Of a stretch of DNA of 64,000 bases, positions 1 through 64,000 are shown in pieces. Positions within the stretch are counted from its first letter, which is position 1, and each line of letters begins with the position of its first letter. Origin of the DNA: Polaromonas sp. CF318 (GTDB lineage: Bacteria > Pseudomonadota > Gammaproteobacteria > Burkholderiales > Burkholderiaceae_C); contig NZ_AKIV01000074.1 in NCBI RefSeq assembly GCF_000282655.1, forward strand, positions 62,001 through 126,000. Direction: 5' to 3'. A model generated the notes under the pieces. The model saw nothing but the letters and a program-made list of their open reading frames with translations. It was not told the origin of the DNA and made no database searches. The position numbers and the translations under genes are program-made.

Positions 1-1286
<1,286 letters not shown>

Positions 1287-1314
1287 GCAGGCAGTGTAGC
1301 CCGCTTCACAATCG

Positions 1315-1340
1315 CTCGCTACCAAATTGATAGCTGTTCT
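1315..1340. repeat. Short dispersed repeat-like motif (copy 1)
   Basis: An A/T-rich stretch reading gctaccaaattgatagctg lies in the short gap between the DUF2007 and DUF1289 genes. A similar stretch (gctatcgttttaatagctc) lies between recX and recA at 46127-46145. Both are gaps between genes and both stand out from GC-rich flanks. Similar intergenic motifs are, from memory, frequent in Comamonadaceae, but I cannot count copies here. Confidence 0.35.
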
Positions 1341-1350
1341 ACCCGCGAAA

Positions 1351-1788
1351 TCAGGTCTTTTCGTCGGCCGGGGCCGGCGCTTTCCCCTCCAGCGCCCGGT
1401 CGGCGTAGCGGCCGAAGCGCCAGGCGCTCGCCTCCTGTGTGATGCGCCGCCAGGTGGCACGCTTTTCGCCCGGCGTCATTTCGGGCCAGTGCTGCACTTC
1501 GTCGAAGGTACGGCCGCAGCCCTTGCACAGGGCGTCGCCCTGGCTGGTTGAGCAGATGGCGATGCAGGGCGTGTCGGCGGTGGTGTCGTACCAGGCCCGC
1601 CAGGCCGCGAGCGCCTTGGGCGGAAAGGTTTTTTCGTCGGCTTCATCCTCATGGTAGAAAACCATGAGCGCATAAACCTCGGCCAGGGCGCGCAGCTCGG
1701 GCGCCAACGTCACGCCGTCGGGCGAGGGCTTTTTGTCGCGCCAATAATTGATGGCGGCTTCGATATCGGTGATGTGGATGCCGGGCAT
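1351..1788 (-). CDS. DUF3717/DUF1289 fusion protein
   Basis: 145 residues. The N-terminus (HITDIEAAINYWRDKKPSPD) matches the DUF3717 family, a short domain seen in Burkholderiales. From about residue 90 the protein has a DUF1289 module: PCIAIC, then CKGCGRT, then a Trp-containing stretch, a small four-cysteine probable metal site. A central 'FYHEDEADEKTFPPKALAAW' segment links the two. No enzymatic activity is known for either domain. It is a single-gene unit followed by the DUF2007 gene 64 bases downstream, so co-transcription is possible. Confidence 0.8.
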   Translation of the reverse strand: MPGIHITDIEAAINYWRDKKPSPDGVTLAPELRALAEVYALMVFYHEDEADEKTFPPKALAAWRAWYDTTADTPCIAICSTSQGDALCKGCGRTFDEVQHWPEMTPGEKRATWRRITQEASAWRFGRYADRALEGKAPAPADEKT

Positions 1789-1915
1789 GGGAAATAAGGT
1801 ACCAAATTAGGGGGCTGGCCGCGTCAAGGAAGAAGGATGCGCGAAGCTGCAGAGCCGGGCCGTTCATTATCAGCCAGACGCCAAAATCGCTTTCCCCGCG
1901 CGGGTTTAGCCGCCA

Positions 1916-3616
1916 TCAGCGAGATCGGGCTCCCAATCCCCAGAGGAATAGGGCCCCACAACCCAGCAGCCCCACCCACTTGGCCAGCGCCGCCACCGTC
2001 ATGGCCAGACCCAGCAGCGGCTCCACCCCGGCCAGCAGCGGCCAGGGAAAGGCCGACACCAGGGCCAGCGTCAGCAGGTTTTCCGCGATGTCGCCCAACA
2101 CGGCCGTCATGGCGGCCAGCCCCAGCGCATTGAGCAAGGCCGGCGGCCTGTGCCCGGCACGCTGTACACGCACGATGCGGGCAAACGCCCAGGTCACGGC
2201 GCGGGCCAGAATGCAGGCATAGGCAGCGATCAGACCGAAATCGGCCCACACGGCACCGGCCACGCGGTCGGCCGGCTGCGGCAGTGTGGCCAGCGGATAG
2301 GCCCAGGACGCCACCCAGTCGATCTGCCAGCGCGCCAGCGTCAGGTTGGCGGCCGCCGCCTGGCCCGCATCCCGGCCCAACGCCAGCAGGCACTCCCACA
2401 GCGTCATGCGGGCCGGCACAATGCCGCCGTTCAACAGCCCGCCCACCAGCAGCCAGAAAGCCACCGCCAAGGCCAACGCCACCAGTAGCCCCGCTACAGG
2501 CCGGCGGCGCGCCCAGACCGTATCAGCGGGAAAGGACAGGCCCAGCGCCGCCACCGAAGGATGCTCCAGCGGCACCACCTGCTGCGGCTTCCCGGCGTCC
2601 AGCACCACGTGCGGGTTGCGCTGCTGCAGGCCGGCCAGCGCCCACAAGGCCGTGGTGTAGGTCTGGCTGTGGATGCGGGGCTGGGGCGGCTGGCCGCCGG
2701 GGGTGGGTGGCGCCAGAGCAGCCAGCACCGCCTGCGTATCGAGCTGACCCGCGGCGTCCACCAAGCCGGCGCGCAAGCGCAACTGGCAGGCCCCTGCCTC
2801 CTGCAGCATCCAGAACAGCGGGTCGCGCGACAGGCGTGCCTCGGCCTGGGCGTAACCCCCGCCCACGTCGCAATGCGCACCCGAAAACCACAACTGGGCA
2901 ATGCTCTGCCCGCCGGCCGCGTAGTCGTGCGCGGGATCCACGTAGTAGGGGCGCGGCTCGAAGGAACGGCGGTATTCGTCGAGGGCCAGTGCCTGGCGCA
3001 CATGGTGAAAGCGCTTGCCGACAATCGTCGGCGAGGCGGTGATGGTACGGCTCAGCAAGGGCGCGCCCACAGAAGACACGGTCTCCCAGACACCGACAAA
3101 CCAGACCGGCGCCGCACGGGTCTGCTCGGAGGCAAAGAGCCGGCTGATCTGGTCGCGGATCGCGGTGTACCTGCGCCCGCCGCGTTCGCGGTCCGAAAAA
3201 TAGACGTGCAGCAGGGTAGGCACCAGGCCCTCCATCTCGGGGCGCAGCAGGCCGAATTGGGTGACCAGTCCGCCTATGCTGCGCGCCGTGAAGGCGCCGC
3301 GCGAAAAGCCGAACAGGAAAATCTGGTCGCCGGGCCGGTAATTGCGCATCAGGAACACATAAGCCTCGGCGATGTTTTCATACACGCCCTTGCCGAAGGC
3401 CAGGCCGTGCAGCCGCTCGAAAATACGGCTGATGCTGTCGGTCAGGGACGCGCCGGGCAGCTCGCCGGGGTTGCCCACGCCGGGGTCGTAATACAGCAGT
3501 TGGTCGTTGTCATCCGGCGCCAGCAGACCGCACAGCTTGGTGACGTTGGTGTCCCTGGCACCGCCAGTCAGGTTGTTGTTGGTGCCGTCGCAGCAGATGA
3601 TCAATTGCCTGTTCAT
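1916..3616 (-). CDS. DUF2235 alpha/beta-hydrolase with C-terminal membrane segments
   Basis: 566 residues. The N-terminus QLIICCDGTNNNL, the nucleophile elbow GFSRGAFTAR (about residues 101-110) and GAHCDVGGGY (about 242-251, candidate catalytic Asp) are hallmarks of DUF2235, the family that includes Tle1 phospholipase effectors of type VI secretion. Unlike typical soluble Tle1 proteins, the last ~190 residues hold several hydrophobic segments (around 376-400, 460-480, 500-530 and 545-560), which suggests membrane anchoring. No VgrG, immunity or other secretion gene is adjacent, so a secreted-effector role is not supported. A membrane-associated lipase or esterase is the cautious reading. The C-terminus ends in an 'LGARSR' tail. 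Confidence 0.82.
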   Translation of the reverse strand: MNRQLIICCDGTNNNLTGGARDTNVTKLCGLLAPDDNDQLLYYDPGVGNPGELPGASLTDSISRIFERLHGLAFGKGVYENIAEAYVFLMRNYRPGDQIFLFGFSRGAFTARSIGGLVTQFGLLRPEMEGLVPTLLHVYFSDRERGGRRYTAIRDQISRLFASEQTRAAPVWFVGVWETVSSVGAPLLSRTITASPTIVGKRFHHVRQALALDEYRRSFEPRPYYVDPAHDYAAGGQSIAQLWFSGAHCDVGGGYAQAEARLSRDPLFWMLQEAGACQLRLRAGLVDAAGQLDTQAVLAALAPPTPGGQPPQPRIHSQTYTTALWALAGLQQRNPHVVLDAGKPQQVVPLEHPSVAALGLSFPADTVWARRRPVAGLLVALALAVAFWLLVGGLLNGGIVPARMTLWECLLALGRDAGQAAAANLTLARWQIDWVASWAYPLATLPQPADRVAGAVWADFGLIAAYACILARAVTWAFARIVRVQRAGHRPPALLNALGLAAMTAVLGDIAENLLTLALVSAFPWPLLAGVEPLLGLAMTVAALAKWVGLLGCGALFLWGLGARSR

Positions 3617-3731
3617 GGACGCGCTCCTTCACCGTGGATGGGAACGGGAGCAACCTTAAGCCCGGCGCGGGCCGCTGTCACCCTCCGGATGGAGGAGCCG
3701 GACGCACCCGGGCCCGGATGAACGGGGGGAT

Positions 3732-3760
3732 TTGCAAAAAATCCATTTTTATTGTCAAAT
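3732..3760 (+). promoter_or_regulatory. Candidate promoter for the riboswitch-terC transcript
   Basis: TTGCAA (3732-3737) and TCAAAT (3755-3760) are spaced by 17 bases in an A/T-rich stretch, resembling -35 and -10 boxes. A start site about 7-8 bases further on falls at the 5' edge of the riboswitch P1 helix, which supports the call. The -10 matches consensus at four of six positions, so this is a moderate prediction. Confidence 0.4.
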
Positions 3761-3767
3761 ATCCAGA

Positions 3768-3911
3768 CGAAGGGGAGTAACTCCCTCGTTTTGCTGCAAT
3801 ATTCGATAACAGACACCACAGCAAAATCGCTAACAGCAAGTCGTCATTACGAAGTTCACACTTCCGGCTTGTTGGGCATGCAGCGACACTGCATGTCGAG
3901 CCAGACCTTCG
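3768..3911 (+). ncRNA. yybP-ykoY manganese riboswitch
   Basis: The conserved 5' element ggggagta (3772-3779) and the 3' element ccagacc (3901-3907), separated by the internal gtcgtcattacg block, match the yybP-ykoY aptamer (Rfam RF00080). A six-base-pair P1 is perfect: cgaagg at 3768-3773 pairs with ccttcg at 3906-3911. This class senses Mn2+ and classically precedes TerC/Alx-like, MntP and P-type ATPase genes; here the next gene is terC. The P1 3' strand can also pair with atcgagg at 3933-3939, which gives a plausible switch. I identified this by eye, not with a covariance model. Confidence 0.9.
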
Positions 3912-4022
3912 ATTGAAACCTGAACAGGTTTGATCGAGGCGTTCGCGGCATCAGTCCCTGACCCGAACCATCCACAAACCTGTTCCGGTTTCACGAACCG
4001 GAAATCCGTCCATTCGGATTTC
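3907..4022 (+). promoter_or_regulatory. Riboswitch expression platform with competing hairpins
   Basis: Between aptamer and gene lie stacked inverted repeats: aaacctg/caggttt (3916-3922 with 3925-3931), extended by cttcgat with atcgagg so that it captures the aptamer P1 3' strand; ttccggtt/aaccggaa (3983-4003); and gaaatccg/cggatttc (4001-4022), which overlaps the previous hairpin. A second aaacctg copy (3976-3982) could also pair with caggttt. No U-run follows, so control of translation near the ggag at 4041-4044 is more likely than termination. This is inference from pairing. Confidence 0.55.
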
Positions 4023-4052
4023 CAAGTCGAAACTTGACATGGAGTGTGAGCT

Positions 4053-4781
4053 TTGGAACTATTTACCGCCCCCTGGTGGTCCGCCTTGCTGGCGATCATC
4101 CTCATTGACCTGGTGCTCGCCGGCGACAACGCCATCGTGATCGCCCTGGCCGCGCGCAACCTGCCGTCCCACCTGCAGAAAAAAGCCATTGTCTGGGGCA
4201 CTGTGGGCGCCATCGTGGTCCGCTCCGCCATGACCGTCGGAGTGGTGTGGCTGCTGAAAATCCCCGGCCTGATGCTGGTAGGCGGCTTGGGCCTGCTGTG
4301 GATCGCCTACAAGCTGCTGGCCGACCAGGGCGACAAGGAACACGACGGTCCCGTCGCCAGCACCTTCTGGGGCGCCATGAAGACCATTGTGGTGGCCGAT
4401 GCCCTGATGGGCATCGACAACGTGCTGGGCGTCGCCGGCGCCGCGCATGGCTCTTTCGACCTGGTCGTCATCGGCCTGCTGGTGAGCATCCCCATCGTGG
4501 TCTTCGGCAGCACCATGGTGCTCAAGCTGGTGGAGCGCTTCCCCGTCATCATCAACATCGGCGCCGCCGTGCTGGCCTTCACCGCCGCCAAGATGATCGT
4601 GAGCGAACAGCTGCTCGACCCGATTTACGGCGGACCCGGGGCCTTGCCCTCCGCCGCCACCCTGCACACGGCCGCCCAGTGGGTCACCTATGCGGTGGCG
4701 GTGGCCGGCGTGCTCGGCGCGGGCTGGTGGGCCACCCGGCGCAACCGCTCGAGCCGCGACGCAGACCTGATCCCGCACTGA
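4053..4781 (+). CDS. TerC/Alx-family integral membrane protein (riboswitch-controlled)
   Basis: 242 residues with about seven hydrophobic helices. TerC-family motifs are VLAGDNAIVIALAARNL (residues ~21-37) and DALMGIDNVLGVAGAA (~111-126), with the membrane-embedded Asp-Asn pairs typical of this fold. The start is a TTG eight bases after a ggag Shine-Dalgarno; the ATG at 4039 is out of frame. Family members Alx, MeeF/MeeY and YkoY export Mn2+, also supporting metallation of secreted proteins. The yybP-ykoY riboswitch immediately upstream makes Mn2+ export the best-supported role. A second TerC paralogue in the window (41508-42209) lacks such a leader. The gene is followed after 51 bases by a hypothetical gene on the same strand. 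Confidence 0.93.
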   Translation: MELFTAPWWSALLAIILIDLVLAGDNAIVIALAARNLPSHLQKKAIVWGTVGAIVVRSAMTVGVVWLLKIPGLMLVGGLGLLWIAYKLLADQGDKEHDGPVASTFWGAMKTIVVADALMGIDNVLGVAGAAHGSFDLVVIGLLVSIPIVVFGSTMVLKLVERFPVIINIGAAVLAFTAAKMIVSEQLLDPIYGGPGALPSAATLHTAAQWVTYAVAVAGVLGAGWWATRRNRSSRDADLIPH

Positions 4782-4832
4782 AACCCGCAACCAGCAAGCT
4801 TTCTAAAACGACGACAACTCAAGGAGAACTTC

Positions 4833-5282
4833 ATGGACAACATCATCGTGTACGTTGACGACGCCGCATATGCCCTGCAGATGCTGCAACCCATGCTGCC
4901 CACAGGCGGCTCCCGCAACCCCACCCGCTGGATCGTGGTCGGCTGCGCACCCCGGGTGACGCACCGCGTCAGCAAATGGGTGACGCACAGCGCACGCGAA
5001 AGCTGGCGCGGCAAGTGGGCGGAAAAAGTCTTCGCCCAGCTGATGCCCCTGCTGGAACAAGAGGGTGACACAGTGCTGACCCAGCTGGCACAAACCACCC
5101 TGATCACCCAGACCGAGTCCCTGATCAAGCAGCATGGCGCGGCACGCGTGCTGGATGCGCGCCGGCCGAAGTTCGGCCAGGACATGCAGCCGGTCACGGC
5201 CTCGCAGGCCCAGGAAAGCCACGGGGTGCTGGGTTACGCCACCGCGCTGGCGGGCGCCGGCCTGCTGGTCGCGACCGACTGA
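4833..5282 (+). CDS. Conserved-looking hypothetical protein downstream of terC
   Basis: 149 residues, preceded by a good aaggag ribosome site seven bases before the ATG. It starts with a beta-strand-like segment (NIIVYVDDAAYALQML), contains a basic, tryptophan-rich middle (TRWIVVGCAP, ESWRGKWAEKVF) and ends with a hydrophobic Gly/Ala stretch (GYATALAGAGLLVATD). I do not recognise a family. The Rossmann-like start and overall size are reminiscent of small universal-stress-like folds, but no ATP-binding motif is visible. It shares the transcript direction with terC and is closed by a terminator at 5303-5328, so it probably belongs to the Mn-riboswitch transcription unit. Confidence 0.8.
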   Translation: MDNIIVYVDDAAYALQMLQPMLPTGGSRNPTRWIVVGCAPRVTHRVSKWVTHSARESWRGKWAEKVFAQLMPLLEQEGDTVLTQLAQTTLITQTESLIKQHGAARVLDARRPKFGQDMQPVTASQAQESHGVLGYATALAGAGLLVATD

Positions 5283-5302
5283 CCGGCCCGCCAGCCCTTG
5301 CC

Positions 5303-5328
5303 AATGCGCCCCCAGGGGCGCATTTTTT
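5303..5328 (+). terminator. Rho-independent terminator after the terC unit
   Basis: An inverted repeat atgcgccc / gggcgcat (5304-5311 with 5316-5323) with a four-base loop is followed by a run of T. It sits 21 bases after the stop of the hypothetical gene and 31 bases before the next start, and so ends the terC transcript. Confidence 0.8.
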
Positions 5329-5358
5329 CTTTGGGCGGCCCGATGGTATTCTTTGGGT

Positions 5359-5715
5359 ATGAAACTCATCCTCAAATGGATTTTCAGCGCGGCCGCCCTG
5401 CTGGCGGTCGCTTACCTGTATTCGGGCGTGGTGGTGAGCAGCTTTACCGGTGCGCTGATCGCGGCCGCCGTGCTGGGCGCGCTCAATATGGTGGTGCGTC
5501 CCATCCTCGTGCTGCTGACGCTGCCCGTGACGCTGGTGACGCTGGGGCTGTTCCTCTTCGTCGTCAACGCGCTCATGTTCTGGGCCGCGGCCGGCCTCAC
5601 CAGCAACTTGATGAACGTCACGGGCTTCGTCGCCGCGCTGATAGGTTCGCTGATTTATTCAGCGCTGCAGCTAGTGATCGACTTTGTCCTGGAGCGCCTG
5701 TTCCTTGACAAGTGA
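5359..5715 (+). CDS. Small four-helix membrane protein (phage holin family 4-2, PF04020)
   Basis: 118 residues, nearly all hydrophobic, with four predicted membrane segments. The core NMVVRPILVLLTLPVTLVTL followed by FLFVVNALMF is the signature of the PF04020 holin-like family. These proteins are widespread chromosomal membrane proteins of unknown function and are not evidence of a prophage; no phage genes are nearby. I chose the ATG at 5359 because upstream codons of the same frame run antisense-like through the previous gene. The 3' end overlaps the convergent M48 peptidase gene by 45 bases. Confidence 0.88.
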   Translation: MKLILKWIFSAAALLAVAYLYSGVVVSSFTGALIAAAVLGALNMVVRPILVLLTLPVTLVTLGLFLFVVNALMFWAAAGLTSNLMNVTGFVAALIGSLIYSALQLVIDFVLERLFLDK

Positions 5716-7308
5716 TTCCGTCTGGCGCGTTCGCGTGTCGAGGATGGAGCCTTCCATGTAATCCGCGCTGCCGGGGTTGCTGCGCATCAGGGCCTGTGCC
5801 GCCTTGAAACGGTCCAGCGCCGCCGGATAGTCCAGTTGCGCCGCCCGGCTTTCCGCGTCGGCCCGGATCGCCCGCACATTCTGGTTCTGGTTGCCGTAGG
5901 CGACCGCGAGCAGCTGCCAGGCGCTTGCATCCTTGGGATGCGCGGCCACCCAGGTCTGCAGCCGGCTTGACACATCCTGGGCCCGCTGCGCCGCCAGCAG
6001 CGAGCGTGCCTGGGTCAAAACCTCCGCGCGCGATGCCGCCTTTGAAATATCGAAGCTCGCGGCCGTGGCCGGGACCACGCCAGCCAGCAGGTCGATGTCG
6101 ACGGCAAGCAAATCCGCCGCGCCGGCCGCCTGCGGCAGCTCCGCGACCAGCGGCCTGAGTTTTGCCAGCAGGCTTCGGGCGCCCGCGAAATCGCGCAGCT
6201 GCGCCGCCGCATACGCGCCCGCGTACATAACCCCGGCATCGCGCACGTTGTCCGCCGAGGCCGGTGACTGCAGGACCAGGGGGGCGCTGCGGCGCTGGGC
6301 CTCCGCCACCATGGACCGCAGCGCGTCAACCCCGGGCGCCGCCAGAATGCGCGCGCGCGAGGCCATCATCGCGTGCAGCACGCGAGCCTTGCCGGCCTCG
6401 AGCAGCTTTTCACGCGAAGGCTTTTCGGCCTCCGCGGAGGCCAGCTGCACGCGCGCCTGTGCTGCGGCAATCCGTTCGGTGGTCAGCGGATGGGAGCGCA
6501 GGTAGGGAAAGGAGCCGTTGTCGTTCAGGCGTGAGGCCTGCTGCAGCTTTTCGAACATGGTGGTCACGCCGCGGCTTTCAAAACCGGCATCGGTCATCAC
6601 GCCGAACCCGATGCGGTCCGCTTCCCTTTCCATGTCCCTTGAGAAATTGAGCTGGTTTTGCACCGCGACTGCCTGGCCGCCGACGATGGCGGCACTGGCG
6701 GCATCGCCGTTTTTTCCGGCCGCCAGGGCGCCCAGAACCATGGCGGCAATCATCCACGGCGTCTGGCGCGATTGCTGCGTCAGCATGCGCGAAATATGCC
6801 GCTGCGTGACGTGGCTGAGTTCGTGGCCGAGCACCGCGGCCATTTCATCGGCATTGCCGACCGCGGCGATCAGGCCCAGATGCACGCCGAAATAACCGCC
6901 GGGCAAGGCGAACGCATTGATGCTGCGGTCCCGGATCAGGAACACCTGCCAGGCAAAGCGCTCTTCAAGCTCCGCATGCAGTTCCCCGCGCGTGCGCGCC
7001 GCGGCCACCAGTGGTTGCCAAATGCTTTGCAGGTAGTCGGTCAGCACCGGATCGTCGATGTAATCAGGGTCCCGGTAAATGCTCGCGGCGATGCGGTCGC
7101 CGATCCGGCGCTCCGCGGCGGCCGCCAGTTCGGAAGTCTCGCCCAGCGAGGGCAAGGAACCCGTCGTGGCGCCGGGCACGCTGGCGGGTGCCTGGGCCAG
7201 CGAGAAGTTGGCTGAGGCCGCCCATGCGAGCACAGCCAGCGCCAGTCGGCCCAAGACGGGGCCTCGCCTCGGCGGCCGGGTCTGTTTAGAACGAATCAAT
7301 GGGTACAA
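5671..7308 (-). CDS. Periplasmic M48 metallopeptidase with TPR tail (BepA/YfgC-like)
   Basis: 545 residues. An N-terminal signal-like segment (LALAVLAWAASANFSLAQA) precedes an M48 domain with HELSH (about residues 158-162) and the downstream zinc ligand in EREADRIGF. The C-terminal ~200 residues look like TPR-type helices (for example AWQLLAVAYGNQNQNVRAIR). This is the BepA/LoiP architecture: a periplasmic zinc protease and chaperone for outer-membrane protein assembly. The length is slightly above E. coli BepA (487 residues). The start overlaps the end of the pilin accessory gene by 23 bases, which suggests translational coupling; a downstream start cannot be excluded. Confidence 0.9.
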   Translation of the reverse strand: MYPLIRSKQTRPPRRGPVLGRLALAVLAWAASANFSLAQAPASVPGATTGSLPSLGETSELAAAAERRIGDRIAASIYRDPDYIDDPVLTDYLQSIWQPLVAAARTRGELHAELEERFAWQVFLIRDRSINAFALPGGYFGVHLGLIAAVGNADEMAAVLGHELSHVTQRHISRMLTQQSRQTPWMIAAMVLGALAAGKNGDAASAAIVGGQAVAVQNQLNFSRDMEREADRIGFGVMTDAGFESRGVTTMFEKLQQASRLNDNGSFPYLRSHPLTTERIAAAQARVQLASAEAEKPSREKLLEAGKARVLHAMMASRARILAAPGVDALRSMVAEAQRRSAPLVLQSPASADNVRDAGVMYAGAYAAAQLRDFAGARSLLAKLRPLVAELPQAAGAADLLAVDIDLLAGVVPATAASFDISKAASRAEVLTQARSLLAAQRAQDVSSRLQTWVAAHPKDASAWQLLAVAYGNQNQNVRAIRADAESRAAQLDYPAALDRFKAAQALMRSNPGSADYMEGSILDTRTRQTESLVKEQALQDKVDH

Positions 7309-8065
7309 AAGCGATGACCTCTGCGGTGTTGGTGTCCAGCAAGACCGTCCAGAATGTTTTCCGCCCCACCATGGGGATATAGCCTACAGGCTTGGCCTTG
7401 TCACTCCCTCCAGAGGCTGATTTCAACGCGGCATCAATTTCGCCCACCTGGGCCGGAAAGCGCTTCTTCAGGTCGTCCAGCGGCTTGGCACGCGCCAAAA
7501 CCTGGGATTTACCCTGATCGTAGCGCTGCCAGAACCCGGGACGCGTGCCCAGGGGCTTACCCGCCAAGGCCTCAAAAGTCATTTCGGAACGCTCCTTGTC
7601 GTCCTTGAATTCGCGCACCGAGAGCAGCGTCGGCCCGGTCAAGGGCAGCGTGGCCAATCCGGCCGATGCCAGCCCCAACTCCTCTTTGGGCACCTCGATG
7701 GCATGGACCACCCTGAAACGGTCTATTTCAAACACCAGGTGCACTGGACGCACCACGAACACCGTCCATAGACCGTAGGCCAGGGCGACCAACTGGAGTA
7801 ACCCTATCACCGTCAGGTCAAGCCGAAGCAGTTTGGCAGCCTTTTTGACATTAAACACCGCCAATGTGAGCAAAGGACCCATGACCACATCGACAGCCAC
7901 CACGATCATGAACAGCTCGCGGCCGCCTGAGATTTCCCGGTAAGGGTAGGGGTACCAGACCACAAAAACCAGCGCCGCCGCGAGAGCGGCAATGGTCACA
8001 CTGATACCAAAGTGAACACCCGCCGCCAGCAAACGGCTCTTGAGAGGACTCTGACTCGCAAACAT
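7286..8065 (-). CDS. TfpX/TfpZ-family type IV pilin accessory protein
   Basis: About 259 residues from the ATG at 8065 (upstream codons in frame lack similarity). Four N-terminal membrane segments (VHFGISVTIAALAAALVFVV, FMIVVAVDVVMGPLLTLAVF, LTVIGLLQLVALAYGLWTVF) are followed by a periplasmic domain with PVHLVFEIDRF, the hallmark of TfpX/TfpZ. These inner-membrane proteins act as pilin-specific chaperones needed for stability or assembly of their partner pilin in Moraxella and Acinetobacter. The pilin of this window is 15 kb away (23424-23885), so the partnership is an inference. The gene is divergent from moaC and upstream of the overlapping M48 gene. Confidence 0.85.
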   Translation of the reverse strand: MFASQSPLKSRLLAAGVHFGISVTIAALAAALVFVVWYPYPYREISGGRELFMIVVAVDVVMGPLLTLAVFNVKKAAKLLRLDLTVIGLLQLVALAYGLWTVFVVRPVHLVFEIDRFRVVHAIEVPKEELGLASAGLATLPLTGPTLLSVREFKDDKERSEMTFEALAGKPLGTRPGFWQRYDQGKSQVLARAKPLDDLKKRFPAQVGEIDAALKSASGGSDKAKPVGYIPMVGRKTFWTVLLDTNTAEVIAFVPIDSF

Positions 8066-8106
8066 GGTCTTATGATGAGGGCCCGTTGTAAAGGTTTCGT
8101 AAAAGC

Positions 8107-8592
8107 ATGGCCTCCCCTCCCGCACTCACCCACTTTGACGGCCAAGGCCAGGCCCATATGGTTGACGTGGCGGGCAAGGCGGCCACACACCGTGTCGCCA
8201 TTGCGCAGGGCCGTATCGTAATGAATCCGGCGACCTTGTCCATCATTCTTGAAGGCAACGCCAAAAAGGGGGACGTGCTGGGCATCTCGCGTGTCGCCGG
8301 CATCATGGCCGCCAAAAAAACCAGCGAACTGATTCCCCTGTGCCATCCGCTGGCCCTGACCCGCGTGGCCATCGACTTCCTGCCGCAGGAGAGCGATTCC
8401 AGCATCGCCTGCCGCGCCACCGTGGAAACCGTCGGTCCGACGGGGGTGGAGATGGAGGCCCTCACCGCGGTGCAAGTGGCGCTGCTCACGATTTACGACA
8501 TGTGCAAGGCGGCCGACCGCGCCATGACCATCACCGACGTAAAGCTGCTCGAAAAACACGGCGGGAAATCCGGCAGCTTTACCAATCCCTGA
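8107..8592 (+). CDS. moaC: Cyclic pyranopterin monophosphate synthase
   Basis: 161 residues, the normal MoaC length. It converts the 3',8-cyclo-GTP product of MoaA into cyclic pyranopterin monophosphate for molybdenum cofactor. Family motifs are [23 protein letters not shown] with the active-site lysine, [11 protein letters not shown], and [11 protein letters not shown] with the second catalytic lysine. The gene stands alone, without other moa genes, divergent from the pilin accessory gene and converging with the PglL gene with only one base between the stops. Confidence 0.97.
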
Positions 8593-8593
8593 G

Positions 8594-10111
8594 CTAAGGC
8601 AAGCGCTCCACGCCTTCGGGTATACCGGCCTTTGCCGCGGCCCAACGCGCGTGCTCCTTCGGGAAAGCCGCCCTGAAACGCGCCAGATGCATCAGGGCCT
8701 CGTCGTCGAGCCCCAGCATGACAGCGCTTTCAATCACTTTTTCGATCATGGACGGCTCAGGCGAGTAGTGCAGCAAGGCGGTCGCCGTATCGTAGGTCCA
8801 CCGGGCGTTGTCCCGTGTCAACGGCGTCAGGTTCAGTTCGGCAAAACTAACCTGGTTGCGAAACAGCCATGAGTCCCGGATCTTGGCCAAAGTGCCGTCG
8901 CGGTAGGCCGCACTGCGGTCCTGCGGTGCCAGGTAAATCTGGCTGACCCGGTGGTAATCCCATGCGGCGTAGGCGCAACACACCATCGCCGCCGCGGCCA
9001 GCAGCCTCCTCAAAACAAGCGCTCTTGGCACGCCAGAAACCGGCGCGTCGTCGCTGCCGCGCCACAGCAAGCCTACACACAAGCCGAAAGCGATCTGGAA
9101 CGGCCCGTACCACAGGGGGTATTCGAGCAGGCTGTGCAGCAGGATCACCGCCAGCACGCTCCAGGCCAGCTGGCGTGCGGCATCCGTCTCGCGCCAGGGC
9201 CGCCGCCGCACCACCCACCACCCGCCCAGGCCGCAAACCAGCAGCGCCACCGGAATGCCCAGCTCCACCGCCAGGTGCAAAGGCAGGTTATGGGCATTGT
9301 CCAGGATCTCGCAAAACCGCGGTCCGGCATACAAGGTGGCGTAATGCGCATAGTCCAGCTCCCCCCAGCCCCAACCCAGCCAGGGTTTCAGCGCGATCAG
9401 GTCCAGCACGTTAGACCACAGCACCATGCGGCTCGCGCATGCCAGTTCACCGCCGCGCAGCCGGGCCAGCATGCCATGCGCCGCCGGGTCCAACCCCAGC
9501 AGCCAGGGCAACGCCAGCGTCGCCACGGCATAGGCCAGCACCGCCGTGAGCAAAAGGCGCAAAACGGGGGGCTGGCGCCACGCCCCCCATATCCCCGCCA
9601 GGACACAGAGCACGACCAGCTCCAGCAAGCCCGCGCGCGAGGAAGACGCGGCGTTGCCGATCGCCAGCAAGAAAGCCCCCAGATACACCAGCCACTGGCG
9701 AGGCCCGTCGGTACCGCGCCGGCTGGCGACCCAAATCAGAGCCGCCAGGGCGATATTGGTGAGGCTGGCAAACTGATTGCGCTGGCGGAGGTTGGCAAAC
9801 GCCTCTCCGGGCGCCGGCGTCTGGCTTACCCACGCCCCCAGCGCCGCCGTGGCGCCGAAGTATTGGAGCAGGCCTATCAGGCTGCTGAGCAGGCCCGCAA
9901 GCAGCCAGGCCCAGGCCGCCGCTGCCACCCAGCGCTGGGCAAAAGAAGCTTCACTTAAGGGCTGGCCCGAAACAGCGCGCAGCGGGGCCAGGCACACCAG
10001 GGCGGCCGCCGCGGCGAGCGAGACCAGCCAGGGCACCACGCCTGGCGAAGGGCCGGGCGCAAGCGGGTTAAGCCAGGGGAGTGCCAGAAAAAAGATGGCG
10101 ATCAATTGCAT
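8594..10111 (-). CDS. pglL: PglL-type O-oligosaccharyltransferase / O-antigen ligase family
   Basis: 505 residues with about a dozen hydrophobic helices in the N-terminal ~400 residues and a soluble C-terminal domain from about 410. The large periplasmic loop region contains NLRQRNQFASL and DNAHNLPLHLAVELGI, typical of Wzy_C/PglL proteins, and the C-terminal part fits Wzy_C_2 (PF11846). PglL enzymes move lipid-linked glycans onto Ser/Thr of pilins and other periplasmic proteins. Neighbouring pilin and glycan genes support a pilin O-glycosylation role, but a WaaL-like O-antigen ligase cannot be excluded from motifs alone. It starts at 10111 with a 380-base divergent gap to wzm. Confidence 0.8.
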   Translation of the reverse strand: MQLIAIFFLALPWLNPLAPGPSPGVVPWLVSLAAAAALVCLAPLRAVSGQPLSEASFAQRWVAAAAWAWLLAGLLSSLIGLLQYFGATAALGAWVSQTPAPGEAFANLRQRNQFASLTNIALAALIWVASRRGTDGPRQWLVYLGAFLLAIGNAASSSRAGLLELVVLCVLAGIWGAWRQPPVLRLLLTAVLAYAVATLALPWLLGLDPAAHGMLARLRGGELACASRMVLWSNVLDLIALKPWLGWGWGELDYAHYATLYAGPRFCEILDNAHNLPLHLAVELGIPVALLVCGLGGWWVVRRRPWRETDAARQLAWSVLAVILLHSLLEYPLWYGPFQIAFGLCVGLLWRGSDDAPVSGVPRALVLRRLLAAAAMVCCAYAAWDYHRVSQIYLAPQDRSAAYRDGTLAKIRDSWLFRNQVSFAELNLTPLTRDNARWTYDTATALLHYSPEPSMIEKVIESAVMLGLDDEALMHLARFRAAFPKEHARWAAAKAGIPEGVERLP

Positions 10112-10492
10112 AAAGGTAGGACGCCGGAAGGCTCGAAACGATCACTCACCCGAAACGATGAGAACAAGACCGAAGCTTGCGAGATTAACTGATCCGGGGA
10201 CTGGGAATTTGCATCGGCACGGGCAAATGGCAAGCAGGCAATCAGGCCAATCCCCAGCCGCCGGTCCGCCGGCTTGCACCGGCAAGACATTCGAAGCGCA
10301 ACAGCAGCGACTTTTCAGGCTCTCATGCGTTAGCATCGTGCCGTTACGCCTTGGAACCATGTAAGAACAAGGCTTTTCGCGCCGGTACCGCCATCCATCA
10401 CCGAAAACCATGCACACCCCCCGTGAACAAGCGCGATCCAAGCTCCCTCGAGCCGGGCTTGCTACCTTAGCCGCTGGAGCGCTTGCCAGACC
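10112..10492. other. Divergent intergenic region between pglL and wzm
   Basis: 381 bases without a credible gene. It must contain the promoters of the leftward pglL and the rightward glycan cluster. I see a gccgg/ccggc hairpin around 10269-10281 and no convincing JUMPstart/ops element or strong -35/-10 pair. Confidence 0.5.
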
Positions 10493-11302
10493 ATGAGCTC
10501 GGATGTTTTCAACCCTCTTCGGATCATTTCCGATATCTGGCGCCACCGCTACCTGCTCGGCCAGCTCATCAAACGGGATGTGCTGTTGCGCTACAGAGGC
10601 GCGATGTTCGGGGTGTTGTGGATTTTCCTCAGCCCATTGCTGATGCTGGCGATCTTTGCCTTCATCTTCGGCGAGGTCTTCCAGACGCGCTGGCCCCAGC
10701 AAGATAGCGGCCTGCCGTTCTGGTTGCTGCTCTACAGCGGCCTGATCACTTTTAATGTCTTCGCCGAAACCGTCTCCCGTGCGCCGGCATCCGTACGCGG
10801 CTATCCCAGCTTTGTGAAGAAGATCATCTTTCCCGTGGATATCCTGCCGGTTGTTCCGCTGGGGGCCGCCCTGGTCCACGGCACGTTCAACTTCCTGATC
10901 CTTGTGGCAGCGCTGGCATGGGTGGGCGGCCTGCACGGCCAGATCGTGCTCTTCCCGCTTCTGCTGCTTCCAGTTGTGCTGCTGGCCCTGGGACTCTCGT
11001 GGTTTGTGGCGGCCTGGGGCGTATTCATCAAGGACATGACCCAGATCCTGCCGGTGTTTGTGCAAATGCTGATGTTTCTGTCACCGGTCTTTTATCCGAT
11101 GAGTGCGGTACCGGCCGCCTTGCGCCCCGTTTACCACTACAACCCCCTGGGCATAGTCATCGAAGCCTCACGCGCTGTCGTCACCGGGCAGGCCATTGAC
11201 TGGAACGCATGGACCATGGCGCTCGGTTTTTGCCTGCTTGTGTCGGTGCTGGGCTACGCCTTCTTCCAGCACAGCCGGGAGGAGTTCGCCGATGCACTCT
11301 GA
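10493..11302 (+). CDS. wzm: Polysaccharide ABC exporter permease (Wzm-like)
   Basis: 269 residues, six predicted membrane helices, ABC-2 family. The N-terminal RDVLLRYRGAMFGVLWIFLSP and C-terminal FLSPVFYPMSAVP segments are characteristic of Wzm/KpsM/TagG-type permeases, which flip lipid-linked polysaccharide across the inner membrane. The ATPase partner gene overlaps the stop by 11 bases, so the two are translationally coupled. This implies ABC-dependent export of a finished glycan, as for ABC-type O-antigens. Confidence 0.92.
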   Translation: MSSDVFNPLRIISDIWRHRYLLGQLIKRDVLLRYRGAMFGVLWIFLSPLLMLAIFAFIFGEVFQTRWPQQDSGLPFWLLLYSGLITFNVFAETVSRAPASVRGYPSFVKKIIFPVDILPVVPLGAALVHGTFNFLILVAALAWVGGLHGQIVLFPLLLLPVVLLALGLSWFVAAWGVFIKDMTQILPVFVQMLMFLSPVFYPMSAVPAALRPVYHYNPLGIVIEASRAVVTGQAIDWNAWTMALGFCLLVSVLGYAFFQHSREEFADAL

Positions 11303-12518
11303 TGTCGCCATTTCCGTCAAGAACCTGACCAAGACTTACCGCATCTTCGGTCACCCTGGTGACCGGATCAAGCAGGCGCTCACCTTCGGCCGGATGCGTT
11401 TTCACCGCGAATTTACCGCGCTGAAAGATGTCTCTTTTGAGATCAGGAAAGGGGAAACGGTCGGCATCATTGGCCGCAATGGATCTGGAAAAAGCACGCT
11501 GCTGCAGTTGATCTGCGGAATTCTGAAACCGACCTTGGGCTCAGTCCAAACGAATGGACGAGTTTCGGCGTTGCTGGAGTTGGGAGCGGGTTTCAATCCG
11601 GAGTTCACAGGACGGGAAAACGTTTATTTCCAGGGTGCGGTGATGGGCCTCAAGCGTTCCGAAATAGATGAACGCTTTAACGAAATTGCCGGGTTCGCAG
11701 ATATAGGAGAGTTTATTGATCAGCCTGTAAGGATTTATTCCAGCGGCATGTTTGTCCGGCTCGCGTTCGCAGTAGCTGTCAACGTTGACCCGGACGTCCT
11801 GATTGTGGATGAGGCTTTGGCCGTGGGAGACATGGAATTTCAGGAGCGATCCATCTCGCGGATGAAAAGCTTGCAAAGCGCCGGAACCACCATTCTTCTC
11901 GTGACCCATGCCATGCCCGCAGTCAGAAACTTTTGCCAACGGGCGATCTGGCTGGATGACGGAACGGTGATGCAAAGCGGCGAGGCTTCCCAAGTTTGTG
12001 CTGCCTATCAGGAGCGGATCAATCAAGATGTCCGTAGACAAAATCAGACGAGAGACTCCCTCCCCGCCCCTCAAGAGAATCGGGACGATTTTCCGTCAAG
12101 GCAAGGCAAGATCATCTCCATCGCAAAGGCCGAAGTGGAAAACAGGCGACTGGATGTCGGCGGGAGTTTGGCACTGCGCTTTTCGTTGCGCTTTTCCGGG
12201 TTAAAACCGGCGCCGGCTGAATTTGGCCTGGGGGTGCAAATCCACAATGATCAAGGCAAATTGATCGCAATTTTTAACACTCTCCGGGACAATATTTTTC
12301 TCTCCGGCACAGCGCAAGACATTAGCCTTTGTTTGCCCAATATCGGATTTATGCCTGGTCACTATTGGGTTTCAGCGAATGTTTGTGATCGTGACGCCAT
12401 GTTCGCTTACGATGAGTTTGAGAGGTGCGCTTCATTTGAGGTCTTGGATGAGTTCAACCACAAGGGAATTCCTCGATGGGAAGGAGAGGTCGCCTGTGCG
12501 CATACCTGGCTTTGGTAA
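11292..12518 (+). CDS. wzt: Polysaccharide ABC exporter ATPase with glycan-binding tail (Wzt-like)
   Basis: 408 residues from the ATG at 11292. The nucleotide-binding domain (about 1-240) has Walker A GRNGSGKST, the ABC signature YSSGMFVRLAFAV and Walker B VLIVDEALAVGD. From about residue 270 an extra beta-rich domain (LALRFSLRFSG to the C-terminus) corresponds to the Wzt C-terminal domain that, in O8/O9a systems, recognises the terminally modified glycan before export. This suggests export coupled to a specific non-reducing-end modification. The ATPase overlaps wzm by 11 bases and the following glycosyltransferase by 23 bases. Base composition becomes more A/T-rich from here on. Confidence 0.93.
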   Translation: MHSDVAISVKNLTKTYRIFGHPGDRIKQALTFGRMRFHREFTALKDVSFEIRKGETVGIIGRNGSGKSTLLQLICGILKPTLGSVQTNGRVSALLELGAGFNPEFTGRENVYFQGAVMGLKRSEIDERFNEIAGFADIGEFIDQPVRIYSSGMFVRLAFAVAVNVDPDVLIVDEALAVGDMEFQERSISRMKSLQSAGTTILLVTHAMPAVRNFCQRAIWLDDGTVMQSGEASQVCAAYQERINQDVRRQNQTRDSLPAPQENRDDFPSRQGKIISIAKAEVENRRLDVGGSLALRFSLRFSGLKPAPAEFGLGVQIHNDQGKLIAIFNTLRDNIFLSGTAQDISLCLPNIGFMPGHYWVSANVCDRDAMFAYDEFERCASFEVLDEFNHKGIPRWEGEVACAHTWLW

Positions 12519-13392
12519 ATGGCATCTGCGCAAGTCCGAAACCGTCGTGATCGGCAACAAGGCGCTACTATCGGGAAAACACGACTTAATTGGAATCACT
12601 CGGGTTCGCAATGAATCCCTCATACTTCGGGACACTCTGAACTACATCGGAGCACAAGTTGATGCGATTGTTGCTTATGATGACGCAAGTACCGACGATA
12701 CGCTTGAGATCCTTCGAAGCCACCCAAAAGTTGCGATGGTCGTCGCAAATGCCTTGTGGGAAAGTGACGCGGTGGCACGGCTTTCTGCCGAAACACGACA
12801 CAGAGGACTTTTGCTTCAGCTGGCGCGCTCAAAGTTGAATTTCGACTGGACCCTTTGTTTTGATGCCGACGAACGGATTACAGGCGATTTGCGCGGATTC
12901 ATTGGCAGCGCCCCTGCCAGTCGATGCAATGGCGTGCGGGTCCGACTGTTCGACGCTTACATGACAGCCGACGATCACGCCCCCTTTCGACAGGGACAGC
13001 GCTTGCTCGGCTTTCGACGATTTTTCGGCCCCGAACAAAGAGATATCTTGATGTTGTGGCGAAACCTTCCGACGGTGCGATATGAAGGACTTGACTCCAG
13101 AGAGCCCACCGGGGTCGATCAAGTCACTACGGATTTTTTCTGCCAGCACTATGGAAAAGCCATTTCCGTCGAACAATGGGAAGAAACCTGCGACTACTAT
13201 GTCCGACATTTTCCGGCTGAGACCTATGGACAGAAATGGCTGGCTCGCAAAGGGCATGCGATACATGCGCGGTCCGATTTCGCGAGACCATTGTTCGAAT
13301 GGGGACCATCTCTTTTCGGCAATTCAGTCCAGATAGGCCCGCCGGCCCCCGAGGCCTCAGAAGACCATAAAGACGGACCTGCGCCCAATTGA
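12496..13392 (+). CDS. Glycosyltransferase family 2-type protein
   Basis: 298 residues if started at GTG 12496, which follows an aaggag site at 12481-12486 inside the end of wzt. GT-A motifs are GITRVRNESLILRDTL, YDDASTDDT (nucleotide-sugar binding) and LCFDADERI (the DxD-like metal site). After about residue 150 the sequence continues with aromatic-rich helices (LLGFRRFFGPEQRD, WEETCDYYVRHF) resembling the Glyco_tranf_2_4 group. The substrate cannot be predicted. Its stop TGA overlaps the next gene's TTG start, consistent with a tightly coupled glycan-assembly operon. Confidence 0.82.
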   Translation: MRIPGFGKWHLRKSETVVIGNKALLSGKHDLIGITRVRNESLILRDTLNYIGAQVDAIVAYDDASTDDTLEILRSHPKVAMVVANALWESDAVARLSAETRHRGLLLQLARSKLNFDWTLCFDADERITGDLRGFIGSAPASRCNGVRVRLFDAYMTADDHAPFRQGQRLLGFRRFFGPEQRDILMLWRNLPTVRYEGLDSREPTGVDQVTTDFFCQHYGKAISVEQWEETCDYYVRHFPAETYGQKWLARKGHAIHARSDFARPLFEWGPSLFGNSVQIGPPAPEASEDHKDGPAPN

Positions 13393-14552
13393 ACGCCACT
13401 CCTGTCAAGCGCGCACTTATCGCAACTCACAATCTGGTCGGCTATGCAGGCTCGGAAGTGTTTACGCTCGAGCTCGCTGTCGAACTGCGCGGTATGGGCT
13501 GGGAGGTTCTGGTTGCGGCTTTGATGACAGGCGATCCCATGGCACCAGAATTTGAGAACCGCGGTTTTCGAATTGTTGATTTGCTTACTGAATCGTCGGC
13601 TATTGAAGGTATCAAGTTCGACTTGGCATGGATTCATCATGCGCCGGTTTTTTATGAGGTTTTTTTAACACAGAAGATCGAGGCAGGCACTGTCGTTTTC
13701 TGCAGCCTCTCTCATTTTGAGCCGCTTGAAGCGGTGCCCGCCTACCGGGATAAATTCGACCTGTTGCTGGCCAATTCCATTGAGAATAAAACCCACATCA
13801 AAGAAACCCTTGGATTAGACGAAAGCCAAATTGTCGTTTTCCCCAATGCCGTTCCCAGCAATTACCGAGGTCTGCGCAACAAGGTCAATAGCCCTTCCGT
13901 GAGGCAGGTAGCCATCATTAGCAACCATCCACCTCTCGAAGTACTGGAAGCAGGGGCTCTTCTTGAGAACCAAGGAGTGGCGATCACGCACATTGGCACG
14001 GGTGGCACTCCGACACTGATGAGTCCCAGCCTGCTGCTTAACTACGACGCCGTGATAACCATCGGGAAAACCGTCCCCTATTGTTTTGCATTGGAGATTC
14101 CCGTCTATTGCTACGATCATTTTGGCGGGCCCGGCTGGTTGACTGAAGCAAACTTCGACATTGCCAGTCGGAACAATTTCTCCGGCAGGGGATTTTTTAA
14201 GAAAACTCCCGCAACCATTGCAGATGAGGTCCTGGCAGGATATCGCGACGCCCTCGGCCGGCTCAATGCGTACATGACGCTGGCCGAGAAGTTCCTTAGC
14301 CTGCGAAAGAACTTGGCTTCTCTTTTTACCCACCCCAGAATTGCGTATTCGGAGAAGGAAAATACGATCAATGTCGGCCAGATTTTGACGCAACATGCGC
14401 AATACATTCGACTCGTAAAAATACTGCGCGGCCGAGAAGCGGAACTTTCGGGATTCCACAAAGAACTGTTGCGCATCAAATCCACCGTTTCGTGGCGCAT
14501 TACAAAGCCGCTACGATTTATCTGGAACAAGCTTTTTCTACGCGCCAAATAG
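13389..14552 (+). CDS. Glycosyltransferase (GT-B/GT4-like)
   Basis: 387 residues from a TTG that overlaps the preceding stop (TTGA). The N-terminus RALIATHNLVGYAGSEVFTL is the glycine-rich acceptor-side loop of GT4-type enzymes, and the ALEIPVYCYDHFGGPGWL stretch lies where the donor-binding Rossmann fold is expected. The C-terminal STVSWRITKPLRFIWN is a tail commonly found on O-antigen glycosyltransferases. The canonical EX7E motif is not evident, so the enzyme may be a divergent GT4 member. The gene is visibly A/T-richer than the housekeeping genes in the window, suggesting horizontal exchange of the glycan cluster. Confidence 0.72.
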   Translation: MNATPVKRALIATHNLVGYAGSEVFTLELAVELRGMGWEVLVAALMTGDPMAPEFENRGFRIVDLLTESSAIEGIKFDLAWIHHAPVFYEVFLTQKIEAGTVVFCSLSHFEPLEAVPAYRDKFDLLLANSIENKTHIKETLGLDESQIVVFPNAVPSNYRGLRNKVNSPSVRQVAIISNHPPLEVLEAGALLENQGVAITHIGTGGTPTLMSPSLLLNYDAVITIGKTVPYCFALEIPVYCYDHFGGPGWLTEANFDIASRNNFSGRGFFKKTPATIADEVLAGYRDALGRLNAYMTLAEKFLSLRKNLASLFTHPRIAYSEKENTINVGQILTQHAQYIRLVKILRGREAELSGFHKELLRIKSTVSWRITKPLRFIWNKLFLRAK

Positions 14553-14772
14553 CGAGCGCCCGAATCTCGATCACGACTGACGGAAGACGCTATATTAGTC
14601 GGCCGTGCGAAGATCGAGGCCGCGCCTTTGCCACCAGTTGCAGCCGCATGGTACGCCTGCTCACCCGACGTGTCGAAGCTCGGCCGATCATTGGATATGG
14701 GGCGTATAGCTCGCTTGCGTCTTATATTGAATGGCTGTTGTTGAGGCGAGAAGGAACTATGGGTTACGCACA

Positions 14773-16632
14773 ATGATGCATCCAAACCACGAGACTATCG
14801 ATCGCCTGCCGATCATTGATCTGTCGGCGGTCACTTACAACTCATCAAAATGGATAGCCGGTTTTTTCGGAAGCCTCGTCGAGCAGGACTATCCGCTCGA
14901 CAGGATCAGAGTGTTTGTCAGAGACAATCATTCAAGCGATGACACCGTCGCAGCCTGCCGCCAAGCGGCCTTGTCTTATGGCAAGCTGTTTCAGGAATTC
15001 CATATCACCACAGGAGAAAATCTTGGCTTTGGCCGTGGGCACAACCACAATCTGGAGCAAGGCAACGCAGCTTATTTTCTCGTCACCAATGTAGATCTGG
15101 AGTTTTCTTCGGATTCACTTCGGCAGGTGGTCTCCATGGCCGCGGCCGACACTCCGGACGTGGCATCCTGGGAGTTCAGACAAAAGCCTTTCGAGCATCC
15201 GAAGTGGTACAACCCCGTCAGTCTCGAAACGCACTGGTCCTCAAGTGCCTGCATACTTTTCCGCCGATCGGCGCTCCGAGCGGTTGGCGGTTATGAGAAG
15301 CGCATGTTTATGTACGGCGAGGATGTGGAACTCTCCTACCGTCTGCGCGACCACGGATATAAGCTTAAGTACTGCCCCAAAGCCGTCTGTTGGCACTATA
15401 GCTACGAAACACCAGGGCAGTTAAAGCCTATTCAGTTTTTCGGAAGCACCCTCGCCAATTTCTATATTCGGTTGCGCTACGGCTCGCTTCCTCAAGTTCT
15501 GATGGGGGTCTTTTTGCAGCTCACGCTGTACCTGTTTCACCCCCCTGTTCCGCGCCTTTGGAATGGACTGCTGCGCAACGGCTTATCTATGATTCGCAAC
15601 GCCCCCTACTTTCTTCTTTCGAGAAAAAAGAGTAAGGAGCTTTTTCCTCTGTCCGGTTGGGACTATGAGCGCGCGCGAGAAGGGGCATTTTATTCATACC
15701 CGAAGTCGCCAGCCTCTGCGCTTCTGGTCAGCGTCGTGATGCGAACGTATCGGGGAAGGCTTGCCTGGCTGCGAGAAGCGGTGGGTTCGGTGCTGAACCA
15801 AACCCATCCCAGTATCGAATTGATCGTGGTGGAAGACGGGTCGGATGAGGCTGAACCCTACCTGAGGGAGGTAGCCGGAACCGGCCGACTTGCTTCCGTG
15901 GTTTACCGGGCATTGCCCAAGGTGGGCCGCTGCAAAGCAGGCAATGCGGGGCTAGAGTTGGCGTCCGGGGAGTTCCTGGTTTTTCTCGACGACGACGATC
16001 TTTTCTTTGCTGAACATGTTGAAACCTTGATCGCTGAACTGGTGGCGCGACCGGACCTTGGCGCCACGTACTCATTGGCTTATGAAGTTCCAACTGAAGT
16101 TCATTCTCAGAGTCCTCTGCACTACGAGGAAGCGAGGCAGGACATCATCCACCGGCAGCCCTTTTCTCGTTCCATACTGTGGCACCACAACTATTTGTCC
16201 ATTCAGGCGGTTTTGTTTCGGCGAGCCCTGTACGAACAGTACGGCGGCTTCGATGAATCCATGGAGAACCTGGAAGATTGGAACTTGTGGACGCGTTACT
16301 CGCTTCGACACGATTTTTTGCTTGTGGAAAAGGCAACTTCTCTCTATCGAGTACCTGCGAACCGAAAAAAATCCCGGGATCGGCAATTGCAACTTGATGC
16401 GTATTACGCCCTAGCCCAAAGGAAGCAGGAGGAAATGATTGTTTCTCTCAGTCCTGCCGATGTCATCAGGTACGCGACCGAGCTCTCCGACAATATCTAT
16501 GCGGTTGTGATACCGAAATCCCGAATAAGAAATTTACTGGTAAGAAGCCGGTGGCTTAATATTTTCTACTACGTAGCGATCAAAGTCGTCACCAAGATTC
16601 GGGCCAGGCAACGTCAGGTTCGCCGAACTTGA
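14773..16632 (+). CDS. Bifunctional glycosyltransferase with two GT2 domains
   Basis: 619 residues from ATG 14773 (an in-frame ATG at 14731 would add 14 residues; neither has a good ribosome site). Domain 1 (about 10-260) is rhamnosyltransferase-like: VRDNHSSDDT, LGFGRGHNHN, VTNVDLEF, MFMYGEDVELSYRLRDHGY. Domain 2 (about 315-540) is a classical GT2: VVMRTYRGRLAWLREAVGSV, VVEDGSDE, FLDDDDLFF and EDWNLWTRY. A single polypeptide may therefore add two successive sugars. A 220-base A/T-rich gap separates it from the previous gene. It converges with the methyltransferase gene ten bases downstream. Confidence 0.85.
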   Translation: MMHPNHETIDRLPIIDLSAVTYNSSKWIAGFFGSLVEQDYPLDRIRVFVRDNHSSDDTVAACRQAALSYGKLFQEFHITTGENLGFGRGHNHNLEQGNAAYFLVTNVDLEFSSDSLRQVVSMAAADTPDVASWEFRQKPFEHPKWYNPVSLETHWSSSACILFRRSALRAVGGYEKRMFMYGEDVELSYRLRDHGYKLKYCPKAVCWHYSYETPGQLKPIQFFGSTLANFYIRLRYGSLPQVLMGVFLQLTLYLFHPPVPRLWNGLLRNGLSMIRNAPYFLLSRKKSKELFPLSGWDYERAREGAFYSYPKSPASALLVSVVMRTYRGRLAWLREAVGSVLNQTHPSIELIVVEDGSDEAEPYLREVAGTGRLASVVYRALPKVGRCKAGNAGLELASGEFLVFLDDDDLFFAEHVETLIAELVARPDLGATYSLAYEVPTEVHSQSPLHYEEARQDIIHRQPFSRSILWHHNYLSIQAVLFRRALYEQYGGFDESMENLEDWNLWTRYSLRHDFLLVEKATSLYRVPANRKKSRDRQLQLDAYYALAQRKQEEMIVSLSPADVIRYATELSDNIYAVVIPKSRIRNLLVRSRWLNIFYYVAIKVVTKIRARQRQVRRT

Positions 16633-16642
16633 GCACACCAAT

Positions 16643-17440
16643 TTATCGCTTTTGAGCCAGCAACAGGATGTGATGAGGCCCTATCTCTTCCACGGCATGG
16701 ATCTTGAATCCGCCGTGTTCGACAAGCTCACGGGCTAGACTCGTATCAAACACATGATGGTGTAAACATCGGTTCTCCACATTGCGCAGGGAACGCGCCT
16801 TGAAGGCCTCCATGTCACCCGCATCGGGATCGCGCTCCAGGTCGTGTAGCGCCAGGATTTCCGGTAAATGCGTCAGATCGTCCTCTCCCATTCCGGCGTT
16901 GAAGTCATCTATCAGGTGCGACAGTGTTGTCACCGGGCGGCGGTGGTCAAAGGTATGGTGCCTGTCGGGCAACAAAAGCACCAGGGTTCCACCATCGGCC
17001 AACAAGCGCTTCCACTCCAGCAGGGCGAGTATGGGGTTGGCGGTGTGCTCCAGCATGTGAGAGGACAGCACAAAGTCGTAGGTTTCCGATGGGAGCTCAT
17101 TCAAAGTCGTGGTTTCTGCAAGGTACTGTTGGCCGGCGGGCTTTGCCGGATCAAACACAAAGGTTTTCCCTTGTTGGAGAGTTCCTTCCCACACCGTACT
17201 TGCGCTGAAATTGCAGTTGTCGAGAGTTCCAACCATGGGGTAAACGGGAAAGACGCCTCTTCGTGAGAAGGCCTGGCTGGGTCCGCCAATCTCGATTCCG
17301 GATTTGCCTATAAACCTGTCCTGGTAAATCGGCAGCAGCGAGGATGGTTTCGCCAACAAGCTGCGCGCACGAACTATCGCCGCGCGCGCAAGGCTCCTGA
17401 TTCCCCGCGATTGCAGTATATGAATGGCTCTTCGAATCAT
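16643..17440 (-). CDS. SAM-dependent methyltransferase of the glycan locus
   Basis: About 265 residues from ATG 17440 (an in-frame start at 17494 would add 18 residues). The glycine-rich SAM loop is GIEIGGPS, followed by an acidic and aromatic stretch, SSHMLEHTANPILALLEWKR (the post-II region) and LADGGTLVLLLPDRHHTFD, all typical of Methyltransf_11-type enzymes found in O-antigen clusters. The position at the end of a leftward glycosyltransferase operon suggests methylation of a sugar. In ABC-exported O-antigens such terminal methyl groups can be recognised by the Wzt tail, so a functional link with wzt is possible but unproven. Confidence 0.83.
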   Translation of the reverse strand: MIRRAIHILQSRGIRSLARAAIVRARSLLAKPSSLLPIYQDRFIGKSGIEIGGPSQAFSRRGVFPVYPMVGTLDNCNFSASTVWEGTLQQGKTFVFDPAKPAGQQYLAETTTLNELPSETYDFVLSSHMLEHTANPILALLEWKRLLADGGTLVLLLPDRHHTFDHRRPVTTLSHLIDDFNAGMGEDDLTHLPEILALHDLERDPDAGDMEAFKARSLRNVENRCLHHHVFDTSLARELVEHGGFKIHAVEEIGPHHILLLAQKR

Positions 17441-17512
17441 GGCGTTACGACCGGGGGAGTTCAGGGCTGGAGGAGGGAATTGGTTGGCAGCCAAAACATG
17501 CGTGGAATGAGG

Positions 17513-18493
17513 TCAGGATATCCCGGAGCGAGGGCGCAGCACGGATTCCCTCGTACAAGGACCCATGCGCCCGCGCAAGCCGTCCGCGATGCCACCCGCG
17601 AATGCACGGACTTTGGCAAAGCCCTGCTTCTCCAGAAGAGCCATGCCTCCCAGCCCCAGCAGCAGGCGCGCCAGCCGCCGCAGGCACCAATCGGGCTCTC
17701 GCCGCCAATAGGTCATCACCGTGACCACCGTATTGCGGGCAATGTAGTACTTGCGCACCGGCGGATGATTCGGAAGTGCGCCCAACAGGGGAAGCCGCAC
17801 ACCGCCGGATTCGCCGACGCTGTGCGTCATGACGGGCTTGCGACTGATGATTACTTGATGGCCATGTGCCCGGGCCCGCAGGCAGAACTCGTGATCCACC
17901 TGGTCGATGAAATAGTCTTCCCGGAATCCTCCTATCGCCAATGCAAGACGCACGTCGACAAGGCTGCCTGACGTGATGACTGTTTTTTGCACCAGGAAGG
18001 TCGCAGCCTCTCCGATTGGGACCTTGGGATGCTTGCTCCTTGGATCCAGATAGTTCCCCCCGATTACGGCGGGCGCGAGTGAGCAGGCTTGGGACACGCC
18101 AAGAAGCGTGCTCACCATATCCGGAAAGCACTGGGTGTCCTGGTCCAGTGTCAGTGCCCATTTGCATCCGGCACTCAAGGCATAGTGAAGGCCCTGGTTG
18201 AGTGCCGCTGAAATACCCAGATTGGCGCGGTTTGAAACCAGATGGATGTTTGCTGCGTCCCCCGGTAAATCAAGTTGGCGCACGACACCTTCAGCCGGCG
18301 TGTTGTCGACAACGACCACACGCGCTACCTGGGGCAGCAGGCCGCGAAGCCGTGTTTTGAATTCCTCGTCGGGGTAATAGGCGACGACGACCGCGCACAC
18401 CAGGCCCTGGGACGCGTCGCAGGCGTCTTCCCGCAGAGGAACTCCTTCTGTCCCGGCCCGTGACACTGCGTTCTCCGCCGTGTGTGATTTCAT
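17513..18493 (-). CDS. Rhamnosyltransferase-like GT2 glycosyltransferase
   Basis: 326 residues. I chose the ATG at 18493 because it overlaps the stop of the epimerase gene in an ATGA arrangement. Motifs are VVAYYPDEEFKTRLRGLLPQ, VVVDNTP, RANLGISAALNQGLHYAL, LTLDQDTQC and DYFIDQVDHEFCLRARAHGH, which match RfbF/RfbN-type rhamnosyltransferases. The likely donor is dTDP-L-rhamnose, but no rml genes occur in the window. It is part of the leftward operon running from about 21.4 to 16.6 kb. Confidence 0.86.
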   Translation of the reverse strand: MKSHTAENAVSRAGTEGVPLREDACDASQGLVCAVVVAYYPDEEFKTRLRGLLPQVARVVVVDNTPAEGVVRQLDLPGDAANIHLVSNRANLGISAALNQGLHYALSAGCKWALTLDQDTQCFPDMVSTLLGVSQACSLAPAVIGGNYLDPRSKHPKVPIGEAATFLVQKTVITSGSLVDVRLALAIGGFREDYFIDQVDHEFCLRARAHGHQVIISRKPVMTHSVGESGGVRLPLLGALPNHPPVRKYYIARNTVVTVMTYWRREPDWCLRRLARLLLGLGGMALLEKQGFAKVRAFAGGIADGLRGRMGPCTRESVLRPRSGIS

Positions 18494-19353
18494 GGCTGGT
18501 CCAATAGCCATTTCCAGCTTCCCTGGATTCCTTCTTCAAGGGGAATGCGCGGCGTCCAGGACAGGCGGCTTTGCAGCAACGAAATGTCCAGCACGATGTT
18601 GCGCACATCCACGGTACGAGCCGGGCGGTACGCTCTCTTCACCTCGCGCCCGCCGACGTTCTCTGCGATACGCAACACCTCGTTGACGCTGTGCCCTTTG
18701 CCGCTGCCAAGGTTGTAAGTTCCGCTATCTTCCCGCAGGGATACCAGGCGCGCGCACGCTTCAGCGACGTCGTCGACGTGAATGAAGTCGCGCACACTCT
18801 CACCGTCGCCCCAGATTTCCATCTGCGTGCCCAGCCGGGCATGCTCAAGCACGGTGCGCACCAAGCCAAAGCCGCTTTTCACCGTCTGCCCGGGACCGTA
18901 GGCATTCGAAGGGCGAAGAATGGTGACTGCATGGCCGCGGGCCCGCAATGCGCCGCAAAAAACTTCTTGTGAGGCCTTGCTTGCCCCGTGGTTGGAAAGC
19001 GGCGCTATCGGGCTATCCTCCGTCACGGGCAGGTTTTGGGGGTTGCCGTACACCGTCCCTCCCGACGAAAAAAAGATCAGGTGTGTCTGCGGCTGGCTTT
19101 TCAGCAAGTCCAGCAGGCGCAAGGTCAAGGTGAGATTGCCCAGTTCCCGGCCGGGGCTGGCGGCGGATGCGCCCGGCGTGGTGGAGCAGGCGAGGTGCAC
19201 CACCGTGCCGCATTGAGGCAGCAGCTGCTCAAGCTGCGCTTCCTGCTGACGGCCGAGGATATGCACAGGCCTCTCCTCACGCCGCAGGCGTCCGGCAAGG
19301 GCGCTGCCGATAAAGCCCGCGCCGCCCAGCAGCAATACGCCGTCGCGCCTCAC
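18490..19353 (-). CDS. NAD-dependent sugar epimerase/dehydratase with altered catalytic Tyr
   Basis: 287 residues from the GTG at 19353, which overlaps the upstream stop (GTGA). The Rossmann loop GGAGFIGSALAGRL and the SSGGTVYGNP segment are those of extended short-chain dehydrogenases acting on nucleotide sugars; RPSNAYGPGQ, DFIHVDDVAEA and YNLGSGKGHSVNEVL also fit. The usual catalytic YxxxK appears here as HGASK, so histidine replaces tyrosine four residues before the lysine. I checked this against the codon (cac) at about 19000. The enzyme could be inactive, use another acid, or catalyse a different step. Confidence 0.87.
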   Translation of the reverse strand: MRRDGVLLLGGAGFIGSALAGRLRREERPVHILGRQQEAQLEQLLPQCGTVVHLACSTTPGASAASPGRELGNLTLTLRLLDLLKSQPQTHLIFFSSGGTVYGNPQNLPVTEDSPIAPLSNHGASKASQEVFCGALRARGHAVTILRPSNAYGPGQTVKSGFGLVRTVLEHARLGTQMEIWGDGESVRDFIHVDDVAEACARLVSLREDSGTYNLGSGKGHSVNEVLRIAENVGGREVKRAYRPARTVDVRNIVLDISLLQSRLSWTPRIPLEEGIQGSWKWLLDQP

Positions 19354-20459
19354 GCGCTGCGCTCCAGAAGATTTTGGTAGGCTGCCACATAACGGCCGGC
19401 GCAGCCGTCCCAGGTACCTATCGTTTCCTTGACCCAATCACGGGCCGCTTGTCCTGTTGCCCGGTTATGCATAGGGTCTTCGAGCCAGTCCAGGCCCTGG
19501 GACAGCTCGTCACGGCTGGCCGCAAGCCACCCCGTGACGCGGTGTTGCACCATGTCGCGGTGGGCCGGCAAGTCGGACGCAAGAACCGGCAAGCCCGCAG
19601 CCATCGCTTCCAGCATCACCTGCGGCCGTCCCTCGTCGTGACGGCTAAGGGTGATCAATCCGCAGGCCTGGGGAAACCAGTTTTCAAGCAAATCGGCCGG
19701 ATGCGTCGGGCCGTGGTAACGCACCCAGGAAGGAAGTTCGAGCATCTCCTGCATGGGGCCAAACAAGTGCAATTGCCGTTCACCGTCGAAAAGACCCTCG
19801 CCCCAGGCAAACAGGTCCCCGATCTTGTCGCGGGTCAGGCGGGTCACCGCCAGCCATTGCCGCGCATTGCCTGCAGCGGGCCGGTGCACCACCTCAAACC
19901 AGGGGTCGTCCACGCCAAAGGCGATGGGGCGAATTTCAGCCAGATCGCCGAAGGCCTGCTCCAGCGCCGGCCGCATCCACTCGGCATTGGGGGCCAGGAT
20001 CGCGCGGCGTTGCCGCAGCACGGAGCGCAGCAAAACTTTCATGCCGGGCAGGCGCAGCAGGCCAAAGTCGCTGCCAAGCACCGTGATCAACGCCGGCGTT
20101 GTGGTGCCCCACAAAGGCAAGGCATTCTGGAGCCAGTTGACATGGACGACGTCGGCCGGCTGGCGGCGGTAGGTGCGGCCCAAGCGCGCCAGCAAGGTCA
20201 GGATGGTTCCGGCGGCGAGCGCCTTCCGGGTGCGCAGCAGGTGCGCGATGCCGCCTTGTTTCGACAAGCGTGCAAGCCAAAGTGCATCTGCCGGCGTCGT
20301 AGCGGTGGCCACATGGGCTGGCAACTGTCCCGGCGGCGCCCACAGCGAAAGCCGAACGTCGCCGCGCCGTGCCAGCGCGCCGGCCTGGTTGGCGATGAAA
20401 CGGCCGCGCCAGTCCTTAGGGCTTTCCGGGTAGGAGGTGCTGCTCATCAGAATGTTCAA
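19350..20459 (-). CDS. Glycosyltransferase family 4
   Basis: 369 residues, GT-B fold. The N-terminus MNILMSSTSYPESPKDWRGRFI carries a short loop, VVHVNWLQNALPLW lies in the acceptor domain, and the donor-binding EX7E motif is seen in EGRPQVMLEAMAAGLPV near residue 285. It retains sugar transfer with anomeric retention, as expected of GT4; donor unknown. The stop overlaps the epimerase GTG. An 80-base gap separates it from the upstream DPM1-like gene, so the operon is probably continuous. Confidence 0.88.
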   Translation of the reverse strand: MNILMSSTSYPESPKDWRGRFIANQAGALARRGDVRLSLWAPPGQLPAHVATATTPADALWLARLSKQGGIAHLLRTRKALAAGTILTLLARLGRTYRRQPADVVHVNWLQNALPLWGTTTPALITVLGSDFGLLRLPGMKVLLRSVLRQRRAILAPNAEWMRPALEQAFGDLAEIRPIAFGVDDPWFEVVHRPAAGNARQWLAVTRLTRDKIGDLFAWGEGLFDGERQLHLFGPMQEMLELPSWVRYHGPTHPADLLENWFPQACGLITLSRHDEGRPQVMLEAMAAGLPVLASDLPAHRDMVQHRVTGWLAASRDELSQGLDWLEDPMHNRATGQAARDWVKETIGTWDGCAGRYVAAYQNLLERSA

Positions 20460-20539
20460 ACCATGACTTTCTAGATCGATGGGAGCCAGCCAGTATTCAA
20501 CGGTACGGACAGCAGGTGCCGGGGCATCCCGCGGCCATG

Positions 20540-21427
20540 CTAATCACTTTCGCGGTCGCTGGTATCAATGTTCTTGTAATGCAATGCGGATATCTGCTCG
20601 GAAACGATACCTATCAGGAACGTGAAAACCGCCGAGATGAACAGCAGCGCACTCATGTTGGTGAACCGGCCCGCCGTTATATAGGTGTAAAGATAATAAG
20701 CAAGCCCCGTCAGGAAAAAGCCCGCACTGATCGGGAGAAAAAGCTTTTGAGGCGAAAAAAGCGTGCCGATCTTGATGATGATCAACAGGAAACGCAGGCC
20801 GTCGCGCAGCGGATGGATATGGCTGGTGCCGCTGGCTCTGCGCGGCGAATGGATAGGCACATACGCCACGCCGTAGCCGGCGCGGAAAAAACTCATCGTG
20901 ATCGTTGTCGGGTACGAGAAGCCATTGGGCAGCAGATAGAGGAACTGGCGAAACCGGGCCGCGCGAACCACCCTGAATCCCGAGGTAAGGTCGGCAATCG
21001 GCTGCATGACCATCCAGCTGGCGAAGCGGCTGAAAACGTCGTTGGCCGCCGCACGGTGCAAGCCGGCCTGGGAGCCGGCCTGCCGTGCGCCCACCACCAT
21101 GTCGTAACCCTTGTTGAATTCCTCGAGCAAACTGGGAATGTCTTCGGGCTTGTGCTGGCCGTCGGCATCCATGAAAACAATCACCTCCCCAAGCGCCGCC
21201 CGGGCGCCGGTCTTGATGGCCGCGCCATTGCCCTTGGCGTAATGGTGCCGCAGGTGTTTGACCCGATGCTCGGCGCACACGGCGGGCGTGTCATCGGTGG
21301 AGCCGTCATCAACCACCAGCACCTCAGCGCCAGGGACCACGGCCAGGATGCGAGGCAGGATATCCCGCAAACCCGTCGCTTCGTTTCTGGCGGGAAGGAC
21401 GATGGAGAGTGGGACGGTATGGGGCAT
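20540..21427 (-). CDS. Polyprenyl-phosphate glycosyltransferase (DPM1/GtrB-like GT2)
   Basis: About 295 residues from ATG 21427 (an alternative TTG at 21451 overlaps the upstream stop). The GT2 core has SIVLPARNEATGL, VVDDGSTDDTPAV, FMDADGQHKPEDIP and the ADLTSGFRVVRA stretch typical of dolichol- or undecaprenyl-phosphate sugar synthases. Two C-terminal membrane helices (PISAGFFLTGLAYYLYTYI and MSALLFISAVFTFLIGIV) are as in GtrB/ArnC relatives. Such enzymes supply Und-P-linked single sugars to membrane GT-C transferases. The GT-C-like gene immediately upstream (21448-23364) is the obvious partner. Confidence 0.88.
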   Translation of the reverse strand: MPHTVPLSIVLPARNEATGLRDILPRILAVVPGAEVLVVDDGSTDDTPAVCAEHRVKHLRHHYAKGNGAAIKTGARAALGEVIVFMDADGQHKPEDIPSLLEEFNKGYDMVVGARQAGSQAGLHRAAANDVFSRFASWMVMQPIADLTSGFRVVRAARFRQFLYLLPNGFSYPTTITMSFFRAGYGVAYVPIHSPRRASGTSHIHPLRDGLRFLLIIIKIGTLFSPQKLFLPISAGFFLTGLAYYLYTYITAGRFTNMSALLFISAVFTFLIGIVSEQISALHYKNIDTSDRESD

Positions 21428-21447
21428 TGGCAGGCGGCCGGTTGGTG

Positions 21448-23364
21448 TCAACGTGCCGTCATGTTAAGCGCAGCGAGCAGCTCATCGAGCGTCTTTCGCT
21501 CCTCGGCTGGAAAATAACCCGTCCGCAAGCTCTCCAGCAATTGCCGGGCCTGTGCCATCTCCCCGGAGAGCATGAGCAGCTGCGCCCATTTGAGGCGATT
21601 GCTCGGGTTGGACGGGTTCAGCGCCAGTGATTGCGACAAGGCGCGCCGCGCCGCTGCAAGGTCGCGCTCACGCAGCCACAGATAATCGGCATGCCAGGAA
21701 TGCAGCATGGCCTGGATCCCTGGTGATACCCCGGGATTGGCAAGCGCGGCGGCGAACACCGCGTCTGTTTCGACCCGGGTGAGGCATATCGATCCGGCAA
21801 TCGACATTTCCTTCAGGTTGTACAGCACGCCGGTATCGCCAGGCGCAAAAGGGGTCTGCCTCAGGCGGCGCGCCAGTTCGTCGACGTCGGCCTGCTTTGC
21901 CGGCATGCCCGCCTGGCAGCTCAGGTGGATCAAGCCGAGCCAGCTCATCTTGAGGTTCGGGTCGAGCTTGCCGGCCGTTTCGTAATGCGTACGGGCCAAA
22001 GCATAAGTGGGTGAATCTCGCAAGGCGGCCTCCGGCAGCCCCGCCAATGAGACCCCGGCTTCGTGCTGGGCGCGGGCCGATGAAGGATGGTTGCGGGCCT
22101 CGACCTGGGTGCGCCGCACTTCCTCGCCGAACTGGTGTGAACGCAAGGCTGTGACAAGCAAGGAATAACCCAGTGCCGCCGCCGCGAGCATGACGCCGAT
22201 CCTCCTGTGCGTCCCCTGCCGCTCCAGCGCGAGCGTCAAAGCCCATCCTGCCACCATCAAGATACCCAGGACAGGCAGGTAATTGCGGTGCTCGTGCACA
22301 AGCTCCAGGGGCAATACGGTGGATTCCAGGGCGTGCCCGATCAGAAACCACAAGATGCCCAACGCGACAAGCGGCGCGCGCCTTCGCGTCCACCACGCGA
22401 GCAATGCCAGACCAGCCAGCCCCAGCAACGCGGGCAGCGTCGTCCACGGAGTAAGCAGACCGGTGGAAACCACAAAGTCGTCGTGGTACAGGCCGAAGGC
22501 CTTGAGGTTCGGGGCCACAATCAGGTCAAGGTAAAACCAGAGTACCCGACTCTCCGTCAGCAGGCGCTCCGTCAGCGAGAACGGACGCAACTGATAACCG
22601 GCCCACAACCATTGCGCGCGAGCAGACAGCGCATAGGCCAGTCCTGCCGCCAGGAGCAGGGCCGTCAAGGCCATCAATCCACGTGCAAAACGATCGAGGT
22701 GCCCGACTGAGTTCCGGCGCACCAACAGCTCCCAGGCGAGTACAAACACGGGAAACAGCAGGCCGCTTTCCTTGCTGAGACAGGAAAGCGGCCAGAAAAC
22801 AGTCCATGCCAGCAAGAGCCACGCGGCGGCCACCCGGCCCGCGCTTTCCCGGCCGCGGATATGCAGCAACAGCGCGGCGAGCAGAAAGAAGGCCGACAGG
22901 CTGGTCATGCGCTGCACGGCGTGGAGAACCGGAAGCAACTGGATAGGGTGCAGCAGCCACAGCGCGGTCACAGCGCCGGATGCGATCAACAGGTTGCGCT
23001 GTTGGGCCAGCGGCCTGGCCGTGCCCAGCAAGCGTCGTGACAAGGCTAACACCAGCAAACCGCAGGCAAAGTGAATGGCGAGATTGGTCGCCTTGAAAGC
23101 AAAGGGGTTGAAGCCGCTGAAATAGTGGTTGAGCGCAAAGCTCAACTGGGCTACTGGCCTGCCCGAGGGGCCGGCACCACCGCTGGCCAGGGCCTGGCGG
23201 AGGGACTCTGAAGACAGGGTTTCAAGACGCACACCGTCTGCGAGGGTAATGCTGGGACCGTCGTCAAAAAAGAAGTTGCCGTGCAAACCCGGCCAATAGA
23301 TGGCAGCCAGCAATGCGGCAGCGAGAACAGCCGCGGCCGCAGCGAAGTATCGGGTTCGAATCAT
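21448..23364 (-). CDS. TMTC-like membrane glycosyltransferase with TPR tail, candidate pilin O-glycosyltransferase
   Basis: 638 residues from ATG 23364; the longer frame to 23415 would include the pilA terminator, so I reject it. The first helix is followed by NFFFDDGPSI, with the paired Asp of GT-C enzymes, then RPVAQLSFALNHYFSGFNP and FKATNLAIHF, which strongly recall TMTC/DUF1736-type O-mannosyltransferases. About ten membrane helices are followed from about residue 430 by TPR-like repeats (ARTHYETAGKLDPNLKMSWL, AARRALSQSLALNPSNPSNR). Placed directly after pilA and followed by a polyprenyl-phosphate glycosyltransferase, it probably attaches a sugar to the pilin in the periplasm. That role is inference. 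Confidence 0.75.
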   Translation of the reverse strand: MIRTRYFAAAAAVLAAALLAAIYWPGLHGNFFFDDGPSITLADGVRLETLSSESLRQALASGGAGPSGRPVAQLSFALNHYFSGFNPFAFKATNLAIHFACGLLVLALSRRLLGTARPLAQQRNLLIASGAVTALWLLHPIQLLPVLHAVQRMTSLSAFFLLAALLLHIRGRESAGRVAAAWLLLAWTVFWPLSCLSKESGLLFPVFVLAWELLVRRNSVGHLDRFARGLMALTALLLAAGLAYALSARAQWLWAGYQLRPFSLTERLLTESRVLWFYLDLIVAPNLKAFGLYHDDFVVSTGLLTPWTTLPALLGLAGLALLAWWTRRRAPLVALGILWFLIGHALESTVLPLELVHEHRNYLPVLGILMVAGWALTLALERQGTHRRIGVMLAAAALGYSLLVTALRSHQFGEEVRRTQVEARNHPSSARAQHEAGVSLAGLPEAALRDSPTYALARTHYETAGKLDPNLKMSWLGLIHLSCQAGMPAKQADVDELARRLRQTPFAPGDTGVLYNLKEMSIAGSICLTRVETDAVFAAALANPGVSPGIQAMLHSWHADYLWLRERDLAAARRALSQSLALNPSNPSNRLKWAQLLMLSGEMAQARQLLESLRTGYFPAEERKTLDELLAALNMTAR

Positions 23365-23406
23365 GCGCAAAAAAGAAAAAAGCCCCTTGGCAAGGCCAAG
23401 GGGCTT
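23365..23406 (-). terminator. Rho-independent terminator of pilA
   Basis: A perfect 12-base-pair stem (23380-23391 with 23395-23406) with a three-base loop is followed on the minus strand by a T-rich run ending at the next start codon. It lies 18 bases after the pilA stop. Confidence 0.9.
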
Positions 23407-23423
23407 TGTATCCAATCAACCGA

Positions 23424-23930
<507 letters not shown>

Positions 23931-23934
23931 TTAG

Positions 23935-23950
23935 AGCAGTTTCTGTGCCA
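23935..23950 (-). promoter_or_regulatory. Sigma-54 promoter of pilA
   Basis: On the minus strand the sequence TGGCACagaaaCTGCT matches the -24/-12 consensus TGGCAC-N5-TTGCW except for one base, with the required GG and GC ten bases apart. The predicted start is about 12 bases further, leaving a leader of about 40 bases to the pilA ATG. pilA is RpoN/PilR-controlled in several genera. About 160 bases upstream to 24114 remain for an activator site. Confidence 0.8.
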
Positions 23951-24114
23951 AACCGGGCCTAACCCCTGAAATCGCGGCTTTGACAAGGGGAACGAACCAA
24001 AAGCCGGCTTGCTTGTAGCGCTTCTTGTCAGTTCCAACCACCGAAGGTGGCATTTTTGTCAGCCCACTTCCCCCAAACCGACTTGAAAGCGAGCCTCTGG
24101 GGCACTTACCCAGC

Positions 24115-24414
24115 TCACCCAATATGCCGGATAAGCCACTTGGTCAGTTCATCCGTATAGTCGGGCGCAACACCGGCATCCTTGAGCTTCCATTTGAAGG
24201 CATTACCCAGCTGGGCCTTCTTGTAGGTATTTAGTTTGTGCTGCCTTTTGAAATGGTAGATCTGGTCCGCCATTTTCCCGAGCAGCTTGGTGGACTTCTG
24301 CGCGAAGGCCTTGTCCCCAATCTGGTTGGCCGGGGGCATGCCTTCCAGGAAATACCGTGCGAGGGATTCGCCAAACGTCTTCGCTTCACGAGCGTCAAAC
24401 CAACTCAATATCAT
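24115..24414 (-). CDS. Hypothetical 99-residue protein
   Basis: Started at ATG 24414, which follows a ggagg site seven bases upstream; the frame extends further but without plausible coding. The protein is soluble, helical and lysine-rich (AFAQKSTKLLGKMADQIYHF, NTYKKAQLGNAFKWKLKDAG). No cysteine cluster or membrane segment is present and I do not recognise the family. It lies between pilA and the OGT genes, divergent from the latter, with no visible functional link. Confidence 0.75.
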   Translation of the reverse strand: MILSWFDAREAKTFGESLARYFLEGMPPANQIGDKAFAQKSTKLLGKMADQIYHFKRQHKLNTYKKAQLGNAFKWKLKDAGVAPDYTDELTKWLIRHIG

Positions 24415-24653
24415 GTGGCCTCCAGGTGCTTTTCGCGATTGTGGCATTATAAAAATAGGGTCATGGCAATACACCGTGTTCGCGGCGGTTTGCCTTTCGT
24501 CCGAATCGCAATTCAAGGGCAATGACTTCAGGCGTCCAATGCCTTCGAGCCGACGGGCGGCCATCCGCATTCAACAAAACAACTGCATAGACGTCTTTTC
24601 AGCGCACCCATTAAACCATTCGGCCGAGGCCGCAAAAATCGAAGAGGCAAGGG

Positions 24654-27044
24654 ATGGGGATATTTGATCGAGTAGTAAAGGCCGGGCGTCCTGCCGCCGG
24701 GGTTGCCGGGGAAGAGCCTTTGAGCCCCACTGGGCCATCCGCCGGGCAGCTGCTGGAGCAAGGCATGGCGCTCGAAGAGCAAGGACAACTCGAAGAGGCA
24801 CTGCGCTGCTACGACAGGGCTGTGAGCCTGGAGCCCGAGCTGGCGCGGGCGCACTTCAACCGGGGCACCATCTTGCTGGACCGCGGCGATGCGCAGCAGG
24901 CCCTGGAAGCCTTCATGAAAGCCGTGCGCTACAAACCAGACTCGGCCGGCGCCCACTTCAATCTGGGGGCCACTCACGCGCGGCTGGACCAGCATGAGGC
25001 AGCCGCGTCGTCCTACCGCGAGGCGCTGGCGCTCAAGCCGGATTTCGCCGAGGCGGAGCTGGCCCTGGGCGCGGCGCTTGAAGAGCTCGGGCAGGACGAA
25101 GCGGCCGCGGAGAGCTATCGCCACGCGTTGGAGCTCCAACCTTCCTATGCGGACGCCGATGACAAACTGGTCAATCTCCTGAGGCGGCTTGAACGTTTCG
25201 AAGAACTCGCGGACACCTACCGCCGGATGCTGGAAACCAACCCCCACAATGCCGATTGGCTCAATAACCTGGGAGCCGTCCAGAGAAAACTCGGGCGGTT
25301 CAAAGATTCGGCCGCCAGTTTTCGCCGGGCAGTGGCGGCCGACCCGGATGATGCGCTGGCGCACAACAACCTCGGCGCCACATTGCGCACGCTCGGGCAG
25401 CTTACGGAGGCTGTGGACTGCTATCGGCAGGCGCTGAAGATTCGGCCGAACTTCATCGAGGCCCATCACAACCTGGGCAACCTCCTGGCCGAGCTGGGGC
25501 AGGCCGATTCCGCCGTGGCAAGCTACCGCGAAGCGCTGGAGATCAACCCTGACTTCGCCGAATCGCTCACCGCCATGGGCGCGGTTCTTCAGACACGGGG
25601 ACAATTTGACGAGGCGGTTGAATGCCACCGGCGGGCTTTGGCCATCAAGCCTGATTACGCGCAGGCTCATAGCAATCTCGGAAATGCCCTGCAAGATCTT
25701 GGGCAGCTTGAAAGCTCCCTGAAAAGCACGCGCCGCGCGCTGGAGCTCCAGCCGGACTTCACCGAAGCCCACAACAGCCTGCTCTTCGTACACAACTATC
25801 TGGCCGACCAGCCTGTTGTGAATTTGCTGATCGAGGCGCGGCGTTTTGGCGATGTGCTTGCGCGCCGTGCCCGGCCCGCGCTGGCTTGGGCCAACACACC
25901 CGACCCACATCGCCGCCTGCGCGTGGGCCTGGTTTCCGGGGATTTTTGTATCCACCCTGTGGGCTACTTTCTGGATGCTGTTATGGCGGCTTTGGCGTCC
26001 AGCGCCACCTCGCTGGAGCTGTTCGGCTATCCCACACGCAGCTGCGATGACGAGCTCAGCCAGCGGCTCAAGGCCTGCTGCCGCGCCTGGCATTCGCTGG
26101 TCGGACTTTCGGACGAGCATGCGGCTGAACTGATACGCGAAGACGGTATTGACATCCTGATCGATCTCTCGGGACATACCGCGTTCAACCGCCTGCCGGT
26201 ATTTGCCTGGAAACCCGCACCTGTGCAGCTCTCCTGGCTAGGCTATTTCGCGACCACCGGCGTGCCGGCCATGGACTACCTCCTCGCCGACCCCTGGACC
26301 TTGACGGCCAGCGAGGAAGCCAGCTTCACGGAGAAAATCTGGCGCCTGCCGGAAACACGGCTGTGCTTTACGCCCCCAAGTGCGGATATCGGCGTCTCGC
26401 CGCCTCCGGCCTTGTCCAATGGCTACGTCACATTCGGCTGCTTCAACAACCTGACCAAGATGAATGATGCCGTCGTGAAACTGTGGGCCCAGATACTGAA
26501 TACCGTGCCGGCGAGCCGCCTGTTTCTCAAGGCCCGCCAGCTGCAGCAGGCGTCCGCACAACGCGAGGTCATGGCCCGTTTCGCCGCCCACGGCATTGAG
26601 CCTGGCCGGTTGATCCTGGAGGACTATGTTCCTCGGGAGAACTATCTGGCCGCCTACCAGCGGGTGGATATCGCCCTGGACCCCTTTCCTTATCCGGGCG
26701 GGACCACAACGGTTGAAGCCCTGTGGATGGGCGTGCCCGTTTTGACGCTGGCCGGTGAACGCTTTTTATCGCGCCAGGGCGTCGGCCTGATGATGAACGC
26801 GGGACTGCCCGAATGGGTCGCCTCGGACCCCCGCGACTATCTCTCCCGTGCCGTCGCGCACGCCGGGGACTTGCAGAAGCTGGCCACGTTGCGCGCAGGC
26901 TTGCGGTCGCAAGCGCTGGCCTCACCGATCTTTGATGCGCCGCGCTTTGCCGGACATTTTGAAACGGCGTTGCGCGGCATGTGGCAAGCATGGTGCGCGG
27001 AAAATACCGCGCCCGCGGCCACACAGGCGGGAAGCAGGCAATGA
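24654..27044 (+). CDS. TPR-containing O-GlcNAc transferase-like protein (GT41), copy 1
   Basis: 796 residues. Residues ~25-390 are about ten TPR units (consensus here AxAHFNLGxxxxxLGQ...AxASYREALxLKPDF). The GT41 catalytic part (about 410-780) has SGDFCIHPVGYF, GIDILIDLSGHTAFNRL, WLGYFATTGVPAMDYLLADP, the lysine in FNNLTKMND equivalent to human OGT Lys842, and the UDP-binding ALDPFPYPGGTTTVEALWMG with the conserved Asp. All key positions are intact. Bacterial SPINDLY/OGT-like enzymes glycosylate cytoplasmic proteins, sometimes appendage subunits. First of three tandem paralogues; its stop overlaps the next start as ATGA. Confidence 0.92.
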   Translation: MGIFDRVVKAGRPAAGVAGEEPLSPTGPSAGQLLEQGMALEEQGQLEEALRCYDRAVSLEPELARAHFNRGTILLDRGDAQQALEAFMKAVRYKPDSAGAHFNLGATHARLDQHEAAASSYREALALKPDFAEAELALGAALEELGQDEAAAESYRHALELQPSYADADDKLVNLLRRLERFEELADTYRRMLETNPHNADWLNNLGAVQRKLGRFKDSAASFRRAVAADPDDALAHNNLGATLRTLGQLTEAVDCYRQALKIRPNFIEAHHNLGNLLAELGQADSAVASYREALEINPDFAESLTAMGAVLQTRGQFDEAVECHRRALAIKPDYAQAHSNLGNALQDLGQLESSLKSTRRALELQPDFTEAHNSLLFVHNYLADQPVVNLLIEARRFGDVLARRARPALAWANTPDPHRRLRVGLVSGDFCIHPVGYFLDAVMAALASSATSLELFGYPTRSCDDELSQRLKACCRAWHSLVGLSDEHAAELIREDGIDILIDLSGHTAFNRLPVFAWKPAPVQLSWLGYFATTGVPAMDYLLADPWTLTASEEASFTEKIWRLPETRLCFTPPSADIGVSPPPALSNGYVTFGCFNNLTKMNDAVVKLWAQILNTVPASRLFLKARQLQQASAQREVMARFAAHGIEPGRLILEDYVPRENYLAAYQRVDIALDPFPYPGGTTTVEALWMGVPVLTLAGERFLSRQGVGLMMNAGLPEWVASDPRDYLSRAVAHAGDLQKLATLRAGLRSQALASPIFDAPRFAGHFETALRGMWQAWCAENTAPAATQAGSRQ

Positions 27045-29242
27045 GTGCGCTTGAGCCGGTGGCCAAGGCTGGGGAGCCCACCGCGGGCGCCGCCAGCGGG
27101 GCGCCCTTGAACCCCGGACGATCGGCCGAGCAATTGCTGGAGCAAGGCATGGCATTGGAGCAGCAAGGGCAGCCCGAAGAGGCCCTGCTGCGCTACGACT
27201 CCGCCATAGCCCTGATGCCGGAACTCGCACGGGCGCACTTCAACCGTGGCACCATTTTGCTGGACCGCGGCGATGCGCAGCAGGCCCTGGAAGCCTTCAC
27301 CAAAGCCGTGCAATACAAGCCGGACTCGGCCGGCGCCCATTTCAACCTTGGAGCCGCTTATTCACGGCTGGATCAGCATGAGGCGGCCATGTCCGCCTAC
27401 CGCCAGGCGCTCTCGCTCAAGCCGGATTTCGCCGAGGCGGAGATGGCACTGGGTGCAGCGCTGGAGGAGCAGGGGCGCGACGAAGAGGCCGTGAGGAGTT
27501 ATCGCCGTGCCCTGGAAATTCAACCCGGCTACGCCGAAGCCCAGGACAAGCTGGCTTACAGCCTGGTGCGGCTTGATCAATTCGACGAAGCCGCAGCCTG
27601 CTTCCGCCGGATCCTTGTTCGAGACCCCCACAATGTGGAAGCCCTCAACAGCCTGGGACTCCTCCTGAACATCAAGGGCCAATTTCACGAGGCGGTCAGC
27701 CAATACCGGCTTGCGGTGAAATTGAAGCCGGACTTTCTGGCCGCGCATGGCAACCTCGGCAATGTACTGATGGACTTGCACCAGTTCAGCGACGCGGCAG
27801 CAAGCTATCACAGGGTGCTGGAGCTCAACCCCGATAGCGCGGATGCGTACAACAACCTCGGAAGCGCATTCAAAGACCTTGGTGATCTGGACAAGGCCCT
27901 GGCGAGTTATCGCAAGGCCATGACGCTCAAGCCGGATCTTTTGGTGGCCCACAGCAATCTGTTGATGGTCCAGAACTACCTGTCCGAACAGCCGCCGCAG
28001 GAGTTGGTGGAGGAAGCACGCCGGTTTGGTGAAACGGCCGCCCGCCTGGCCCCGCCGGTGGAGCCTTTGGACAACAGCCCGATGCCCGACAGATGCCTGC
28101 GGATCGGCATTGTCTCGGCGGACTTGAGCGCCCATCCCGTCGGTTATTTCATCGAGAGCATTCTTGCCGCCCTGGTGGCCGAAGCAGCCGGACGCCTGGA
28201 ACTCTTCGCCTACGCCAATTCATCACAATCGGACGAAGTGACGGCGAGGATCAAATCCCATCTTCAGGGCTGGCATCCGGCGCACGACCAGTCCGATGAA
28301 TCCCTGGCGCAGCGCATACGCGATGACCGCATAGACATCCTGATTGACCTGTCCGGTCATACGGGAGGGAACCGTTTGCCCGTCTTTGAACGGAGGCCGG
28401 CCCCTGTTCAAATCAGCTGGCTGGGTTACTTCGCCACCACGGGCGTCCCGTCCATCGACTACCTTGTTGCCGATCCATGGACGCTGCCCTCCCAACTGGA
28501 GCAGCATTTCACCGAAAAGATCCTGCGCTTGCCGGAGACCCGCCTTTGCTTCACGCCTCCAACGCTTGACCTGAACACGGGTCCACTGCCCGCGCTGGCC
28601 AACGGCTACGTGACCTTCGCCTGCTTCAATGCTCTGCCGAAAATGGGCGACGCCGTCGTGGCCCTGTGGGCCAGGATATTGCAGGCAGTGCCCGGGAGCC
28701 GCCTGCACCTCATGGCCTCTCAACTCAGCGAAGCCTCAACCCGGCAAACCACCCTGGAGCGGTTCATGGCGCATGGGATTGATGCGACGCGGCTGCTGAT
28801 CCAAGGGCCCATGCCGCGGATCAAGTACCTGCAAACCTATCAGCGCGTGGACATCGCCCTTGACCCATTCCCCTACACGGGCGGCACCACCACGGCCGAA
28901 GCGCTATGGATGGGGGTGCCGGTGCTGACATTGGCGGGCAACACCTTTTTGTCGCGCCAGGGCGTTGGACTGCTGATGAATGCGGGCTTGTCCGAGTGGA
29001 TTGCCTCCGATGCGGATGACTATGTGAAGCGGGCGGTTGCGCACGCCGGCGATTTGCAGAAACTGTCCGCACTGCGCTCGAGTTTGCGGCCCCAGGTGAT
29101 GGCCTCGCCGCTTTTCGACGCGCCGCGCTTTGCCCGGCACTTTGAAGCCGCCCTGCGTGGTGTATGGCACAGGTGGTGTGCCCAGGCGAGGTCACCCTCG
29201 CCTCGGCCGCATATTGAAGAGGCGAGAGATGGGAAGATTTGA
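27041..29242 (+). CDS. TPR-containing O-GlcNAc transferase-like protein (GT41), copy 2
   Basis: 733 residues from ATG 27041. The first TPR block (LARAHFNRGTILLDRGDAQQ) is nearly identical to copies 1 and 3, whereas later TPRs diverge and there are about two fewer units than in copy 1. The catalytic half keeps SADLSAHPVGYF, ILIDLSGHTGGNRL, FNALPKMGD and ALDPFPYTGGTTTAEALW. Translational coupling (ATGA with copy 1, 14-base overlap with copy 3) implies the three enzymes are made together. Divergence in the acceptor-reading TPRs while the catalytic sites stay intact suggests different protein targets; this is inference. Confidence 0.92.
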   Translation: MSALEPVAKAGEPTAGAASGAPLNPGRSAEQLLEQGMALEQQGQPEEALLRYDSAIALMPELARAHFNRGTILLDRGDAQQALEAFTKAVQYKPDSAGAHFNLGAAYSRLDQHEAAMSAYRQALSLKPDFAEAEMALGAALEEQGRDEEAVRSYRRALEIQPGYAEAQDKLAYSLVRLDQFDEAAACFRRILVRDPHNVEALNSLGLLLNIKGQFHEAVSQYRLAVKLKPDFLAAHGNLGNVLMDLHQFSDAAASYHRVLELNPDSADAYNNLGSAFKDLGDLDKALASYRKAMTLKPDLLVAHSNLLMVQNYLSEQPPQELVEEARRFGETAARLAPPVEPLDNSPMPDRCLRIGIVSADLSAHPVGYFIESILAALVAEAAGRLELFAYANSSQSDEVTARIKSHLQGWHPAHDQSDESLAQRIRDDRIDILIDLSGHTGGNRLPVFERRPAPVQISWLGYFATTGVPSIDYLVADPWTLPSQLEQHFTEKILRLPETRLCFTPPTLDLNTGPLPALANGYVTFACFNALPKMGDAVVALWARILQAVPGSRLHLMASQLSEASTRQTTLERFMAHGIDATRLLIQGPMPRIKYLQTYQRVDIALDPFPYTGGTTTAEALWMGVPVLTLAGNTFLSRQGVGLLMNAGLSEWIASDADDYVKRAVAHAGDLQKLSALRSSLRPQVMASPLFDAPRFARHFEAALRGVWHRWCAQARSPSPRPHIEEARDGKI

Positions 29243-31382
29243 CCAAGCCATGGGCGCCGGGCAAGAAGCTCCGGGCAATGGACTATCGGCCGCGCAGCTG
29301 CTGGAGCAAGGCATGGCGCTTGAGCAGCAGGGACAACTCGAAGAAGCGCTGCGGTGCTACGACACGGCCATCAGCCTGATGCCCGAACTCGCGCGGGCGC
29401 ACTTCAATCGGGGCACCATTTTGCTGGACCGCGGCGATGCGCAGCAGGCCCTGGAGGCTTTCACCCAGGCCGTGCGCTACAAGCCGGAATCCGCCGGCGC
29501 CCACTTCAACCTGGGGGCCGCCCACACGCGGCTGGAGCAGCATGAGGCAGCAGTCTCCGCCTACCGCCAGGCGCTTGCACTCAAGCCGGATTTTCCCGAG
29601 GCGGAGATGGCCCTGGGAACGGCGCTTGAAGAACTCGGGCAGGACCAGGCGGCAGTGGCAAGCTATCGCCGCGCACTGGAAATGAAGCACGACCACGTCG
29701 AAAGCCATGAAAAGCTGGTCAAGCTTTTGGGGCGGCTCGGGCGCTCCAATGAGCTCGCGGCTGTCTATCGCCGTGTGCTGGAGCTGGATCCTGACAACGT
29801 AGAGATACTCTACAACTTGGGCCTGATCCTGCGCCACCTGGGCCGCATGCAAGACGCCGCCATGAATTTCCGGCGCGCGGTGGAGCTCAGGCCCGGCTTC
29901 ATTGATGCCCTTTGCAATCTCGGAGACGTCTCCATCGGGCTACGCCTCTTCGACGACGCGGTGGCAAGTTACCGCAAGGTGCTGGAGCTCGAACCAGAGA
30001 ATGCGGGGGTGCACCACAACCTGGCGGCCGCGCTGAAGGACATTGGCCGGCTGGACGAGGCGCTGGAGAGCTACCACCGCGCATTGGCCATCAAGCCCGA
30101 TTTCCCGATCGCACAAAGCAACGTTTTACTGATTCAGCACCTGCTGTCCAGGCTCTCTGTCGAACAGCAACTGGAAGAAGCCAGGCGCTTCGGTACGATG
30201 GTTGCCCGGCTGGCCCCGGCCCCTGCCGCCCCGGGAAATCTTGCGGATCCTTTCAGATGCCTGCGAATCGGATTTGTCTCGGGCGACCTGCACTCGCACC
30301 CCGTGGGCCACTTTATTGAAAGCGTGCTGGCTGCGTTGTCGGCAGGGGCGGCCGGCCGATTGGAACTCTTTGCCTATTCCAACTCATTGACAGCGGACGA
30401 GGTCACAGCCCGTATCAAGCGCCATTTCCAGAGCTGGCAATCCGTGGTTGGCCTGGCCGACGAAGTGATGGCCCAACGCATCCGCGACGACGGGATAGAC
30501 ATCCTGATCGACCTGTCCGGCCATACGGGCAAGAATCGCCTGCCGGTCTTTGCCTGGAAACCCGCCCCCGTGCAGATCAGCTGGCTGGGCTACTTCGCCA
30601 CCACGGGCGTCGAGGCCATCGATTACCTGATTGCCGATCCCTGGACCTTGCCCTCCGAGCTGGAGAGTCATTTCACCGAAGAGATCCTGCGCCTGCCGGA
30701 AACCCGGCTTTGTTTCACCCCGCCTGCGCACGACGTGGAGATCGCTCCCCTGCCTGCTTTGCGTAACGGCTATGTGACCTTTGCCTGCTTCAATACCCTG
30801 TCAAAGGTGAACGATTCGGTTGTCGCCCTATGGGCCCGGGTACTGCACGCCGTACCGGGCAGTCGCCTGCAACTCGTGGCGCCACCGGACCAGCAAGTCC
30901 ATTGGCAGCGTGTTGTGACGGAGCGTTTTGCCGCCCACGGCATCATCGTCGAGCAGCTGCAATTACTGAGCGCGGGACCTCGCGCGGCCTACCTGGCGAC
31001 CTACCAGCAGGTCGATATCGCCCTCGACCCATTCCCCTATACCGGTGGAACGACCACGGCCGAAGCCCTGTGGATGGGTGTGCCGGTGCTGACGCTGGCC
31101 GGCAAGAGTTTTCTGGCTCGCCAGGGTGTTGGGTTGCTGATGAACGCCGGATTACCCGAGTGGGTGGCCGAGGATGCCGATGATTACGTGAGGAGGGCGG
31201 TCTCGCACGCCGGCGATTTGCAGCGCCTGGCATCGCTGCGCGCCGGCATGAGGGAGCAAGTGCTGGCTTCACCGCTTTTCGACGCGCCGCAGTTTGCCCG
31301 GCATTTTGAAGAGGCCTTGCGCAACGTGTGGCGCAAGTGGTGCGAGGCGCAAACCGCCTCGAAGGCGCGCGCCGGGAACTGA
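29229..31382 (+). CDS. TPR-containing O-GlcNAc transferase-like protein (GT41), copy 3
   Basis: 717 residues from ATG 29229, preceded by gaagaggcgagag, which closely resembles the leader of copy 1 (gaagaggcaaggg), a footprint of gene duplication including the start region. About nine TPRs (25-345) precede the catalytic half with SGDLHSHPVGHF, ILIDLSGHTGKNRL, WLGYFATTGVEAIDYLIADP, FNTLSKVND and ALDPFPYTGGTTTAEALW. All GT41 key residues are present. The gene ends 31 bases before the convergent GspE-like gene; I see no strong terminator between them. Confidence 0.92.
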   Translation: MGRFDQAMGAGQEAPGNGLSAAQLLEQGMALEQQGQLEEALRCYDTAISLMPELARAHFNRGTILLDRGDAQQALEAFTQAVRYKPESAGAHFNLGAAHTRLEQHEAAVSAYRQALALKPDFPEAEMALGTALEELGQDQAAVASYRRALEMKHDHVESHEKLVKLLGRLGRSNELAAVYRRVLELDPDNVEILYNLGLILRHLGRMQDAAMNFRRAVELRPGFIDALCNLGDVSIGLRLFDDAVASYRKVLELEPENAGVHHNLAAALKDIGRLDEALESYHRALAIKPDFPIAQSNVLLIQHLLSRLSVEQQLEEARRFGTMVARLAPAPAAPGNLADPFRCLRIGFVSGDLHSHPVGHFIESVLAALSAGAAGRLELFAYSNSLTADEVTARIKRHFQSWQSVVGLADEVMAQRIRDDGIDILIDLSGHTGKNRLPVFAWKPAPVQISWLGYFATTGVEAIDYLIADPWTLPSELESHFTEEILRLPETRLCFTPPAHDVEIAPLPALRNGYVTFACFNTLSKVNDSVVALWARVLHAVPGSRLQLVAPPDQQVHWQRVVTERFAAHGIIVEQLQLLSAGPRAAYLATYQQVDIALDPFPYTGGTTTAEALWMGVPVLTLAGKSFLARQGVGLLMNAGLPEWVAEDADDYVRRAVSHAGDLQRLASLRAGMREQVLASPLFDAPQFARHFEEALRNVWRKWCEAQTASKARAGN

Positions 31383-31413
31383 ATCAGCGGCGTCGCGGCT
31401 TCCCCGCAAGACC

Positions 31414-33819
31414 TTACTTGATGCAGACGGAACGGACCATCTTCAGGTCGGTCAGGCCCATCAGCACTTTCTCCATGCCGTCCATCTTCAGCGTGTGCAT
31501 GCCGCTGCTGACCGCGCTGGCGAACAGCTCCGCGACGCGGGCGCGCTCCTGAATCAGTTTTTTCGCGGCGTCGTCGGCGATCATGAGTTCGTGCAGGCCG
31601 ACGCGGCCCTTGTAGCCGGTCTTGCCGCATTTATCGCAGCCCACGGCGCGATACACGGTGAGTTTGCCGTCCTTGCCGTAGCGCTCCATCCAGTCTTCAA
31701 ACAGCTTTTGCGACTCGCCGCCCTCGTCGGCTTTCCAGGCGTCGGTGTGCCGCAGCTCTTCGGAGTATTCCTTGATGAAATCCTTGATTTCCTGCGAGCT
31801 CAAGACATGAGCCTCCTTGCAGTCGCACAGTTTTTTGGCCAGGCGCTGCGCCAGGATGCCCAGCAGCGCATCGGCGAAGTTAAACGGATCCATGCCCATG
31901 TCCAGCAGGCGCGTGATGGATTCGGGCGCCGAATTGGTGTGCAGGGTCGAGAACACCATGTGGCCCGTGAGCGAGGCTTCGACGCCCATGGCCACGGTTT
32001 CCTTGTCGCGCGACTCGCCGACCATGATGATGTCCGGATCAGCCCGCAGAAAGGCGCGCATGACCAGCGCGAAGTCGATGCCTGCCTTGCGGTTGATCTG
32101 CACCTGGCGCAGGCCCTTTTGGGTGATTTCAACCGGGTCCTCCGCCGTCCAGATCTTGGTGTCCGGCGTGTTGAGGAATTTCAGGATGGAATGCAGCGTG
32201 GTGGTCTTGCCCGAGCCCGTGGGGCCGCAGACATAAAAGAGGCCGTAAGGCTTGGAAACGGTTTTCTCCAGCCGCTCCTTATTGTGCGCCGTCAGCCCGA
32301 GTTTTTCCAGCGGAATCGGCTCACCCGCGGCCAGGATACGCATGACCACGTCTTCCACGCCGCCGGCCGAGGGAATCGTGGCCACGCGCAACTCGATGTC
32401 CAGCGGGCCGTACTTCTTGAACTTGATCTTGCCGTCCTGCGGCTTGCGCTTTTCCGAAATATCCAGGTCGCACATGATCTTGAGCCGGGTGACCATGGCC
32501 TGGCGGAACTGCGCCGGCACCTCGATATAGGGCTGCAGCGTGCCGTCCACGCGAAAGCGTATGCCGGTCTTGGCCTTGCCGGGCATGGGCTCGATGTGGA
32601 TGTCCGACACCTTCTGGTTGTAGGCGTCGATGATGACCTTGTTGACGAACTTGACCAGCTCGTTGTCGGCCGCCGCGGACTCCAGCGAGGAATCGTCGGC
32701 GGCTTCGCCCTCCAGGGGCGAGTCCATGTCCGCCAGCAGCTGGTCGATGGAACTGCTGTCCGCGCCGGCGCCGAACAGCTGGTTCAGCGTCTCATCAAAC
32801 TCGGTCTGGGTGGTGACGCGGTAGGCGAACCTGGTGATGCGCGGAAACACCTGCGGCACGACGCGCGCCCCGCGCACGGCCTCCGGGTCCATGCACATGA
32901 TCACCAGGCCTTCGGTGGTTTCCTCCAGCGGTATCCAGCCTTGCTGTTCGATGAAGTCGCGCTTGAGCGGGCCGTGCAGCATTTCGGAGCGTATGCGGCC
33001 GGTGTTGAAGGGCTCGTAGCCCACACCGAAAAACTTCGCCAGGGACTGGCCGATCTGGGCGGGACGCAGACGGTAGTTGGCCATCAGCATGTGCTCGACC
33101 GACTTGCCCTCCTCGCGCGCCTGCTGGATGCATTGCTGCAACTCGTCCTGCGACAGCACGCCTTCGGTGACCAGCCCGTCGTACTTGGTCGCCTTGCGGC
33201 GCAGGCCGTCCTCCGCCCTCTGCATGCGCTGGCGTATCGCGATGCCCAGCGTTTTGCAGAGCTGGCGCGCACCGTCCTCCTCGAGCTTGCCGAAAGGTTG
33301 GTCGCTGCGGTTGTTGATGACCTGAAGCACGCCATACAGCGTGTCGCCGTCCATGACCGGCGCCACCAGCATCTGCTTGGTCCTGTAGCCCGAGCGCTTG
33401 TCGACCTCCTGGAGGAAGCTCAGGGCCGGGTGGATTTTCTTGAGGGCCTCTTCATCGTAGACATCGGCGATGTTGACCATCTGCCGGGACATGGCCACAT
33501 AGCCGGCGATGCTTTGCGCGCTGACCGGAAGCTTCAGGTCGCGGCTGGTGTTGAGTCCGGTCTTGACCTTGGAGACGATGGAGCTGCGGTCTTCATTGAC
33601 CGCGTACAAGGTCAGCCGATCGGCATTGAAGAGCTTGCAGATGTCCTGGCTCGCCTCCAGCATGATCTGGTCGATGTTTTCGGTCTCATGGATGCGGTTG
33701 GTGACCAGCTGCAGCTGCCGGAAGTACAAGGCCTCGAAGGTAACGCCGCGCTCCTGCGGCGGCAGCATCTGCGAGTCGAAAAACTCGTCCTGGGGATCGC
33801 GTTGCAGTACGGCGCTCAT
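31414..33819 (-). CDS. GAF-domain PilB/GspE-family secretion ATPase
   Basis: 801 residues. An N-terminal GAF-like sensor (about 40-195: DICKLFNADRLTLYAVNEDR, MLVAPVMDGDTLYGVLQVIN) precedes an MshEN/GspE-N domain (about 215-350) and the ATPase core with Walker A GPTGSGKTT near 533, RADPDIIMVGESRD (Walker B) and GHMVFSTLHTNSA. The zinc-finger arms are CDC near 664 and CDKC near 727, so the first pair is CxC instead of the usual CxxC. PilB needs no GAF domain, so this is a ligand-regulated paralogue. It is the last gene of the signalling train and overlaps the phosphodiesterase by four bases. No other pil or gsp gene is nearby. Confidence 0.9.
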   Translation of the reverse strand: MSAVLQRDPQDEFFDSQMLPPQERGVTFEALYFRQLQLVTNRIHETENIDQIMLEASQDICKLFNADRLTLYAVNEDRSSIVSKVKTGLNTSRDLKLPVSAQSIAGYVAMSRQMVNIADVYDEEALKKIHPALSFLQEVDKRSGYRTKQMLVAPVMDGDTLYGVLQVINNRSDQPFGKLEEDGARQLCKTLGIAIRQRMQRAEDGLRRKATKYDGLVTEGVLSQDELQQCIQQAREEGKSVEHMLMANYRLRPAQIGQSLAKFFGVGYEPFNTGRIRSEMLHGPLKRDFIEQQGWIPLEETTEGLVIMCMDPEAVRGARVVPQVFPRITRFAYRVTTQTEFDETLNQLFGAGADSSSIDQLLADMDSPLEGEAADDSSLESAAADNELVKFVNKVIIDAYNQKVSDIHIEPMPGKAKTGIRFRVDGTLQPYIEVPAQFRQAMVTRLKIMCDLDISEKRKPQDGKIKFKKYGPLDIELRVATIPSAGGVEDVVMRILAAGEPIPLEKLGLTAHNKERLEKTVSKPYGLFYVCGPTGSGKTTTLHSILKFLNTPDTKIWTAEDPVEITQKGLRQVQINRKAGIDFALVMRAFLRADPDIIMVGESRDKETVAMGVEASLTGHMVFSTLHTNSAPESITRLLDMGMDPFNFADALLGILAQRLAKKLCDCKEAHVLSSQEIKDFIKEYSEELRHTDAWKADEGGESQKLFEDWMERYGKDGKLTVYRAVGCDKCGKTGYKGRVGLHELMIADDAAKKLIQERARVAELFASAVSSGMHTLKMDGMEKVLMGLTDLKMVRSVCIK

Positions 33820-34607
33820 AGTTCAAACTCCTGGCCGGCCCGCAACCACCGGATGTCGTGCGTCACATTGGGGCCAAACGGTCGTGTCTGGTCAAACCGC
33901 TGTATCTCGGCCATGATGAGGTCGGTCTCGGCGGGCTTGGTGTGGGTGATGTAAATCGGGTAGTTTTTGCCGCGCTCTATGCAGTCGAGCTCATTGGCCA
34001 GCGCATGGGGCGACAGGTGCAGGCTGCGCTTGGCAAGGTCGCGCTCGCGGTTGCTGAAGGCGGTTTCGATGACCAGCATGGCCACGTTCATCTGGTTGAT
34101 GCGGGCCCACAGCGCCGGGTTCTGCTCGGTGTCGCCGGTGAATACCCAGCAACCCTTGCCGGTGGCCACGGCGTACCCCACGGCCGGCACGGTGTGCACG
34201 GCGGGCAGCACTTCCACGTGCTTTCCCGCCAGCAGCAGGGTCTGCCCCACATCCAGGGGGTGAAAGCTGACGAACGGCGCCTGCGGCGTGGGGATCCTGG
34301 AAAAATCCGGCCAGATGGTGTTGTTGAAGATATGCGCCTTCAGCGCGTTGATCGTGCCCTGCAGGGCGTGTATCTGTATCGGCGTGGTGCGCCGCGCCGC
34401 GATGGCGTCGACCATCAGCGGCAGCGCGGCGACGTGGTCCAGGTGCGAGTGCGTCAGCAACACGTGATCTATACCGGCCATCTCGTCGAGCGTGAGATCG
34501 CCCACGCCCGTGCCCGCATCGACCAGCAAATCATGGTCCAGCAGAAAAGACGTGGTCCGGCAGTCCTTGGCGATGGCTCCCGAGCAGCCTAGTACACGTA
34601 CTTTCAT
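33816..34607 (-). CDS. Class II 3',5'-cyclic-nucleotide phosphodiesterase (metallo-beta-lactamase fold)
   Basis: 263 residues. The metal-binding motif THSHLDHVAALP (about residues 51-62) and the C-terminal YITHTKPAE match PDEase_II (CpdP/PDE1-type, PF02112), which hydrolyses cAMP. Further features are VFTGDTEQNP (metal Asp) and ETAFSNRE. Length is normal for bacterial members without signal peptide, so cytoplasmic location is likely. The start lies 35 bases after the adenylate cyclase stop and the end overlaps the ATPase start (ATGA). A cyclase and its opposing phosphodiesterase in one transcript suggests tight control of a local cAMP pool. Confidence 0.9.
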   Translation of the reverse strand: MKVRVLGCSGAIAKDCRTTSFLLDHDLLVDAGTGVGDLTLDEMAGIDHVLLTHSHLDHVAALPLMVDAIAARRTTPIQIHALQGTINALKAHIFNNTIWPDFSRIPTPQAPFVSFHPLDVGQTLLLAGKHVEVLPAVHTVPAVGYAVATGKGCWVFTGDTEQNPALWARINQMNVAMLVIETAFSNRERDLAKRSLHLSPHALANELDCIERGKNYPIYITHTKPAETDLIMAEIQRFDQTRPFGPNVTHDIRWLRAGQEFEL

Positions 34608-34642
34608 GTGGTTTTCCGGTTGGCCCTGAGTTGGTCTTTGTA

Positions 34643-36892
34643 TTATTTGGTCTCAAAATTGGTTGCGCCATCCCACTCCGGATCAAACGGCAACAGCCTC
34701 ATCGAGGCTACACGCTCCGCATACAGCCGGTAAAGGAACTTTTTGCCATTTGCCCGCTGCAAATTTAGTAACTGCACGTCACATTGGTCCCAATCCTGGG
34801 CCCGGTAGGCCTTCAGGGCCAAGCCCCAGGTCTTCAGTTCGTCGGCATTGTCCTTGTCGATCCGGTCCGCAGGCGCCAATGGCCAAAAAATGGCCACAGC
34901 CTGATCTTTGCCCTTCACGCGGACTTTGTCCAGTTCCTGCCATGCAAAATCCCCTGCCAGCTTGCGGGTGGACTCGCTGACCACGATATCGACGCCATAG
35001 GTTTTGGACAAGCCCTCCAGGCGCGAGCCCAGGTTCACGGCATCGCCGATCACGGTGTAGCTGCGGCGGATGTCCGATCCCATGTCGCCCACGCACATCG
35101 TGCCGGTATTCAGGCCTATGCCGATACCGATCTCGGGTAAACCCTTGGTCCTGTGCTCTTCATTGATCCTGCGCACGGCGTTTGACATCTCGAGCGCGGT
35201 TTTCACGGCCAGCGCGGCGTGGTCGGGCGTGTCGACAGGAGCGCCCCAGAACGCCATCACGCAGTCGCCCATGTATTTGTCGATGGTGCCGCGGTTGCCG
35301 CGTATCAGGTCTGTCAAGCGGCTGAAGACGCTGTTGAGCAGGGCCTGCAGCTGGGTCGGCTCCATGGTCTCCGACATCTTGGTGAAACCGCGCATGTCGC
35401 AGAACATGACGGTCAGCTCCTTGGTGGTCGCCTTCATGCTGTAGCTGTCGGGGTCTTTCACCATCTCGTCGACCAGCTCGGGCGGCACATAGGTACCGAA
35501 CAGGTTGGCCAGTTCGCGCTTGGAACGGCTTTCCACGAAATAGCCATAGCTCATGTTGAGCGCGAAGGCCGTCAGCGCCATGACCAGCGCGCTGGCCAGC
35601 GGCAGCACCAGGCCGTAACCCGCATACAGCCAGAAATTCAGCCCGCCGATGGCCGCAATCACGGCCAGGCTGACCAGGACCGCGCGGGAAGCCGACAGCA
35701 GGGGCAGCGCGAAAGCCAGCGTCAGGCCCGACAGCAGCAGGATGACAATCTCAAAGCCGACGGCGTAATCGGGCTTCACGAACACCTTGCCGTCCAGGAA
35801 ACCCGAGATCACGTTGGCATGGGTTTCCACGCCGGGGTAGGTCTCCCCGACCGGCGTCACCCGCAAATCGAGCAGGCCGGGGGCCGTGGTGCCTATCAGG
35901 ACGATCTTGTCCTTGAGTGCACCGGGCGCCAGACGCTTGCCCAGCACGTCGGCCGCCGAGATGTAACGAAATGAACCGCCGCTGGCGCCGCCATGGCCCC
36001 GGAACGGCACCAGCGTGGCGACCCGGTCGTCGACCGGAATCGCCAGGGTCTTGCTGCCCTGCTTGAGCAAAATACTCTCCAGCCCCTGGTAGTTGCGGGT
36101 GAGGAATTTTTCCGGCGGAAAACCGGGCTCGACCCGGGGCAGGCCCGCCAGCATGCGGAACATGGCCAGCGCCAGCGATTCGTAGTACTGCCCCTTGTAT
36201 TCCGCCAGCAGCGGGATGGAGCGCACCACGCCGTCGCCCTCGGTGATGGAATTGAAAAAGCCGCCCAGCGGCGCGGCCTTGGCCAGCTGCTCGATGTTGG
36301 CGCCGTAGCCGTTCCAGCTGGTGAACTTGATGGGGCGGCCGGCCAGCGCATCACGGCTCATGACGGGCGCCGGCAGGACGCCGTTGACGCGCCCATCGCG
36401 GTCGCTGGTGAAGTAATAGCCCATCACGACGGGCCGCTTTTCGATCGCCTTGGCGAACACCGCGTCGTAGTCCAGGCCGGCCTGCAGCTGGTTGAGTTTT
36501 TCCGAGAAACCGGGCTGGTCCTTGAGCTCGGCCTGCGCCAGCTGCTTGAGCCGTTTCAGGCCCGAGCTTTCGTCGGCCTCGGCGAACACCACGTCAAAGC
36601 CCATCAGGGCCGTCTTCTGGCGGTCCTGCAGTTCCTCGACCAGCTCCGCGAGCTTGTTGCGCCCCCAGGGCCAACGGCCGACCTCGGCCAGGCTTTTCTC
36701 GTCAATGTCGACGATGACGATGCGTTCATCGAGCGTGCGCGGCATGGTTGCCCGAAGCCGCGCGTCGTAGATGATGTCGTCCAGCCGCTGCAGCACCCCG
36801 AGGCGCATGACGCCGCCGGCATGCAGCAAGGCAAACACAAGCGGTATCAGCGTGACGGCGATGCGAGGCCAGTGCCGGGAGAGGAGTCTCAT
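34643..36892 (-). CDS. CHASE2-domain adenylate cyclase (class III)
   Basis: 749 residues. A first helix (AVTLIPLVFALLHAGGVMRL) is followed by a periplasmic CHASE2 domain (about 35-350: IVDIDEKSLAEVGRWPWGRN, VLIGTTAPGLLDLRVTPVGE), three membrane helices (about 360-445) and a class III cyclase domain (about 480-665). Both metal aspartates are present (MFCDMRGFT and YMGDCVMAFWG), as is the Lys of TIDKYMGD and the Asp of YTVIGDAVNLGSR, which favour ATP over GTP. The transition-state Asn and Arg lie in VNLGSR. A short C-terminal tail follows. The product cAMP would be removed by the next gene. Confidence 0.93.
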   Translation of the reverse strand: MRLLSRHWPRIAVTLIPLVFALLHAGGVMRLGVLQRLDDIIYDARLRATMPRTLDERIVIVDIDEKSLAEVGRWPWGRNKLAELVEELQDRQKTALMGFDVVFAEADESSGLKRLKQLAQAELKDQPGFSEKLNQLQAGLDYDAVFAKAIEKRPVVMGYYFTSDRDGRVNGVLPAPVMSRDALAGRPIKFTSWNGYGANIEQLAKAAPLGGFFNSITEGDGVVRSIPLLAEYKGQYYESLALAMFRMLAGLPRVEPGFPPEKFLTRNYQGLESILLKQGSKTLAIPVDDRVATLVPFRGHGGASGGSFRYISAADVLGKRLAPGALKDKIVLIGTTAPGLLDLRVTPVGETYPGVETHANVISGFLDGKVFVKPDYAVGFEIVILLLSGLTLAFALPLLSASRAVLVSLAVIAAIGGLNFWLYAGYGLVLPLASALVMALTAFALNMSYGYFVESRSKRELANLFGTYVPPELVDEMVKDPDSYSMKATTKELTVMFCDMRGFTKMSETMEPTQLQALLNSVFSRLTDLIRGNRGTIDKYMGDCVMAFWGAPVDTPDHAALAVKTALEMSNAVRRINEEHRTKGLPEIGIGIGLNTGTMCVGDMGSDIRRSYTVIGDAVNLGSRLEGLSKTYGVDIVVSESTRKLAGDFAWQELDKVRVKGKDQAVAIFWPLAPADRIDKDNADELKTWGLALKAYRAQDWDQCDVQLLNLQRANGKKFLYRLYAERVASMRLLPFDPEWDGATNFETK

Positions 36893-36954
36893 GAGACCTC
36901 GGGTGTTGGGTGCTGACGGTCCGCGTTATGGCGAAGCCCGGGCGGGCACCCGGG

Positions 36955-37614
36955 TCAATGTTGGACGAACTGCATCTGCGTTCCGGCCAGCTCGAGCATG
37001 TCGCCGTTTTTCAGGATGACAGGCTCGGCCCCGATAGGCGCGCCGTTGAGGGTCGGTTTCCCGGCCCCTTCCACGTGGGCCACGACAAAGCCCTGGGGCC
37101 GTTTGGTGATCGCGGCCACCGCGACGCCCGGCTTGCCGATGGTGGTCACCACCTTGACCAGCGCCACTTCGCGGCCGGCAGCGGCACCCGACATGACCTT
37201 GATGGCCGCGCTGATGTTGCCGCCCACATCGGCGGCGGGCGCCGCCGCCGGCGCACCGGCAGGAGGCGCGACCAAGCCCGCGGAGCCGGCCTTGATGATC
37301 ATGGTTTTCTCGAAACCGGCAGGCTGGGCCTCGTTCACGTACTTGATCTTGTACTTGCCGATTTCCACCGTATCGCTGTTTTGCAGCAGCAGTTTTTTCA
37401 CGGCCTTGCCGTTGACGTAGGTGCCGTTGGTGCTGTTGAGGTCTTCAAGATAGACCTCGTTGCCGGACATCTGCAGGACGGCGTGCTCCCCGCTGACAGC
37501 GAGGTTGTCAATGACGATATCGTTGTAGGGCCTGCGGCCCAGGGACGTCCTGTCTTTCGTCAACTGGACTTCCTTGATCACAACGCCGTCAATAGAGACG
37601 ATCATTTTCGGCAT
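36955..37614 (-). CDS. Tandem FHA-domain protein
   Basis: 219 residues. The first FHA domain (about 5-95) is canonical, with SLGRRPYNDIVI, VSGEHAVL and DLNSTNGTYVNG, including the Arg, Ser/His and Asn that bind phosphothreonine. A Pro/Ala linker (about 115-135) leads to a second FHA-like fold (about 140-217: TIGKPGVAVAAITKR, PTLNGAPIG) that keeps the strand pattern but lacks the Arg and SxxH phosphopeptide residues. The protein therefore has one likely phosphothreonine reader and one degenerate domain for other contacts. It lies between the phosphatase and the cyclase, so it may connect kinase output to the cyclase or ATPase. Confidence 0.9.
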   Translation of the reverse strand: MPKMIVSIDGVVIKEVQLTKDRTSLGRRPYNDIVIDNLAVSGEHAVLQMSGNEVYLEDLNSTNGTYVNGKAVKKLLLQNSDTVEIGKYKIKYVNEAQPAGFEKTMIIKAGSAGLVAPPAGAPAAAPAADVGGNISAAIKVMSGAAAGREVALVKVVTTIGKPGVAVAAITKRPQGFVVAHVEGAGKPTLNGAPIGAEPVILKNGDMLELAGTQMQFVQH

Positions 37615-37652
37615 GGCCGACTCCTGTCTGTTTTTAAATTTTCAGTCACCGC

Positions 37653-38438
37653 TTATTTTCCCAGCATTCTCGACAAAAGGCCGCGCTTGGCCGAGTCTTC
37701 TTTCGCGTAAGCCAGCAAGACGGAAATATTATCGCGTCCGCCGGCCTCGTTCGCCGCCGCAATCAGCTGCTTTGACTTCTGCTCCAGCGTCCCCGCGCCC
37801 GTCAGGATGGCGGCGATACCCGGATCGACCACCATGTCCGACAGGCCGTCGGAACACATCAGGTAAAGATCGCCCGCCTCCACGCGGTGCTCGTTGACCT
37901 CCACCAGCACGGTGTCCTCCACGCCCAGGGCGCGCGTCACCAGGTTCTTGTTCAGGGAGGTCAGCGCCTGCTCGGGCGTGATCAACCCGGCGTCGATCTG
38001 CTCCTGGAGCAGCGAATGGTCCTTGGTGATCTGCTGGAGTTCCTGGCCGCGCAGGCGGTAGCAGCGCGAATCGCCGATATGGCCCAGCATCAGGCGCCCG
38101 TCCTGGAAGACGCCCACGACCAGCGTGGTGCCCATCCCCGTGTACTGGGGATTGGAGTTGGCCGCGTTGAAAATCGAATGATTGGCGTTCTCCACGCAGA
38201 TTTCCATCGCCCGGCGCACTTCCTTGGCATTCGCATGCCGGCCTGCCTGGGACAGCCAGCGCCCCATTTCCGACTTGATGAAGGCCACGGCCATGCCGCT
38301 GGCGATCTCACCGGCGTTGTAGCCGCCCATGCCGTCCGCCAGGATGCAAAGCCGCGTCGCCGGGTCAAACGCCACCGCATCCTCGTTGTTGTCCCGCGTC
38401 AGCCCTGGGTCGGTATGTGTACAAATCTCGTAGATCAT
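37653..38438 (-). CDS. PP2C-family Ser/Thr protein phosphatase
   Basis: 261 residues from ATG 38438; the upstream extension overlaps the kinase stop and has no similarity. The family motifs are GLTRDNNEDAVAF (metal Asp), ILADGMGGYNAGEIA, LGHIGDSRCYRLRG, LMCSDGLSDMV and GGRDNISVLL. This is the Stp1/PrpC type that reverses Hanks-type kinase phosphorylation and depends on Mn2+ or Mg2+. It starts 13 bases after the kinase gene, so kinase and phosphatase are co-expressed. No membrane segment is present. Confidence 0.95.
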   Translation of the reverse strand: MIYEICTHTDPGLTRDNNEDAVAFDPATRLCILADGMGGYNAGEIASGMAVAFIKSEMGRWLSQAGRHANAKEVRRAMEICVENANHSIFNAANSNPQYTGMGTTLVVGVFQDGRLMLGHIGDSRCYRLRGQELQQITKDHSLLQEQIDAGLITPEQALTSLNKNLVTRALGVEDTVLVEVNEHRVEAGDLYLMCSDGLSDMVVDPGIAAILTGAGTLEQKSKQLIAAANEAGGRDNISVLLAYAKEDSAKRGLLSRMLGK

Positions 38439-38451
38439 CTTGTTCGTGTTG

Positions 38452-41193
38452 TCACTGGGTATCTTTGTCGGCGGCGGGCGGCCTGGAGACAACGGTTTTT
38501 TCAAAGGTCTGGGCTCCGCCGGCATTCAAGGCCTGGGTGGCATCATAGGCCCTGGGCTCGGGCGCCTGCGCGGCGGAAGCGGATTGCACCACGGTGGCAT
38601 CGAATGAGGGCGCGGCCGGCGGGGCGGCATGGGGAGAAGGGGCAGGGGCGGCCAGCGGCGCGCCGCCTTCCAGGGCCGCGATGACCTCGCGCAGGTCGGC
38701 GGCGAAACGATCGCCGTCCTGGTAGCGGAGCTCGGGCTTTTTGGCCAGCGACAGCGCGACCACCTCGGCCAGCCGGGCGGGCAGTTCCTTGCGGATGATG
38801 CGGATGTCCGGCGCCTCTTCGTTGGCGATCTTGTACATCAGCTCGGCCATGGAGTCGCCCCGGAAAGGCAGCACGCCGGCCAGCATCTGGAACAGCATCA
38901 CTCCCAGCGAATACAGGTCCGAGCGCCCGTCGACCTTCTTGCCGGCGATCTGCTCGGGCGACATGAAGCTGGGCGTGCCCAGCACCAGGCCGGTCTTGGT
39001 CTTGCTGGAGTCCGTGATGCGGGCGATGCCGAAGTCGGTCACCTTCACCGTATCGCTGTCGATCTCGTACATGATGTTGGCCGGCTTGATGTCCCGGTGC
39101 ACCACATTCTGCTTGTGCGCGTAGGCCAGGGCTTCGGCCACTCGCGCCACGATGGACAGGACCTTGGGCACCGGCAGCAGGCTTCCATCCTTGGTGACGT
39201 CGGCCAGGTCCTTGCCCTTGAGGAACTCCATCGCGATATAGGCCAGGTCATGCTCTTCGCCGGCATCAAAAATTGTCACGATGTTCTGGTGCTGCAGGCG
39301 CCCGGCCGTCTCGGCCTCGCGGAAGAAGCGTTCGCGCGCGTCGTCGAGTTCCTCGCCCTCGAACTCCTGGCTCAGCGCCATGGTCTTGATGGCCACGACA
39401 CGGCCTATCTTGGGGTCCTTGCCGAGGTAGACCACGCCCATGGCGCCCTTGCCCAGCTCTTTTTCCACCTGGTAGCGGCCCAGCATGGGCTTTTCGACGG
39501 CGCCGCCATCCAGCAGCATGGTGCCGCCGGGGTGGGAGCCGCCACCGCCCAGAATGACCGTCTCAGACAGATTTTTGGCGCGGTTGAGCTTGGACTGCAG
39601 GTCCTTGTGGTTCTTGTTGTAGGTGGCCATGTATTCGTACACGGCCTGGGCCTTGTTGAACTGCCGCTTGCGCTCGAAGTCCAGCGCGAGGTTGTTCATG
39701 TTGTCCATCAGCGCGTCAGTGAAGGGCACGCGGCGAAAGCGGTCAAAGGCCATGTCCAGCTGGCCCTGGCCTTGCAGCGCCAGGCCCATCATGCGGTTGG
39801 TTTCAGCGGACTCTTCGTCGGACTTGAGCTTGCCGGCCTCGGTCATGAGGAAGCGCTTGGTGGTCAGCGCCAGGTGGCCTATCACCAAAAGCGCGGCGGG
39901 GAAGACAAATTTGAGCCAGGTCGCGGCCGTCGACAACAAGCTGAACTCGACCACCAGCAGCACCACGAAGAGCAGCAGCGTGACGATGGCGGCCTTGCCC
40001 GCCGACAACCGGGGCAGGCCGGCGATCAGGTAGCCGGCCACCAGCAGTAAAACGCCCAGCGTGACCCACACGCCCCAGCCCGGCTGCACGATGAAATGCT
40101 CGCTCAGGATGCTGGAAGTGATGTGCGCGATGGTTTCCGCCGGCGAAAGCCCGGGGCCGGCCGGGGTCGGGAACTGGGTGCCAACGCCTGCGGCGGTGGC
40201 ACCGATGATCACGATCTTGTCGGCGTATTTGGCGGCCGGGATCTTGCCGGAGATCACGTCGTAGAACGAATCCACCGCGAAAGCGGGCCGGCCGTCCCTA
40301 CCCTTGTAGAACTGCGGCAGCATCAAGGCCGATTCGTCGGTCTTGATCATCAGCTTGCCGATCTGCACCGACTCACCCACATTGAGCTTGATGTCCGCCG
40401 GCCCGAGGTTCAGGCTCTTGGCCGCCACCAGCAGACTCATGGAGGGCACGGCCTTGCCGTAGTAATTGATCAGCAGCGGCTCCTGGCGCACGGCGCCGTC
40501 CACGTCGGGCAGCTGGTTAAGGTGGGCGATGCCTGCAGCCGCCGCGCCTATCTGCTCGATGGGCTGCTGCCCGCGTATGGCCGGCAGCGAGAAGTTGTTG
40601 GTTTCATCCACCGCGCTCTTCAGGGCATAGGCCGGCAGCGGATTGTCGGGGCGGCCCTGCGGCACGCCCAGCTGGAAAACAGAGGGCACCAGGACGTTGC
40701 CGGCCTTGCCCATGCTGGCCGCGAGCTTGGCGTCGGTGTCCAGTGCGACTTCGGCCTCGGCGATGACCTTGCCGAGCTGCTCGGGCAGCCCGCCCTGGGC
40801 CGCCGTCGCCGGATCGGCGGCCGGGCCCAGCGCTTCCTTCATCTTGCGGATGAACACCAGCCCGCGGTCCGTCTGCGGCTCAAAGAAAAACGCCGTGTGC
40901 GCGATGGTTTTGGCCTTGGCGGCCGAAAGCTGGTCGATCAACTGCGCATGCACGTCGCGCGGCCATGGCCAGCGCCCTATGTTGGCAATGCTCTGGTCGT
41001 CGATGGCGATGATAGCGATGCGGTCTGAAGGCTGGCGCGAAGTGCTGGTGCTCGCGAAGTCGTAGTAGCGGCGCTCCAGGGTGCCGAAGAAATCGGTCAG
41101 GCCGTGCAGAAAAAGGACGGCCAGCACCACCAGGACCCCGACAAACCAGTCTGCCCGCCAGAACTGACTCAGCTTTCTAGATGATTTGGCCAC
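38452..41193 (-). CDS. CHASE2-domain Hanks-type Ser/Thr protein kinase
   Basis: 913 residues. One N-terminal helix (WFVGVLVVLAVLFLHGLTDF), a periplasmic CHASE2 domain (about 45-360, starting IAIIAIDDQSIANIGRWPWP) and three helices (about 365-445) precede a linker with a TPR-like segment and the kinase domain (about 570-840). Active-site elements are intact: GKGAMGVVYLG, VAIKTM, HRDIKPANIM (near 697), VTDFGIAR and MSPEQIAG. The Pro/Ala-rich C-terminus contains TQALN- and DATVV-type threonines, possible autophosphorylation sites for an FHA reader. It is the first gene of the leftward train kinase-phosphatase-FHA-cyclase-phosphodiesterase-ATPase. Confidence 0.94.
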   Translation of the reverse strand: MAKSSRKLSQFWRADWFVGVLVVLAVLFLHGLTDFFGTLERRYYDFASTSTSRQPSDRIAIIAIDDQSIANIGRWPWPRDVHAQLIDQLSAAKAKTIAHTAFFFEPQTDRGLVFIRKMKEALGPAADPATAAQGGLPEQLGKVIAEAEVALDTDAKLAASMGKAGNVLVPSVFQLGVPQGRPDNPLPAYALKSAVDETNNFSLPAIRGQQPIEQIGAAAAGIAHLNQLPDVDGAVRQEPLLINYYGKAVPSMSLLVAAKSLNLGPADIKLNVGESVQIGKLMIKTDESALMLPQFYKGRDGRPAFAVDSFYDVISGKIPAAKYADKIVIIGATAAGVGTQFPTPAGPGLSPAETIAHITSSILSEHFIVQPGWGVWVTLGVLLLVAGYLIAGLPRLSAGKAAIVTLLLFVVLLVVEFSLLSTAATWLKFVFPAALLVIGHLALTTKRFLMTEAGKLKSDEESAETNRMMGLALQGQGQLDMAFDRFRRVPFTDALMDNMNNLALDFERKRQFNKAQAVYEYMATYNKNHKDLQSKLNRAKNLSETVILGGGGSHPGGTMLLDGGAVEKPMLGRYQVEKELGKGAMGVVYLGKDPKIGRVVAIKTMALSQEFEGEELDDARERFFREAETAGRLQHQNIVTIFDAGEEHDLAYIAMEFLKGKDLADVTKDGSLLPVPKVLSIVARVAEALAYAHKQNVVHRDIKPANIMYEIDSDTVKVTDFGIARITDSSKTKTGLVLGTPSFMSPEQIAGKKVDGRSDLYSLGVMLFQMLAGVLPFRGDSMAELMYKIANEEAPDIRIIRKELPARLAEVVALSLAKKPELRYQDGDRFAADLREVIAALEGGAPLAAPAPSPHAAPPAAPSFDATVVQSASAAQAPEPRAYDATQALNAGGAQTFEKTVVSRPPAADKDTQ

Positions 41194-41507
41194 TACCCGT
41201 CCCTTGTCCTGTTTCGCTGTGCATAAGCTAGACGATTTTTAATTGCTTTGTATTACCGGCCGTCCGGTGACGCCGTCGTTTTGGCGCACCAGACGACGCC
41301 TGCCGCCCTTTGTTTCGGCAGGTTACAAGTCTCCTGATAGGGGACATTAACAGACGGGGTGCGGCTGGACAAGGGACTTTTGCACGGCAGCCATGCCGAC
41401 TGTTGCAAATAAGTGGTATTTCAGCAGATGTGCAAAAGCCCGCACCATGCGGGCTTCAGGCAAGTGCAGGCTTGCCGTCCCGCAGCCGCGGGACGGGCGG
41501 GCGGATT
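41194..41507. other. Intergenic region upstream of the kinase operon
   Basis: 314 bases without a gene. It must hold the promoter of the leftward signalling train. A cctgccg/cggcagg hairpin occurs at 41299-41322. The part next to terC contains the terC terminator (41434-41457). The A/T-rich stretch around 41225-41260 is the likeliest promoter position, but I cannot define boxes with confidence. Confidence 0.5.
41434..41457 (-). terminator. Terminator of the second terC gene
   Basis: A hairpin agcccgc/gcgggct (41437-41443 with 41449-41455) is followed on the minus strand by TTTT, 50 bases beyond the terC stop. Confidence 0.65.
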
Positions 41508-42209
41508 TCAGGCGGAAGGGGCTTTTTTCTGCTGCCGCTTGGTGAGGTAGGTACCCAGCGCCACAACCAGCACGGCGCCCAGAATCCCGCCAAAAGTCAC
41601 GGTTTGTTCGCTGACGGGGCCGAAATAGCCGGCCACAGCCGGGTCGGTCAGCAGCATTTCGCCGGCCAGGAAGCCGAGCAGGGCGGCGCCTATGGTGATG
41701 ATGATGGGGAAACGCTCCATGACCTTGGTCAGCAGGGTGGCGCCGAAAATGATCAGCGGGATGCTCACCAGCAGGCCCAGTACCAGCAACGGCAGGTTGC
41801 CCTTGGCGGCGGCGGCCACGGCCAGCACGTTGTCCAGGCTCATGACCAGGTCGGCGATCAGGATGGTGCGGATAGCGGCGGCCATACCGTTGATTTCATG
41901 GCCTTCACCGTCTTCGTCTTCCTCGCCCTTGAGCAGGTCCACGCCGATGTAAACCAGCAGGATGGCGCCTATAAGCTTCAGGTAGGGCAGGGTCAGCAGC
42001 TGGATGGCCACAATGGTCAGCACGATACGCATGACGATGGCCGCGGCGCTGCCCCAGAAGATGGCCTTGCCGCGCTGCTCGGGCTTGAGCGTGCGCGCCG
42101 CCATGGCGATCACCACGGCGTTGTCGCCCGACAGCACGATGTTGGCGAGGATGATGGAGCCAAAAGCGCTCCAGAAAAGCGGGGACGCGAGGTCCAGTCC
42201 GAAAAACAT
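41508..42209 (-). CDS. TerC-family integral membrane protein (no riboswitch)
   Basis: 233 residues, about seven hydrophobic helices. TerC motifs are NIVLSGDNAVVIAMAARTL and DLVMSLDNVLAVAAAAKG, with the same buried Asp-Asn pairs as the TerC protein at 4053. An acidic cytoplasmic loop (LLKGEEDEDGEGHEI) is unusual and could bind metal. The aggag site lies upstream of ATG 42209. It is separated from sucD by a strong terminator, so it is likely transcribed from its own promoter. The general TerC role is metal export or metallation of exported enzymes. Confidence 0.92.
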   Translation of the reverse strand: MFFGLDLASPLFWSAFGSIILANIVLSGDNAVVIAMAARTLKPEQRGKAIFWGSAAAIVMRIVLTIVAIQLLTLPYLKLIGAILLVYIGVDLLKGEEDEDGEGHEINGMAAAIRTILIADLVMSLDNVLAVAAAAKGNLPLLVLGLLVSIPLIIFGATLLTKVMERFPIIITIGAALLGFLAGEMLLTDPAVAGYFGPVSEQTVTFGGILGAVLVVALGTYLTKRQQKKAPSA

Positions 42210-42230
42210 GGCTATCTCCTGTTATGAATG

Positions 42231-42258
42231 AAAAAAAGCGCTATGCAGCGCTTTTTTT
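42231..42258. terminator. Bidirectional terminator between sucD and terC
   Basis: A7-agcgc-loop-gcgct-T7 symmetric hairpin, functional in principle on both strands. In the leftward direction it ends the sucCD transcript 72 bases after sucD, just before the terC ribosome site. Confidence 0.88.
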
Positions 42259-42329
42259 GTTTTTGCGAGTTTAGCCCGTATGGGCGCAGGCGGCGTTCGT
42301 AGTAATGCTTACGGCCGCCGACCCCGGCC

Positions 42330-43223
42330 TTACAGCAGGCCCTTGAGCAGCTTGCCCATTTCCGAGGGGTTGCGCGTCACGGTGAATCCGCAGGCTTCCA
42401 TGATGGCCAGCTTGGCGTCGGCCGTGTCGGCGCCGCCGGAGATCAGCGCGCCCGCATGGCCCATGCGCTTGCCGGCCGGAGCCGTCACACCGGCAATGAA
42501 GCCGACGATGGGTTTTTTCATGTTGGCTTTGCACCATTGGGCGGCTTCGGCTTCATCGGGGCCGCCGATTTCGCCGATCATGATGACGGCGTCGGTGTCC
42601 GGGTCGTCATTGAAGGCCTTCATCACGTCGATGTGCTTGAGGCCGTTGATCGGATCGCCGCCAATGCCGACGGCGCTGGATTGGCCCAGGCCGATTTCGG
42701 TGAGCTGTGCCACGGCTTCATAGGTCAGCGTGCCGGAGCGGCTGACCACGCCGATGCGGCCCTTGCGGTGGATGTGGCCGGGCATGATGCCGATCTTGAT
42801 TTCATCGGGGGTGATCAGGCCGGGGCAGTTGGGGCCCAGCAGCAGGGTTTTCTTGCCGCCGGCGGCTTCCTTGGCCTTCATGCGGTTGCGCACTTCCAGC
42901 ATGTCCTTGACCGGAATGCCTTCGGTGATGCAAATCGCCAGGTCCAGGTTGGCCTCCACGGCTTCCCAGATGGCGGCGGCCGCGCCCGCGGGCGGCACAT
43001 AGATGACGGACACCGTGGCGCCGGTGGCCTTGGCGGCCTCGGTCACGTTGGCGAAAATCGGAATGCCTTCGAAGTCTTCGCCGGCTTTCTTGGGATTCAC
43101 ACCGGCCACAAAGGCCTCTTTGCCGTTCGCGTAGTCGCGGCACATGCGGGTGTGGAACTGACCGGTCTTGCCGGTGATGCCCTGGGTGATGACTTTGGTG
43201 TGTTTGTTGATGTAGATCGACAT
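42330..43223 (-). CDS. sucD: Succinate-CoA ligase alpha subunit
   Basis: 297 residues, normal for SucD. With SucC it interconverts succinyl-CoA and succinate with ATP/ADP in the TCA cycle. The CoA-binding start [14 protein letters not shown], the IGEIGGPDE segment and the phosphohistidine loop [10 protein letters not shown] are present. It follows sucC with an 18-base gap and an aggag site. Confidence 0.98.
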
Positions 43224-43241
43224 GCTTGTGTTCTCCTGGGC

Positions 43242-44402
<1,161 letters not shown>

Positions 44403-44688
44403 GAAAGACCTTCAGAATTCAGTAAAAGAGGGGGTGCAACTGGGATTTGGACAGGGCTGTGGGGTGTCGGAAACAGGCCACACCGGCCCAAAAAACCACG
44501 TCGGCGGTCACTGCAGGCAGCAACGCAGAACTGTATCATGGTGCGACGCACAATTCTTGTGCCCGGCTTACACCCCAAAATAGCCCCGAATTGGGTATTT
44601 TTGAGGTGGTTTTGGCCTGCCAAGGCGCCCCTGCGCTTGCCTTATTGGCGTATTTCGTTCAGTTGTCAGTACCTGGAAGTCCTCATTC

Positions 44689-45600
44689 ATGCCCAAAGTT
44701 TTCATTGACGGAGAAGCCGGCACCACGGGCCTGCAAATCCGCGAGCGGCTGCAAGCCATGCCGCAGATCGAGCTGGTCAGCATCGCGCCCGAGCTGCGCA
44801 AGGATGCGGCGGCCAAGCGCGCGCTGATGGCGCAGGTGGACATGGTGATCCTGTGCCTGCACGACGATGCGGCGCGCGAATCGGTGGCCATGATCGATTC
44901 CCTGCCCGGCAAAAAACCCAAGGTCATCGATGCCTCCACCGCGCACCGCACCGTGCCCGGCTGGGTCTATGGCTTTCCCGAACTCACACAGGCGCAGCGC
45001 GCCGCCGTGGCGACCGCCGAGCGCGTCGGCAACCCCGGCTGCTATGCCACCGGCGCGATCGCGCTGATCCGCCCGCTGGTCGACGCCGGTGCCATACCGC
45101 CCGATTTCCCCCTGAGCCTTCCCGCCGTGAGCGGTTACTCCGGCGGCGGGCGGCAAATGATTGAAGACTACGAGGCCGGAACCGCGCCCGCGTTTGAGCT
45201 CTACGGCCTGGGCCTGAAGCACAAGCACCTGCCCGAAATCATGAAGTACACCGGCCTGTCACGCCGCCCGGTGTTCATCCCTTCCGTCGGCAACTTCAAG
45301 CAGGGCATGCTGGTGCAGTTGCCGCTGCACCTGGACCTGCTGCCCGGCAAGCCGACCGGCGCGCAGTTGCAGGACATGCTGGCCAAACACTACGCCGGCA
45401 GCGAATGGGTGACAGTGCAAGCCGCGCCCGAATCGAACAAACTCGATGCGCTGGCGCTCAACGACACCAACAAGATGGAACTGCGCGTATTCGCCAATGA
45501 AGAGCACCGCCAGGCGGTGCTGGTGGCGCGGCTGGACAACCTGGGCAAGGGCGCTTCGGGCGCCGCCGTGCAAAACCTGAAACTGATGTTGAGCCTCTAA
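44689..45600 (+). CDS. argC: N-acetyl-gamma-glutamyl-phosphate reductase (short type)
   Basis: 303 residues, consistent with the type 2 ArgC branch, shorter than the ~334-residue E. coli form. It reduces N-acetylglutamyl phosphate with NADPH in arginine synthesis. The NADP loop is [10 protein letters not shown], and the catalytic cysteine lies in [10 protein letters not shown] near residue 114; [10 protein letters not shown] is also typical. It stands alone on the plus strand, diverges from sucC, and converges with recX with two bases between stops. Confidence 0.95.
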
Positions 45601-45602
45601 GC

Positions 45603-46091
45603 TCAGTCCTCGTCGGTCTGCGATACGACGCGGCGGATGACTTCACCGCCAAAGCCCCGGGCCGCCAGGAAGCGCATTTGTTTGGCGCGGCCGGCCGCAT
45701 CGGGCGCCGGCCCCTCGAATTTTTTGCGCCAGATCTCGCGGGCGCGTTCCAGCTCGCTGCCCTTGAGGCTGTCCATGGCGCCGGCCACGCGTTCCGCGCT
45801 GAGGCCTTTGCCCAGTAATTCATGCTTGATGCGTGCCGCTCCAAAACGGCCCGCGCGCCGGTTAATCACCGACTCGACCACGCGCGCCTCGCTGATGAAA
45901 TCCTTGGCCTGCAAGTCGTCCAGCACCTGGGCCAGCTGGCCCGGCATTTCCTCATGGGGCGCGAGTTTGCGCTCCAGTTCGGCGCGCGAATGCTCGCGCG
46001 CGGCAAGGTAACGCAGCGCGCGGCCCTTCAGGGAAAGGCCAAAACCCGCACGGGCGGGTTTGGCTGGTTTGTGATCTGCCGGATTGTCCAT
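45603..46091 (-). CDS. recX: Regulatory protein RecX
   Basis: 162 residues from ATG 46091. Three-helix repeats of RecX are visible: ALRYLAAREHSRAELERKL, DFISEARVVESVINRRAGRF and GARRIKHELL-like GAARIKHELLGKGL. RecX modulates RecA filament growth. It follows recA by 94 bases in the same direction, the common recA-recX order. The intergenic gap contains a copy of the short A/T-rich repeat. Confidence 0.93.
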   Translation of the reverse strand: MDNPADHKPAKPARAGFGLSLKGRALRYLAAREHSRAELERKLAPHEEMPGQLAQVLDDLQAKDFISEARVVESVINRRAGRFGAARIKHELLGKGLSAERVAGAMDSLKGSELERAREIWRKKFEGPAPDAAGRAKQMRFLAARGFGGEVIRRVVSQTDED

Positions 46092-46126
46092 GGTCAACAG
46101 GCCAGGCCCCACGCGCAATTCGCTAT

Positions 46127-46145
46127 CGTTTTAATAGCTCTTAGT
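46127..46145. repeat. Short dispersed repeat-like motif (copy 2)
   Basis: gctatcgttttaatagctc in the recX-recA gap resembles the motif at 1315-1340 in the outer gctay/atagct blocks. Both are imperfect inverted repeats (agctat / atagct). Confidence 0.35.
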
Positions 46146-46185
46146 GCGTGCTCCATCTGGGCCAGAGCCTTATTCGCATTAAAAA

Positions 46186-47328
<1,143 letters not shown>

Positions 47329-47399
47329 GAAAAACTCCTTGAAAATCAATGATGTAAAACTTGTTGCCTGGATTCCAGCATCTGCTTTTAATCACAGCG

Positions 47400-47415
47400 C
47401 TGGATGCATGACCAG
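47400..47415 (-). promoter_or_regulatory. Candidate LexA box of recA
   Basis: The sequence ctggatgcatgaccag is CTG-N10-CAG with flanking TAC on the recA-coding strand (TACTGG...CCAG), matching the TACTG/CAG frame of SOS boxes although the inner bases differ from the ideal CTGT-N8-ACAG. It lies 72 bases upstream of the recA start, a normal operator position. Moderate confidence. Confidence 0.5.
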
Positions 47416-47493
47416 TACTTTATGGGCGCCATAAAAATAAGTAAACCCTATTTTTAGTCAGTTTGCCTGATCAAATGGCTTACCATCGTTTTC

Positions 47494-48003
47494 ATGGCGG
47501 AAATGACACCCCCACCTCCCATGCCCAGCCCCTTCGGCGCGACCGAGGCCGGCTGGCGGCAGACCCACCTGGGGCGACTCATGGGCCATGCGCTGCGCCG
47601 CTTCGACGAGCGCGTGCTCTCGCTGATGGCCAGCAGCGTGGAGGTGCCGCTGGCGCTGTCCAACCTGGCGGCGCGCGACCAGGTCGGCGCCGCCCATATC
47701 CACATCACGCGCCACCTGGCCGTGGCCGGTTCGCGCCTGACCGACCTGGCGCACAGCGCCGGCATGAGCAAGCAGGCCATGGGCGACCTGGTCGACCAGT
47801 GCGAGGCCTGGGGCCTGGTCACGCGCCAGCCCGACCCGCACGACAAACGCGCCCGCCGGGTGGTGTTCACCGAATCAGGCCTGCTCTGGCTGGAAGCCTT
47901 TCACCAGGCCGTGCGCCAGGCCGAGGACGAATTTCGCCAGGCGGTGGGGCATGATGTGGCCACCGTGGTGGCGCTGGGGCTGGAAGCTTATGCGGGCGCT
48001 TGA
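47494..48003 (+). CDS. MarR-family transcriptional regulator
   Basis: 169 residues. The winged helix lies at about 65-130: LAVAGSRLTDLAHSAGMSKQ (recognition helix region), then VDQCEAWGLVTRQPDPHDKR, whose DPHDKRAR wing is diagnostic of MarR. N- and C-terminal helices form the dimer interface. The gene diverges from recA and no target such as an efflux pump is adjacent, so the ligand and regulon are unknown. Confidence 0.9.
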   Translation: MAEMTPPPPMPSPFGATEAGWRQTHLGRLMGHALRRFDERVLSLMASSVEVPLALSNLAARDQVGAAHIHITRHLAVAGSRLTDLAHSAGMSKQAMGDLVDQCEAWGLVTRQPDPHDKRARRVVFTESGLLWLEAFHQAVRQAEDEFRQAVGHDVATVVALGLEAYAGA

Positions 48004-48105
48004 TCGCATTGCCGTGTCAGCAAAGCAGAGGCGACAAAAGCCTAGAATTTGTCCGGGAACACACAATCGCCCCAGGCCACAAGGGGCGGATATCTGGAGA
48101 CAACC

Positions 48106-48780
48106 ATGCGTATTCTGATTGCCGAAGACGACCAGGTGCTGGCCGATGGCCTGCTGCGCACTTTGCGCGCCTCCGGCGCGGCGGCCGACCACGTGGCCAG
48201 CGGCACCGAAGCCGACGCCGCCTTGCTCACCAACACCGAATTCGATTTGCTGATCCTGGACCTGGGCCTGCCGCGCATGCACGGCCTGGAAGTGCTCAAG
48301 CGCCTGCGCGCCCGCGGCTCGGCCATGCCGGTGCTGATCCTGACGGCCGCCGACAGCGTGGAAGAGCGTGTCAAAGGCCTGGACTACGGCGCCGACGACT
48401 ACATGGCCAAACCTTTTTCGCTGCAGGAACTCGAAGCCCGCGTGCGCGCGCTGATACGCCGCGGCATGGGCGGCGCCAGCAGCACCATCAAGCACGGCCC
48501 GCTGGTGTACGACCAGGCCGGCCGCGTCGCCACCATAGACGGCCAGATGCTGGAGCTGTCGGCGCGCGAACTCGGTTTGCTCGAAGTGCTGCTGCAGCGC
48601 GCCGGCCGCCTCGTCAGCAAGGACCAGTTGGTGGAGCGCCTCTGCGAATGGGGCGAGGAGGTCAGCAACAACGCGATCGAGGTTTACATCCACCGCCTGC
48701 GCAAGAAAATTGAAAAAGGCCCGGTGCGGATCGCGACGGTGCGCGGCCTGGGCTACTGCCTCGAAAAAATACCAGGGTAG
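48106..48780 (+). CDS. OmpR/PhoB-family response regulator (TctD/QseB-like)
   Basis: 224 residues from ATG 48106, with a ggag-type ribosome site. The receiver domain has AEDDQ, the phosphorylated Asp in LLILDLGLPRMHG, LTAADSVEERV and the Lys of YMAKPFSL. The C-terminal winged helix has ELSARELGLLEVLLQRAGRL and VYIHRLRKKIEKGPVRIATV. It is followed by its histidine kinase gene 51 bases downstream. The QseB/TctD subgroup often responds to carboxylates or metals, but no transporter lies alongside to name the signal. Confidence 0.93.
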   Translation: MRILIAEDDQVLADGLLRTLRASGAAADHVASGTEADAALLTNTEFDLLILDLGLPRMHGLEVLKRLRARGSAMPVLILTAADSVEERVKGLDYGADDYMAKPFSLQELEARVRALIRRGMGGASSTIKHGPLVYDQAGRVATIDGQMLELSARELGLLEVLLQRAGRLVSKDQLVERLCEWGEEVSNNAIEVYIHRLRKKIEKGPVRIATVRGLGYCLEKIPG

Positions 48781-48831
48781 CCATTTGATATTTGCTGTTG
48801 CCGCTTCGCCGGTTTTCACCCAAAGCGTGCC

Positions 48832-50298
48832 GTGGCATTAAGGCTGTTTCAGCGCGAACGCCGCAGCCTCTTCGGCGAGATCCTCGACTGGATGCTCACG
48901 CCGCTGCTGCTGCTGTGGCCCATCAGCCTGGCGCTGACCTGGCTGGTGGCGCAAAACATCGCGGGCAAGCCTTTTGACCGCGCGCTCGAATACAACGTGC
49001 AGGCACTGGCCAAGCTGGTGGTGGTCAAGAACAACCAGGTGCAGTTCACCCTCACGGCGCCCGCGCGCGAAATCCTGCGCGCCGACGACACCGACCTCGT
49101 CTACTACCAGGTGGTGGGAACGCAGGGCGAGCACCTGAGCGGCGAGCACGACCTGCCTGCGCCGCCCGACGAGGACAAGCCCACCAACGGCGAAGTGCGG
49201 CTGCGCGAGGACGTGATCCAGGGCGAGGACGTGCGCGTGGCCTACACCTGGCTCAAGGTGGACGTGAAGGGCACGCCCGCCGGCTCGCAGCCGGTACTGG
49301 TGTTGGTGCAGGTGGCCGAGACGCTGGAAAAACGCAAGACGCTGGCCACCGAAATCGTCAAGGGCACCATGGTGCCGCAGTTCGTCACGCTGCCGCTGGC
49401 CGTGCTGCTGGTATGGCTGGCGCTGGTGCGCGGCATCAAGCCGCTGGCCCAGCTTGAAAAGCGCATACGCGCGCGCAAGTCCGACGACATGAGCCCGCTG
49501 GACGAAACCGCGGTGCCCGAGGAGGTCGCGCCGCTGGTGTCCTCCATCAACGACCTGCTGAGCCGGCTCAAGGTCTCGCTGACCACGCAAAAACGCTTCC
49601 TGGCCGACGCGGCCCACCAGCTCAAGACGCCACTGGCGGGCCTGCGCATGCAGGCCGACCTGGCGCAGCGCGAGACCGACGCCGACGAACTCAAGAAGTC
49701 TCTCAAGCACATAGGCCGCGCCAGCATCCGTGCCACCCACACCGTCAACCAGCTGCTGGCCCTGGCGCGCGCCGAAACCACCGGCCGCAGCCTGGCCAAG
49801 CAGCATATCGACCTGGTGCACATCGTCTCGGAAGTGATGGCCGACTCGGTGCCGCGCGCGCTCGAAAAGCAGATCGACCTCGGCTACGACGGGCCCGACG
49901 CCGGCGAGCAGGCCACGCAGCTCGAAGGCAACGCGACCCTGCTCAAGGAACTGGTGCGCAACCTGCTGGACAACGCCATCAACTACACGCCCGAAAAAGG
50001 CCAGGTCACCCTGCGGCTGATGACGGACCGCTTCAGCGGCGTGCTGGTGCTGCTGGTGGAAGACTCGGGGCCCGGCATCCTGGAGTCGGAACGCGAACTG
50101 GTGTTCCAGCCCTTTTACCGCGCGCTGGGCACCAACGTGGACGGCTCGGGCCTGGGCCTGGCCATCGTCCTGGAAATCGCCAAGCAGCACGGCGCGACGA
50201 TTTCGATCGAGGATGCGGCCCTGCCGGGCCATACACAAACGCCGGGCACACGCGTTACCGTGCGGTTTGTCGGCATGGATTTGCCCGAGGGCGCATAA
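48832..50298 (+). CDS. Sensor histidine kinase (TctE/QseC-like)
   Basis: 488 residues from GTG 48832. Two membrane helices (about 20-42 and 180-200) flank a periplasmic sensor domain with FDRALEYNVQALAKLV, of the 2CSK_N type. HAMP-like, HisKA (FLADAAHQLKTPLAGLRMQ with the phospho-His) and HATPase domains follow: NLLDNAINYTPEKG, EDSGPGILESERE and GSGLGLAIVLEIAK. Paired with the regulator just upstream. It converges with the phosphonate-side FAD gene six bases after its stop. Confidence 0.93.
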   Translation: MALRLFQRERRSLFGEILDWMLTPLLLLWPISLALTWLVAQNIAGKPFDRALEYNVQALAKLVVVKNNQVQFTLTAPAREILRADDTDLVYYQVVGTQGEHLSGEHDLPAPPDEDKPTNGEVRLREDVIQGEDVRVAYTWLKVDVKGTPAGSQPVLVLVQVAETLEKRKTLATEIVKGTMVPQFVTLPLAVLLVWLALVRGIKPLAQLEKRIRARKSDDMSPLDETAVPEEVAPLVSSINDLLSRLKVSLTTQKRFLADAAHQLKTPLAGLRMQADLAQRETDADELKKSLKHIGRASIRATHTVNQLLALARAETTGRSLAKQHIDLVHIVSEVMADSVPRALEKQIDLGYDGPDAGEQATQLEGNATLLKELVRNLLDNAINYTPEKGQVTLRLMTDRFSGVLVLLVEDSGPGILESERELVFQPFYRALGTNVDGSGLGLAIVLEIAKQHGATISIEDAALPGHTQTPGTRVTVRFVGMDLPEGA

Positions 50299-50303
50299 AG
50301 AAC

Positions 50304-52730
50304 TCAACCGGATTTTGCAGGCGGCCAGCGGTCGTAGAGCTTCACGCCCACGCGCTCACCCCACAGCTCGATCTGCGCCGGCGTTCCGTCATGCGCATGG
50401 TTCGCGCTGCCGCCGCGCACATAAGCCAGGGCCACGCAGGCGCCGGCCAGCGGGCTCCAGCCGACCGAGGAGATCTCTCCCACCGATTGCCCGCCCAGCA
50501 TGATGGCCTCGCCGCCCCAGGCAAAAGCCTTGTCGGTGTCGAACACCAGCGTCACCAGCTTCTTGCGCAGCGCCAAGCCCTGCGAATTGAGCAGCGCGGC
50601 CCTGCCGATGAAATCGGCCGGCTTGTCCAGTTTGACGCTGAAGCCCAGGCCGGCCTCCCACGGAGTTTCGTCCGGCCCCAGCTCCGCGCCCCAGGCACGC
50701 CTGCCCTGTTCTATGCGCAAGGCATCCAGCGCGTAATAACCCGCGTCGCGAATGCCCAGCGCCCGGCCGGCGTCCATGAGCGCGAGGTAGACATGGCGCG
50801 CCATTTCAACCGGCACGTACAGCTCAAAGCCCGGTCCGCCCACATAACTCATTCGCGCCGCGCGCACACGCGCAAAGCCCAGGTCTATTTCTTTCGTCCA
50901 TGAAAACTTCAGCGCCTCGGGCGACAGGTCGTCGGGGCTGACCAGTGCCAGCAGCTCGCGCGCTTTTGGACCCATGAGCGAGAGCACCGAATACAGGGCG
51001 GACACATCGGTCAGCACCGCGTGTTCGGTGTCGCCGATGTGCCGCGTGATCCAGTCGAAGTCGCGCACGGTCTGCGCCGAGCCGGTGATGACCATGAAGC
51101 GGTCCACAGCCTGCCGCATCACCGTGAGGTCGCTTTCAAAACCGCCCCGCTCGTTGAGCATGGCGGTGTAAACCATCTTGCCGACGGGCACGTCCATCTC
51201 GTTGGCGCACAGGCGCTGCAACACGGCCAGCGCATCGCGTCCCTGCAGCAGGTATTTGGAGAAGGACGTCTGGTCGTAGAGGGCCACGGTTTCGCGTGTG
51301 GCTTTTTGCTCTTCAATCATCCAGGGGAGCCAGCCGGGTTTACCCAAGGTGTGCTCGGGCCTGGGCACGCCTTGAGGCCTGAAATAGTTGGCCCGCTCCC
51401 ACCCGTTCTTACTGCCGAACTCCGCCCCCTTGGCGGCCAGCATGTCGTACAGGGGCGAGGTGCGCAGCGGCCGCGCCGTCTCCAGTTCCTGCCGGGGCCA
51501 GCGCATGGCGTAATGCAGGCCCAGGGTTTCGCCGGTGCGCTCGGCCAATGCCTTGCGGTTGCCGGTGAAGCTGCCGAAGCGGCGTATGTCCACATCCCAC
51601 AAATCGGTGCCGGGTTCGCCGCCCACAATCCATTCGGCCATGAGCCGGCCCGCCCCGCCGCTGTTGGCGATGCCGGCCGAGTTAAAACCCGCGCAGACAA
51701 AATAATTGCGCAGCTCGGGCGCCTCGCCGAGGATGAAATTGCCGTCGGGCGTGAAGCTTTCCGGGCCGTTGAGCAGCATCTTGACCTCGGCCGTCTCCAG
51801 GCAGGGCGTGCGGTGCAGCGCGGCGGTCATCAAGGGCTCGAACTGGTCCCAGTCCTCGTCCAGCAGCTCGAACTGGAAGGTCGAGGGAATCGGGTCCATC
51901 TTCCAGGGCTTGGCTTGCGGCTCAAAGCCGCCCATCACCAGGCCGCCGACTTCTTCCTTGTAGTAGATGTAGCCGTCCGGGTCGCGCATCACCGGCAGCA
52001 TGGGGTGCACCCCGGGAATCTTGCCGGTGACGATGTAAAAATGCTCGGCCGAGTACAGCGGCACGTTCACGCCCGCGAGCCGGCCGAACTGCCGCGCCCA
52101 CTGGCCGGCGCAGTTGACGAGGACCTCGCAGCGCACCTCACCCTGCGCGGTGCGCACACCCGCTGCCCCGCCGTTTTCGGTGATGACGCCCGTCACTTCG
52201 ACGCCTTCCAGCATCTTCACGCCGCGATTGCGCGCGCCTTTGGCCAGCGACATGCACAGATCGGCCGGGTTGGCCTTGCCGTCACCGGGCAGCCAGATCG
52301 CGCCCTGCAAGTCGTCGGTGCGCATGATGGGGTATTTGTCGCCGGCTTCCCGCGGCGATATCTCATGGCATTCGACGCCAAAGCTGTTGGCCATGGCCAC
52401 CTGCTTCCTGAGCACCTTCATGCGCTCGGGCGTGCGCGCCACGTTGACGCTGCCGCATTGCTTCCAGCCCGTGGCCAGGCCGGTCTCGGCCTCCAGCGAG
52501 GCATACAGCTCTATGCCGTACTTGCTCATCTGCGTCATGTTGCGGTTGGGCCGCATCTGGCCGACCAGGCCGGCCGCATGCCAGGTGGTGCCGCTGGTGA
52601 GCTTGCCCTGCTCCAGCAGCAGCACGTCGGTCTTGCCCATCCTGGCCAGGTGGTAGGCCACCGAGCAGCCGGCGATGCCGCCGCCCACGATGATGATTTC
52701 TGCATGGCCGGGAAATGTCGGGGTGGTCAT
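50304..52730 (-). CDS. FAD-dependent oxidoreductase fused to GcvT domain (sarcosine/dimethylglycine dehydrogenase family)
   Basis: 808 residues. The N-terminal DAO half has IIIVGGGIAGCSVAYHLARM and TSGTTWHAAGLVG, in which the His after Trp is the covalent FAD site of dimethylglycine and sarcosine dehydrogenases. An FAO_M segment (about 375-430) leads to a GcvT folate-binding half (about 430-800: TSFSKYLLQGRDALAVLQRL, MNERGGFESDLTVMR). The family oxidatively removes N-methyl groups and passes them to tetrahydrofolate. It is the last gene of the leftward phosphonate train, 30 bases after the DMT gene, so an N-methylated aminophosphonate is a possible substrate; choline/betaine catabolites remain the default alternative. 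Confidence 0.88.
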   Translation of the reverse strand: MTTPTFPGHAEIIIVGGGIAGCSVAYHLARMGKTDVLLLEQGKLTSGTTWHAAGLVGQMRPNRNMTQMSKYGIELYASLEAETGLATGWKQCGSVNVARTPERMKVLRKQVAMANSFGVECHEISPREAGDKYPIMRTDDLQGAIWLPGDGKANPADLCMSLAKGARNRGVKMLEGVEVTGVITENGGAAGVRTAQGEVRCEVLVNCAGQWARQFGRLAGVNVPLYSAEHFYIVTGKIPGVHPMLPVMRDPDGYIYYKEEVGGLVMGGFEPQAKPWKMDPIPSTFQFELLDEDWDQFEPLMTAALHRTPCLETAEVKMLLNGPESFTPDGNFILGEAPELRNYFVCAGFNSAGIANSGGAGRLMAEWIVGGEPGTDLWDVDIRRFGSFTGNRKALAERTGETLGLHYAMRWPRQELETARPLRTSPLYDMLAAKGAEFGSKNGWERANYFRPQGVPRPEHTLGKPGWLPWMIEEQKATRETVALYDQTSFSKYLLQGRDALAVLQRLCANEMDVPVGKMVYTAMLNERGGFESDLTVMRQAVDRFMVITGSAQTVRDFDWITRHIGDTEHAVLTDVSALYSVLSLMGPKARELLALVSPDDLSPEALKFSWTKEIDLGFARVRAARMSYVGGPGFELYVPVEMARHVYLALMDAGRALGIRDAGYYALDALRIEQGRRAWGAELGPDETPWEAGLGFSVKLDKPADFIGRAALLNSQGLALRKKLVTLVFDTDKAFAWGGEAIMLGGQSVGEISSVGWSPLAGACVALAYVRGGSANHAHDGTPAQIELWGERVGVKLYDRWPPAKSG

Positions 52731-52760
52731 GGTGCGGACCTCATCTCAAAAGGTGCGGGG

Positions 52761-53618
52761 CTAGGCCAGCCGTATGGCCATCACGCCGCCCACAATCGCG
52801 CAGCTGCCGGCGAAGCGGCGCAGCGTGAAGGCCTCCTTGAGCAGCCAGCAACCGAGCAGCACCGCGAACAGCACGGAGGTTTCGCGCAGCGCCGCCACCG
52901 TGGCCACGGGCGCGCGCGTCATGGCCCACAGCGCGATGCCGTAGGAGCCCAGCGAAGCCAGGGCGCCGCCGGTGGCCACCGGCCAGCGGTGGCGCGCGTA
53001 GTCGGCCATGGCCCGCCCGCGGCGCGCCATCATCAGGAGGCCGAAGGGCCAGCCGTCGAGCAGGAACAGGGCGGCGACATATTGCAGCGCGTTGCCCGAA
53101 GCCCGAACGCCCAGCCCATCGACCACCGTGTAGATCGCGATGATGACCGCATTGGCCAGCGCGAAGCCCACGGCCTTGCGCGCATGCAGCGCATGGCGGC
53201 TCAGGCCCAGCACCAGCACGCCGCCGCAGATGCCGATGATCCCGGCCCATGCCAGCGGCGTCAAGGTTTCGCCCAGCGTGAAGGTGGCCGACAGCGCCAC
53301 CAGCAGCGGCGCCACGCCGCGCATCAGCGGATAGGTCAGGCCCAGGTCGCCGTGCTTGTAGGCCTGGGTGGTGGCGATGTAGTAGCCGATGTGGATCAGC
53401 ACCGAGGCGCCTATAAACGGCCAGGCCTCCACGCGCGGCAGGCCCGCCATCAGCACCAGCGGCAAGGCCAGCACCGAGCCGATCAAATGGATGACCGCCA
53501 TGTCCATGGACTTGTCGGCGCTGGACTTGACCAGCGCGTTCCAGCCCGCGTGCAGCAGCGCGCCGAACAGCACGGCGCACAGCACCGGCCAGGTCAGGGC
53601 CAGGACTTCAGGCGGCAA
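52761..53618 (-). CDS. EamA/DMT-superfamily transporter
   Basis: 285 residues with ten hydrophobic helices in two repeats (for example ALLHAGWNALVKSSADKSMD in the first and GGALASLGSYGIALWAMTRA in the second). DMT proteins move metabolites or amino-acid-like solutes, often outward. The gene overlaps the HD oxygenase by 11 bases and precedes the FAD/GcvT gene, so it is probably part of the phosphonate unit. The transported compound is unknown; phosphonate breakdown products or aminophosphonates are candidates. Confidence 0.88.
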   Translation of the reverse strand: MPPEVLALTWPVLCAVLFGALLHAGWNALVKSSADKSMDMAVIHLIGSVLALPLVLMAGLPRVEAWPFIGASVLIHIGYYIATTQAYKHGDLGLTYPLMRGVAPLLVALSATFTLGETLTPLAWAGIIGICGGVLVLGLSRHALHARKAVGFALANAVIIAIYTVVDGLGVRASGNALQYVAALFLLDGWPFGLLMMARRGRAMADYARHRWPVATGGALASLGSYGIALWAMTRAPVATVAALRETSVLFAVLLGCWLLKEAFTLRRFAGSCAIVGGVMAIRLA

Positions 53619-54177
53619 GCGAAGGCTCTGCGGCGGGAAGGGCGCAGCGCCGGGCCCGCGCCAGATAGTGGGCCAGCGGCGGTGTGGCCTTGTTCGCGTC
53701 CTTCGCGAGGTCGTCCCAGAGGCGCAGTTTTACCGCGTCTTCAGCGCCGGGCTGGGCCATGAAACGGGCGGCCTCTTCAGCCGTAAAAATGCCGCCCTGC
53801 AGCAGCAGGCTGCGTTTGGAGTCCGCCGAAAGGCTGGAATGGTAGCCGCGCCGGGCCGCACACAGGTAGCGCTTGGCATCCACATGCAGTTTGATCGCGT
53901 CCAGCACCGCGTCGGGAAACAGGCCGCGCAAAAACGGCAGTGCGCGGTACTGGTGCACATCGTCCACGCCGCGCAGAGAGGGTGTCTCGCCCAGGTCGTG
54001 CAGCAAATGGCCCAGGTCGTGCAGCAGGGCGGCGGTGACCAGTGCGTCGCTCGCGCCTTCGGCCTCGCCCCATGCGGCGGTCTGCAGCGCGTGCTGCAGC
54101 TGCGTCACGGGCTCCCCGCTGTATTGTTCGCCGCCGCGCTCTTCGAAGAGTCGTTCGATGTCGTCAAAGCTCAGCAT
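53608..54177 (-). CDS. PhnZ-type HD-domain diiron oxygenase (phosphonate-operon HD protein)
   Basis: 189 residues. HD-domain ligands are H29, H53-D54, H75, H98 and D155. Tyr19 and Glu22 precede H29 with the same 3 and 7 residue spacing as Tyr24, Glu27 and His34 of PhnZ, and H57, K102, S120 and R152 match PhnZ substrate-pocket positions with a constant offset of 5-6. PhnZ cleaves the C-P bond of 2-amino-1-hydroxyethylphosphonate with O2, giving glycine and phosphate. Members of the phosphonate-degradation HDIG family usually sit beside phnW-type genes, as here. No Fe(II)/2-oxoglutarate partner (PhnY*) is visible in the window. The residue comparison is from memory. Confidence 0.87.
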   Translation of the reverse strand: MLSFDDIERLFEERGGEQYSGEPVTQLQHALQTAAWGEAEGASDALVTAALLHDLGHLLHDLGETPSLRGVDDVHQYRALPFLRGLFPDAVLDAIKLHVDAKRYLCAARRGYHSSLSADSKRSLLLQGGIFTAEEAARFMAQPGAEDAVKLRLWDDLAKDANKATPPLAHYLARARRCALPAAEPSLAA

Positions 54178-54193
54178 ATGAGTTCCTCAGAGG

Positions 54194-55654
54194 TCATGCA
54201 TTCCAGGGGAGGGAATAGGTCTTGAGGTTGGTAAAGCTCTTGATCGCTTCCTGCACACCTTCCTTATACCCCAGGCCCGAATCCTTGATGCCGCCAAAAG
54301 GCGTGAGCTCCAGGCGGTAGCCCGGCACCTCGCGCACATTGACCGTGCCGACGTGCAGCTCGCTCACAAAACGGTTGATGTAGTCCAGGCGGTTGGTGCA
54401 GACCGCGCTCGACAGGCCGTAGGCCGTGCCGTTGGAAATTTCAATGGCTTCGTCGATGTTTCTAAAACGTATGACCGGCGAAACCGGCCCGAAGGTTTCC
54501 TCGCGCACCACCGTCATCTGCGGCAACACATGGTCCAGCAGCGTGGGCGAATACAGCGCGCCGCGGCGCTGGTTGCCGGCCAGCAGTTTTGCGCCCTGCG
54601 CCACCGCCTCGTTGACGCGCGACTCGAACAGCATGGCGGCCTGCTCGTCGATCACCGTACCCATGTCGTTGGCCTTGTCGGCCGGGTCGCCGTATTTCCA
54701 GGCCAGGGTCTTGGCCCGCACCTGCTCCACGAACTCGCCGGCCACCGCTTCGTGCACCAGAAGCCGCTTGATGGCGGTGCAGCGCTGGCCCGAGTTTTTG
54801 TAGGAGCCCTGCACGGCCAGGGTGGAGGCTTCGTCGATGTCGGCATCCTCCATCACGATGATGGGGTCGTTGCCGCCCAGCTCCAGCACCACACGGCGGT
54901 AACCGGCTTTTGAAGCGATGTACTTGCCTATCGCCACACCGCCGGTAAAGGTCACCAGGTCGACCAGCGGGTTGGTGATCAGCTCGTCGGCGATCTCGCG
55001 CGGGTCGCCCGTCACCACGCTGAGCATCTCGGGCGGCAGACCCGCCTCGTACAGGATGTCGGCAAACAGCAGGGCCGAGAACGGCACCTTCTCGGACGGC
55101 TTGAGCACCATGCGGTTGTTGGTCGCGATGCTGGGCACCACCTTGTGCGCCACCTGGTTCATCGGGTGGTTGAAAGGCGTGATCGCGGTGATCACGCCCA
55201 GCAGCGGCGAGCGGTGCGTGTAGACCCGGCGCTTTTTACCGTGGGGCGTGAGGTCGCAGCTGAAGATCTGGCCGTCGTCCTTGAGCACCTCGGTCGCGCC
55301 GAACAGCAGCACGTCGCTGACGCGGCCGGCTTCATAAAGGGCGTCCTTCAGGCACAGGCCCGCTTCGGCGGTGATCAGGTTGGCGACCTCCGAAAGGCGC
55401 GACTGGATGATGGCGGCCGCGCGGTTCAGGATGGCGGCGCGTTCGTAGCGCGTGAGCTGGGGCTTGTAGGCATGGGCCCTGGCAAAGGTTTGCCGCACCT
55501 CCTCCAGCGTGGCCTTGGGCACGGTGCCCAGCTTTTTTTCGGTGTAGGGGTTGAACACCGCGATGGAGCGGTCGCCGCTTCGGCCCGAGCCGACCTTGCG
55601 GCCCGACAGGCGCATGGCATTGAGCTGGTGGTCGCGGATGTATTGGTCAATCAC
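54194..55654 (-). CDS. phnY: Phosphonoacetaldehyde dehydrogenase
   Basis: 486 residues, aldehyde dehydrogenase superfamily. The catalytic Cys is in NSGQRCTAIKR and the general base Glu in VVLELGGNDP; the NAD-binding loop is FTGGVAIGKYI. The N-terminus and the PhnAcAld-type TPHGKKRRVYTHRSPLLGVI segment fit phosphonoacetaldehyde dehydrogenases, which oxidise phosphonoacetaldehyde to phosphonoacetate with NAD+. Its neighbours, phosphonoacetate hydrolase (30 bases upstream) and phnW, complete the pathway. The name shares letters with the unrelated oxygenase PhnY*. Confidence 0.93.
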   Translation of the reverse strand: MIDQYIRDHQLNAMRLSGRKVGSGRSGDRSIAVFNPYTEKKLGTVPKATLEEVRQTFARAHAYKPQLTRYERAAILNRAAAIIQSRLSEVANLITAEAGLCLKDALYEAGRVSDVLLFGATEVLKDDGQIFSCDLTPHGKKRRVYTHRSPLLGVITAITPFNHPMNQVAHKVVPSIATNNRMVLKPSEKVPFSALLFADILYEAGLPPEMLSVVTGDPREIADELITNPLVDLVTFTGGVAIGKYIASKAGYRRVVLELGGNDPIIVMEDADIDEASTLAVQGSYKNSGQRCTAIKRLLVHEAVAGEFVEQVRAKTLAWKYGDPADKANDMGTVIDEQAAMLFESRVNEAVAQGAKLLAGNQRRGALYSPTLLDHVLPQMTVVREETFGPVSPVIRFRNIDEAIEISNGTAYGLSSAVCTNRLDYINRFVSELHVGTVNVREVPGYRLELTPFGGIKDSGLGYKEGVQEAIKSFTNLKTYSLPWNA

Positions 55655-55684
55655 ACTGCGGCTTTCATGGCGTGGGGCCTGGGC

Positions 55685-57698
<2,014 letters not shown>

Positions 57699-57723
57699 GC
57701 CCTGAATTGAAGCACAGAAATGT

Positions 57724-57760
57724 AGATTGTCAACAATCTGCAATAAACAATTGACAAGAT
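57724..57760. promoter_or_regulatory. Palindromic operator(s) for the GntR regulator
   Basis: agattgt-ca-acaatct (57724-57739) is a perfect 7-bp-arm inverted repeat of the FadR-type TTGT-N2-ACAA class. A second half-site run, caattgacaagat, follows 9 bases later. They lie between gntR and phnS, where control of both divergent arms would be expected. Confidence 0.7.
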
Positions 57761-57885
57761 AGAAGGGTCGGCGTTAAATAAAAAACGAGCTGGGTTGACG
57801 GGCCTGCACTCAGGTTGGTCATCGCAGTGTCACCGCCGACACGAACGAGTCAACAACATTGCAGGCTTTCCACAAAGGACTTTTT

Positions 57886-58935
57886 ATGCGACTGGCTTCC
57901 CACCTCAAATCCCTGTCAAAGGCGATCTGTCTTCTTGGCCTGCTGGCCGCCTCCACCGGCGCCTTCGCCCAGAAAACCCAGTTGCTGGTTTACACCGCGC
58001 TGGAAACCGACCAGATCAAGGCCTACCAGGAAGGCTTCAACAAGGTGTATCCCGACATCGAAATCAAATGGGTGCGCGACTCGACCGGTGTGATCACCGC
58101 CAAGCTGCTGGCGGAAAAATCCAATCCCCAGGCCGACACCATCATGGGTGTGGCCGCCTCCAGCCTGGCGCTGCTCGACAAGCAGGGCATGCTCGAGCCC
58201 TATGCGCCCATCAATCTTGACGGGATCATGAGTCAGTACCGTGACAAGAAGAAAGTCCCCGCCTGGTTCGGCATGGACGTGTGGGGCGCCACCGTGTGCT
58301 TCAACACCGTCGAGGCCAAGAAGAAGAACATCCCCACGCCCGAAACCTGGCAGGACCTGACCAAGCCCATCTACAAGGGCCAGATCGTCATGCCCAACCC
58401 CGCCTCCAGCGGCACCGGTTACTTCGACGTGACCGCCTGGCTCACGCTGTTCGGCGACAAGGACGGCAAGGGCGGGGGCTGGAAGTACATGGACGCGCTG
58501 CATGAAAACATCGCGCAGTACACCCACTCGGGCTCCAAGCCCTGCAACATGGCGGCCGCCGGCGAATTCCTGGCCGGCATCTCGTTCGAGTACCGCGGCA
58601 ACACCAACAAGGCCAAGGGCGCACCCATAGACCTGGTGTTCCCCAAGGAAGGCCTGGGCTGGGACCTGGAAGCCTTTGCCATCCACAAGGGCACGAAAAA
58701 ACTGGAGGCTGCCAAAAAGCTGGCCGACTGGGCGTCGAGCAAGGACGCCATGATGCTCTACGGCAAGAACTTCGCCATCACCGCGCAGCCCGGGCTGGCG
58801 CCGCCGCTGGCCAATGTACCCAAGGACTACGAGGCCCGCCTCGTCAAGATGGACTTCAACTGGGCCGCCGACAACCGCGAGCGCATCCTGAACGAGTGGA
58901 CCAAGCGCTATAACTCCAAAACTGAAAAAAAGTAG
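57886..58935 (+). CDS. phnS: 2-aminoethylphosphonate ABC transporter substrate-binding protein
   Basis: 349 residues from ATG 57886, with an aaagga site. The signal peptide (KAICLLGLLAASTGAFAQ) ends near residue 30. The mature part is an iron(III)/AEP-type periplasmic binding protein: QLLVYTALETDQIKAYQEGF, MPNPASSGTGYFDVTAWLT and WDLEAFAIHKGTKKLEAA. The same fold binds other anions, but the phosphonate genes on both sides support AEP as ligand. First gene of the rightward arm; a REP-like element separates it from the ATPase gene. Confidence 0.88.
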   Translation: MRLASHLKSLSKAICLLGLLAASTGAFAQKTQLLVYTALETDQIKAYQEGFNKVYPDIEIKWVRDSTGVITAKLLAEKSNPQADTIMGVAASSLALLDKQGMLEPYAPINLDGIMSQYRDKKKVPAWFGMDVWGATVCFNTVEAKKKNIPTPETWQDLTKPIYKGQIVMPNPASSGTGYFDVTAWLTLFGDKDGKGGGWKYMDALHENIAQYTHSGSKPCNMAAAGEFLAGISFEYRGNTNKAKGAPIDLVFPKEGLGWDLEAFAIHKGTKKLEAAKKLADWASSKDAMMLYGKNFAITAQPGLAPPLANVPKDYEARLVKMDFNWAADNRERILNEWTKRYNSKTEKK

Positions 58936-59018
58936 CCCCCCTGTCAGCGGCCTTTGGCCGCTGTCTCCCCCCAGGGGGGCAGCCGCTGTGGCCCGGCGAA
59001 GCCGGTTCCACGCGGCTG
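58936..59018. repeat. REP-like compound hairpin between phnS and phnT
   Basis: Outer arms cccccctg (58936-58943) and cagggggg (58972-58979) enclose an inner cagcggcc/ggccgctg stem with a ttt loop. A second stem, agccgc to gcggct with an inner cccggc-gaa-gccgg hairpin, follows directly. This two-hairpin GC-rich layout is that of REP/BIME-type elements and starts just after the phnS stop. It may stabilise the phnS message, giving more binding protein than ATPase. Confidence 0.7.
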
Positions 59019-59068
59019 CTTGCTTGATACCGCGCTGCCTGTCCAGGTAATCCACGTACGGCCCACGA

Positions 59069-60121
59069 ATGACCCAAGACACTTTTCTGAACCTGCGCCA
59101 TATCCGCAAGGAGTTCGGCGGTTTTACGGCCTTGCAAGACATCAACCTGGACATCCGCAAGGGCGAGTTTGTCTGTTTTCTCGGGCCTTCGGGTTGCGGC
59201 AAGACGACACTGCTGCGCATCATTGCCGGGTTGGAGGTGCAGACATCCGGTGAGGTGCACCAGGGCGGGCGCGACATTTCGCGGCTGCCGCCGGCGCTGC
59301 GCGATTACGGCATCGTGTTCCAGAGTTATGCGCTGTTTCCCAACCTCAGCGTGGCCGACAACGTGGCCTACGGCCTGGTCAACCGCAAGACGCCGAAGGC
59401 AGAGGCCGCCAAACGCGTGAGCGAACTCGTCAAGCTGGTGGGCCTGCCGGGCAGCGAAGCCAAGTACCCCAGCCAGCTCTCGGGCGGCCAGCAGCAGCGC
59501 ATTGCGCTGGCGCGGGCGCTGGCCACTTCGCCGGGCCTGCTGCTGCTGGACGAGCCGCTGTCGGCGCTGGACGCGCTGGAGCGCGTGCGCCTGCGCCAGG
59601 AAATACGCGCGCTGCAGCAAAAGCTGGGCGTGACCACCATCATGGTCACGCACGACCAGGAAGAAGCCCTGAGCGTGGCCGACCGCATCGTGGTGATGAA
59701 CCACGGCCTGATCGAGCAGGTCGGCACGCCCATGGAAATCTACCGCGAGCCGGCCTCGCCATTTGTCGCTGACTTTGTCGGCAAGGTCAATGTGATGCCG
59801 GTGCGCGTGAGCGGCGGCGAAATGAAATTCGGCGCGCTGTGCCTGCCCTGCGACGGCGCCGACCGCGAGGCCAAAATCTACCTGCGGCCCGAGGACGTGC
59901 TGGCCCGCCCGATTGCCGCCGGCGACGCCCATGTGTTTGATGCCACCATCGAGAAAATCGAGTTCCTGGGCTCCTTCTGCCATGTGCATGTGGCCTCGCC
60001 CGCGCTGGGCGGCCACAAGCTCACGGTGTATCTCTCGCTCAATTTCCTGTCGGAGCAGTCGCTGCAAGTGGGCTCCTCGCTGCCCCTGAAGCTGCTGCCC
60101 GAGCGCATCAAGGTGTTTTGA
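59069..60121 (+). CDS. phnT: 2-aminoethylphosphonate ABC transporter ATPase
   Basis: 350 residues. Nucleotide-binding domain: Walker A GPSGCGKTT, Q-loop, the LSGGQQQRIALARALA signature and Walker B LLLLDEPLSALD, then HDQEEALSVAD. A C-terminal TOBE-like domain (about 250-345) contains IYLRPEDVLARPIAAGD, as in AEP, spermidine/putrescine and iron importers. The start is ATG 59069. It is followed by the permease with a one-base TGATG overlap, so it is co-translated. Confidence 0.92.
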   Translation: MTQDTFLNLRHIRKEFGGFTALQDINLDIRKGEFVCFLGPSGCGKTTLLRIIAGLEVQTSGEVHQGGRDISRLPPALRDYGIVFQSYALFPNLSVADNVAYGLVNRKTPKAEAAKRVSELVKLVGLPGSEAKYPSQLSGGQQQRIALARALATSPGLLLLDEPLSALDALERVRLRQEIRALQQKLGVTTIMVTHDQEEALSVADRIVVMNHGLIEQVGTPMEIYREPASPFVADFVGKVNVMPVRVSGGEMKFGALCLPCDGADREAKIYLRPEDVLARPIAAGDAHVFDATIEKIEFLGSFCHVHVASPALGGHKLTVYLSLNFLSEQSLQVGSSLPLKLLPERIKVF

Positions 60122-61836
60122 TGCCGGTCTTCACGCCCCCCGCGCCGCCCATGGTCAGGCAGCGCGCGCACTGGATAGACCACCTCGCCTACGCGGCCCT
60201 GGCGCTGGCCGCCCTTATCCTGGTCGTGTTCCTCGCGGCGCCGCTGCTGGCCATCCTGCAGCAGGCGCTGCTGGGCAAGTCCGGCGACTTCATCTGGTTC
60301 GACAACTTCATCGAGTACGCCAAGACCCCGGCGCTGCTGGAAAGCCTGTGGAACAGCCTCTGGGTCTCCGCCGTGGTCACCCTGGTCGCCGTGCCGCTGG
60401 CTTTCGGTTTTGCCTACGCGCTGGCGCGCTCCTGCATGCAGTACAAGGCGCTGTTTCGCGGCATCACGCTGATCCCGTTGCTCGCGCCTTCGCTGCTGTC
60501 GGCGATTTCGCTGATTTACTGGTTCGGCAACCAGGGCGTGCTCAAGGCCTGGATGCAGGGCATAGGCATAGACCAGATCTACGGCGCCCCCGGCATCGTG
60601 GTGGCCGAATGCTTCGCGGTGTTCCCGCATGCGCTGATGATCCTGGTCACGGCGCTCACGCTGTCGGACGCGCGCCTGTACGAAGCCGCCGACGCCATGG
60701 GCACCAGCGCCAGGCGCAAGTTCTTCACCATCACCCTGCCCGGCGCCAAATACGGCCTGATCTCCGCCGCACTGGTCACCTTCACGCTGGTCATGACCGA
60801 CTTCGGCATCCCGAAAGTGATAGGCGGCAATTTCAACGTGCTGGCCACCGACGTCTTCAAGCTGGTCATAGGCCAGCAGGATTTCGCCAAGGGCGCGGTC
60901 GTCGCCATCCTGTTGCTGGCGCCCGCCGTGCTGACCTTCGCGGTCGACCACTACGTGAGCAAGCGCCAGACCGCGATGCTGACGGCGCGCGCCGTGCCCT
61001 ACCGGCCCACGCCCTCGCGCGGCTACGACTGGGTCATGACGCTGTACTGCTGCGCCATCGCCTTCCTGGTGCTGGCCATGCTGGGTATGGCGGTGTTCGC
61101 CTCCTTTGCCAGCTTCTGGCCCTACAACCTGACCCCCAGCCTGCGCCACTACACCATGGGCCTGGTCGACGCGGAAGTCGGCGTCGGCTTTGTCAACAGC
61201 CTGAAGATGGCGGCGGGCACGGCCGTCTTCGGCACCGCGCTGGTGTTCTGCAGCGCCTACCTGCTCGAAAAAACCAAGGGCATGGACGGCCTGCGCGGCT
61301 TCGTGCGCATGCTGGCCATGCTGCCCATGGCCGTGCCCGGCCTGGTGCTGGGCCTGGGCTACATCTTCTTTTTCAACGCGCCCGGCAACCCGCTGAACGG
61401 CCTGTACCACACGCTGACCCTGCTCACGCTGTGCACCATCGTGCACTTCTACACCACCGGCCACCTGACGGCGGTGACGGCCCTCAAGGCGCTGGACGGC
61501 GAATTCGAGGCCGTCAGCGCCTCGCTCAAGGTGCCCTTCTTCAAGACCTTCTGGCGCGTGACATTGCCCATCTGCACGCCGGCCCTGGTCGACATCGCGC
61601 GCTACTTCTTCATCAACGCGATGACGACGATCTCCGCCGTCGTGTTTCTCTACTCGCCCGAAACCAAGGTCGCCTCCATCGCCATCCTGAACCTCGACGA
61701 GGCCGGCGAGATCGGCGCCGCGGCGGCCATGGCCGTGCTGATCGGTGCTGCCTCGACGGTTGCCACCCTCCTGTTCATGGCGCTCGCGTGGTGGGTCAAC
61801 CGCCGCACCCAGGCCTGGCGAGGCGGCGCGCGCTGA
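60121..61836 (+). CDS. phnU: 2-aminoethylphosphonate ABC transporter fused permease
   Basis: 571 residues from ATG 60121. Two BPD_transp_1 permease halves are fused in one chain with about twelve membrane helices; each has an EAA-type cytoplasmic loop (EAADAMGTSARRKFFTITLP and EAVSASLKVPFFKTFWRVTLP). In other systems PhnU and PhnV are separate. The fused form is common in the PhnS2-T2-U2 subfamily, consistent with single-permease AEP importers. The last residues are basic (NRRTQAWRGGAR). Confidence 0.87.
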   Translation: MPVFTPPAPPMVRQRAHWIDHLAYAALALAALILVVFLAAPLLAILQQALLGKSGDFIWFDNFIEYAKTPALLESLWNSLWVSAVVTLVAVPLAFGFAYALARSCMQYKALFRGITLIPLLAPSLLSAISLIYWFGNQGVLKAWMQGIGIDQIYGAPGIVVAECFAVFPHALMILVTALTLSDARLYEAADAMGTSARRKFFTITLPGAKYGLISAALVTFTLVMTDFGIPKVIGGNFNVLATDVFKLVIGQQDFAKGAVVAILLLAPAVLTFAVDHYVSKRQTAMLTARAVPYRPTPSRGYDWVMTLYCCAIAFLVLAMLGMAVFASFASFWPYNLTPSLRHYTMGLVDAEVGVGFVNSLKMAAGTAVFGTALVFCSAYLLEKTKGMDGLRGFVRMLAMLPMAVPGLVLGLGYIFFFNAPGNPLNGLYHTLTLLTLCTIVHFYTTGHLTAVTALKALDGEFEAVSASLKVPFFKTFWRVTLPICTPALVDIARYFFINAMTTISAVVFLYSPETKVASIAILNLDEAGEIGAAAAMAVLIGAASTVATLLFMALAWWVNRRTQAWRGGAR

Positions 61837-61844
61837 GCACAGGC

Positions 61845-62357
61845 ATGCAGGATCATCGCCACCTTCGCATGCTCACGCGCTACGCGGCCTGGGCGAACGA
61901 CCGGCTCTTCATCGCGCTGGAGCAGCTGCATCCCGATGAAGTAACAGCCCCACGCGCAACCTCCTTCGGCAACATGATCCGTACGTTGAACCACGCTTAT
62001 GTGGTCGACCTGATCTGGCAGGCGCACCTGCAGGGCCGGCCGCACGGCTTTACCTCCCGCAACACCGACACCACGCCAACACTGGCGCAACTGCGCGAGC
62101 AGCAGCAGGCGCTCGACGACTGGTACATCCTTTATGCGGACGGCTTGACCGGTGGCACGCAAAGCGAGGTTGTGCACTTCAAGTTTGTCGACGGCGGCGA
62201 AGGCGCCATGACCCGCGGCGACATGCTGTTGCACGTCGTCAACCACAAGACCTTCCACAGGGGTTATGTGGCCGACATGATGTACCAGGTGCCGGCAAAG
62301 CCGCCCAGCATGGACTTGCCGGTTTTCCTGCGCGACGCGGCACCCGAGCTGAAGTAA
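61845..62357 (+). CDS. DinB-family protein in the phosphonate operon
   Basis: 170 residues from ATG 61845, eight bases after the permease stop. DinB/YfiT four-helix bundle: the histidine in [10 protein letters not shown] and the pair in [16 protein letters not shown] are the three metal ligands of the family. Members include bacillithiol or mycothiol transferases, metal-dependent hydrolases and many of unknown role. Placement between the importer and phnW makes a role in AEP handling possible, but the protein is usually not part of known phosphonate pathways. Confidence 0.85.
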
Positions 62358-62388
62358 ACCAGACCCCCAAAAAACAAAGAGGCAAGCC

Positions 62389-63507
62389 ATGGACAGAGAC
62401 AAAATCCTTTTAACTCCCGGGCCGTTAACCACCACCTTGCGGACCAAGCTCGCCATGCTCAAGGACTGGGGCTCCTGGGACAGCGACTTCAACGCCGTCA
62501 CCGCCAGCGTGCGCAAAAGCCTGCTGGCCATCATTCATGGGCAGGCGTCGCACGTCGTCGTGCCGCTGCAGGGCAGCGGCACCTTCAGCGTGGAGGCCGC
62601 GGTGGCCACCGTGGTGCCGCGCGACGGCCATGTGCTGGTGCTGGACAACGGCGCCTATTGCAAGCGCGCGGCCAAACTCACCACGCTGATGGGCCGGCGC
62701 TGCACCGTCATGCCCTTCGACGAGGCGGCGCAGGTCTCCCCCGTCGCGCTGGACGCCATGCTGGAAGCCGACACCAGCATCACCCACGTGATGCTGATCC
62801 ACTGCGAGACCGGCGCCGGTGTGCTCAATCCGCTCCAGGAAATCGCCGACGTCTGCAAGACCCACGGCAAGGGCCTGCTGGTGGATGCCATGAGTTCCTT
62901 CGCCGCGATAGAAATCGACGCGCGCAAGGTGCACTTCGACGCGCTGGTGGCCGCCAGCGGCAAATGCCTGGAGGGCGTGCCCGGCATGGGGTTTGTGTTT
63001 ATCCGCAAGGCGGTGCTGGAGGATTGCGCCGGCCGCAGCCAGTCGCTGGCCATGGACCTGCACGACCAGTACACCTACATGGAAAGAACCACGCAGTGGC
63101 GCTTCACGCCGCCCACCCATGTGGTGGTGGCGCTGGCCGAGGCGATTGCCCAGTTCGAGGAGGAAGGCGGCCAGCCCGCGCGCCTGGCGCGCTACGAGAG
63201 CAATTACCGAACGCTGGTCGCGGGCATGGCAAAACTCGGCTTCAAGCCCTTCCTGGACCCGGCCATCCAGGCGCCCATCATCGTGACCTTTCATGCACCG
63301 GCCGACAACCGCTACGACTTCAAGGCCTTTTATGCCGCCGCGCGCAATCGCGGCTTTGTCCTATACCCCGGCAAGCTGACCCAGGTGGAAACTTTCCGGG
63401 TCGGCTGCATAGGCGCCATAGGCCCCAACGAAATGGCGCAGGCGGTGCAGGCCGTGGCCGGCGCCCTGCAGGACATGGGCATCAGATCCGCGGCACCAGC
63501 CGCCTGA
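62389..63507 (+). CDS. phnW: 2-aminoethylphosphonate-pyruvate transaminase
   Basis: 372 residues, class V aminotransferase. It converts AEP and pyruvate into phosphonoacetaldehyde and alanine. The N-terminal [20 protein letters not shown], the [14 protein letters not shown] loop, [13 protein letters not shown] and the PLP lysine in [12 protein letters not shown] are diagnostic. Length is typical. Its product is the substrate of PhnY on the opposite arm, giving phosphonoacetate for PhnA. Last gene of the rightward arm. Confidence 0.95.
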
Positions 63508-63544
63508 GCAAGAGCCACGCGGGTAACAACGTTCTCTTCACCAG

Positions 63545-63621
63545 CAGGGGCCGCGGGACTGGCTTTGCCAGACCGCAGGCGCAGCGGCCCCCTCCGTCAT
63601 GAAAGGGGCAGGGAGAAGGGC
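63545..63621. repeat. REP-like element / terminator region after phnW
   Basis: aggggccgc ... gcggccccct enclose an inner ctggc-ttt-gccag hairpin, followed by a cccct/aggggc fold. This is the same GC-rich two-stem design as the element at 58936 and lies in the convergent gap after phnW. It may act as terminator or transcript stabiliser. Confidence 0.55.
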
Positions 63622-63655
63622 CGCAGGCCACACGAAGTGAGCGACCGTGGGGGCC

Positions 63656-64000
63656 CTAATGCCACCGGCGAAACGATTCAGAAGGCAGCTCGCCAAACAT
63701 TTGCTGGTAGTCGTGCGCGAAATGACCAAAATGCCAAAAACCCAGGTGCGTTGCAGCTTCCGTCACGGACGTGGCGGTTTTCAACGCCTGCCTGGCGGCG
63801 TTCAAGCGCACGGCGCGCAGATAAGCCAATGGGCTGATGCCCAGCGTCGTCTGAAAACCGTTTTGCAGGGTGCGCCGGCTCACACCCAGCTGTTGGCACA
63901 GCGCCAGCACACTGGGCGGCTGCTCCAGCTGCGCATGCACCAGCTCGCGGGCACGTCGCGTCAGCGTCCAATGCCCATGGGCGCCGACCGAGTCCGCGCT
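63656..64000 (-). CDS. AraC-family transcriptional regulator, C-terminal part (5' end outside window)
   Basis: The frame is open to base 64000; 114 codons are visible. Two helix-turn-helix motifs of the AraC/XylS family are seen: SVLALCQQLGVSRRTLQNGF and TSVTEAATHLGFWHFGHFAH, with the YLRAVRLNAARQAL linker helix between them. The protein ends FGELPSESFRRWH. The ligand domain lies beyond the window, so the signal is unknown. It converges on phnW with about 150 bases between, and could regulate a neighbouring locus. Confidence 0.93.
   Translation of the reverse strand, partial: SADSVGAHGHWTLTRRARELVHAQLEQPPSVLALCQQLGVSRRTLQNGFQTTLGISPLAYLRAVRLNAARQALKTATSVTEAATHLGFWHFGHFAHDYQQMFGELPSESFRRWH

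Follow-up and report, generated by a model that had tools for sequence, protein, structure and literature searches.

Six genes lie in a row on the minus strand of the window, by which we mean the whole 64,000-nucleotide stretch of Polaromonas sp. CF318 DNA analysed here, taken from an assembly of 5.0 Mb in 159 contigs. They encode a receptor kinase (PK), a phosphatase (PP2C), an FHA protein, a class III cyclase (AC), a phosphodiesterase (PDE) and an ATPase (PILB). All six open reading frames that an earlier sequence-only reading had placed here were found on this strand, and the gaps it gave were reproduced as 13, 38, 62, 35 and −4 bases from PK–PP2C through to PDE–PILB, with the PP2C start taken at 38438. 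The six-gene observation stands confirmed and extends beyond what was first reported; the reading, partly supported overall, had overlooked a pilin gene further downstream. The features are as follows.

41194..41507, minus strand: interval between the TerC gene and PK, the likely place of a putative operon promoter
38452..41193, minus strand: PK, a CHASE2 receptor Ser/Thr kinase of 913 aa (CHASE2 and Pkinase by Pfam)
39547..39567, minus strand: SETVILG in the kinase juxtamembrane region, a candidate phospho-acceptor or FHA ligand
37653..38438, minus strand: PP2C phosphatase of the Stp1/IreP family, 261 aa (NF033484, 248.8 bits, cut-off 230)
36955..37614, minus strand: FHA protein of 219 aa, with a canonical FHA1, a disordered linker and a degenerate FHA2 (Pfam FHA)
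37294..37314, minus strand: FEKTMII motif of the FHA linker, a GarA/OdhI-like candidate phospho-switch
34643..36892, minus strand: AC, a CHASE2 class III cyclase of 749 aa (CHASE2 and Guanylate_cyc by Pfam)
33816..34607, minus strand: PDE, a class II-like phosphodiesterase of metallo-beta-lactamase fold, 263 aa (PDEase_II/Lactamase_B_2, PF02112)
31414..33819, minus strand: PILB, a GAF-MshEN-T2SSE ATPase of 801 aa (Pfam), proposed type IV pilus extension motor
33226..33714, minus strand: GAF domain of PILB, with contact-equivalent residues R68, T70, V85, D140 and S143
23424..23885, minus strand: type IV pilin (PilA type), sole PF00114 match of the genome

The catalytic residues of all five enzymes are intact, as had been claimed. 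The kinase carries GKGAMG, AIKT, HRDIKP and DFG; PP2C has NEDA, ILADGMGG, GDSR, DGLSD and GGRDNISV; the cyclase FCDMRGFT, DKYMGD and GDAVNLGSR; the PDE HSHLDH and FTGDT; and PILB the ATPase motifs GPTGSGKT, DIIMVGE and HTNSA. No terminator-like sites were found on the minus strand at the five gene junctions. A sigma-70 scan returned 0 sites against 1.7 in shuffles, a result that says nothing on promoters either way. The gene upstream of PK on the same strand encodes TerC, and TerC-like proteins, recognised by eye, also precede the cluster in the relatives L014, L031 and L033.

Three tandem TPR/glycosyltransferase genes on the opposite strand (24654–31382, plus) stand between PILB and the pilin; the first product matches Glyco_transf_41, and the other two look similar. 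A PglL/Wzy_C-type ligase is encoded at 8597–10111 and might, together with the TPR proteins, glycosylate the pilin. GC content is 52–58% over 10001–18000 and 60–68% elsewhere in the window. This block, which holds an ABC exporter and glycosyltransferases (functions assigned by eye), looks like an acquired surface-polysaccharide island.

Conservation and variants of the locus

We collected relatives from a scan of named genomes, which gave at least 588, and kept the best 80 (the named set). The closest among these 80 are from Polaromonas. Within this set the order PK–PP2C–FHA–AC–PDE–ATPase recurs from Comamonadaceae to Rhodocyclaceae, and from Polaromonas to Azospira, Propionivibrio and Azonexaceae. 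Where the order is kept, identity reaches down to 61% for PILB and to about 44% for the other proteins. This conservation excludes a chance arrangement, and the gene-neighbourhood check across Burkholderiales that had been suggested from the sequence returned a real conserved unit.

In an even sample of 200 Burkholderiales genomes (the order sample), PILB is present in 85, the source genome included, and in 45 of 109 genera (E ≤ 1e-190). Eighty of the 84 other PILB regions were taken in (G053, G148, G155 and G166 were left out); 62 of these loci have enough context (9.5 kb to the left, 2.5 kb to the right) and 18 were dropped. Gene presence was scored by HMM, which means that a truncated gene is taken as missing (L118, L131 and L167 are examples). 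PK, PP2C, FHA, AC and PDE are all there in 30 of the 62 loci. PP2C and FHA occur together in 49, with neither in 13 and never one alone. AC/PDE or PP2C/FHA can be separately missing, and six loci, most of them from family f15, keep only PDE and PILB of these genes; several Rhodoferax loci are without AC and PDE. Other lineages have a cNMP-binding and rhodanese protein between PDE and PILB, and a GAF and HD-domain protein after PILB. What had been put forward as a six-part system is therefore real as a conserved unit but not fixed at six genes, with a pilin downstream in many loci and extra proteins in other lineages.

Directly upstream of PDE–PILB, the family f14 loci L103, L111 and L136 carry genes for a divergent CHASE2 cyclase of 624–633 aa, a weakly SH3-like protein and an M48 peptidase (Pfam assignments from L103 only). 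Outside Burkholderiales, a class sample of 232 searched genomes, the source included, gave 12 further genomes with an ATPase match at E ≤ 1e-170. In their 13 loci (one genome contributes two, and contig ends truncate some) a GAF domain was seen by eye in five, and no PK, PP2C, FHA or PDE match was found. In six loci from other orders (L170, L172, L174, L176, L178 and L179) the ATPases are ~50% identical from residue ~200–216 onward and have another N-terminal region with RLGE-type MshEN motifs (by eye) and no GAF. Another locus outside the order, L177, encodes a GAF-ATPase with cyclase-like (845 aa) and GAF-HD-like genes within 13 kb, not adjacent to it.

The PILB ATPase and type IV pili

PILB belongs to the T2SSE superfamily (PF00437, 374.3 bits), and its Walker A, Asp box, Walker B and His box are present. 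It scores 464.6 bits against canonical PilB (TIGR02538, cut-off 675.65), 388.2 bits against TfpB (NF053534, cut-off 850) and 432.2 bits against GspE (TIGR02533, cut-off 630.25), each time under the cut-off. Binding of c-di-GMP by its MshEN part was considered and rejected because the motif is degenerate (NF053729, 18.9 bits, cut-off 38).

The pilin gene downstream of PILB is the only match in the genome to PF00114, the one prepilin family searched. A pilin signature follows PILB on the same strand within 310 bp in 38 of the 77 named loci with enough flank; for the 57 named loci of highest similarity the count is 37 of 54. The corresponding count in the order sample is 0 of 80, where an HD protein usually intervenes. 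Within 4.6 kb of PILB, a signature was found in 25 of 37 loci of the named set and 22 of 60 of the order sample. Six loci (L009, L023, L028, L033, L044 and L059) have two or three successive pilin signatures 3′ of PILB; these share the same or nearly the same N-terminal segment and are possible pilin variants.

The source genome also encodes a canonical PilB beside a PilC-like protein, a separate TfpB, two GspE-like ATPases below the cut-offs and three further PF00437 matches in open frames of 381, 387 and 707 aa. Across 24 PILB genomes tested, the PilB model was matched above its cut-off in nine, and no PilB-model match at E ≤ 1e-150 was found in any of the five f15 genomes tested. PF00437 gives just two PilB/GspE-class proteins in each of six f15 genomes, namely PILB (797–811 aa) and one encoded elsewhere (frame of 557–570 aa); the other matches, PilT-size pairs among them, fall behind in length or score (no more than 214 bits). 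In the two genomes that were typed, the second ATPase fits the PilB and GspE models about equally well by score and adjoins a GspG (over the cut-off) and a GspD-like secretin (under it). All six genomes have a PilC-like platform protein at another place, and PilQ is over its cut-off in the five tested. Since the only other PilB/GspE-class ATPase sits in a T2SS-like locus, as typed in two genomes, PILB is the remaining candidate for pilus extension, and by this elimination it is likely to be the pilus extension motor of the f15 lineage. The sequence-only reading had allowed for either a secretion or a pilus motor; the nearby pilin and the f15 elimination point to the type IV pilus and away from secretion.

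Cyclic-nucleotide enzymes and the GAF domain

In class III cyclases, K and T residues such as those of AC predict ATP as the substrate. PDE matches the class II cAMP phosphodiesterase model PF02112 with 49.5 bits against a cut-off of 23.7, over 61 residues only, and scores 52.1 bits against RNase Z (TIGR02651), under the cut-off of 292.95. Among solved structures its best relative is yeast PDE1 (profile E 4.3e-12), closely followed by Cas14 and RNase Z proteins. Residues H53, H55, D57, H58, H138, D159 and H222 are invariant in 50 sequences and are taken for putative metal ligands.

The best solved relative of the PILB GAF domain is 1YKD, cAMP-bound CyaB2 (E 7.6e-26 by sequence, 2.1e-36 by profile), and its best relatives by sequence are the CyaB2 and PDE GAFs. 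The described cAMP contacts of CyaB2 include R291, T293, I308, D356 and N359, and the NKFDE motif is conserved in most characterised cyclic-nucleotide GAF members (PMC4411481). Across 147 PILB GAF sequences the equivalents of the polar contacts R291, T293 and D356 are kept in 147, 145 and 147, and the I308 site is hydrophobic (V, I or L) in 144. N359 is not kept, being S or T in all 147, and the NKFDE motif is incomplete, with only N and F invariant. Judged by sequence, a cyclic-nucleotide-type domain is supported, in line with the nucleotide-sensing GAF proposed earlier.

A structure search with the GAF domain gave matches that did not discriminate ligand class. The GAF of an HD-GYP protein, meant as a comparison, likewise matches the PDE5 and CyaB2 GAFs and is thus useless as a negative control. 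Decay of the contact residues where the cyclase is absent was expected and not seen, which gives no support to a dedicated link from AC to the GAF.

Kinase, phosphatase and FHA protein

PK scores 309.2 bits against the PknB PASTA kinases (NF033483), under the cut-off of 450; its sensor is CHASE2. The motif [SA][ED]T[VIL][IVML]LG (SETV[IM]LG type) is found in 64 of 80 PK sequences, and the C-terminal tail of PK carries FDATVV and FEKTVV. The FHA1 domain is closest to GarA and OdhI by sequence, whereas a structural comparison ranks FhaA level with these two. The FHA protein is under the cut-offs of the OdhI model (60.2 bits, cut-off 200), of FhaB and of the T6SS FHA protein TagH (TIGR03354, 38.4 bits, cut-off 120.25). 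Its likeness to GarA/OdhI is one of working manner only, not of family membership.

The tandem FHA arrangement noted earlier holds in so far as the second domain is FHA-like by hhalign (probability 97.2%), but by eye FHA2 is without the residues that presumably bind phosphothreonine. A structure search with the FHA model matched FHA1 only. The linker between the domains is predicted to be disordered (pLDDT under 50) and contains the FEKTM motif, which we take to resemble the ETTSVFR of GarA/OdhI. Where PK is at the locus, 73 of 77 loci carry this motif, against 19 of 30 where it is absent; these counts leave out five rows without a recognised FHA core and ten with too little context. Loss of the motif along with the kinase was also considered, with the pattern relaxed and the kinase labels of four loci assigned manually, and was not supported: it is lost in 10 of 27 kinase-less loci and 2 of 75 with kinase, but over five independent pairs the difference is not significant.

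Joint inheritance of the CHASE2 proteins

The two CHASE2 genes tend to be present or absent together. Of the 62 order-sample loci, 31 have both PK and AC, 28 have neither, 2 have AC alone and 1 has PK alone. Three f14 loci scored as AC-less hold the divergent cyclase (CHASE2-bearing in the one scanned), and counting it as AC turns this tally into 31, 25, 5 and 1. The 54 of 80 named loci with 7.4 kb to the left divide into 33 with both, 12 with neither, 2 with AC alone and 7 with PK alone. A PILB tree of 118 rows requires no fewer than 22 changes of PK and 21 of AC. Of 19 independent pairs, on average 13.1 show PK and AC shifting in the same direction and 0.1 in opposite directions (median p 0.000244). 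The values are 12.9 and 0.1 if the divergent cyclase is counted as present, and 11.9 and 0.1 over 16 pairs if three kinase-fragment rows are also dropped. As PP2C and FHA lie between PK and AC and are often kept, a single deletion cannot explain the joint change.

Eighteen whole genomes were searched for the missing kinase and cyclase, 17 of their loci being among the 30 kinase-less loci of the order sample. Both genes were found elsewhere in four genomes (two of the kinase matches hold one stop), a cyclase plus a truncated kinase in one and a cyclase only in one, so that relocation accounts for some of the absences from the locus; neither a full-length kinase nor a full-length cyclase match was found in the other 12. 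In the 14 searched named genomes with a kinase-less locus, no kinase was found at E ≤ 1e-90, and both positive controls were found. Co-inheritance of PK and AC is supported by the paired changes on the tree.

Discussion

We read the locus as a type IV pilus control operon in which cAMP gates the motor and threonine phosphorylation modulates it, and put the probability of this reading at roughly 0.6. PILB would be a type IVa pilus extension ATPase whose N-terminal GAF domain binds cAMP or a close cyclic nucleotide. A periplasmic signal would lead the CHASE2 cyclase to make cAMP, the class II PDE would remove it, and the resulting cAMP level would set PILB activity allosterically. In parallel, the CHASE2 kinase would phosphorylate its own threonines and the FHA linker (FEKTM). 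FHA1 would then engage either its own linker or PK; this would switch how available it is to the pilus machine, with PP2C as the reset. We infer in this scheme the binding of and gating by cAMP, the identity of the motor, the phospho-switch, the FHA contact, the CHASE2 signal, the kinase targets and the phenotype; its weakest links are ligand binding and the protein target of FHA. The odds are about even that a motor gated by cAMP through its own GAF, combined with a kinase/PP2C/FHA switch, is ancestral in a large part of Betaproteobacteria and is the sole extension motor in at least one lineage.

The locus could also serve type IV pili with cAMP acting only through a cNMP-binding regulator, either a Vfr/CRP-like protein encoded elsewhere or the cNMP-binding/rhodanese protein of other lineages, while the PILB GAF has a different ligand or does no more than shape the hexamer. 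We consider this unlikely. The R, T and D that contact the base hardly vary across a broad family whose best GAF relatives are those of CyaB2 and PDEs, which argues against it, even though the NKFDE motif is incomplete and the GAF structure search was not specific. The cNMP-binding protein inside the operon of other lineages would fit this view and also counts for the cAMP–pilus reading. In the consulted sections of a review, Vfr is the described cAMP route to pilus genes in P. aeruginosa (PMC11656802).

Equally doubtful is that one operon holds two independent modules, in which PK–PP2C–FHA would regulate something else, envelope or metabolism, and AC–PDE–PILB would be the pilus part. GarA and OdhI regulate metabolism or envelope, and the GarA/OdhI-like FHA1 would suit such a division, as would the separate loss of AC/PDE or PP2C/FHA and the lineages that retain only PDE–PILB. 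Yet 49 of 62 order-sample loci keep PP2C–FHA next to PILB, many of these loci being without PK and AC, and PK and AC are co-inherited. A role of PILB as type II secretion ATPase, for which its T2SSE family and 432 bits to the GspE model could be cited, was rejected as highly improbable: the score is below the cut-off of 630, a pilin is nearby, and the GspG-bearing locus of two typed f15 genomes has its own ATPase.

The operon with a cAMP-gated pilus motor that we favour shares parts with several known systems, and a full-text search of open-licence PMC papers found no description of the six-gene cluster in the text covered. GarA and OdhI work in a switch mechanism with PknB/PknG and PstP. Here, too, a conserved ExTx[VI]-hydrophobic motif is a candidate for phosphorylation and for intramolecular binding by an FHA1 closest by sequence to these proteins and tied best with FhaA by structure; unlike theirs, the motif comes after the FHA domain and not before it, a second degenerate FHA is present and the OdhI and FhaB cut-offs are not reached. 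Type VI secretion has a threonine phosphorylation pathway (PMC5995506). Its parts are PpkA, PppA and Fha. Like that pathway, the present set has a membrane kinase, a PP2C and an FHA protein that would control an envelope machine; it differs in its CHASE2 sensor, its type IV pilus machine, its connection to cAMP enzymes and an FHA protein with 38.4 of 120.25 bits on the T6SS FHA model.

The combination of an extension ATPase with an N-terminal second-messenger domain is shared with MshE and PilB proteins with a c-di-GMP-binding MshEN (sections of PMC11656802); PILB differs by the GAF in front and the degenerate c-di-GMP motif. TfpB, the second extension motor of Acinetobacter, is likewise a PilB paralogue beside a canonical PilB (excerpts of PMC8213720), but PILB reaches 388 of 850 bits on its model and the source genome has a separate TfpB. 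The GAFs of Anabaena CyaB2, described in parts of PMC4411481, share the R, T and D contacts with their relative in PILB, which sits on a pilus-type motor and not on a cyclase and does not keep N359 or the full NKFDE. The Pil-Chp–CyaB–Vfr system of P. aeruginosa also ties cAMP to type IV pili; there cAMP acts on transcription, whereas here it is proposed to act on the motor itself. The portions of that 2024 review of PilB control at hand name c-di-GMP as the second messenger bound directly by extension motors and have cAMP acting through transcription (PMC11656802).

If correct, our reading would describe a new way of controlling type IV pili, with a motor wired to cAMP enzymes and to a kinase–phosphatase switch. 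Through the kinase–PP2C–FHA set, control by threonine phosphorylation would reach beyond type VI secretion to type IV pili. In a motor as widespread as this one (85 of 200 Burkholderiales genomes sampled), gating by cAMP would let envelope or surface sensing act on pilus extension with no wait for gene expression.
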